Of a DNA stretch of 32,298 bases, positions 1 to 32,298 are shown piece after piece; position 1 is the stretch's first letter; each line of letters begins with the position of its first letter. The notes beneath the pieces are model-generated. The model searched no databases. It was given only the letters and a program-made list of their open reading frames with translations, and was not told the origin of the DNA. This DNA comes from Eubacterium sp. (GTDB lineage: Bacteria; Bacillota_A; Clostridia; Lachnospirales; Lachnospiraceae). The position numbers and the translations under genes were made by a program. The stretch lies in contig JAMPGN010000017.1 of assembly GCA_023663915.1 (NCBI GenBank), positions 1 to 32,298 on the forward strand, read 5' to 3'.

Positions 1-47
1 TATTTTTTTCTGAATTATCAGCTTTCCTAAGCTCCCCAGCATTTCTG

Positions 48-1820
48 CTAAATGGAAAACTGTGCCATATACAACTGATAATAAACCCCTTTCTTCTCCA
101 TCAGCTCCCGTGCATTGCCCTCCTCGATAATTTTCCCGTCATCCACTACGAAAATACGGTCAGCTTTCTGGATCGTAGATAACCTGTGAGCGATGACAAA
201 AGATGTCCTTCCCACCAGAAGATGCTCGATCCCCTCCTGCACCAGAAGTTCCGTCTTCGTGTCGATGCTGGAAGTCGCCTCATCCAGAATCAGGATTTTC
301 GGATCAGATACCATCGTTCTGGCAAACGCAAGAAGCTGTTTCTGCCCGATGGAAAGCCCGCCGCCGCGCTCGGACAGCTTCGTGTCATAGCCTTTGTCCA
401 GTCTCATAATGAAGTCATGCGCGTTGACCGCCTTAGCCGCCGCAACGATCTCCTCATCCGTAGCATCCAGCTTTCCATACCGTATATTATCCCGGATCGT
501 CCCCGAAAAAAGGAAATTATCCTGGGTCATGATCCCCATCTGCCTGCGCAGGCTCTCGATGGAAACCTTTTTCACATCATGCCCATCAATGCTCACAATG
601 CCTTCCTGCACGTCATAGAAACGGCTGATGAGGTTCACGATCGTAGACTTTCCGGCGCCGGTAGGCCCCACCAGCGCGATCGTCTCACCCGGCTTGATCT
701 GAAAACTCACGTCATCCAGCACTTTGACCTTATCATCATAGGAGAAATTCACATGCTCAAAAGACACCTCGCCCCGGATCGGTGGCATTGAGACCACTCC
801 CTCGCCGTCTGCGATCGCCGGCGGAGTATCCAGTATCTCAAAAATACGTTCCGCTCCCGCAATATTCGTCACCAACTGGTTGTAGAAATTGCTGATATTG
901 TGAATCGGCTGCCAGAACATGCTCAGATAGGTCCCGAAAGCGATAAAAGTTCCCACAGAAACCTGCTCGACTCCCAAAATCATGATACCCGTATAATACA
1001 GCAGAATACAGCCCAATCCCCACGAAAGGTCGATCACCGACCCAAAAGCGTCACTCATGCGCACCGCGTCAAAAAACGAAGTGCGGTGTTCCGAAATCAA
1101 AACATCAAATGTAGTTTCCGTCTCCCTTTGTGCATGAAAACTCTGAATGATCTTGATTCCCGCCATATCTTCATGAATAAAAGCGTTTAGGTTGGCGGAC
1201 TTCTTGCGAAATGTCTGCCAGCGCGGGTGTGCCTTGATCTGAATAAACACCGTTCCCGCCGCCATGAAAGGAATCGTCATCATGGAGGCAAGCGCCAGCC
1301 GCGGATTTTTCCAGATCATGATTACCACCACCGCTATAACCGTCAATCCGTCCGGAATCAGCGTCGTCACACAGTTTGACAGCACATCCTTGAGGGAATT
1401 GATATCCCCGATGATGCGGGACAGTATTTTTCCTGTCGGCCGGCTGTCAAAGAACTGGAAATCCAACTTCTGGATATGCGTGTACAATTCCTGTCGAATC
1501 GTCAAAAGGATCTCGTTGCACACCTTCGCCATGATATACATACGCAGTTTGACCGTAATAACCAACACAAGATTAATTACTAATGCGAAGATAAGCAGTC
1601 TGTACAATCCGTTTAAGTCCCTCACCGCTATGTAGTCATCGATCGCGGACTCCATAATAAGTGGATTGACCAGACTGATCAACACACCGTAGCCCATAAT
1701 CAAAAGCACCAGAACAATCTGCCACTTATAAACGAGCAGATAACCAAACAGACGCATCAAAGTCTGCACTTTACTGCGTTCGACGCTTAATTCATCATCT
1801 TTATAAGAATTTACTGCCAT
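48..1820 (-). CDS. Heterodimeric ABC exporter, ATPase-permease subunit (BmrD/TM288-like)
   Basis: A 590-residue half-transporter with an N-terminal six-helix membrane domain (about 25-330) and a C-terminal ATPase domain. Visible motifs are Walker A GPTGAGKST (about 385), a signature LSIGQ in place of LSGGQ (about 488), and Walker B ILILDEATSSID with the catalytic Glu present. Its partner upstream has the opposite pattern: a normal signature but Asp in place of the catalytic Glu. That is the hallmark of a heterodimer with one degenerate ATP site, as in BmrCD, LmrCD and TM287/288. I chose the ATG at 1820 because GGTGG lies 5 nt upstream; the gene then overlaps the end of the partner gene by about 20 nt, which suggests translational coupling. 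A longer reading frame reaches 1916 but would overlap more deeply. The likely role is export of drugs or lipophilic compounds across the cytoplasmic membrane; the substrate cannot be read from sequence. Confidence 0.9.
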   Translation of the reverse strand: MAVNSYKDDELSVERSKVQTLMRLFGYLLVYKWQIVLVLLIMGYGVLISLVNPLIMESAIDDYIAVRDLNGLYRLLIFALVINLVLVITVKLRMYIMAKVCNEILLTIRQELYTHIQKLDFQFFDSRPTGKILSRIIGDINSLKDVLSNCVTTLIPDGLTVIAVVVIMIWKNPRLALASMMTIPFMAAGTVFIQIKAHPRWQTFRKKSANLNAFIHEDMAGIKIIQSFHAQRETETTFDVLISEHRTSFFDAVRMSDAFGSVIDLSWGLGCILLYYTGIMILGVEQVSVGTFIAFGTYLSMFWQPIHNISNFYNQLVTNIAGAERIFEILDTPPAIADGEGVVSMPPIRGEVSFEHVNFSYDDKVKVLDDVSFQIKPGETIALVGPTGAGKSTIVNLISRFYDVQEGIVSIDGHDVKKVSIESLRRQMGIMTQDNFLFSGTIRDNIRYGKLDATDEEIVAAAKAVNAHDFIMRLDKGYDTKLSERGGGLSIGQKQLLAFARTMVSDPKILILDEATSSIDTKTELLVQEGIEHLLVGRTSFVIAHRLSTIQKADRIFVVDDGKIIEEGNARELMEKKGVYYQLYMAQFSI

Positions 1821-3564
1821 TTCTGCCACCATCCTTTCTGTCAGTCTCCGCCACATCTCCATATTGCGACTCATACGTCTCATAGTACAGCCCCCGCTTC
1901 GCCAAAAGTTCCTCATGCGTCCCCCGCTCCGCTATGCTCCCGTTCTCCAGCACGATGATCTCATCCGCATGTCGCACCGCGCTGATTCTGTGCGCGATAA
2001 TGATCTTCGTCGTATGCTCCAGCATCTTGAGCGTCTGCTGGATCATGTGCTCCGTCTCCATATCCAGCGCCGATGTGGAATCGTCCAGCACCAGAACCGG
2101 ATCTTTCTTCGCAAGCGCCCTCGCGATGCTGATACGCTGTTTCTGTCCGCCCGACAACCCTACTCCGCGCTCTCCGATCACTGTATCATAGGTATCCTCC
2201 ATGCGTTCGATAAAGCTGCTCGCCTGTGCCTGCGTGGAAGCACGCCTGACCGTCTTGAAATCTATGTAATCCTTTTTACCCAGCTTGATGTTCTCATTGA
2301 TCGTATCCGAAAACAGAAAAACGTCCTGCATCACATAACTGACACTCGTCCGCAGCTGTTCCAAAGACAATTCCTTAACATTGACATCGTCCAGATAGAC
2401 CGCCCCGTCCGTGGCATCATACATGCGCTGCAAAAGCTGTACGATAGACGTTTTCCCCGCTCCGGTCGCTCCCATGATTCCCAGCGTTCTCCCCGCTTCC
2501 ACCGTAAAAGAAATATCATGCAGTATCTCATACCTGTCTTCTTTCTGAAAAGATACATGATCGAAACAGACTTTTCCCAATACTTTTTCTAATTTGACCG
2601 GTTTGGTCACTTCTGTAATACTCGGCTTAACACCGTATATCTTCCTAATTTTCTTATTCGACGCGACCGCCGCCGAGAAACTGTTGGTCAGCCAGCCAAG
2701 CATCTCCATCGGCCAGACAATATTGGTGGAATACTCCATAAACGCCGTCAACTGACCGAGCGACATCTCTTTATCAATGACAAATTTCCCACCGACTAAC
2801 ATAGTCAATAACGGTAACACCTTTGTCACCACCGTAAAACACGGATAATACCGCACAAATACCTTCGACTGTTCCATGTTCAAATCATAATACCGCTTGT
2901 TGTGGGACAGAAATTTGCTGATCTCAAACTTTTCTCTGGCAAAAGCCTTTACCGTGCGCACACCGGCAAGATTCTCCTCGGCTACCGTATTTAAGAGCGC
3001 GTTTTCCTCACTGATCTCCTCATAGACCCTGCCGAGCCTGCGCTCCATAATGATTGCAAAAGAACCGCATAGAAGCATCGCCGCCGTCGGCACGAGCGCC
3101 AATTTCCAGTTGAGTATGTACATGCATGTCAGAATGATACTGGTGTGATAGACGACCTCGATCAGCAGCATACTGACATATCCCAGAGCGTCCCATACAC
3201 GGTCCACATCTTCCTTGACGCGCGCCATCAATTCCCCTGTGTTGGTCTTATCAAAGAAGTCCGCGCTGAGTCCCTGAATATGCCGGAACAGGTCACGCCG
3301 CATATCGCCGGAGATCTTCGCGCCGTTCTTGTCGAAGGTGTATTCTTTCACATACTGAAAGATACATCTTCCAAGCCCGATTCCCAGAAATCCAAGCAGC
3401 AAATATTTCAACTCGCCAATCTTTCCGCCCACGATCACATCATCCACCACGTGCGCCGTCAGCCTCGGCGCCATCATATCCAGCGTGACCGCAATCAACA
3501 ACGATAAAATCGCAAGCAGATAGGGAACTTTGTATTCCCATATGTAACTCGATAACTTTTTCAT
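1801..3564 (-). CDS. Heterodimeric ABC exporter, ATPase-permease subunit (BmrC/TM287-like)
   Basis: A 587-residue half-transporter: six-helix membrane domain, then ATPase domain. Walker A GATGAGKTS is at about 363, a canonical LSGGQ signature at about 468, and Walker B reads VLVLDDSTSALD, with Asp where the catalytic Glu is expected. With the downstream subunit it should form one competent site (this LSGGQ with the partner's Glu) and one degenerate site. The start at 3564 is set by GGGAGAG 8 nt upstream and by homologous starts of the MKKLSSYIWEYK type. An open frame runs upstream to 3708, but it passes through a terminator hairpin and has no ribosome binding site, so I rejected it. The gene is first in the two-gene exporter operon and lies behind a leader ORF and an attenuator-like hairpin. 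Confidence 0.92.
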   Translation of the reverse strand: MKKLSSYIWEYKVPYLLAILSLLIAVTLDMMAPRLTAHVVDDVIVGGKIGELKYLLLGFLGIGLGRCIFQYVKEYTFDKNGAKISGDMRRDLFRHIQGLSADFFDKTNTGELMARVKEDVDRVWDALGYVSMLLIEVVYHTSIILTCMYILNWKLALVPTAAMLLCGSFAIIMERRLGRVYEEISEENALLNTVAEENLAGVRTVKAFAREKFEISKFLSHNKRYYDLNMEQSKVFVRYYPCFTVVTKVLPLLTMLVGGKFVIDKEMSLGQLTAFMEYSTNIVWPMEMLGWLTNSFSAAVASNKKIRKIYGVKPSITEVTKPVKLEKVLGKVCFDHVSFQKEDRYEILHDISFTVEAGRTLGIMGATGAGKTSIVQLLQRMYDATDGAVYLDDVNVKELSLEQLRTSVSYVMQDVFLFSDTINENIKLGKKDYIDFKTVRRASTQAQASSFIERMEDTYDTVIGERGVGLSGGQKQRISIARALAKKDPVLVLDDSTSALDMETEHMIQQTLKMLEHTTKIIIAHRISAVRHADEIIVLENGSIAERGTHEELLAKRGLYYETYESQYGDVAETDRKDGGRNGSKFL

Positions 3565-3640
3565 AACTGATCTCTCCCGTTTCGTCTTCCTGTAAATGTT
3601 GGTTCCTGTTCTATTTCTGTGACAAACTTTCCTATTGCAC

Positions 3641-3668
3641 AAAAAAAGACTGTGGTAAATTACCACAG
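3641..3668 (-). terminator. Intrinsic terminator / attenuator hairpin in exporter leader
   Basis: On the minus strand a perfect 9-bp stem, CTGTGGTAA / TTACCACAG (3650-3668, 1-nt centre), is followed by TC and seven T residues (3647-3641). It lies between the small leader ORF (stop at 3701) and the exporter start (3564), so it can cut transcription before the exporter. The sequence GGTAATTT in its 5' arm and loop (3664-3657) is exactly complementary to AAATTACC inside the leader ORF (3750-3743), giving a candidate antiterminator. Confidence 0.75.
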
Positions 3669-3700
3669 CCCTTCCATAAGCCCTGCATACATTGACCAGT

Positions 3701-3826
3701 CTAGTCACAAAGTCTGTTCCTGTCCAGTCTACTATCTGCGGAGGTAATTTTATATAATATGTTGCGCATCTGTTCTATTTTCTTGACTGCATATAAATCA
3801 TTCTGCATCTTATGATTCCGTAACAT
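3701..3826 (-). CDS. Leader peptide ORF (41 aa) upstream of ABC exporter, BmrB-like arrangement
   Basis: ATG at 3826 is preceded by AAAGGAGGT with 8 nt spacing, one of the best ribosome binding sites in the window. The frame encodes 41 residues beginning MLRNHKMQND, basic and hydrophilic with no signal peptide, and stops with TAG at 3701. A terminator hairpin begins about 33 nt after the stop. In B. subtilis the heterodimeric exporter BmrCD is preceded by the small ORF bmrB, whose translation controls a terminator (ribosome-mediated attenuation); the layout here is the same. I see no certain sequence similarity to BmrB, so the functional parallel is inferred from architecture. It could instead be a small functional protein. 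Confidence 0.65.
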   Translation of the reverse strand: MLRNHKMQNDLYAVKKIEQMRNILYKITSADSRLDRNRLCD

Positions 3827-3928
3827 CTTTTTTACCTCCTTTGTTTCGTCTGTCGTTACTTCATTTAATTACTTGATTCAATTATTCATTTAGTTCGCGT
3901 TTTAACCGACTCCATCAATGTTAGTGAT

Positions 3929-3957
3929 AGCTTAATACAATCTTCTTAGGTTGTCAA
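3929..3957 (-). promoter_or_regulatory. Sigma-A type promoter of exporter leader
   Basis: TTGACA (3957-3952), 17-nt spacer, TAAGCT (3934-3929) on the minus strand. The -35 box is perfect and the -10 box weak. Transcription would start near 3922, giving a leader of about 360 nt before the exporter start, with the small ORF and hairpin inside it. Confidence 0.55.
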
Positions 3958-4112
3958 CGACTTTTGTTGGGATTTCTATTTTCTAATCCGTCAAAAGCAC
4001 TATCAAAATCTAATAGCTTATTCTGGTACATATCCTGCAAGCCTTCATTGATAAAACTGCGGATTTCCATTCTCGCGTTTTCCTCTTGGGAATAATTAAT
4101 TTTTGTTTCCAT
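3954..4112 (-). CDS. Small hypothetical protein, 52 aa
   Basis: ATG at 4112 and TGA at 3954 enclose 52 codons. The product starts METKINYSQEENARMEIRSF and continues with an amphipathic, acidic C-terminal part ending near FDGLENRNPNKSR. It has no membrane segment. The size and the acidic helical tail resemble antitoxin-type small proteins, but no toxin gene is adjacent and I do not recognise the family. The ribosome binding site is weak (AAAGACGG). A possible promoter is TTGTAG-N17-TATGAT just upstream. Its stop codon overlaps the -35 box of the exporter leader promoter, so read-through of this gene could interfere with that promoter. The frame is not conserved evidence by itself; it may be a chance ORF. 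Confidence 0.45.
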   Translation of the reverse strand: METKINYSQEENARMEIRSFINEGLQDMYQNKLLDFDSAFDGLENRNPNKSR

Positions 4113-4362
4113 AAAAACCGTCTTTTATTTTAATATGGTTATCATATCACGATTGAAAGATTTCTACAACAGATGATTTTTCTGTGTTGTTGTCTTTTCA
4201 AACGCGTCCTAACAGATTTTTAAGTTTTGAATCTGCTTATATGCAGGCAGTCGTCGATTGCAATCATCAATAATTTCCTGTAATTGCGAAGATATCGTCG
4301 TATTATCCGCTTTCCTACCGGCTTCTGTGGATAAATCTGTGGGAACTCAAAATGAGAAGCAG

Positions 4363-4391
4363 TTGTATTTGCTATGTAAAATACCTATAAT
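4363..4391 (+). promoter_or_regulatory. Promoter of Uma2-family gene
   Basis: TTGTAT (4363-4368), 17-nt spacer, TATAAT (4386-4391). Transcription would start near 4398, about 22 nt before the ATG at 4420 and just ahead of CGGAGG. This supports the short start rather than the longer open frame from 4258. The 300 bases between this gene and the divergent small ORF hold nothing else that I can identify. Confidence 0.6.
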
Positions 4392-4419
4392 AGAAACAGG
4401 ATCGGAGGTATCAAAAAGA

Positions 4420-4953
4420 ATGGATGCATTAAGAAAAGAAGAAATATGTACTATGAAAGATATTTATGCATTGCCAGATGGAGAACGAGCTGAGTTAATT
4501 GACGGAAAAATTTATTATATGACCCCTCCAAACAGAAATCATCAAAAAATTAGTTGGAAGCTGCATCAGGCAATCGCAAATTATATTGATCGTAAAGCAG
4601 GAAATTGCGAGGTGTATGCAGCTCCATTTGCAGTTTTTCTGGATAAAGACGATAGGAATTATGTGGAACCGGATATTTCGGTCATCTGTGACCCTTCAAA
4701 ATTAAACGATAAGGGATGCGCCGGCGCTCCGGATTGGATTGTTGAGATTGTTTCACAGAGCAGCAAACAAAGAGATTATATGACTAAATTGTTTAAATAC
4801 CGCACGGCAGGGGTCAGGGAATATTGGATTGTTGATCCCGATAGACAGATGGTAACGGTTTATCGTTTTGAAAGTGATACAATGGGACACTATAATTTCG
4901 ATGAAGAAATTCCAGTAGGAATATACGAGGGTTTTACCATAAGAATTGAATAA
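4420..4953 (+). CDS. Uma2 family (DUF820) PD-(D/E)XK nuclease-like protein
   Basis: A 177-residue protein with the Uma2 hallmarks in order: ELIDGKIY (about 25), EPDISV with the core Asp (D85), DWIVEIVS (E109), then S-x3-RDY-x2-K and the GVREYWIVDP block (131-140). This is a compact restriction-endonuclease-like fold found in many copies in cyanobacteria and more sparsely in Firmicutes. The biological role of the family is not settled; DNA cleavage linked to mobile elements or defence is commonly assumed. The start at 4420 follows CGGAGG with 11 nt spacing and a good promoter. The gene stands alone, facing away from the exporter region and convergent with the liv operon. Confidence 0.85.
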   Translation: MDALRKEEICTMKDIYALPDGERAELIDGKIYYMTPPNRNHQKISWKLHQAIANYIDRKAGNCEVYAAPFAVFLDKDDRNYVEPDISVICDPSKLNDKGCAGAPDWIVEIVSQSSKQRDYMTKLFKYRTAGVREYWIVDPDRQMVTVYRFESDTMGHYNFDEEIPVGIYEGFTIRIE

Positions 4954-5000
4954 TATATATTCATTGTTGCCTTGATTGGATTATGTTACACCATTTTCAG

Positions 5001-5044
5001 GGGAAAACGAAAATAGCCGCCACTATTCGCAGTAGTGACGGCTA
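5001..5044 (-). terminator. Intrinsic terminator of liv operon
   Basis: The stem TAGCCG-x-CACTA / TAGTG-x-CGGCTA (5014-5044) has 11 pairs and one mismatch with a 7-nt loop. On the minus strand it is followed by TTTTCGTTTTCC (5013-5002). It sits about 140 nt after livF and also lies downstream of the convergent Uma2 gene, so it may act in both directions. Confidence 0.65.
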
Positions 5045-5180
5045 GACTGTAAAAAGTTTAGCTAAATTATTGAGGGTAGCCGCTTCTATGGCTTTCCCTT
5101 TTCTGCCTATAATATAGCATATCTGGCAGCAGAATGCAGGAGAAAAACGCACGTTTCCTCTATTTTCCCATTTTCCTATC

Positions 5181-5891
5181 CTATTCCCCTAAGTACGCCT
5201 TCTTGACCGCCTCATCATGCATCAGCTCATCCGCCTCTCCCGACAACGAGATGTTACCCGTCTCAAGCACATACGCCCTATCCGCGATCGCGAGCGCCTT
5301 CTTCGCATTCTGCTCCACCAAAAGCACCGTCGTCCCCGACTCACTGACACTCTTGATGATATCAAAAATCTCATTGACAAAGATCGGAGAAAGCCCCATC
5401 GACGGCTCATCCATCAGAATAATATTCGGCTGGCTCATAAGCGCACGCCCCATGGCAAGCATCTGCTGTTCACCACCGCTCAAAGTACCTGCCATCTGTG
5501 TCTTACGCTCTTCCAGCCTCGGAAAACGCTCATACACCATCTGCAGCGTCTCCTTGATCTCATTTTTATCTTTTCTCGTGTACGCGCCCATCATCAGATT
5601 ATCATAGACCGACAACTGCGCAAAAACACGCCTGCCTTCCGGCACATGCGCCATACCCATCGGCACAATCTTATACCCCGGCGTTTTTGTGATATCCTTT
5701 CCCTCGAAAAGAATACTGCCGCTCGTAGGCTTAATCAGTCCCGTGATCGTATGGAGCGTCGTCGTCTTCCCCGCACCGTTCGCCCCAATCAAGGCAATCA
5801 CCTCGCCCTGTTCCACCTCAAAGCTGATCCCCTTAATCGCCTCTATCACACCATAATGCACATGAAGATCTTTTATCTCTAACATTGCCAT
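5181..5891 (-). CDS. livF: Branched-chain amino acid ABC transporter ATP-binding protein LivF
   Basis: A 236-residue ATPase that powers branched-chain amino acid uptake together with LivG. Walker A is GANGAGKTT (about 36-44), the signature LSGGEQQMLAMGRAL is in mid-protein, Walker B is IILMDEPSMGLSP, and the switch His is replaced as usual by the VEQNA segment of LivF proteins. Length and the N-terminus MLEIKDLHVHYG fit LivF closely. The start at 5891 has AAAGGGAAG upstream; an ATG two codons later is also possible. It is the last gene of the operon, separated from livG by 233 nt that contain two copies of a palindromic repeat. Confidence 0.93.
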   Translation of the reverse strand: MAMLEIKDLHVHYGVIEAIKGISFEVEQGEVIALIGANGAGKTTTLHTITGLIKPTSGSILFEGKDITKTPGYKIVPMGMAHVPEGRRVFAQLSVYDNLMMGAYTRKDKNEIKETLQMVYERFPRLEERKTQMAGTLSGGEQQMLAMGRALMSQPNIILMDEPSMGLSPIFVNEIFDIIKSVSESGTTVLLVEQNAKKALAIADRAYVLETGNISLSGEADELMHDEAVKKAYLGE

Positions 5892-5918
5892 AATATCTAC
5901 TTCCCTTTCCTACCCTCA

Positions 5919-6014
5919 GCCCCAGAAGAATGCCCGTTTTCAGTAACATTCTTCCAGATAGGACTTCGTTACACTTAGACTACGCCCATCACTGCCTAAA
6001 CACACTCCATGTCC
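5919..6014. repeat. Degenerate copy of the liv intergenic palindromic repeat
   Basis: Starting at GCCCC, this stretch aligns with the better copy at 6027-6121. It shares AGAAGAATGCCCG, CATTCTTCCAGA and the terminal ACTCCATGTC, but the long-arm palindrome between them has decayed. The two copies stand in tandem in the livG-livF gap. Confidence 0.55.
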
Positions 6015-6026
6015 TACCCCTCACAG

Positions 6027-6121
6027 CCCCGGAAGAATGCCCGCTTCCAGCGGCATTCTTCCAGACATGGTCTAGTTCTACTTAGGCACCGTATTCCGGT
6101 GCCTTAGCAGAACTCCATGTC
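6027..6121. repeat. Composite palindromic repeat in livG-livF gap
   Basis: Two hairpins side by side. The first is GGAAGAATGCC / GGCATTCTTCC (6031-6062). The second is a long imperfect palindrome, CATGG...GGCACC / GGTGCC...CCATG (6066-6119), with about 20 bp arms and a short centre. It begins 5 nt after the livG stop. Bases 6063-6119 recur nearly unchanged at 9018-9074 after livK. As RNA this would be a very stable structure after the stop codon, able to protect or process the operon message. Confidence 0.8.
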
Positions 6122-6124
6122 TTT

Positions 6125-6883
6125 TTACTCGCCAAGATACGCCGTAATCACTTCCGGATTGTTCAATACTTCCTGCGTATCGCCCTGCGCAAGCACCTCT
6201 CCGAAGTTTAACACCGTCAATTTCTCACAGATTCCAGACACCAGCTTCATATCATGCTCAATCAAAAGAATCGTCATATCAAAATGATCCCGCACGAAAC
6301 CGATCGTATCCATTAATTCTTTCGTCTCATTCGGATTCATGCCCGCCGCCGGCTCGTCTAGCAGAAGAAGTTTGGGCGCGGTCGCCATAGCCCTCGCAAT
6401 CTCTAACTTTCTCTGCTGTCCGTAGGGAAGATTCTCCGCCTGGTAATCCGCATACTCTTCTAATCCAAACACCTTGAGAAGCTCCATCGCCTTCTCATTC
6501 ATCTCTTTTTCTACTTTATAATAGCGCGGCAGACGCAGGATTCCCTCAAGCGTAGAGTAGGGATAATGGTTATGCAGTCCCACCTTGACGTTATCGAGTA
6601 CCGTCATGTCGCCAAACAGTCTTATATTCTGAAAAGTTCTGGCAATACCTGCCTTGCAGATATCGATTGTCTTCTTACCCGTCAAATTCACGCCGTCAAG
6701 AATAATCGCCCCCTCATCCGGCTGGTACACTCCCGTAAGCAGGTTAAAGATTGTCGTTTTGCCCGCGCCGTTCGGACCAATCAAGCCGTATAGCTGCCCT
6801 TTTTCCACCGAAATATCAAATGTGTTGACCGCACGCAGACCACCGAAGGAGATTCCTAAGTTTTTCGTCTCTAAAAGTGCCAT
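6125..6883 (-). CDS. livG: Branched-chain amino acid ABC transporter ATP-binding protein LivG
   Basis: A 252-residue ATPase. Walker A is GPNGAGKTT (about 37-45). The signature region reads LPYGQQRKLEIARAM, the typical LivG variant of LSGGQ. Walker B is LLLLDEPAAGMNP, followed by the switch segment LLIEHDM. The N-terminal block ISFGGLRAV is also LivG-like. The ribosome binding site AAGGAGGAGG lies at the very end of livM, whose stop is 3 nt upstream of this ATG, so the two are translationally coupled. With LivF it forms the ATPase pair on the cytoplasmic side of the LivH-LivM channel. Confidence 0.94.
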   Translation of the reverse strand: MALLETKNLGISFGGLRAVNTFDISVEKGQLYGLIGPNGAGKTTIFNLLTGVYQPDEGAIILDGVNLTGKKTIDICKAGIARTFQNIRLFGDMTVLDNVKVGLHNHYPYSTLEGILRLPRYYKVEKEMNEKAMELLKVFGLEEYADYQAENLPYGQQRKLEIARAMATAPKLLLLDEPAAGMNPNETKELMDTIGFVRDHFDMTILLIEHDMKLVSGICEKLTVLNFGEVLAQGDTQEVLNNPEVITAYLGE

Positions 6884-6886
6884 ATC

Positions 6887-7957
6887 TTACGCCTCCTCCT
6901 TGTCCGTCTTTCTGCCAGCCATAATGCGCTGTTTCAGACGTTTTCTGAAAAAGATCGCATTCGGACTCCAGTTGAATATCATCATGGCGATCAGCACAAC
7001 CGCATAGATCAGCATACGGTAATCGCTCAGCGCCCTCAAAACTTCGGGAAGCAATGTCAAAAGCACCGCCGCAATGATCGAACCACGGATATTGCCGATC
7101 CCGCCGAGTACGACGAATACAAGAATCAAAATAGACATATTATATCCAAAGTTTTTCGGCAGGGCATTTAATGTGGAAAGATTGTGCGCATAGAGCACAC
7201 CCGCCACACCAGCCAGAGATGCCGAAATCGTGAAGGCGATCAGCTTATATTTGGTCACGTTGATTCCTATGGACTCAGCGGCGATCCGGTTGTCACGGAT
7301 GGACATAACCGCACGACCCGTCCTCGAATGGATAAAATTAAGTGTAATAAAAAGTGTAACAAGTATCAATATTACACCGATTGTAAAATTCGAGTCATTC
7401 GGTGTTCCCGTAACGCCCTGCGCGCCCTTTATTAACGTCACACCGCCCTCTTCCAGATTCAGCGACAGTGCATCTTTCATGGTAAAATGGATTCCATTGC
7501 TGTCCACGCCGAGATACAGCGCATTGATGATATTTTTGATGATCTCACCGAAAGCAAGCGTCACGATCGCCAGATAATCACCTCGCAGACGCAGTACCGG
7601 AATCCCCACCAGAAAACCTACCAAAGCCGCTGCCGCCGCGCCGATGAGGATCGCCAGAAAAAACCGCAGTCCACCCGGCATGGCATCTTTCATAGCAAGG
7701 GAAAAGACTGCGCTGGAAAAAGCCCCGACACACATAAACCCCGCGTGTCCAAGACTCAATTCCCCAAGGATACCTACCGTCAGATTCAACGCGATCGCCA
7801 CAATCACATAAGTACAGAAAGGAACAAGAAGTCCCTGTATCAAACTGGATACATGCCCCGCAGACACAAGAAGCTGTACCACAATATATGCAAGAATCAC
7901 CATTCCGTAGGTGATTAGATCATTCTTAGTCGTTTTGTTTATTTTCATTTTTTTCAT
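6887..7957 (-). CDS. livM: Branched-chain amino acid ABC transporter permease LivM
   Basis: A 356-residue permease with about 9-10 hydrophobic segments. LivM-family blocks are ALNLTVGILGELSLGHAGFMCVGA near residue 60 (glycine/serine loop), LRLRGDYLAIVTLAFGEI (the cytoplasmic EAA-type coupling region), and GIGNIRGSIIAA near the C-terminus. The start at 7957 follows AGGAGGG with 7-8 nt spacing; an ATG three codons later is an alternative. It begins 12 nt after livH. LivH and LivM together form the membrane channel of the importer. Confidence 0.93.
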   Translation of the reverse strand: MKKMKINKTTKNDLITYGMVILAYIVVQLLVSAGHVSSLIQGLLVPFCTYVIVAIALNLTVGILGELSLGHAGFMCVGAFSSAVFSLAMKDAMPGGLRFFLAILIGAAAAALVGFLVGIPVLRLRGDYLAIVTLAFGEIIKNIINALYLGVDSNGIHFTMKDALSLNLEEGGVTLIKGAQGVTGTPNDSNFTIGVILILVTLFITLNFIHSRTGRAVMSIRDNRIAAESIGINVTKYKLIAFTISASLAGVAGVLYAHNLSTLNALPKNFGYNMSILILVFVVLGGIGNIRGSIIAAVLLTLLPEVLRALSDYRMLIYAVVLIAMMIFNWSPNAIFFRKRLKQRIMAGRKTDKEEA

Positions 7958-7969
7958 CGAAAATCCCTC

Positions 7970-8851
7970 CTAGACCTTCTCTTGGACTTTCTTGCCGAGA
8001 AGTCCCGTAGGTTTCACCAGAAGCACGATGATCAGGATACTAAATACGATCGCGTCGGAAAGCTGGGAAGAAATATACGCCTTGCTCAGATTTTCGATCA
8101 CGCCCAACAAAATGCCGCCGATAAAAGCACCGGGAATCGAACCGATCCCCCCGAATACCGCCGCCACGAAAGCCTTGATGCCCGGCATGGAACCGGTATA
8201 AGGAGTGAGCGCCGGATACGCGGAACATAAGAGCACGCCCGCGATAGCCGCCAGTGAAGAGCCGATGGCAAAAGTAATCGCGATCGTTCCGTTTACATTG
8301 ATACCCATAAGCTGTGCGGCTCCCTTATCCTCGGACACCGCCGTCATGGCACGTCCGATCTTGGTCTTTTTGACAAAAAGGGTAAGCCCCACCATAATAA
8401 CAATATTGACAATGACCGTCACAATCGTCACACTCTTGATGACAAGCTGACCGTCAAACAATTCCAGATTCGCAAAAGGCACAACATTGGTAAATGCCTT
8501 GGTATCCGAGCCAAACACGAGAAGCGCCACATTCTGCAGCAGGTAGCTTACACCGATCGCCGTAATCAGCACGGCAAGCGGGGACGCGCCGCGAAGCGGT
8601 CTGTAGGCAATCCGCTCAATGGTCACGCCAAGTACCGTACACGCCGCCATGGATATGATAATCGCCACGAGGGGATTCAATCCCATGCCGCTGACCGTCA
8701 CGAACACCACGTATCCGCCGATCATAATGACATCACCATGGGCAAAGTTCAGCATCTTGGCAATTCCGTACACCATGGTGTAGCCAAGCGCAATCAGCGC
8801 GTACACACTTCCTAAGCTTATTCCGTTTATCAAATGGGCTATAAAACTCAT
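7970..8851 (-). CDS. livH: Branched-chain amino acid ABC transporter permease LivH
   Basis: A 293-residue permease with about 8 membrane segments. It starts with INGISLGSVYALIALGYTMVYGIAKMLNFAHGDV, the family signature of LivH, and has the coupling-region sequence KIGRAMTAVSEDKGAAQLMGI and the C-terminal VFGGIGSIPGAFIGG. GAGGTG lies 5 nt upstream of the ATG. The gap to livK upstream is 228 nt and contains one copy of the palindromic repeat. The rest of that gap (8852-8992) shows no gene. Confidence 0.93.
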   Translation of the reverse strand: MSFIAHLINGISLGSVYALIALGYTMVYGIAKMLNFAHGDVIMIGGYVVFVTVSGMGLNPLVAIIISMAACTVLGVTIERIAYRPLRGASPLAVLITAIGVSYLLQNVALLVFGSDTKAFTNVVPFANLELFDGQLVIKSVTIVTVIVNIVIMVGLTLFVKKTKIGRAMTAVSEDKGAAQLMGINVNGTIAITFAIGSSLAAIAGVLLCSAYPALTPYTGSMPGIKAFVAAVFGGIGSIPGAFIGGILLGVIENLSKAYISSQLSDAIVFSILIIVLLVKPTGLLGKKVQEKV

Positions 8852-8992
8852 AGTTGCACCTCGGTTTCTCTATTGCATCGTTGTTGCATGTTTATTACAT
8901 GTTCTCAAATAGGTCGCCCGACAGAAATTGCCGCCAAGCTGGAGTATTGTGATATGTAAGATACACATCTGTTGTTGTCAAACATATTCGCA

Positions 8993-9079
8993 AGGAAGAA
9001 TCGTTCACGATTCTTCCAAACATGGTCTAGTTCTACTTAGGCACCGTATTCCGGTGCCTTAGCAGAACTCCATGTTTTT
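8993..9079. repeat. Composite palindromic repeat in livK-livH gap
   Basis: GGAAGAATCGTTCACGATTCTTCC (a self-complementary hairpin at 8994-9017) is followed by the long palindrome at 9021-9074. The latter is essentially identical to that in the livG-livF gap. It starts right after the livK stop. On the plus strand it is followed by seven T residues, on the minus strand only by TTT, so full termination inside the operon is not expected. A role in making livK more abundant than the membrane genes is plausible. Confidence 0.8.
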
Positions 9080-10360
9080 TTACATGGCTGTATAAGCGCC
9101 ATCCTTAATCACTACTGCCTTAGGAGCTTTGGTCGGCTCACCGGATGCATCCCATGTGATGCCAAGACCGGTCAGTCCGTCTACCTGAATCTCTGTCATG
9201 GCTGCTGATAATGCCGTGCAGATTTCCTCATTGGACATATCCGCCGTGATACCTGCCTTCTCCGCTGCCGCCTTGATGGTGTAGATCGCATCATAACCAT
9301 CCGCCGCGAACTGATTCGGGGTCTCACCGAATTTCTCATTGTATGTTGTGACAAACTTTACTGTCAGATCATCTGTCGCGTCTGCTGCGAAAGGAGTCAG
9401 AAGCATAACGCCCTCAGCAAGAGATGCGTCGAAATTCTCAACACCCAGGATACCGTCGAGACCGTCACATCCGAAGAACGCCACATCAAATCCCATGTCT
9501 GATGCCTGTTTTAAGATCAGCGCCGCCTCATTGTAGTAGATGGGGAGGAACACAAGATCTGCACCCGCATCTTTTGCCTGCTGCAGCTGCACAGAAAAGT
9601 CTGTCTTATTGTCCGCCGTAAATGCACCTGCCGTCACGATTTCAAAAGGCTGGTTTGCTGCTTCTGCCGCAAACGTTTCATAAATACCGGAAGAATATAC
9701 ATCGGAACTGTCATAGATTACCGCTACATTTGTTGCAAGGCTGTGCTCGCCAATGTACTGTGCAGATGCCGAGCCCTGATTAGGATCCGAGAAACATACA
9801 CGGAAAGAGTTCGGATTTGCAACACACTCTACCGCAGAACCCGAAGGTGTCAGCTGGAAGATATTGTCCTCTGCCGTCTTAGCCGATACTGCGATGGAAC
9901 ATGCGCTGGTAACGCAGCCGTCAAGTACCTGTAATCCCCAATCCTTCAACGTATTGTATGCGTTGACAGATTTCTCGGAATCTAACTCATCGTCCTGAAA
10001 GTTTAACTCAACCGTCATACCATTGATACCGCCTGCCGCATTAATCTCATCCACTGCGATCTGTGAACCGTTCATAGCCGCGATACCGTACACTGCTGCG
10101 CCTCCGGTCAACGGTCCGATGCCGCCGATCTTGAATGTGCCGCCTGCACCATCTGCCGCACCTGCATCATCCGCCGCTTCTGTATCTGCATTGTCCGCCG
10201 CTGTTTCATCTGCATTGTCTGCACCGGCGTCTTCTGCCGCTGCATCGTCTGTCGTTCCGGTAGATGCACTGCCGGAATCTGCGCCTGTGGAACCACAGCC
10301 CGCCAGCAAAGCAGCGGTCATAACTCCTGCAAGCACAAGGTTTAACATTCTTTTCTTCAT
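9080..10360 (-). CDS. livK: Branched-chain amino acid ABC transporter substrate-binding lipoprotein
   Basis: A 426-residue type I periplasmic-binding-fold protein. The N-terminus is a lipoprotein signal ending LLAGC (Cys at about residue 22), so it is anchored to the outer face of the membrane. An unusually long Ala/Asp/Glu-rich linker (about 25-72) follows. The mature domain begins FKIGGIGPLTGGAAVYG and contains the family features INAAGGINGM, AVIYDSSDVYSSGI and FAADGYDAIY. AAAGGAGGAG is 8 nt before the ATG. The first gene of the operon, it has its own strong promoter. The ligand is probably Leu/Ile/Val or related amino acids; family members bind other compounds too. Confidence 0.92.
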   Translation of the reverse strand: MKKRMLNLVLAGVMTAALLAGCGSTGADSGSASTGTTDDAAAEDAGADNADETAADNADTEAADDAGAADGAGGTFKIGGIGPLTGGAAVYGIAAMNGSQIAVDEINAAGGINGMTVELNFQDDELDSEKSVNAYNTLKDWGLQVLDGCVTSACSIAVSAKTAEDNIFQLTPSGSAVECVANPNSFRVCFSDPNQGSASAQYIGEHSLATNVAVIYDSSDVYSSGIYETFAAEAANQPFEIVTAGAFTADNKTDFSVQLQQAKDAGADLVFLPIYYNEAALILKQASDMGFDVAFFGCDGLDGILGVENFDASLAEGVMLLTPFAADATDDLTVKFVTTYNEKFGETPNQFAADGYDAIYTIKAAAEKAGITADMSNEEICTALSAAMTEIQVDGLTGLGITWDASGEPTKAPKAVVIKDGAYTAM

Positions 10361-10395
10361 AAATTTTCTCCTCCTTTTATTGACTAGAAAGATTC

Positions 10396-10429
10396 AAAAA
10401 AAGGACTCCTATATAATAATAAGAAGTCC
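10396..10429 (-). terminator. Terminator-like hairpin in livK leader (possible attenuator)
   Basis: On the minus strand GGACTTCT / AGGAGTCC (10429-10403, one G-U pair, 11-nt A/T loop) is followed by TTTTTTT (10402-10396). It lies about 10 nt after the expected transcription start and about 20 nt before the livK ribosome binding site. It therefore sits in the right place to limit entry into the operon, although the leader holds no obvious leader peptide. Confidence 0.6.
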
Positions 10430-10449
10430 CACCCTTGAAACTTAGAAAA

Positions 10450-10478
10450 ATCATAGTCAAATTCTACAATTTTGTCAA
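10450..10478 (-). promoter_or_regulatory. Strong sigma-A promoter of liv operon
   Basis: TTGACA (10478-10473), 17-nt spacer, TATGAT (10455-10450) on the minus strand. It is nearly consensus and places the start near 10443, about 80 nt before livK. Confidence 0.8.
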
Positions 10479-10558
10479 TAGTTTTTTGTTAATTTTCCTT
10501 TTTCCTTTAAATGCAAAAGAAATTTCTACCATTTCCAAGTAGAAATTTCCCTGCCCAT

Positions 10559-11080
10559 TCATCTGTATTTTCTAATTATTTTAGTTGATCGATCGCTTTC
10601 AAATACCCCTGCTACAATGTCTTTCTCATAATACTCTTTCTTTATACATGTAGTTGTATTCGACAAAGAATGACTCGCTATAAATGTAAATATATATTTG
10701 CATTTATCATTTTCTAGCGGGTATTTTGACGGGTCTATATCGAATGATAATCTAACAGCATAATCGGTATTATCTTTTTTACGCGTAAAGCGGTCAATGC
10801 TGATAAGAGGTGCCTTGGAAGGATTTATTTCGGTAACTGTATTAATACCGTCACCATGCATTTTACAATACACTAATCTATACTTTAAATCAGTGAGCAT
10901 TGCACTAGTATGATTTACAACTTTGATCCGGTATATAGCGTCACTCCCACCATCGTTCTCAACACAAATCTCATCCGATATTCTTATCTTTGGCTTAATC
11001 AGCATTAAAAAGAGCGCATAACAAAGTGATGCTATAATACCGGAAACCACACCAATAATGATACTGCTTCCAATCCCCAA
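10559..11080 (-). CDS. Hypothetical membrane-anchored protein, 173 aa
   Basis: One N-terminal membrane helix (about residues 3-27, GIGSSIIIGVVSGIIASLCYALFLMLI) precedes a soluble beta-rich domain. The domain contains the segments KPKIRISDEI, YRIKVVNHTSAMLTDLKYRL and YAVRLSFDID and ends in a basic tail. The start is a TTG at 11080 with AAGGGGGAG 6 nt upstream; no in-frame ATG fits better. I do not recognise the family. The segment IYRIKVVNHT suggests an immunoglobulin-like strand pattern, but this is a weak guess. The gene stands alone between the liv promoter and the amylase gene. Confidence 0.7.
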   Translation of the reverse strand: MGIGSSIIIGVVSGIIASLCYALFLMLIKPKIRISDEICVENDGGSDAIYRIKVVNHTSAMLTDLKYRLVYCKMHGDGINTVTEINPSKAPLISIDRFTRKKDNTDYAVRLSFDIDPSKYPLENDKCKYIFTFIASHSLSNTTTCIKKEYYEKDIVAGVFESDRSTKIIRKYR

Positions 11081-11130
11081 CGGCGTCTCCCCCTTTTCTT
11101 TAGTACAATCAAACGTTCAAACTGCCAAGC

Positions 11131-11154
11131 CTAATGATTGATTTCTCCTCTCAT
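11131..11154 (-). other. Possible 7-codon upstream ORF
   Basis: On the minus strand AAAGGAG, 6 nt spacing, then ATG AGA GGA GAA ATC AAT CAT TAG. The ribosome binding site is better than that of the 173-aa gene 50 nt downstream, so this may be a translated leader. There is no further support. The rest of the 251-nt gap holds only a small palindrome, TAGTTT-ATAC-AAACTA (11276-11291). Confidence 0.2.
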
Positions 11155-11331
11155 TTTGACTCCTTTCCGGCTCACATAAAGCCACCCTGCTTGTAATAAT
11201 ATTATATCATATTTTTACAAAACGTACGCATAAACAATGTAAAGAAAATATTATTTTCCTACATGTACGCTAATTATAGTTTATACAAACTAAAATGTCA
11301 AACGAAATCCCTAAAAATTCCAGATGCCCTG

Positions 11332-12642
11332 CTACCTCTCCATCTTCCAGAAAAACGCGCTATACGGGGGCAGTTCGCTTCCGCCGCCGAAATCGTGCGG
11401 CTTTCCGCTGATCAAATCCTCCGCCATACCGCATCCGGCGTCAAAATGCGCCGTGTAGCTCTCACTGTCCGCATTAATTGCCACAAGCACCCTCTCATCG
11501 TCGCACTTGCGCTCAAAAATGCACTGCTTATTCGTCAAAACCACGGAACGGAAATTGCCGTAATTTAATGCCTTAGATTCCTTCTTCGCCTTGGCAAGCT
11601 TCTCAATCCACTCACACAGATCATTCCACTCCGGCTGCTCGAAACATGCGCGCAGCGCCGGATCGCCCTCGCTCTTATTGGCTTTCGCGCCCCACTCACT
11701 GCCATAGTACACGCAAGGGATTCCCGGCATACCGAAACAGATCGCGTAGATGAGCGGCAGATGTTTCTCATTCGTCAAAATGCTGGCAACCCTTGTCACA
11801 TCATGGTTGTCCACAAAAGAAAACATGTGCTTGCCTTTGTACAAGGTCCAGTTTTCAGGACCAAACTGGCGCATTAAGGAATGGTTGATCTCAAACATGT
11901 TCATGCTGTTAAAACTGGAAAATAACCCCTTATAACATTCATAATTTGTAGCGGAATGAAGCATCTGCTCATTGACCATCTGGTTATAATCGCCGTGCAG
12001 CATCTCCCCCAGCAAATAGAAATCCGCTTTCAGACTATCCGTGAATCCCCGCAATCTTCTGACAAAGTCATGGTCTAAACAATATGCCACGTCCAGACGC
12101 AGACCGTCAATGTCAAACTCTTCCACCCAGCCCTTAATGCTGTCAAAAATATGGTTGATTACATCTTCGTGGCGCAGATTGATCTTCACAAGATCGTAAT
12201 GCCCCTCCCATCCCTCGTACCACAGACCATCGTTATAGTTGGAATTGCCGCCGAGATTAATGTTGAACCAGCTTAAGTACGGAGAGTTCTCACGATTCCT
12301 CAAAACATCCTGAAATGCCCAGAATCCTCTGCCCACATGATTAAAGACTCCGTCCAGCATTACCTTGATACCGTTGTCATGCAGATTCTTACATACTTCC
12401 TTGAAGTCCTCGTTCGTCCCCAGCCTGCAGTCAACCTTACGGTAATCCCTCGTATTGTAGCCATGCGTATCCGACTCAAACACAGGAGAAAAATAGACCG
12501 CATTGATCCCAAGCTTCTTCATATGGGGAATCCAGTCGTTTACTTTCAAGATACGATGTTCAAGTTGTCCGTCATTCTCAAAAGGCGCGCCACAAAATCC
12601 CAAAGGATAAATCTGATAAAAAACACTTTCATAAGCCCACAT
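11332..12642 (-). CDS. GH13 alpha-amylase family glycoside hydrolase (cytoplasmic)
   Basis: A 436-residue enzyme without signal peptide, so it should act inside the cell on imported malto-oligosaccharides. The four GH13 conserved regions are present: DGVFNH (97-102), GLRLDVA with nucleophile D184, LLGEML with acid/base E213, and FVDNHDVTR with the transition-state Asp D281. The (beta/alpha)8 barrel starts almost at residue 1 (SVFYQIYPLGFCG). A short C-terminal beta domain follows from about 365. There is no N-terminal domain of the neopullulanase type, and the subfamily is not decided here. AGAGGAG is 8 nt before the ATG. The gene is monocistronic with its own promoter. Confidence 0.9.
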   Translation of the reverse strand: MWAYESVFYQIYPLGFCGAPFENDGQLEHRILKVNDWIPHMKKLGINAVYFSPVFESDTHGYNTRDYRKVDCRLGTNEDFKEVCKNLHDNGIKVMLDGVFNHVGRGFWAFQDVLRNRENSPYLSWFNINLGGNSNYNDGLWYEGWEGHYDLVKINLRHEDVINHIFDSIKGWVEEFDIDGLRLDVAYCLDHDFVRRLRGFTDSLKADFYLLGEMLHGDYNQMVNEQMLHSATNYECYKGLFSSFNSMNMFEINHSLMRQFGPENWTLYKGKHMFSFVDNHDVTRVASILTNEKHLPLIYAICFGMPGIPCVYYGSEWGAKANKSEGDPALRACFEQPEWNDLCEWIEKLAKAKKESKALNYGNFRSVVLTNKQCIFERKCDDERVLVAINADSESYTAHFDAGCGMAEDLISGKPHDFGGGSELPPYSAFFWKMER

Positions 12643-12705
12643 AATATGTACTCCTCTTCTTTATACACATGAATTTTCATGTCATTTTACTTTTTCATAT
12701 TTTCT

Positions 12706-12734
12706 ATTCTATCACCGTTATGCACAATTTGCAA
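12706..12734 (-). promoter_or_regulatory. Promoter of amylase gene
   Basis: TTGCAA (12734-12729), 17-nt spacer, TAGAAT (12711-12706) on the minus strand. The start would be near 12699, about 57 nt before the ATG. Confidence 0.55.
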
Positions 12735-12794
12735 AACACGTTTTTATTGACCGAATGAGTATTATTTTTTGTAAACTAAAATCCGTTTCTCGAC

Positions 12795-12878
12795 TTTTCC
12801 ACAGGTTTTTATCCCTTTTTTTATAAAAACCTATGGAAAACGCCAAAGAAATCCCCAATTTCCACAGAGTTATCCACA
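12795..12878. promoter_or_regulatory. DnaA-box-like cluster with an 18-bp inverted repeat
   Basis: A long inverted repeat pairs 12795-12812 (TTTTCCACAGGTTTTTAT) with 12823-12840, 17 of 18 positions matching, around a 10-nt C/T loop. Each arm carries a TTTTCCACA- or TTTTCCATA-like box. A further TTTCCACAG is at 12860-12868 and a perfect DnaA box TTATCCACA at 12870-12878. It lies between the divergent amylase and nfo genes, upstream of the amylase promoter. The rest of this 500-nt gap holds repeated TTTTTGTCAA tracts and a TATAAT near 13009 that may serve nfo. Confidence 0.45.
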
Positions 12879-13078
12879 TTGACATTTATGTCATATTATG
12901 GTGACTCCACTTCCATTTTTGTCAAAAAAGAGATGTCATATTCGGAATATTCTATCATTTTTTGTCAATTTTCTTTTTTTCCCTAATGAAAGTTGTCAAA
13001 AAATGTTGTATAATACTTTTTGACTTAGTCAGTACATTTTGTAGCTTGACGCTGTAAGTCAATCAATATTTTGTACAA

Positions 13079-13116
13079 AAACGAGCTGCGCTCGTTTATG
13101 AGATTCGCGTCGCGAA
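13079..13116. repeat. Pair of short palindromes before nfo (REP-like)
   Basis: AAACGAGC-TGC-GCTCGTTT (13079-13097) and TTCGCG-T-CGCGAA (13104-13116) stand 28-65 nt before the nfo start. The core ATTCGCGTCGCGAA resembles palindromes at 20203-20216 and 25317-25330, each also shortly upstream of a gene. Confidence 0.5.
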
Positions 13117-13143
13117 CCCGAAAACATCTGAAAGGAGTATATT

Positions 13144-14007
13144 ATGCAGCCCAAATTAGGTTCCCATGTCGGAATGAGCGGCAAGGGGATGATGCTCAAT
13201 TCCGTAAAAGAAGCAATTTCCTACGATGCCGATACATTCATGTTATACACAGGCGCACCGCAGAATACCAAGCGAAAAGATATCTCCGAACTGAATATCG
13301 ATGCCGCGTGGGAGTGTATGCGCACCCATAATATGGAAGATTTCGTGGTTCACGCCCCCTATATCATCAATCTTGCCAATACAGTCAATCCTTCCACTTA
13401 TGAGATTGCCGTGGAATTTCTCGCTCTGGAGATTGAGCGCACGATCGCCATGGGTTCCCATATCCTGATCCTGCATCCCGGTTCGCATGTGGGCGCAGGT
13501 GTGGATGCGGGTATTGACCGGATTGCTCAAGGGCTGAATGAAGTGCTGACGAAAGACCAGGAATGCTCCATCGCATTGGAGACCATGGCAGGGAAAGGCT
13601 CTGAGATCGGGCGTAGTTTCGAGGAGCTTGCCGCGATCTATGACAAAGTCACCTACAGCGACAAACTGCGCGTCTGCATGGACACCTGCCACTTAAACGA
13701 CGCCGGCTACGATATTGTGCATGACTTCGACGGAGTCATTGACCGATTTGATCAGTTGATCGGGAAAGACCAGATTGCGCTATTTCACATTAATGATAGC
13801 AAGAACGAACGCGGCGCGGGCAAAGACCGGCACGCCAACATTGGAGAAGGTACGATCGGAATAAAAGCTCTGCGCTATATTGTCCATCACCCCGACTTCA
13901 TCAGTCTGCCTAAGATACTGGAAACACCCTATATTCCCTCATTGACTGAACCGGACAAGAAAGTTGCGCCTTACAAAGAGGAGATCGCGCTGCTGCGGCA
14001 ATCATAA
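13144..14007 (+). CDS. nfo: Deoxyribonuclease IV (AP endonuclease, Nfo)
   Basis: A 287-residue TIM-barrel endonuclease that cuts 5' to abasic sites in base excision repair, using three metal ions. Family blocks in order are [10 protein letters not shown] (near residue 6), [47 protein letters not shown], and [26 protein letters not shown] (about 218-243). The metal-binding His, Glu and Asp residues are all visible. AAAGGAG is 6 nt before the ATG, and the length is normal for the family. It is transcribed alone, divergent from the amylase gene, and ends in a terminator facing the helicase gene. Confidence 0.96.
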
Positions 14008-14026
14008 ACCATCTATATAATTCTTT

Positions 14027-14061
14027 CTGCTGCCCGTCCGCCAAAAAGCAGGCGGCAGCAG
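14027..14061 (+). terminator. Hairpin between convergent nfo and helicase genes
   Basis: CTGCTG-(CCCGT)-CCGCC pairs with GGCGGCAGCAG around a short A-rich loop, followed by TTTCACGCTTTT on the plus strand. It is located 20 nt after nfo and 30 nt after the end of the convergent helicase gene, so it probably serves both. Confidence 0.6.
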
Positions 14062-14089
14062 TTTCACGCTTTTCCTATACCTGCTGTTC

Positions 14090-16594
14090 TCACAGCCATT
14101 CATCCCAGAAACGTTCAATACGATGACCTATGCGGTCAACAGTAACGACCTCACAATTGTGCCACTCTCTGGGAAACAATCTCTGATAGGCAGGCGTCAG
14201 AAACCGCTCATCCAAAAGCGCAACGATGCCAAAATCGTCCACGGTACGGATAACCCTTCCCGCCGCCTGCAATACTTTATTCATGCCAGGATAGCGATAG
14301 GCATAGTCAAAGCCGTTCTCGCCCCACCCGTCAAAATATTGTTTCAGCAGTTCTCTCTCATTACATACCTGTGGAAGTCCCGTCCCGATAATAACTGCCC
14401 CAATCAGACTATCATTCTTCAAATCGATTCCCTCACTGAAGATGCCGCCCATCACGCAGAATCCTAACAGACTCCGCTCCTCTTCCATCTCGATCTCCAT
14501 TTGAATCAGTGCATTTAAATCACAGTCTTCATTGCCGATAAATCTGCTTAAGAACGCTTCCCTTGCCTGCTCGTTCATATAATCTTCCTGCACGATGCAT
14601 TCCACCGATTCATCCGCATTAAAATAATGCATGTAGATATCGTATGTCCGCCGCAGAAAAGCATGTGACGGAAAGAACAGCATATAATTGCCATGCCTTC
14701 TCTGCACCACCTCATGAATATAAGAAGCGATCCGATAATATTCCTCATCGCTCCTGCGCGTATATTTACTGGTCACATCGCTGCCAATGTAGATTCCCAT
14801 CTTTTCCGGACGAAAAACAGACTTTGCGTACACCTCATAGTCCCCCTCGTCCGCTCCGAGAAGTCTCTTATAATATTGTATCGGCAGAAGCGTTGCTGAA
14901 AAAAGAATCGTGCTTCTGCCCCGCATCATGCACTCCCTTAAGTTTTTCGCCGGATTGACACAGAAAAGCTTCAAGATAAAACTCCCATCCGACTCCATCT
15001 CCGAGTATGTCACATAGTTCTCATCAACCAGCTCGTACATTTCCAGAAAATGCGATACTTCGAAATAAAATTCCAGTATATCCTTCCGTACCGGGCTGTC
15101 CTCGTGGTCTTCCAGATAATCCTCGATCGCCGCGCTAAGCCTTGTGAGCGCACGCACGAAAGGATCGATGAACTCCTCCACCTTATAATTCTCACACTCT
15201 CTTTTCAAAGCAAGCAGTTCCTTATTACATTTATCCAGATTCTTGGCGATTCGCTCATCGTACACTTTAACCGTCCTTTTTAACTCCAAGAAATCCTCTT
15301 TGCGCAGTACTGCGCTGTACATATCTCTGCCGCGCTCCACCAGATTATGCGCCTCGTCGATCAGAAAAATATATTCCCCACGAATCCCTTCCGCAAAAAA
15401 TCTTCTCAGATACACATGCGGATCAAATACATAATTGTAATCACAGATGACCGCATCGGAGAACAGACTCATATCCAGACACATCTCAAAAGGGCACACC
15501 CTGTACTTTTGTGCATATTCCTCAATCTTATCCCGGCTGTACACATCCTCATGCGTGAGCAAATCGTACATCGCATCATTGATTCTGTCATAGTGCCCTT
15601 TCGCATAAGGGCAATATTCAGGATTGCATTCGGTCTCCTCCATAAAACACACCTTATCTTTTGCCGTCAGTATAACGCTCTTGAACTTCAATCCATGTTC
15701 CCGCAACAGCGAAAAGGTATTTTCGGCTACCGTGCGGGTAATCGTTTTGGCTGTCAGATAAAAAATCTTTTCACCCATCCCCTCTCCCATAGCCTTTACC
15801 GCCGGGAAAACCGTGGAGATCGTCTTGCCTACTCCCGTGGGAGCCTCGATAAAAAGTTTCCGTTTATGATAAATCGTCTGGTAGACGTAAGTCACCAGGT
15901 CCTTTTGTCCCTCTCTGTATGTAAAAGGAAATTGGAGCTTCTTGATGGAATCTTGTCTTACCTTCTGCCATGCAAAAGAATAGTCCGCCCACTTGCGATA
16001 TTGTTCCATCACTCCCATGAACCATTCCCGCAATTCTTCAAAAGTAAAATCATAATGGAAATATCGTATTTCTTCCGTCTCTATATGACAGTATGTCATG
16101 CGGACGCGAATCTCCCGTAAGGCATTTTGCTGTGCATAGATGTAAGCATAGCACTTTGCCTGTGCCAGATGCACGGGTACGGCATCCTTCATTTTCTTAA
16201 TATCGCGGAAAACTCCCTTGATCTCGTCTATGGTAACTGTGACTTTCTGTACTTCCTGTTCTTGGTACTGCTTTGCCGGCGCAAATAGATCCACCTCTCC
16301 CTTCCGATCCGGTTCTTCTACAATCTGCAGAACCGGCTCCAATGCATCCTCTGCTGCCTGCGTAATGATACCGTCAGCACGCCCCTCCACGATGATCTCA
16401 TATTCTCCCGCATCGTAAACATACTTAAGTCCCACTTCCGCCTGGTACTCCGCCCCCATACGCCGCTGTATCATGCGATGAATCCGACTGCCCTCCTGCA
16501 TCGCATTTTCCGGGGACGCCGATCTTCGATTGTCAATATCGCCGGAGCGCAGAACAAACTCCACAAGACTCCTGACGGAAATACGAATTTCCAT
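14090..16594 (-). CDS. XPD/DinG-type Fe-S helicase fused to Cas4-like PD-(D/E)XK nuclease domain
   Basis: An 834-residue DNA repair enzyme. Residues 1-210 look like a RecB/Cas4-type nuclease: EGSRIH with a conserved His, GRADGI (Asp, about 70), IDEIKG (E-x-K, about 120) and HLAQAKCYAY (about 140). The remainder is a superfamily 2 DEAD_2 helicase. Walker A is APTGVGKT (about 250) and the DEAH box is FLIDEAHNL (about 409). A cysteine group between them (about 313-370, including CNPEYC and CPFEMC) is expected to bind an iron-sulfur cluster as in XPD. C-terminal motifs are LFSATL, GIFSEGIDL and QAAGRVIRT. The start at 16594 (MEIRISVRSL) follows AGGA at 8 nt; the open frame reaches 16681. Probable function: 5'-3' unwinding coupled to cleavage in repair. 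Confidence 0.88.
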   Translation of the reverse strand: MEIRISVRSLVEFVLRSGDIDNRRSASPENAMQEGSRIHRMIQRRMGAEYQAEVGLKYVYDAGEYEIIVEGRADGIITQAAEDALEPVLQIVEEPDRKGEVDLFAPAKQYQEQEVQKVTVTIDEIKGVFRDIKKMKDAVPVHLAQAKCYAYIYAQQNALREIRVRMTYCHIETEEIRYFHYDFTFEELREWFMGVMEQYRKWADYSFAWQKVRQDSIKKLQFPFTYREGQKDLVTYVYQTIYHKRKLFIEAPTGVGKTISTVFPAVKAMGEGMGEKIFYLTAKTITRTVAENTFSLLREHGLKFKSVILTAKDKVCFMEETECNPEYCPYAKGHYDRINDAMYDLLTHEDVYSRDKIEEYAQKYRVCPFEMCLDMSLFSDAVICDYNYVFDPHVYLRRFFAEGIRGEYIFLIDEAHNLVERGRDMYSAVLRKEDFLELKRTVKVYDERIAKNLDKCNKELLALKRECENYKVEEFIDPFVRALTRLSAAIEDYLEDHEDSPVRKDILEFYFEVSHFLEMYELVDENYVTYSEMESDGSFILKLFCVNPAKNLRECMMRGRSTILFSATLLPIQYYKRLLGADEGDYEVYAKSVFRPEKMGIYIGSDVTSKYTRRSDEEYYRIASYIHEVVQRRHGNYMLFFPSHAFLRRTYDIYMHYFNADESVECIVQEDYMNEQAREAFLSRFIGNEDCDLNALIQMEIEMEEERSLLGFCVMGGIFSEGIDLKNDSLIGAVIIGTGLPQVCNERELLKQYFDGWGENGFDYAYRYPGMNKVLQAAGRVIRTVDDFGIVALLDERFLTPAYQRLFPREWHNCEVVTVDRIGHRIERFWDEWL

Positions 16595-16691
16595 ACTTCT
16601 TTTCCTATCCTCTATACGGCATTCCATACCGTTCCATTTGGATCGTTTTGTCGCAGAGGTCAACAAATCCATCCTCGGCAAGCATCAGATA

Positions 16692-16736
16692 CAAAAACTC
16701 CCCATCTAAGATATTACGCTATCTCAAATAGGGAGT
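16692..16736 (-). terminator. Intrinsic terminator after HPr-like gene
   Basis: On the minus strand ACTCCC...GAGATA pairs with TATCT...GGGAGT (16736-16697), followed by TTTTTG. It is 32 nt after the stop of the HPr-like gene and separates it from the helicase gene. Confidence 0.7.
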
Positions 16737-16767
16737 CAATGTATCCTGTTTCTTCCGGATCATATCA

Positions 16768-16992
16768 TTAACATGCTACTGCAAATTTTCTGAGATACTT
16801 CTCAAAATCAGCATCGTACCCATTACAAGTGACGGTCAGAACCTGATTGAAATTAAGTCCTAACACACCCAGGATCGACTTTGCATCTACTATAAAACTA
16901 TTATAGGAAATGTCTACGTCAAAGATGCATTTTGTAGCAGCGGAAACAAATTCTGTCACTTCATCCGGTCTTAATTTAATTCTGTGTTGCAT
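16768..16992 (-). CDS. HPr-like protein lacking the phosphorylated histidine
   Basis: A 74-residue protein with the HPr fold pattern. It retains the RP dipeptide of the active-site loop (KLRPDEVTEFV) and the DAKSILGVLGLNF block that corresponds to the Ser-46 region. The histidine normally two residues before RP is absent, so it cannot carry phosphate like a PTS HPr. Ser in DAKS remains, so a regulatory role through HPr kinase is conceivable. The start at 16992 (MQHRIKL) has AAAGG 8 nt upstream. A longer frame to 17127 adds a CAFC-containing segment but lacks a properly spaced ribosome binding site. Such proteins are common in Clostridia; their role is not established. Confidence 0.75.
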   Translation of the reverse strand: MQHRIKLRPDEVTEFVSAATKCIFDVDISYNSFIVDAKSILGVLGLNFNQVLTVTCNGYDADFEKYLRKFAVAC

Positions 16993-17070
16993 AGCATTCA
17001 CCTTTCCTTTCCATTTATGTATGCAAAAGGCACACATAGAAAATTGTTTCATTTCTCCTCGTTTGAGTAG

Positions 17071-17098
17071 ATTATACTCCTTTGTCCGTATTTGTAAA
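17071..17098 (-). promoter_or_regulatory. Promoter of HPr-like gene
   Basis: TTTACA (17098-17093), 16-nt spacer, TATAAT (17076-17071) on the minus strand; start near 17064. Confidence 0.65.
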
Positions 17099-17236
17099 GA
17101 GATCATTTTGTTCCTAATAAAATACAATTTGGGGGCTTTCTTACAACCTAACCAAGATATTTTGAATGTCGAAATAAATTTTGTGAAATCTGCCTATTAT
17201 CCTCATCTTCGCATAACTTTCACATAAAAAATATTC

Positions 17237-18055
17237 TCATTTCCGGTCAAATTCGACCATATAATCTTGGAATCGCAAAGGCAGCATCTGCCGCTGTAAC
17301 CGAATGTTTCTGCGCTCTTTGATCCCGATTGTCTGATGAAAAATGGCAAATAATTCCTGATACTTAAACTCGCTGCCAGACCATCTCATAGCCTCCTCTC
17401 CGACGCCTTCCACGCCGGACACAAGATACCACTCTTCCTTCGCCGGATGCACACCGAATAAATTCCGCTTCTCGTCATGAATCATAAAATTCTCCGGTGC
17501 CAGCCTGTCAGCAAAATGCGGCATCACAAAAGGCATGACATTATTCTTCGGCCCGATCCGCGAATACAGGATTCCCTGTTCCAGCTCTTGAAATCTTATA
17601 AATTCCAACTCACAATGTGCCTCATTGGCGGTGCATCTGGCAAGTTCAAACACCTTACGGACATAAGGATTTCGCAGATTCTCCATCGTCCGCCTGCCAT
17701 TGCCCGCAGTGATCCCATCTACGACTGTACGATAAATGGCATCTCCCTTGTCCTTATCATAAGATGCCGCCGCACGACAGAGCGTTACATATACTTCTTC
17801 TCCCAAACGTTCCCTAAGGGTACGCGCTACCTTATCAGTTTTGACCGAATCCGGCTGACTATACACATACTTTGCAAATAACCTGTAATTTTCTTCCTCG
17901 CCCACCTGAAGATGAAGATGCTCATGTCTTTCCTTTAAGGCATAGGCATCATAAATTGCCGTAAATATTCCCTCAAGTGAATCCTCACAGATAATATATT
18001 TCTCTTCCATATTATATGTTACTCCGTATATATGCCGCTTCTGCTTCCCATTCAT
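17237..18055 (-). CDS. TIGR03915 family putative DNA repair protein (DUF4130)
   Basis: A 272-residue protein (257 if translation starts at the second Met, 18010). It begins with the family N-terminus YIICEDSLEGIFTAIYDAY and ends with a DUF4130 region: FVMPHFADRLAPENFMIHDEKRNLFGVHP, then LRFQDYMVEFDRK. The family is always, or nearly always, next to the TIGR03916 radical SAM gene, and the C-terminal part is related to uracil-DNA-glycosylase folds. Here the ATG overlaps the radical SAM stop as ATGA, so the two are translated together. CGGAG 11 nt before 18010 supports the shorter alternative. Probable function: partner in repair of an unknown DNA lesion. Confidence 0.88.
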   Translation of the reverse strand: MNGKQKRHIYGVTYNMEEKYIICEDSLEGIFTAIYDAYALKERHEHLHLQVGEEENYRLFAKYVYSQPDSVKTDKVARTLRERLGEEVYVTLCRAAASYDKDKGDAIYRTVVDGITAGNGRRTMENLRNPYVRKVFELARCTANEAHCELEFIRFQELEQGILYSRIGPKNNVMPFVMPHFADRLAPENFMIHDEKRNLFGVHPAKEEWYLVSGVEGVGEEAMRWSGSEFKYQELFAIFHQTIGIKERRNIRLQRQMLPLRFQDYMVEFDRK

Positions 18056-19377
18056 AAAGTTTCAAGAATCATCCCTTCATCAAACAGAGTCATCTGACGG
18101 TAAGTTGTGCCGTCCGCCATAAAAGGTAGTTTCTCGCCTTTTCCCATCTGGTTCTGATAAGTCAGATTCCGCACAATATACTCTTCATCAATCTTCGTCG
18201 GGTACATCATCCTGCCGTTGCATGTGATAAAATACAGTGCGCGTTTTAGAACGATACCCATCTTCTTTAAATCTTCAAACGTCAGGCTTCCAAACCGTCT
18301 GGCGGCTATGATGCGCCTTGCGCTCTTGACCCCTATTCCTGGAATACGCAGAAGCAGTCTGTAATCCGCACGATTGACCTCAACCGGAAATACTTCCAGA
18401 TGCCTCACCGCCCAATCCGCCTTCGGATCGATCGCCATATTGAAATTCGGACGTTCTGCCGTCAACAGCTCGTCCACCTTAAAATCATAGAATCTGAGCA
18501 GCCAGTCCGCCTGATACAGCCTATGCTCACGCAAAAGCGGTGTTCCGCCCGCAGCCATCGGAAGCTCCTTATCCTCATTGACATTCACAAAGGCGGAATA
18601 ATACACTCTCTTTAGAGAAAATTTATCGTATAAATTCTCCGCCACTGACATGATCTGGTAATCGCTCTCCGGCAGCGCTCCTACCACCATCTGCGTAGAC
18701 TGTCCCGCCGCGCAGAAATGGGGCGCATGCTTATATAAGGTAAGTTCGTTCTTATTCTCCGTAATGCCATTCTGAATCAGCCGCATCGGTTTCAGTATAT
18801 TCTTACGGTGCTTGTTCGGCGCCATCTCCCGCAGTCCTTTTGCCGTCGCCATCTCCAAATTCACGCTCATCCGATCCGCCAGATATCCCGCCCGTTGTAT
18901 AAGCATGGGATCTGAACCCGGAATCGTTTTCACATGGATATATCCTTGAAAACGGTGCACCATGCGCAGCTTGTGAACCGTCTCACAGATCAATTCCATC
19001 GTGTAATTCGGACTGTACAAAATACCGGAACTTAGGAAAAGCCCTTCTATATAATTACGCCTGTAAAATTCCATCGTCAGCTCACAGATTTCATCCGGCG
19101 TAAAAGACGCCCGCGGCACATCATTCGATTTCCTATTAATACAATACCGGCAGTCATAAATGCACTCATTCGTAAGCAGAATCTTCAGCAAAGAAATACA
19201 CCTGCCATCCGATGCAAAACTATGACACAGCCCAGCCGCCATAGCATTGCCGATCCCCGTACCGTCATTCGCACGATTCACTCCGCTCGAACTGCACGAC
19301 ACATCATACTTTGCGGCATCCGCAAGAATCCTCAGTTTATCCGCAACCGACATCTGCGGTGAAATCCTGACTTCCAT
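18052..19377 (-). CDS. Putative DNA modification/repair radical SAM protein (TIGR03916)
   Basis: A 441-residue radical SAM enzyme. The cluster-binding motif CIYDCRYC (C72, C76, C79) has the standard CxxxCxxC spacing. An N-terminal block AAKYDVSCSSSG with CHSFASDGRC is typical of the family. The C-terminus has a helix-hairpin-helix element, LRIPGIGVKSARRIIAARRFG (about 345), that points to DNA binding. Distantly similar to spore photoproduct lyase in concept: a radical enzyme acting on DNA damage. It is first in a two-gene operon with the TIGR03915 gene. Its promoter is bracketed by two LexA boxes, so it is very likely SOS-induced. The ribosome binding site (GAAGGA, 12 nt) is modest. Confidence 0.92.
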   Translation of the reverse strand: MEVRISPQMSVADKLRILADAAKYDVSCSSSGVNRANDGTGIGNAMAAGLCHSFASDGRCISLLKILLTNECIYDCRYCINRKSNDVPRASFTPDEICELTMEFYRRNYIEGLFLSSGILYSPNYTMELICETVHKLRMVHRFQGYIHVKTIPGSDPMLIQRAGYLADRMSVNLEMATAKGLREMAPNKHRKNILKPMRLIQNGITENKNELTLYKHAPHFCAAGQSTQMVVGALPESDYQIMSVAENLYDKFSLKRVYYSAFVNVNEDKELPMAAGGTPLLREHRLYQADWLLRFYDFKVDELLTAERPNFNMAIDPKADWAVRHLEVFPVEVNRADYRLLLRIPGIGVKSARRIIAARRFGSLTFEDLKKMGIVLKRALYFITCNGRMMYPTKIDEEYIVRNLTYQNQMGKGEKLPFMADGTTYRQMTLFDEGMILETL

Positions 19378-19441
19378 AACATCATAAATCCTTCACTTAC
19401 TTAATTCATTTGCTTATTCGCTTATTCGCTTGCCCGCCTGT

Positions 19442-19497
19442 CCCCTGCTCCCCTGCTCCCCTGCTCCCCTGCTCCCCTGCTCCCCTGCTCCCCTGCT
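19442..19497. repeat. Octanucleotide tandem repeat (CCCCTGCT)7, G-quadruplex-forming on minus strand
   Basis: Seven perfect copies of CCCCTGCT. The preceding bases from about 19411 keep the same 8-nt period in degenerate form (GCTTATTC twice, then GCTTGCCC). On the minus strand, which is the 5' untranslated RNA of the repair operon, it reads (AGCAGGGG)7: seven GGGG tracts with 4-nt loops. The remaining parts of the 457-nt gap hold the LexA-flanked promoter and the promoter of the plus-strand membrane protein. Confidence 0.9.
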
Positions 19498-19551
19498 CAT
19501 TGCCGCTTCTTTCTCTATCCCCCATAACCCAGCAAACCATCCCTACAAACA

Positions 19552-19563
19552 GAACATTTGTTC
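19552..19563. promoter_or_regulatory. LexA (SOS) box, promoter-downstream
   Basis: GAACATTTGTTC matches the Gram-positive LexA operator GAAC-N4-GTTC. It lies just after the expected transcription start of the radical SAM operon. Confidence 0.8.
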
Positions 19564-19576
19564 TGCTTATAAATAT

Positions 19577-19605
19577 ATCATATCACACCCTAAAATACAT
19601 TGCAA
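19577..19605 (-). promoter_or_regulatory. Promoter of the radical SAM repair operon
   Basis: TTGCAA (19605-19600), 17-nt spacer, TATGAT (19582-19577) on the minus strand, with the start near 19570. It sits exactly between two identical LexA boxes. The 5' untranslated region of about 190 nt contains the GGGG repeat. Confidence 0.75.
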
Positions 19606-19614
19606 CACTTTTTA

Positions 19615-19626
19615 GAACATTTGTTC
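19615..19626. promoter_or_regulatory. LexA (SOS) box, promoter-upstream
   Basis: A second GAACATTTGTTC, identical to the first and 63 bp away (about six helical turns). It is located just upstream of the -35 box. Confidence 0.8.
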
Positions 19627-19768
19627 CATTTTCTTCAATTATATTTTTATTGATATTTTTAAAATCACCCATATATTTACTCCCTTTTCGGAATTGTGTA
19701 CCCGTTAAAATCGAGCCTATAAATATACATTTTAAATGTATAAAAACACATTCAACTTTTTCCATGCC

Positions 19769-19797
19769 TTGAAATAAGCAACAAAATATAATACGAT
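19769..19797 (+). promoter_or_regulatory. Promoter of small membrane protein gene
   Basis: TTGAAA (19769-19774), 17-nt spacer, TACGAT (19792-19797); start near 19804. Confidence 0.5.
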
Positions 19798-19846
19798 ATA
19801 TAATATCAAAATATAGATTGATAATTCAGTAGTTATGGGGTATAAA

Positions 19847-20044
19847 ATGAAACGAACCATGTTTTGGCTTGCTATTGTTGCGGCAATTATTCAGATTTGT
19901 GCTTGCATTGTCATGGGATTTGAAATTTTTATTGCAACGCATCTAAATACAGATGCTATCATAGTGGAAAGCTATATCATGGGCATATGCTTGATTATTG
20001 AAATTGTTTGCATCCTTTATCGAATTTACTTGAGCAAACAATAA
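19847..20044 (+). CDS. Small membrane protein, two helices, 65 aa
   Basis: Two hydrophobic segments (about residues 4-27 and 44-62) are joined by a short loop containing THLNTDAIIVES; the tail is basic (YRIYLSKQ). The start at 19847 follows GGGGT at 6 nt; an ATG at 19835 in the same frame has no ribosome binding site. I do not recognise the family. It is transcribed alone, divergent from the SOS repair operon, and its promoter is 140 nt from the upstream LexA box, too far for direct control. Confidence 0.6.
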   Translation: MKRTMFWLAIVAAIIQICACIVMGFEIFIATHLNTDAIIVESYIMGICLIIEIVCILYRIYLSKQ

Positions 20045-20201
20045 TTTCCCGATATTCAGTAAACGAAAATCAAAATGCAGTTTCCTGAATTTATTCATGG
20101 CTATTCCATTCACATGCATCTCCCAACGTCAACTCAGAGGAAAAATAACTTCTCCCTATTCCCACTTGATTTCTCCCTCAAAACGCAGTTAAATATAAGT
20201 A

Positions 20202-20247
20202 AATTCGTTTCGCGAATTAACTTGGTAAATTTGTTCCACAAATTTAC
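20202..20247. repeat. Pair of short palindromes before asnA
   Basis: AATTCG-TTTCG-CGAATT (20202-20218) and GTAAATTTGT-TCC-ACAAATTTAC (20225-20247, 10 perfect pairs) occupy the asnA leader, 58-103 nt before its ATG. No T-box features or other riboswitch were found here. The first palindrome resembles those before nfo and before the PAS gene. Confidence 0.55.
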
Positions 20248-20304
20248 TTTACGAGTATTGCCTTGCAAACTCAATCATCTAAATTATATAAAGCGAGGTT
20301 TTCC

Positions 20305-21315
20305 ATGAACAATTTAACAATCCCCAAAGATTACAAATCCGCCTTAAACCTGCACGACACGCAGATTGGCATCAAGACGGTCAAAGACTTTTTTCAGGTC
20401 CTGCTGGCAGAGGAACTCCATCTGCTGCGCGTATCCGCGCCCCTGTTTGTCGATCCCGCTTCCGGGCTCAACGACAACCTAAACGGCGTGGAACGTCCGG
20501 TCTCTTTCGGAATCAAAGAACAGAATGACGCTGAGGCTGAGATCGTGCATTCCCTTGCCAAATGGAAACGCATGGCGCTGCAGAAATACGGTTTTTCCTA
20601 CGGAGAGGGGCTATACACCGACATGAGCGCCATCCGCCGGGACGAGACGACCGACAACATCCACTCCATCTATGTGGATCAGTGGGATTGGGAGAAGATT
20701 ATCTCCCGCGAGGAGCGCACTCTGGAACATTTGCAAGAAACCGTTCGTTCCGTCTACAAAGTTCTCCGCAAAACTGAAAAATACATGGCGATACGTTATG
20801 ACTATATCCAAGAAATCCTGCCGCATGATATCTTTTTCATCACCACGCAGGAACTGGAAAACATATTCCCCGACTATACGCCGAAGGAACGCGAATATTA
20901 CATCACCAAGGAAAAAGGCGCGGTCTGCCTCATGCAGATTGGCGACCTGTTAGAATCCGGCGTCAAACATGACGGACGTGCGCCGGACTATGACGACTGG
21001 GCATTAAATGCGGATATTCTAGTGTATTACCCCGTGCTGGATATCGCCCTGGAACTCTCTTCCATGGGTATCCGTGTAGACAGGGATTCCCTGCCTGCAC
21101 AGTTAGAGAAAGCAGGCTGTCCCGAAAGAGCTAAGCTGCCTTTCCAGAAAGCGATCTTAAATGATGAGCTTCCGCTCACGATCGGCGGCGGCATCGGCCA
21201 GTCCCGTATCTGCATGTTTTTCTTAAGAAAAGCGCATATCGGCGAGGTGCAGTCTTCCCTTTGGCCGGAGGAAGTGACAAAAGAGGCGATGACAAGCGGA
21301 ATACACTTATTATAG
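20305..21315 (+). CDS. asnA: Aspartate-ammonia ligase (asparagine synthetase A)
   Basis: A 336-residue enzyme making asparagine from aspartate, ammonia and ATP, related to class II aminoacyl-tRNA synthetases. Blocks typical of AsnA are LLAEELHLLRVSAPLFVDPASGLNDNLNGVERPVSF near the N-terminus, WKRMALQKYGF, GLYTDMSAIRRDE, YVDQWDWEKII, and the C-terminal GGGIGQSRICMFFL with GEVQSSLWP. Length agrees with E. coli AsnA (330). The start at 20305 follows GCGAGG at 6-7 nt, although an open frame reaches 20263. The gene is monocistronic and ends in a strong terminator. Confidence 0.96.
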   Translation: MNNLTIPKDYKSALNLHDTQIGIKTVKDFFQVLLAEELHLLRVSAPLFVDPASGLNDNLNGVERPVSFGIKEQNDAEAEIVHSLAKWKRMALQKYGFSYGEGLYTDMSAIRRDETTDNIHSIYVDQWDWEKIISREERTLEHLQETVRSVYKVLRKTEKYMAIRYDYIQEILPHDIFFITTQELENIFPDYTPKEREYYITKEKGAVCLMQIGDLLESGVKHDGRAPDYDDWALNADILVYYPVLDIALELSSMGIRVDRDSLPAQLEKAGCPERAKLPFQKAILNDELPLTIGGGIGQSRICMFFLRKAHIGEVQSSLWPEEVTKEAMTSGIHLL

Positions 21316-21360
21316 AAAAGTATATGCAGTTATTATGTAAATCTTATAAATGCACAGCAC

Positions 21361-21399
21361 GAATCCCCGTTGGGCGCAGCCCTGCCGGGGATTCTTTTT
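21361..21399 (+). terminator. Intrinsic terminator of asnA
   Basis: GAATCCCCG / CGGGGATTC, nine perfect pairs (21361-21369 with 21386-21394), followed by TTTTT. It lies 45 nt after the asnA stop. Confidence 0.9.
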
Positions 21400-21797
21400 C
21401 TGCAGGCGGCACAGCCCCGGCAGAAATAATCCTGCACTCATATAATCCGTGCATTCTTTGTATACATAGCATCACCCTTACCTTATTACGTCTGTTTTTA
21501 TTGGCGTATAACGTCAAAAATTAATTATTAATAGTGGTAATTATATTTATCATTTATGCTTAAAATGCGAAAAACCATGGAAGTCGCATAAATACAAGGC
21601 TTCCTGCCATTTTTTGATGCGTCTTTTAACTGCCATATCTTATCTTTTTAGTCTAGCTTATTCCCTATTGCGGAGACTTAAACAGATTTTCCACACATTC
21701 AGGGCAGCTCGCGCTGCCGGTTTTTTCCCAGAAGAATCAAAAACTCCCCGGACAGTCCGTGAGTAAACATGCCGGACACGCAGGCGTGAAATTTGCC
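21400..21797. other. Non-coding stretch of about 400 bases
   Basis: No credible gene on either strand; frames here are short and lack ribosome binding sites. The only clear element is an intrinsic terminator on the plus strand at 21703-21726 that has no visible gene in front of it, so a small untranslated transcript or a gene remnant is possible. Confidence 0.5.
21703..21726 (+). terminator. Orphan intrinsic terminator
   Basis: GGCAGC-TCGC-GCTGCC (six perfect pairs, 4-nt loop), then GG and TTTTTT. It is a textbook plus-strand terminator, but asnA is already terminated 300 nt upstream and nothing coding lies between. Confidence 0.75.
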
Positions 21798-21826
21798 TTG
21801 AAAAACCCACTATAGTACAGTATAAT
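21798..21826 (+). promoter_or_regulatory. Strong promoter of the membrane-protein pair
   Basis: TTGAAA (21798-21803), 17-nt spacer, perfect TATAAT (21821-21826). The start should be near 21833, only 25 nt before the small Cys-rich ORF. Confidence 0.75.
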
Positions 21827-21857
21827 AAAGGATATGAGATAAATAAAAAGGCAGGAC

Positions 21858-21917
21858 ATGGAGGGTTGCCGCCCTTCATGCCCCTATGCAGGAGGGTGTG
21901 CTCCTAACACAGCATAA
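21858..21917 (+). CDS. Possible 19-aa Cys-rich leader peptide
   Basis: ATG at 21858, 19 codons, TAA at 21915. The peptide has three Cys (MEGCRPSCPYAGGC...) and ends APNTA. AAGG is 6 nt upstream and the strong promoter lies immediately before it. It overlaps the start of the larger open frame in another reading frame. It could be a regulatory leader for the membrane proteins downstream, or a chance ORF. No similarity is claimed. Confidence 0.35.
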   Translation: MEGCRPSCPYAGGCAPNTA

Positions 21918-22905
21918 ATACTATGCGCCAATACCTATTTTACTAGATTTTGCTTCTATCCGCAATATCATTTCTGGTGATTTAGGTTCGTGTGCTGTAC
22001 TTTATGGCGGTGTGGGTAATGAAATCCTGCGCCGCCTGTTTTATTTATTTCGGCAGTGCAATAAACCCAGAAAGGGGAGGCGGAATATTTACATAACTCC
22101 CCTTACCGGGGCAACTGCCGAGATAAAGCCAAAAAGGTACACAGCACAATGGAAAAAGCGTTTCAGCCATAATCTGACATACAGGCATGAGGAAGCGGAG
22201 CAATGCTTTCTTTTCTTTCTGTGCCTGTTTCTTTCGGGCTATCCCACCCCGTTTTTCCACCTATGCCAGGAATTTCCTATACCGGAACAACTGAAAATAG
22301 GACAGGAATCAGATGGAGAACACAAATACAAGTGGACGGCAAAAGAGATTGTGGTCGGGCAGCTCCCTTGGTTTCTGCTGCTCACAGGGGTCTTGTCATC
22401 CTTTTTTATAAAAAATGCCGACCTTGCGCTGACAGAATACCTTAACCGGGGAAGGGAGGGGTTTATGACCTATAATTATCATCTGGGCGTATTTTCGCTG
22501 GTACTCATCCTGTCGGGTGCTTCTCTGTCGTTCCCCGCAATGCTCTTGCTATGGGTGGCTATCAGCCAGACAATAAGGATACTCCACCGGAATATGATGA
22601 CGCGTTTCTGCTCCTGCAAGGAAACTGCTTCGGGAATCCTCCTTGGAAAATACGATGAAAAGATTCCTCCCAAATATGACAATGTGCAGGATAAACTCGG
22701 GATCGCATTTACTCTGATTGACGGGAGGGCTTTTAATGTGGACAGCGCCGTAATCGTATACTGGCTTCTGGGGAACAAAGGCTCAAAAGACGGGATATAT
22801 CCAAAACGTGCAAAGCTTCCCGGCCTGATTGCCTACATAGCGAGTATGGGCGTTATAAGCGCCAAAAACAAAGACTACCAGTTTTACGACAAGAATATAC
22901 ATTGA
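21886..22905 (+). CDS. Hypothetical membrane protein (start uncertain)
   Basis: The open frame has 339 codons. The C-terminal two thirds look like a genuine protein. They include hydrophobic segments near residues 107-124, 159-175 and 201-232, then a soluble tail with LLGKYDEKIPPKYDNVQDKLGIAFTLIDGRAFNVDSA (in two halves around residue 270) and GLIAYIASMGVIS. The first 80-100 residues look less protein-like, no ribosome binding site fits the ATG at 21886, and no better in-frame ATG exists before about residue 190. The real start may be elsewhere, or the 5' part may be fused or decayed. I do not recognise the family. It is followed after 25 nt by another membrane protein, probably in one transcript. 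Confidence 0.5.
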   Translation: MQEGVLLTQHKYYAPIPILLDFASIRNIISGDLGSCAVLYGGVGNEILRRLFYLFRQCNKPRKGRRNIYITPLTGATAEIKPKRYTAQWKKRFSHNLTYRHEEAEQCFLFFLCLFLSGYPTPFFHLCQEFPIPEQLKIGQESDGEHKYKWTAKEIVVGQLPWFLLLTGVLSSFFIKNADLALTEYLNRGREGFMTYNYHLGVFSLVLILSGASLSFPAMLLLWVAISQTIRILHRNMMTRFCSCKETASGILLGKYDEKIPPKYDNVQDKLGIAFTLIDGRAFNVDSAVIVYWLLGNKGSKDGIYPKRAKLPGLIAYIASMGVISAKNKDYQFYDKNIH

Positions 22906-22930
22906 CGAAAGGAAAGGGGTATGTATACCT

Positions 22931-23824
22931 ATGGAACAGACAAGAACAGAACTTTTGGCAAACTTAAAAAAAATAAGGAATGAAATAGTCGCAATCAATA
23001 AACTGCAGGAACAGGGGTACGAGCTGAATAAAAAACGCATGACCCGCAAAGCATTCCTGTCAACTGACAACTTCCACGATATTACCCACCTGCTGTATTA
23101 TACCTGTGTCACGGCGGGTTTCCTCACAACCACTCTGACATCGCTTCTTGCTATTTTTGCCGGCGGGAATGGATGGGGATGGATCGTTTTTCCGGCAGTG
23201 ACGGGATTTATCGTTTACAAAAAAAGGGGAAAACGCTCCCGGCTGCGAAGCATTGTTGAAAAGATATTGATTGCGTGCATCTTCTTTGCTTCCCCGTCCA
23301 TGATCCCTTGGATGATCTCAATACCGGTTATCCTGTGCCTCTCCTTTTTCATTGTGAAGGTCTGGCTGAAAAAATCCGAGCAGGATACCATCAAGGCAAA
23401 TATAGAAACGGCAGAAAAAAATAATGACATTGACCGGCTAAATGACACGATAAGGCAGAAATTGGAGGCAATCGGAAAACAGATAGATTTACACAGACAG
23501 AAAGCCAAGGAAATTGGAGGGACATGGTTTCCTGTTGATTACTATTTTCTGGATGCCGTAGAATTTTTTATCAAAGCAATCGCCAACCATCGGGCGGACA
23601 ACGTAAAGGAAATGGTCAACCTTTATGAAGAACTGCAATACCGGGAACGCACGAAAGAACAGTTGAAAAATATCCAAGCAATATCGGAGGAGAGCGTCAA
23701 GGAACAGAAGATGCTGGCATTTCAGATGGCTTTTGCCAATATCATGCAGTCGAAGCAGCTGGACGACCTGAACGAAACCATAAAGAACAATAGTTCTAAT
23801 ACCTATTACAATTTTTTCTATTAA
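22931..23824 (+). CDS. Hypothetical membrane protein with coiled coils, 297 aa
   Basis: The order is: an N-terminal helix with coiled-coil pattern (about 1-38), two hydrophobic regions (about 54-95 and 110-142, probably four helices), a coiled coil (about 145-190), and a C-terminal helical domain. The C-terminal domain carries WFPVDYYFLDAVEFFIKAI and NHRADNVKEMVNLYEEL, and ends in a Gln/Asn-rich stretch, NNSSNTYYNFFY. The DYY...AV.F....NHRAD.KE..NLYEE pattern reminds me of uncharacterised Firmicutes membrane proteins, but I cannot name the family. AAGGGG is 11 nt before the ATG. It forms a pair with the preceding gene. The A/T-rich run after the stop (23864-23902) may help end transcription. 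Confidence 0.72.
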   Translation: MEQTRTELLANLKKIRNEIVAINKLQEQGYELNKKRMTRKAFLSTDNFHDITHLLYYTCVTAGFLTTTLTSLLAIFAGGNGWGWIVFPAVTGFIVYKKRGKRSRLRSIVEKILIACIFFASPSMIPWMISIPVILCLSFFIVKVWLKKSEQDTIKANIETAEKNNDIDRLNDTIRQKLEAIGKQIDLHRQKAKEIGGTWFPVDYYFLDAVEFFIKAIANHRADNVKEMVNLYEELQYRERTKEQLKNIQAISEESVKEQKMLAFQMAFANIMQSKQLDDLNETIKNNSSNTYYNFFY

Positions 23825-24018
23825 ATTGATGCGGATTCCAATCCCATTAAAAGAAAAATGAAAGCAGTAAAAAATTTTTTAAATTTTTTTCAAAAAAATA
23901 AAACCTGAAGGCATCGGACTGTGTCTGATAAATAGATAAGCCGCATGAATGCACGCTCCTTTCTGCGGCATCTCATAAAAACCAATCAAACATATAATAA
24001 GAAAGCGAGGAAACGACT

Positions 24019-24669
24019 ATGAAGAAACGTATCTCTAAAATGATGGCAATGACCTTGGTGCTTGGCTCCTCAATGACCGCACACGCAACTGCATATGGGG
24101 AAGATGGATGCGCTTATGACGATGGCGTAGGCTACGGTGATCGAATCCTTATTGAGTCAGGCAGGCTTGACCTTCTCGGCGACAATGTCACATACGACCC
24201 CAGTACTGGCATGATAACAGTAACCTTTGACCCTGAACCGTCCTACAACTCCGGCGCCAGCTACAGCGCACCTTCTGACGGCAGTTCTGCAGCAGCGCCC
24301 GCTCCGAAGGCAGCCAGATCGAACACTGGTGTAACCGGCAAAGAGCAGTTCCGCGCACTGGCACGTTCCGGCGCAGGCACCTACAGCGTAACGCACAAAG
24401 GCATCAAAATCGCTACATTCAACCTCATCGATTCTGAAAAGAACGCTAGATCCTGTGACGCAGTTGCTCTGGTACAGAGAGCAGACGGCAAATGGGCAAT
24501 CAACTTCACCGTAGCAGACGCAACAGGTCTCACAGTAGGAGCTCCCCTTGACAGGACATACATGTACAAGACGCTGGGTGTAAGCTATGTGACCATCAAT
24601 GACGAAATCGTAATCGATATGGAGGCTGAAAGTGCAGCCTCTGCAGCAACACCCGCAACTGCAAAATAA
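24019..24669 (+). CDS. Secreted protein of unknown function, 216 aa
   Basis: A Sec signal peptide (KKRISKMMAMTLVLGSSMTAHA, cleavage about residue 24) has no lipobox. The mature part starts with an acidic region (YGEDGCAYDDGVGYGDRILIESG), then a Ser/Ala/Pro-rich linker (about 75-100). A compact beta-rich domain follows (about 105-200), including GTYSVTHKGIKIATFNLID and RADGKWAINFTVADATG. It ends in an Ala/Thr-rich tail. There are no sorting or wall-binding motifs. GCGAGGA is 7 nt before the ATG. I do not recognise the family. The gene stands alone and has its own terminator. Confidence 0.75.
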   Translation: MKKRISKMMAMTLVLGSSMTAHATAYGEDGCAYDDGVGYGDRILIESGRLDLLGDNVTYDPSTGMITVTFDPEPSYNSGASYSAPSDGSSAAAPAPKAARSNTGVTGKEQFRALARSGAGTYSVTHKGIKIATFNLIDSEKNARSCDAVALVQRADGKWAINFTVADATGLTVGAPLDRTYMYKTLGVSYVTINDEIVIDMEAESAASAATPATAK

Positions 24670-24719
24670 CAACAGGCTTTGTATAGTTTCCACCCAAGCA
24701 TAACTGAATATAGAAGCAA

Positions 24720-24757
24720 AGACCAGTCCTGCTTATTCTACAGAACCGGTCTTTTTT
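24720..24757 (+). terminator. Intrinsic terminator of secreted-protein gene
   Basis: AGACC-x-GT / AC-x-GGTCT (24720-24752) is followed by TTTTTT, 50 nt after the stop codon. Confidence 0.75.
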
Positions 24758-24846
24758 CGTGTTCCACTTTTACAATTTACATTGCCAAACAATCGGAACG
24801 ATGCGATGTAGTAAACGAAATTTCATTTATATTTATTCTATCTCTT

Positions 24847-25224
24847 CTACTCTCTAAAACGATACAACTCCTCTGTCTCCACATTCCGGTATTCATGTTT
24901 TTCATAGTATCCGATCAGCGTGCCGTCCTCGTCCCGCAGCGCTACCATGTACACATCTTTGTTTTCCTTTTCGTTACGGAATGTATAGATCCTGTTATGG
25001 TCTTTGCTCTCTGCAAACCATTCAATCACTCTCCTGATCGCTTCCCCGGACTTTTCATTATGGCACTCTAAAATACTGCGCCCGACCAATTCCGCACCGC
25101 CGCGGTTTGCATATCTTGCCACCGCCGCCGGATTCATGTAAATGATCTCATGCTCCGTATTACAGATCACGACCGGACACCGATCCTGCTCAATCACACT
25201 CTGAAAAAATTTTGCTAATTCCAT
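24847..25224 (-). CDS. Single-domain PAS protein
   Basis: A 125-residue protein consisting of one PAS fold: VIEQDRCPVVICNTEHEIIYMNPAAVARY (about 10-38), LVGRSILECHN, then the beta strands IYTFRNEKENKDVYMVALRDEDGTLIGYYEKHEYR (about 88-115, in two strands). There is no output domain, so it would sense a ligand or redox state and act by protein contact, or serve as a stand-alone binder. AGGAG is 10 nt before the ATG. It follows the peroxide operon on the same strand after a 133-nt gap with a stable hairpin, so co-transcription is possible but not shown. Confidence 0.82.
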   Translation of the reverse strand: MELAKFFQSVIEQDRCPVVICNTEHEIIYMNPAAVARYANRGGAELVGRSILECHNEKSGEAIRRVIEWFAESKDHNRIYTFRNEKENKDVYMVALRDEDGTLIGYYEKHEYRNVETEELYRFRE

Positions 25225-25309
25225 CTATGAATGTCTCCTTCTCTTTTTGTAGTATTAATGCTATCTTGCATAGGATTTCGTCTAACATAAAAGATGAGCG
25301 AGCAAACGC

Positions 25310-25329
25310 TTGCGAAATTCGCTTCGCAA
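25310..25329. repeat. Short palindrome before PAS gene (REP-like)
   Basis: TTGCGAA-ATTCGC-TTCGCAA, seven perfect pairs, lies between ohrR and the PAS gene. Its core ATTCGCTTCGCAAA resembles the palindromes before nfo and asnA. On the minus strand it may also act as a weak terminator of the peroxide operon. Confidence 0.5.
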
Positions 25330-25357
25330 ACTCGAAATAAGCATAGGAATTTCGAGA

Positions 25358-25795
25358 TCATGACAATCCATTCAGCAGCTTATACAAAAGCTGGTACAAC
25401 CGCTGTGCCTCCTGCGGCTCTACATTCACGCAGGCACCCAGGCTCGCCGGAATATGAACCGCCCGTTCTTTCAACTCCTCCCCCTCCTGCGTAATGGAAA
25501 CGATCAGATTGCGCTCGTCTTCCTTGGAACGTCTGCGCACCACATAATTTTTGTCCTCCAGTTTCTTTAACAGAGGGGTGAGCGTCCCCGAATCCAGATA
25601 GAGACATCTGCCAAGTTCCTTGACCGTTACTTCCTTTCGCTCCCACATTACCATCATTGCAATATATTGAGTATATGTCAAGTCCAATTCGTCCAGATAC
25701 GGCTTATATCGTCTTATGACTTCCTTGGAACAGGCATAAAGCGGAAAACATAACTGATTTTCAAGTTTTAAGCAATCATATTTATTATCCGGCAT
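25358..25795 (-). CDS. ohrR: MarR family regulator, OhrR-like organic peroxide sensor
   Basis: A 145-residue winged-helix repressor. The N-terminal block LENQLCFPLYACSKEVIRRY contains the conserved peroxide-sensing Cys of OhrR (residue 16), followed by YLDELDLTYTQYIAMMVMWE as in OhrR. The winged-helix segment is VKELGRCLYLDSGTLTPLLKKLE and the wing EDERNLIVSIT. The start at 25795 (MPDNKYD) has GAGGAG 10 nt upstream; the open frame extends to 25918 but overlaps the upstream gene. It is last in an operon with two glutathione peroxidases, and OhrR-type operators lie at the operon promoter, so the operon is probably self-regulated by peroxide. Confidence 0.88.
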   Translation of the reverse strand: MPDNKYDCLKLENQLCFPLYACSKEVIRRYKPYLDELDLTYTQYIAMMVMWERKEVTVKELGRCLYLDSGTLTPLLKKLEDKNYVVRRRSKEDERNLIVSITQEGEELKERAVHIPASLGACVNVEPQEAQRLYQLLYKLLNGLS

Positions 25796-25820
25796 ATTAC
25801 CATAACTCCTCACTTCTTTT

Positions 25821-26648
25821 TCATGCCTGTATTCTTTCCTTCTGCGCTTCATATGCTGCGCGACATGCCTTGGCAAGCTGATCTGCACAGGAAGTCGGTC
25901 TTCGTCCGCAGAGCACACCTGACAATTTCTTCTCTATTTCTTCCACGGTCCAGCCATCCACGAGACGCGGGATCGCCTTTAAATTGCCATTGCATCCCCC
26001 GGTAAAAGAAATGTTCGTAACCACATTGCCATCAATATTGAGCTTGATTTCACTGGAACAGGTATCATGCGTCTTATAAATATACTCCATGACATTCTTA
26101 GGTCTTAAAAGGTTTACGATCCTATCCTCGACTTTCGACATATCTGTTGTCGGTTCAAAACGCTCCACGACATTTCCGTCCCGGTCAATCAAAAATTTGG
26201 TGAAATTCCATTTAATATCGCTGCTCTTTACAAAAACCCGGTCTGTCCTTCCTAAAGCACTCTCAAGCAGCGGCGTTAGCGGGTGCTCCGGGTCAAATCC
26301 CGCAAACCCTTTCTGTGATTTCAGATAAGTATAGAGCGGATTCTCATTCTCTCCATTCACCTCGATTTTGGAAAAAATCGGAAAAGTAATGCCATATGTA
26401 GAATCACAAAAACTTACAATCTCCGCATTGCTTCCGGGTGCCTGATGCCCAAACTGGTTACAGGGGAAATCCAGAATCACAAACCCTTCGTCCGCATATT
26501 TTTCATAAAGCTCCTGTAAACTGTCGTATTGCGGAGTAAAGCCGCACTCCGTCGCGGAATTAATGATTAAAATCACTTTTCCGGCATAATCCTTTAAAGA
26601 TATCTCAGCTCCGTTGGCATCTTCTACCGTAAAATCATAAATATTCAT
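25821..26648 (-). CDS. Glutathione peroxidase fused to a TSCPD domain
   Basis: A 275-residue protein in two parts. Residues 1-185 are a glutathione/thioredoxin peroxidase: SATECGFTPQY with the peroxidatic Cys, DFPCNQFGHQAPGS with the conserved Gln, and IKWNFTKFL with Trp and Asn. Residues from about 193 form a complete TSCPD domain of the TIGR03905 type: MEYIYKTHDTCSSEI, FTGGCNGNLKAIPRLVDG, LCGRRPTSCADQLAKA. Such a domain is usually a separate small protein. The junction is in frame, with a Met exactly where a free-standing TSCPD protein would begin. AGGAGG lies 8 nt before the ATG at 26648. The two parts likely detoxify peroxide and bind metal or a nucleotide-related ligand; the joint function is unknown. 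Confidence 0.88.
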   Translation of the reverse strand: MNIYDFTVEDANGAEISLKDYAGKVILIINSATECGFTPQYDSLQELYEKYADEGFVILDFPCNQFGHQAPGSNAEIVSFCDSTYGITFPIFSKIEVNGENENPLYTYLKSQKGFAGFDPEHPLTPLLESALGRTDRVFVKSSDIKWNFTKFLIDRDGNVVERFEPTTDMSKVEDRIVNLLRPKNVMEYIYKTHDTCSSEIKLNIDGNVVTNISFTGGCNGNLKAIPRLVDGWTVEEIEKKLSGVLCGRRPTSCADQLAKACRAAYEAQKERIQA

Positions 26649-26671
26649 CGTATCGTCCTCCTTCTGTAACA

Positions 26672-27145
26672 TTATAACAGTTCTTTGATCTGTTCGTCTA
26701 TCTTTTCCGGTGTAACAGTTGGAGCAAAGCGTGCAACCACATTTCCCTCCCGGTCAGCCAGAAATTTCGTAAAATTCCATTTAATCTGATCGCCCATCAC
26801 GCCCTTTTTCTGCGATTTAAGAAACGTGTACAACGGTTCTTCGTTCGCCCCGTTTACCTCGATCTTCTTAAACTGCGGAAAAGTCACGCCGTAACGCGAC
26901 TGGCAGAAACTAGTGATTTCCTCGTCGCTGCCCGGTGCCTGATGCCCGAATTGGTTGCAGGGAAAATCCAGAATCTCCAAACCCTGCGGCTGGTATTTCT
27001 CATATAAATCCTGCAACCCCTCGTACTGCGGCGTAAAACCGCATCCCGTCGCCGTATTGACGATCAGAAGAACTTTCCCCCGATAATTCTCAAGTGCAAC
27101 CTCACTGCCATCTTGCGCTTTTACCGAATAATCATAAATTCCCAT
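26672..27145 (-). CDS. Glutathione peroxidase family protein
   Basis: A 157-residue peroxidase with NTATGCGFTPQY (peroxidatic Cys, not selenocysteine), FPCNQFGHQAPGSDEEI, SFCQSRYGVTFP (probable resolving Cys) and IKWNFTKFLAD. Enzymes of this type in Firmicutes usually use thioredoxin rather than glutathione. AAAGGAGC is 9 nt before the ATG. It is the first gene of the peroxide operon and closely resembles the peroxidase half of the next gene, so the two look like a tandem duplication. Confidence 0.93.
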   Translation of the reverse strand: MGIYDYSVKAQDGSEVALENYRGKVLLIVNTATGCGFTPQYEGLQDLYEKYQPQGLEILDFPCNQFGHQAPGSDEEITSFCQSRYGVTFPQFKKIEVNGANEEPLYTFLKSQKKGVMGDQIKWNFTKFLADREGNVVARFAPTVTPEKIDEQIKELL

Positions 27146-27178
27146 GATGAATTTGCTCCTTTCGTTAAATTATGTTTG

Positions 27179-27232
27179 ATTAAATTGTTCAAAATTTAAT
27201 TGTATTCAATCTTTGTTTAAATTGTACGCAAT
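27179..27232. promoter_or_regulatory. Candidate OhrR operators
   Basis: A perfect inverted repeat ATTAAATT-N6-AATTTAAT (27179-27200) is followed by two direct copies of AATTGTAnnCAAT at 27198-27210 and 27220-27232, 22 bp apart. TACAATT half-sites of this kind are typical of Bacillus OhrR operators. The second copy overlaps the -10 box. Confidence 0.6.
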
Positions 27233-27249
27233 CGATTTTGATTTGTCAA
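27221..27249 (-). promoter_or_regulatory. Promoter of peroxide-defence operon
   Basis: TTGACA (27249-27244), 17-nt spacer, TACAAT (27226-27221) on the minus strand. The -10 box is part of an OhrR-type half-site, so repressor binding would block it. Confidence 0.8.
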
Positions 27250-27418
27250 CCATATTTTTCATTTTCTGTCAGCCACGTAATAGCTGCAGACAGATATGGG
27301 AAAAACAAGCGGCAGATTTTGCCGAGGCAGTTCCGTGGTCTGCAAAAGGTTTCTGTGGATACGATTAAAGCGTTTCCCGCAGCAAAGGTTCGGGAAAAGG
27401 AGTTAAATAAGTGTCAAG
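27250..27418. other. Intergenic stretch with a possible gene remnant
   Basis: No intact gene. A plus-strand frame in this stretch reads ADRYGKNKRQILPRQFRG and then VSVDTIKAFPAAKVREKELNK. It looks protein-like but has no ribosome binding site and runs into the large hairpin at 27419. It may be the end of a decayed gene; I cannot name it. Confidence 0.2.
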
Positions 27419-27462
27419 TTGAAATCCAGTGGAATTTTCATGCAAATTCCACTGGATTTCAA
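27419..27462. repeat. Perfect 19-bp inverted repeat
   Basis: Arms 27419-27437 (TTGAAATCCAGTGGAATTT) and 27444-27462 are fully complementary around a 6-nt loop. There is no T-run on either side, so it is not a classic terminator. It lies 100 nt downstream of the TIR operon and could cap its 3' end, or be a mobile-element footprint. Confidence 0.85.
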
Positions 27463-27562
27463 TCCTCTTATCTTTATAGACATATATTTTCCTAATGAAT
27501 ATGGAGTCCGCTTCCTACGTCAGTTATTTTTGATGTCCTCACTCTCCGGTCAGCGATCCAGC

Positions 27563-28378
27563 CTAATCATCTTCCGATAGATGCATGCTTTCACCTGTCA
27601 TTTCTTCCAGTTGTTCTCCTTCAATCAGATTTCCACTCAGCCATCCTTCCACATCATCGTCAGGTATATATACACGAATCCAATAACGCTCACCATCATG
27701 AGTCCATTCGTCACAATATAGTATCTCTGACTCCGCATTCACTCCGCCAATAATATTATTGTCATCAGCCAGATCGGTTTCACTTCTAATATTTGAACCC
27801 CTTTTTCCACGTTCGTTTAACCGGATATAAACAGGTTCTTTTTCTTCTAAAGCTGTCTCCTCCTGTTCTGACTCCCCAAAATCGGCGGCTTCCTCCATTT
27901 GCTGCCCATATAGATTATGCGCTTCCAGCCAATCCGTCAATTTATTTTCCACCTTAAGATACACCGCCTGCCCGTTGAATGATTTCACCTCTGCCCCCTC
28001 TGTAGGATGTGAAGCGCAAATCCAGATCAGAAGAATACCATATATCACAACAGAAAGCACTATATGACTGTTTACCGGATTTTTCCAGCTCGTATACCAC
28101 CGTTCCAAAAAAGTGTCTATTTTTTCTCCTATATTGGACAATCCATTGTCTATCCCATAAAAGAAAGAACCAACCCTCTCATGAAGCCAGCATACAGGTG
28201 TTTCAATCAGCAGATACATCCCTCTAAAAATACTTTTTAGCAAACAGGGAAAAAAGGATGCCAGACGAATGATGACCTTGCCTAAAAGCCACCAAAAAAC
28301 CATAATGAACAGAGCAATTAAAACTGCTGCGCGGATTCTAATATCCGCCAGAAAAAAATGTGATATCAAAGTCTTCAT
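27563..28378 (-). CDS. Membrane protein with C-terminal SH3-like domain, 271 aa
   Basis: Two membrane helices (about 16-40 and 104-122) flank a 60-residue helical stretch. An acidic, low-complexity linker follows (about 155-178). The C-terminal domain (about 179-255) contains PVYIRLNERGKRGSNIRSE and YWIRVYIPDDDVEGWLSG, the pattern of bacterial SH3 (SH3b) domains that often bind the cell wall. The tail is acidic. GAGGAA is about 9 nt before the ATG, and the gene begins 6 nt after the SPFH-like gene. As the last gene of the TIR operon it would put a component of the system in the membrane. Confidence 0.8.
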   Translation of the reverse strand: MKTLISHFFLADIRIRAAVLIALFIMVFWWLLGKVIIRLASFFPCLLKSIFRGMYLLIETPVCWLHERVGSFFYGIDNGLSNIGEKIDTFLERWYTSWKNPVNSHIVLSVVIYGILLIWICASHPTEGAEVKSFNGQAVYLKVENKLTDWLEAHNLYGQQMEEAADFGESEQEETALEEKEPVYIRLNERGKRGSNIRSETDLADDNNIIGGVNAESEILYCDEWTHDGERYWIRVYIPDDDVEGWLSGNLIEGEQLEEMTGESMHLSEDD

Positions 28379-28384
28379 CTTTTG

Positions 28385-29278
28385 CTATTCCTCTTCGTAT
28401 AGTTCATCTAACACATTATCAGCCTGTGCGTCTGTATCTGTCGCCCCATTCTGCCCTGTCTCAATTAAATTTTCCTGATGATCTACAATCTGTATCTTCT
28501 TGATCATCTTTCTGGCATCTTCCTCCGAAATAAGCCTGCGTCCCCGTAAATCATCAACCTTATTCAATCGCTCTTCATAGTCGGCATTTCTGAACCTGTT
28601 GATCTCAAAAATCGCTTCCCTTTCCGTTATTTTGCCCTCAATCACTTCTGTCCATACGGCATTTTCATAGTCAGTCGTCACACCCTTAACAAGATCCCTT
28701 GCCTGTTTCTTTATTTCCGCATCCAGATTCTGTTTGTCATTCCGCTTCACATATTCAATCGCCTCGACACCCGGTTCTGCGTCCACTACCGATATTCGAT
28801 ATTCAAACCCCGTTGACTCATCCATGGTATTGTAACTGGAAAGCTTATTCGTCAGCTCTTCATCCATTCCATCATACTCAAGTATGCTGTATTTTCTCGT
28901 TATTTTTCTTACGTCAAGCGTAAACATATTTGTGAAATAAGCATCCACATCCAAATTTTTATTATTGTAAAAAACGATTGGATTCTTTACCTGTATGACA
29001 GCTTTTACATAAATATCAAACGTATAGGATCTTTCTTTGCTTGCAGACTTAAAGCGAATTTCCTTTAAATAAGGATTTGTAGAGATTTCAACCAGGTGTC
29101 TGTACTTCCCGCGCCTGATTTGTTTTGACGATGTCCTGTCGTCTACAACAATATCGTCATTAACACCTTCTGTCAGGATATATGCCACTCCCTGCTTCTT
29201 ATAATTGGGTACTTGCGGAAAAAAATTGCATTCATATTCTCTATCGCTTAAAATCAATTGATTGTAAAACTCGTTCAT
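28385..29278 (-). CDS. SPFH/band-7-like protein, 297 aa
   Basis: A beta-rich N-terminal part (about 1-110) with GKYRHLVEISTNPYLKEIRF and YTFDIYVKAVIQVKNPIVFY is followed by an alternating alpha/beta stretch. That stretch includes the segment DVRKITRKYSILEYDGMDEEL and YRISVVDAEPGVEAIEYVKR. A charged helical C-terminus (about 185-265) is followed by an acidic tail. Strand-then-R.....YS...L...L..-GI order fits the SPFH (prohibitin/flotillin) fold; similarity is moderate and no N-terminal membrane helix is present, so confidence in the family is limited. SPFH proteins form ring-like scaffolds on membranes. The ATG overlaps the stop of the helical-repeat gene as ATGA. Confidence 0.6.
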   Translation of the reverse strand: MNEFYNQLILSDREYECNFFPQVPNYKKQGVAYILTEGVNDDIVVDDRTSSKQIRRGKYRHLVEISTNPYLKEIRFKSASKERSYTFDIYVKAVIQVKNPIVFYNNKNLDVDAYFTNMFTLDVRKITRKYSILEYDGMDEELTNKLSSYNTMDESTGFEYRISVVDAEPGVEAIEYVKRNDKQNLDAEIKKQARDLVKGVTTDYENAVWTEVIEGKITEREAIFEINRFRNADYEERLNKVDDLRGRRLISEEDARKMIKKIQIVDHQENLIETGQNGATDTDAQADNVLDELYEEE

Positions 29279-30741
29279 TTTTTCTCTCCTCTGCTGTTTG
29301 TATAAATTTTTATCAGTTTGTTATATATTTTTTTCGCAATACAGCCTTTCAGCTCTGATAAAAAAAGAAGGATGTCTTCCTGATAATCGACTGCATCCCT
29401 TGTCAGAACGTAAAAAAAAGCTGTAAGATGATTCAATGTCCCAGAAGAAACATCATAATTGGATATTTCCTCAAGATATGCCTGCAAAGTCCAACATAGC
29501 TGCCGGTACAAATCGTATCTCGTCATGATATATGCTAAAACAAAGTGCATATTTTCCATTTGTTCCTTCGAATCGCATGTAACGAATGGCAGATCAACCT
29601 TGTTTTGATCCACATGATAATATCCGTACCGAATCATCTTAAGGTAAATTCGTGCCAGTCTCTCTTTTCCCTGCCTATTGTCTGACTGGGATAATTCATA
29701 AAACACAAATGCCATTATTACTCTCACATTTGTGGCATTCCCGGCAAATAGAGAAATAAACCGTAAATCAGAATTCTTAAGTCCAGGCAGCCTCCCTTTC
29801 ATGGAACGAATCATGGTCTTATGTAATTGTCCGTCTATATCTGACCCATATGTATGCAGACAAACCAGCAATGCTGATTTCCATAACCAGTTGCTTTCCG
29901 ATTCCATCCATCTTAGAACCATATTTAAAATATCTGTCCTAAATCGCCTATCTTCTAATAATTCCTGCGCCAATCGTGCTATAAATCCAAGATTAGCCGG
30001 CTCTGCATATAATCTTTCAAACACCTGCATTCTGGAATATTGAAAATCTTCTGTGATAATACGGATAAACGCACGCACCACCTGATATACCTCAAAAGAA
30101 GTCTTATACTCAAACATCTCATATACTCTTATCAGCCAATTAATCACAGACTTTCTTAAATCCGGAAACTGAACCCATATATTACCTAAGACTTCTTCAC
30201 CGCCATCTCCATAGCCAATGCACCGCTGTCCATCATCTGTAATAAATATCTTCCCCTGAATAGCAGATAATGCCGCATTCAAAGGTATATAGGAATTCGT
30301 CTGCTCAACGCACGTTTCTTTCCCTTCTGGGTCTGCCTGCAGAACGGCAGGCAGGTATTCCATCAAAACATCTTTCAAATTTGCGTAATCGCCTATCGGC
30401 ACGATCTCAAAAGCAGAAAGTATAATAGCCAGCGCAATATATTCTCTCTTTTTACAAGTACCAAAAAACTCCGCACACTCTTCCATTTTTCGCAAATCAA
30501 AATTTTTTTCGTTTTCACCGCCTGCGTTAACTAAATCAAGTACCTGCTTAATATCTGCCTTGTTGTCAAAATTAGCATTTTGCACAAATATCTGAATCTG
30601 CGCCGTATTTTCGCGGGCAATGAACTTATTATCCGCTTTCTCCTTCACCAGCTCATCCGCTGTCTCAATCTTCTCTTTTTCCTCCTCATCATGTTCTTCT
30701 TTAACTGTTTCGTTTTTCTCCTCCATCTTCTCATTCCCCAT
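29275..30741 (-). CDS. Helical-repeat protein with N-terminal QIFVQN motif, 488 aa
   Basis: The N-terminus (1-40) is highly charged and disordered (Glu/Lys-rich). Residues 47-58 carry AQIQIFVQNANF, which repeats the motif at the C-terminus of the adjacent TIR protein. The rest (about 60-480) is almost all alpha-helical, with HEAT/ARM-like amphipathic helices such as LRKSVINWLIRVYEMF and FERLYAEPANLGFIARLAQELL, and no catalytic motif. I do not recognise the family. The layout (short sticky motif, then large helical array) suggests a sensor or scaffold that recruits the TIR effector. The ATG overlaps the TIR gene by 11 nt; an ATG at 30726 is an alternative start. Confidence 0.75.
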   Translation of the reverse strand: MGNEKMEEKNETVKEEHDEEEKEKIETADELVKEKADNKFIARENTAQIQIFVQNANFDNKADIKQVLDLVNAGGENEKNFDLRKMEECAEFFGTCKKREYIALAIILSAFEIVPIGDYANLKDVLMEYLPAVLQADPEGKETCVEQTNSYIPLNAALSAIQGKIFITDDGQRCIGYGDGGEEVLGNIWVQFPDLRKSVINWLIRVYEMFEYKTSFEVYQVVRAFIRIITEDFQYSRMQVFERLYAEPANLGFIARLAQELLEDRRFRTDILNMVLRWMESESNWLWKSALLVCLHTYGSDIDGQLHKTMIRSMKGRLPGLKNSDLRFISLFAGNATNVRVIMAFVFYELSQSDNRQGKERLARIYLKMIRYGYYHVDQNKVDLPFVTCDSKEQMENMHFVLAYIMTRYDLYRQLCWTLQAYLEEISNYDVSSGTLNHLTAFFYVLTRDAVDYQEDILLFLSELKGCIAKKIYNKLIKIYTNSRGEKK

Positions 30742-31252
30742 TGTAATTCTGAATAAAAATCTGTGTTTCTGCCTTATTTCCTTTGACCTTCATCATGCTG
30801 CCTGAATCAAAATCATCTTTTTTCTCTTTCTGCTTTTTGCATTTCTTTACTTTCGAAGCCACATGGGATGCAATTTCAGCCGCATTATCAGAAGGAAAAT
30901 AATTTTGTTTTTTCGCATCCAGCAATTCTCCGGGGAGTTCCGTCCCATCTAAATAAATCGGAATTACACTGGCATCTCCTCCATGTTTGGAAAAAGCAAT
31001 CCTTGCCTCCTCCATAGGCACCTGTTTCCTGACATAAAATTCGGAAACAAGCAGTATGACATACTTTGACTCAAGACCAAAAATACGATAAAAGATTTCT
31101 CTTTGATTTTCCCCGCTCAAAATACTCTGACATTCCGGAGCCGGCGCATAAAATACAGACAATCCCTCCGCTTTCAAATAATGATACACCGTTTCGGCAA
31201 ATTCTTCATTTTCCATAGCAAAAGAGATTGCAACATCAAATAACTTTCCCAT
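30731..31252 (-). CDS. TIR domain protein with C-terminal QIFIQN motif, 173 aa
   Basis: Residues 4-130 form a TIR domain: FDVAISFAMENEEFAETVYHY (strand A and helix A), GLSVFYAPAP (box 2 region), SKYVILLVSEFYVRKQVPMEEARIAF with the probable catalytic Glu at 81 or 82, and VIPIYLDGTELP. Bacterial TIR domains often cleave NAD+ or make cyclic ADP-ribose signals in phage defence. A Lys-rich linker (135-162) follows, and the last residues are TQIFIQNYNGE (163-173), matching the N-terminal motif of the next gene. GGAG is 10 nt before the ATG. It is the first gene of a four-gene operon behind a perfect consensus promoter and a long leader. Confidence 0.88.
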   Translation of the reverse strand: MGKLFDVAISFAMENEEFAETVYHYLKAEGLSVFYAPAPECQSILSGENQREIFYRIFGLESKYVILLVSEFYVRKQVPMEEARIAFSKHGGDASVIPIYLDGTELPGELLDAKKQNYFPSDNAAEIASHVASKVKKCKKQKEKKDDFDSGSMMKVKGNKAETQIFIQNYNGE

Positions 31253-31535
31253 TTTAAATTTTCTCCATCATCATTTTCATATCAACATATCATTTGGTAA
31301 TTCTCCGTCCTGCGGCATTCTAAGAACCATTTCCTTTTTCGTTTCATTCCTGCCTCTCCCCTATTCATAATCATCCCTGCCTCCGTCTCAAGTCACGAAC
31401 CAACAGCTCTGCTGGGAGATTTATACTGTTTCATTAAAATCGCCACAACTTGAAAACAAAATAGCTCAGAATGCTGTCCATAAGCACTTTATGGAATTTA
31501 GTTCGGAATGGTGAATGTAATTTGTAGTCGTATTT
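31253..31535 (-). other. Long leader of the TIR operon (about 277 nt)
   Basis: From the expected start near 31529 to the TIR ATG there is no long gene. On the minus strand it holds a weak hairpin (CCAGCAGAGCTGTTGG, about 31410-31425). It also holds a 28-codon frame that starts MNRGEAGMKRKRKW with GGAGG 11 nt upstream, and an overlapping short frame ending PQDGELPNDMLI. Either may be a leader peptide or a gene remnant. Confidence 0.4.
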
Positions 31536-31564
31536 ATTATATCGCTAGTATAATGCAATGTCAA
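31536..31564 (-). promoter_or_regulatory. Perfect consensus sigma-A promoter of the TIR operon
   Basis: TTGACA (31564-31559), 17-nt spacer, TATAAT (31541-31536) on the minus strand. Both boxes match fully with ideal spacing, which predicts strong, unregulated-looking transcription. Confidence 0.85.
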
Positions 31565-31602
31565 TCGCGCAAAAATAATAGTCTTTGTCGGCACAAAATA
31601 AT

Positions 31603-32298
31603 TTATTTTTCCAAATGAATCAGCAGATCATCCAACATTGCGCCCAAAAAAGCCTCTGTGGGCTGCTCATTCCGTTCTTTTATTTCTATCATCTCCAAAA
31701 TATCCCTGTCTGATAAACATAGAATCAGCTTCCCGCTTTCACGAAGGCTTCCACGTACAACAGCAAGGGCATTTTCGTCGGCACCTTTCCTAGAAATTAT
31801 AATCGCCACTCTCCGCAATGCCTTTTCATATAAGTATTTTTCCGTTGTATATATTTCTTTTTGCGTAATTTTCCCACTGTAATTTTTAAACTCAAAAACA
31901 ATATATTTCGTATTAAAATATTGTTGAACCGTATTAAAAAAATCCTGATTTGATCCAGCCTTGATTTTACAGAACAAATCAAATCTATACATTCCATTAT
32001 CTGTATTTTCCTGCACATACCACAGTGCCAGGTAATCTCCCAAAACATACTTCAATATTTCAATGCAGACCTTTTCATATTGCTGCCACTGCTCTGTCCC
32101 AGGCTTAATCCGCAGTAATTTTTCTTTCAGGCTCTCATCTTCCGTCTTTTTCTCTATTTCACCAAAGATATATGGTTCAGGTTTTTGCGCCTCAATTATT
32201 TCTGTTGAATAATTTAAAAAGGCAATAAATTCATTTTCAATTTTTGTAAATTCTCTGAAAAGCCAGAGAAGATTTTTTACATCCCATATATTAATTCC
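31603..32298 (-). CDS. PD-(D/E)XK restriction-endonuclease-like protein (5' end cut by window edge)
   Basis: The frame is open to the right edge, so only the last 231 residues are seen; a TTG at 32055 is an internal codon, not a convincing start. The visible part begins GINIWDVKNLLWLF and continues IKPGTEQWQQYEKVCIEIL with a conserved Glu, then MYRFDLFCKI (core Asp) and YIVFEFKNYSGKIT (E-x-K). YLYEKALRRVAIIISRKG and a helical tail follow. This order is that of PD-(D/E)XK nucleases related to restriction endonucleases. The gene ends 39 nt before the TIR operon promoter on the same strand. It may belong to the same defence locus, but it is a separate transcription unit. Confidence 0.78.
   Translation of the reverse strand, partial: GINIWDVKNLLWLFREFTKIENEFIAFLNYSTEIIEAQKPEPYIFGEIEKKTEDESLKEKLLRIKPGTEQWQQYEKVCIEILKYVLGDYLALWYVQENTDNGMYRFDLFCKIKAGSNQDFFNTVQQYFNTKYIVFEFKNYSGKITQKEIYTTEKYLYEKALRRVAIIISRKGADENALAVVRGSLRESGKLILCLSDRDILEMIEIKERNEQPTEAFLGAMLDDLLIHLEK

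Follow-up and report, generated by a model that had tools for sequence, protein, structure and literature searches.

Immune signaling in bacteria relies on direct recognition, on receptors that are NTPases or on cyclic nucleotides, and in both Thoeris and TIR-STING CBASS the TIR protein acts on NAD+. The amyloid signalosomes of bacteria (BASS) were reportedly described by Dyrka et al. in 2020. According to two reports, BASS pairs carry the same short motif at the C-terminus of an effector and the N-terminus of a partner, encoded by adjacent or overlapping genes; TIR domains are among the effectors of these BASS/NLR signalosomes, effector-side motifs span 21–40 residues, and the hosts named are mainly filamentous actinobacteria and cyanobacteria (PMC7889193, PMC12261475). 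A study on NTP-dependent conflict systems describes effector-associated domains (EADs) as homotypic adaptors, often encoded in neighboring genes, with one copy on the core protein and one on an adjacent-gene effector, TIR effectors included, and places bacterial SH3 domains beyond TM helices in the systems covered (PMC7159879).

Here, we analyze a four-gene operon within a 32,298-nt stretch of a Eubacterium sp. contig (hereafter the window), which had been proposed from the DNA letters to be a candidate immune system. Our preferred reading, to which we give roughly even chances, is a TIR signalosome that is scaffolded at the membrane and coupled by templating.

Organization of the operon and its four proteins

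The operon consists of four ORFs on the minus strand (positions 27563–31252) in the order TIR, G2, G3 and G4. The ORF coordinates confirm the one-strand arrangement described earlier, with an 11-nt overlap between TIR and G2, a 4-nt overlap between G2 and G3, and a 6-nt gap between G3 and G4. Its GC content is 0.394, against 0.455 in window bases 1–27000. The promoter originally described as perfect is present as a sigma-70-like element with a 12/12 match (31536..31564, minus strand), about 280 nt upstream of the TIR start, but a perfect promoter lies within 450 nt in only two of nine loci (the window and L003); because it is not common to the loci, we gave it little weight. Upstream of the TIR gene, window positions 31288–31391 are 78% identical over 111 columns to positions 5670–5780 of locus L001, likewise upstream of its TIR gene; in L001 the matching stretch lies in a 221-aa upstream ORF, of which the window segment may be a remnant. 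At the other end, positions 27418–27463 hold a 20-pair inverted repeat (G–T pairs allowed, loop of 6), terminator-like on the plus strand, between the end of G4 and two adjacent glutathione-peroxidase genes (25821–27145), one of which (25821–26672) is fused to a TSCPD domain. Elsewhere in the window (17237–19377), a radical-SAM/HhH protein adjoins a DUF4130 protein, apparently forming what we take to be a DNA-repair pair.

Protein searches recovered 288 relatives of TIR, 59 of G2 (the window's own included) and 187 of G3. The first gene (30731..31252, minus strand; 173 aa) encodes a TIR_2 domain at about residues 7–115, followed by a variable linker and a C-terminal coupling motif. Its assignment as a TIR protein is secured by a Pfam match to TIR_2 (PF13676; E 3.5e-11, 44.1 bits against a cut-off of 28), and in PADLOC-DB 2023 it matches PDC-S66 only in part (E 1.2e-07). 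Glu82, the putative NADase catalytic residue (codon 31007..31009, minus strand), is invariant in all of the best 120 of the 288 relatives and aligns with a Glu of 3h16 and of TcpB, though the pairwise alignments are weak (E 0.016 and 0.34); we presume the aligned Glu to be the catalytic residue in those proteins. The predicted usable active-site Glu is thus borne out at the level of alignment.

The second gene (G2; 29275..30741, minus strand; 488 aa) encodes a protein whose predicted model is mostly helical, an ARM/HEAT-like solenoid preceded by a disordered acidic N-terminus. With no Pfam match at E ≤ 0.05, no PADLOC match at E ≤ 1 and no Walker A in any of the 59 relatives, it fits the earlier description of a large helical protein lacking an enzymatic motif; it is a putative adaptor or sensor. 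We rejected G2 as an NLR partner, as neither NB-ARC nor NACHT was detected (Pfam E ≤ 0.05) and the Walker A motif was missing throughout (59/59).

The third gene (G3; 28385..29278, minus strand; 297 aa) likewise matched nothing in Pfam (E ≤ 0.05) or PADLOC (E ≤ 1). In a Foldseek search with its model, all 20 rows at E ≤ 1e-3 were SPFH proteins, stomatin and prohibitin among them, with low TM-scores of 0.29–0.38 over the whole query; on this modeled basis, the predicted SPFH-like nature of G3 stands. The model combines the SPFH fold with a long helix and a disordered tail. SPFH proteins usually, though not universally, possess their own membrane-spanning anchor; among the best 120 of the 187 G3 relatives, no 19-mer with hydropathy ≥ 1.6 was found in any (120/120). 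The C-terminus of G3, beyond a variable linker, is a conserved acidic peptide, [FL]Y-x-E-[ED] (28388..28411, minus strand), and [FLM]Y falls within about the last eight residues in 112 of the same 120 relatives. In the G3 of genome G007 (L012), one TAG lies inside the match near its end; as the profile extends a little beyond it, this is probably the natural stop codon of the gene.

The fourth gene (G4; 27563..28378, minus strand; 271 aa) encodes hydrophobic helices at residues 19–37 and 104–122, a conserved inter-helix loop, an acidic linker and an SH3-like domain at about residues 181–265 (27584..27838, minus strand). The two-helix description holds for the window protein, which has hydropathy peaks at both positions, but less uniformly across its eight orthologues: the second peak is sub-threshold in L003 and L005, and an extra peak near residues 34–59 appears in L006 and L008. 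Similarly, the window G4 has no Pfam SH3 match (E ≤ 0.05) and no PADLOC match at E ≤ 1, but SH3_3 is sub-threshold in six of the eight orthologues, and SH3 rises above cut-off in the G4 of the diverged locus L034 introduced below. Judging by the distribution of charges, the inter-helix loop would be cytoplasmic and the SH3 domain extracytoplasmic.

Phyletic distribution and genomic neighborhood

Eight loci, a lower bound, emerged from 37 pattern matches when species genomes were scanned with a G3 alignment. All eight are close loci from Lachnospiraceae, the family in which we place Roseburia and Parablautia; the closest, L001 of Parablautia intestinalis, shares 86–91% protein identity for TIR, G2 and G3. 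The order TIR-G2-G3-G4 is retained in all six close loci with the whole region on the contig, and the visible genes are in order in the two located at contig edges. The cassette was present in one of 397 genomes in the family of G001, one of 391 at the class level, and 1/37, 1/60 and 2/16 genomes of three genera, every positive genome in these counts being already among the G3-scan loci. The cassette is thus rare and patchy in Lachnospiraceae, even within genera.

Profiles of G2 and TIR additionally recovered a remote locus, L026 (genome G374), and its relative L034, and these two related loci constitute the diverged branch. In both, a TIR gene is followed by a G2-like and then a G3-like gene, as in the main branch; L034 additionally carries a G4-like gene, and the L026 contig breaks off where its G3-like gene finishes or close to that point. 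The L026 TIR matches TIR_2 (E 1.4e-11) and is 78% identical to that of L034. Profile comparison between the branches gave a probability of 80% for G2 (E 1.3e-5, 272 columns) and of 23% for G3 (E 9e-4), so that an SPFH nature of the diverged G3 would depend on weak sequence similarity and its place among the genes. The SH3 half of the L034 G4 is 57% identical to that of the window over 86 residues, and the domain has apparently been exchanged between branches of the family. All four genes therefore remain together, as the original prediction anticipated, in six of six complete close loci and in L034.

The genomic contexts of these loci are diverse. In the window, the cassette's neighbor, not a member of it, is the C-terminal part of the candidate phage-defense protein PDC-M36A (31603..32298, minus strand; E 1.5e-11), which runs off the window and looks nuclease-like by eye. 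The vicinity of L001 holds a transposase, a helicase resembling GajB (E 3.9e-176), and a large protein that matches LmuA (E 1.2e-06) and, below its curated cut-off, nSTAND; HD-CE occurs near L002, and a recombinase lies downstream of L004. Known or candidate defense genes lie near some loci, L001 and the window among them, but not near every one: L003 sits among flagellin genes and L007 has flagellin- and FliS-like neighbors (by eye), neither with an evident defense island, and the scanned neighbors of L005 and L006 include no evident defense gene. The flagellin region of L003 and L007 is a possible insertion hotspot. Directly downstream of the L006 cassette, a 1995-aa protein (7636–13623) has no Pfam or PADLOC match at E ≤ 1e-3.

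This flagellar setting, together with the roles of SPFH proteins in stress and membrane organization, would accommodate a stress or envelope-maintenance module, in which SPFH and SH3 components monitor the envelope and TIR makes an NAD-derived housekeeping stress signal rather than serving phage defense. We regard this as distinctly unlikely, given the rarity of the cassette even within genera, its low GC in the window, the known or candidate defense genes near L001 and the window, and the decayed remains of a TIR gene's 3′ end, its tail motif-like, in genome G372 (L027, 6279–6470), around which tblastn found no match to G2–G4 in 14 kb. Context, patchiness and low GC together suit, without proving, a horizontally moving defense module. 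The tight operon, the recombinase downstream of L004 and the transposase near L001 would also be compatible with a toxin–antitoxin-like or mobile-element maintenance module, with G2–G4 silencing a TIR toxin; four conserved parts, one of them a membrane protein, exceed what an antitoxin needs, however, and the G2 of neither branch matched the plasmid collection, which makes this highly improbable. G2 was also without a match in the phage collection, and no relatives of G3, TIR or G2 appeared in viral contigs. The originally proposed immune role draws support only from neighborhood and patchy distribution, and phage defense itself is putative.

Terminal motifs of TIR and G2

Behind a variable linker, the TIR proteins close with a conserved motif of about 20 residues, which in the window occupies residues 153–173 at the extreme C-terminus (30734..30796, minus strand). 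The core of this motif appears again in G2, within the disordered N-terminus (residues 44–57; 30571..30612, minus strand), in a low-confidence stretch of the model with pLDDT mostly below 50; the motif spans 14–24 residues. In the diverged branch (L026 and L034), a different motif is found, and again it is alike between TIR and G2. The pairwise match within the window is modest (reached by 6 of 2000 shuffles). The L034 pair is weak (z 1.9), the best whole-protein local alignment lying elsewhere, and the cross-branch comparison of the L026 tail with L004 is high (z 4.6). The more distant G2 proteins P0052 and P0054–P0058 match the TIR-tail profile poorly or not at all. Among these, P0056 differs in its N-terminal sequence (residues 1–20), possibly representing a third motif class.

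Judged on sequence, effector and adaptor would be linked by the terminal motif they have in common, which is replaced in both when the two branches are compared. The roles initially assigned, with TIR as effector, the helical protein as sensor or scaffold and the last two proteins as membrane ties, all fit our results, but this link had been overlooked. The motif has a hydrophobic core flanked by Q/N, and this core is the one indication from which we infer possible amyloid formation. The TIR tail may, alternatively, bind a partner other than G2. Rather than touching each other, both motifs could dock in one groove on a third component, such as the ring of SPFH proteins or the loop of G4, which would hold TIR and G2 on a single scaffold. 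Docking peptides are typically short linear motifs that follow variable linkers, G3 has a conserved acidic C-terminal peptide of its own behind such a linker, and a joint change of motif class would also follow from a changed common acceptor, G3 being strongly diverged in that branch. Conversely, adjacent genes with the motif at an effector C-terminus and a partner N-terminus, its core hydrophobic and flanked by Q/N, follow the layout of BASS pairs (PMC7889193), and we consider docking on a third component rather unlikely.

Proposed mechanism and relation to described systems

Under the preferred signalosome reading, G4 would reside in the membrane, its extracytoplasmic SH3 domain anchoring to or reading the cell wall, and would hold a ring or cage of G3, whose fold is modeled, in a manner resembling SPFH–NfeD pairs. 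The modeled solenoid of G2 would sit on this SPFH scaffold as a helical adaptor or sensor. A trigger, for example envelope disturbance at phage entry, would cluster the G2 N-termini, whose motif would recruit or template the matching TIR C-terminal motif through homotypic binding and putative cross-beta templating. Clustered TIR domains would then cleave NAD+, as the TIR family and Glu82 suggest, leading to a growth stop and a block to the phage. Amyloid templating, NADase activity and phage defense are all inferred components of this scheme.

A bolder version, which we advance tentatively as possible, is an undescribed class of immune signalosome in which an SPFH cage, anchored by an exchangeable cell-wall SH3 protein, senses envelope damage and triggers prion-like TIR templating through a swappable motif, without NTPase, cyclic nucleotide or NLR. 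If true, it would extend amyloid-style coupling beyond NLR systems and into gut Firmicutes that are unicellular, and effector and adaptor would change their motif class together. The cassette offers a compact, testable case for how TIR effectors are switched on without cyclic-nucleotide or NTPase partners. Its two branches supply natural matched and mismatched motif pairs, making coupling specificity directly testable, and its scaffold, related to stomatin and prohibitin, does the same for what SPFH assemblies contribute to immunity.

The gene set is unlike any defense system found in PADLOC-DB 2023 and in the literature searched, which covered few subscription journals, in agreement with the original statement that no described system has it; within that same coverage, no system joining SPFH with TIR or with anti-phage activity was found. 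Thoeris was ruled out, as no ThsA effector gene lies beside the TIR gene of the cassette. More broadly, in contrast to Thoeris and TIR-STING CBASS, the cassette has no SIR2/SLOG effector, STING or CD-NTase gene, and we propose that assembly, not a diffusible nucleotide, carries its signal. In QmcA–YbbJ (PDB 8z5g), one of the Foldseek rows of G3, the SPFH protein is likewise accompanied by a small membrane protein that carries a beta-barrel domain. In NfeD proteins this barrel is an OB fold, whereas G4 is SH3-like; G3 further differs from such SPFH–NfeD pairs in lacking a membrane segment, and the cassette adds TIR and solenoid genes. Membership in the BASS or EAD systems was also rejected, as the resemblance is one of arrangement, with a partner that is no NLR and no NTPase found. 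Like EAD systems, the cassette pairs a motif of the partner with one of an adjacent-gene TIR effector, but EADs are small domains on NTPase cores, whereas here the shared element is a motif of 14–24 residues. As in BASS, adjacent genes share a motif between the TIR C-terminus and the G2 N-terminus; unlike BASS, the cassette includes genes for SPFH and membrane-SH3 proteins, its partner protein, a helical solenoid, lacks Walker A as well as NB-ARC/NACHT, and the hosts are Lachnospiraceae.
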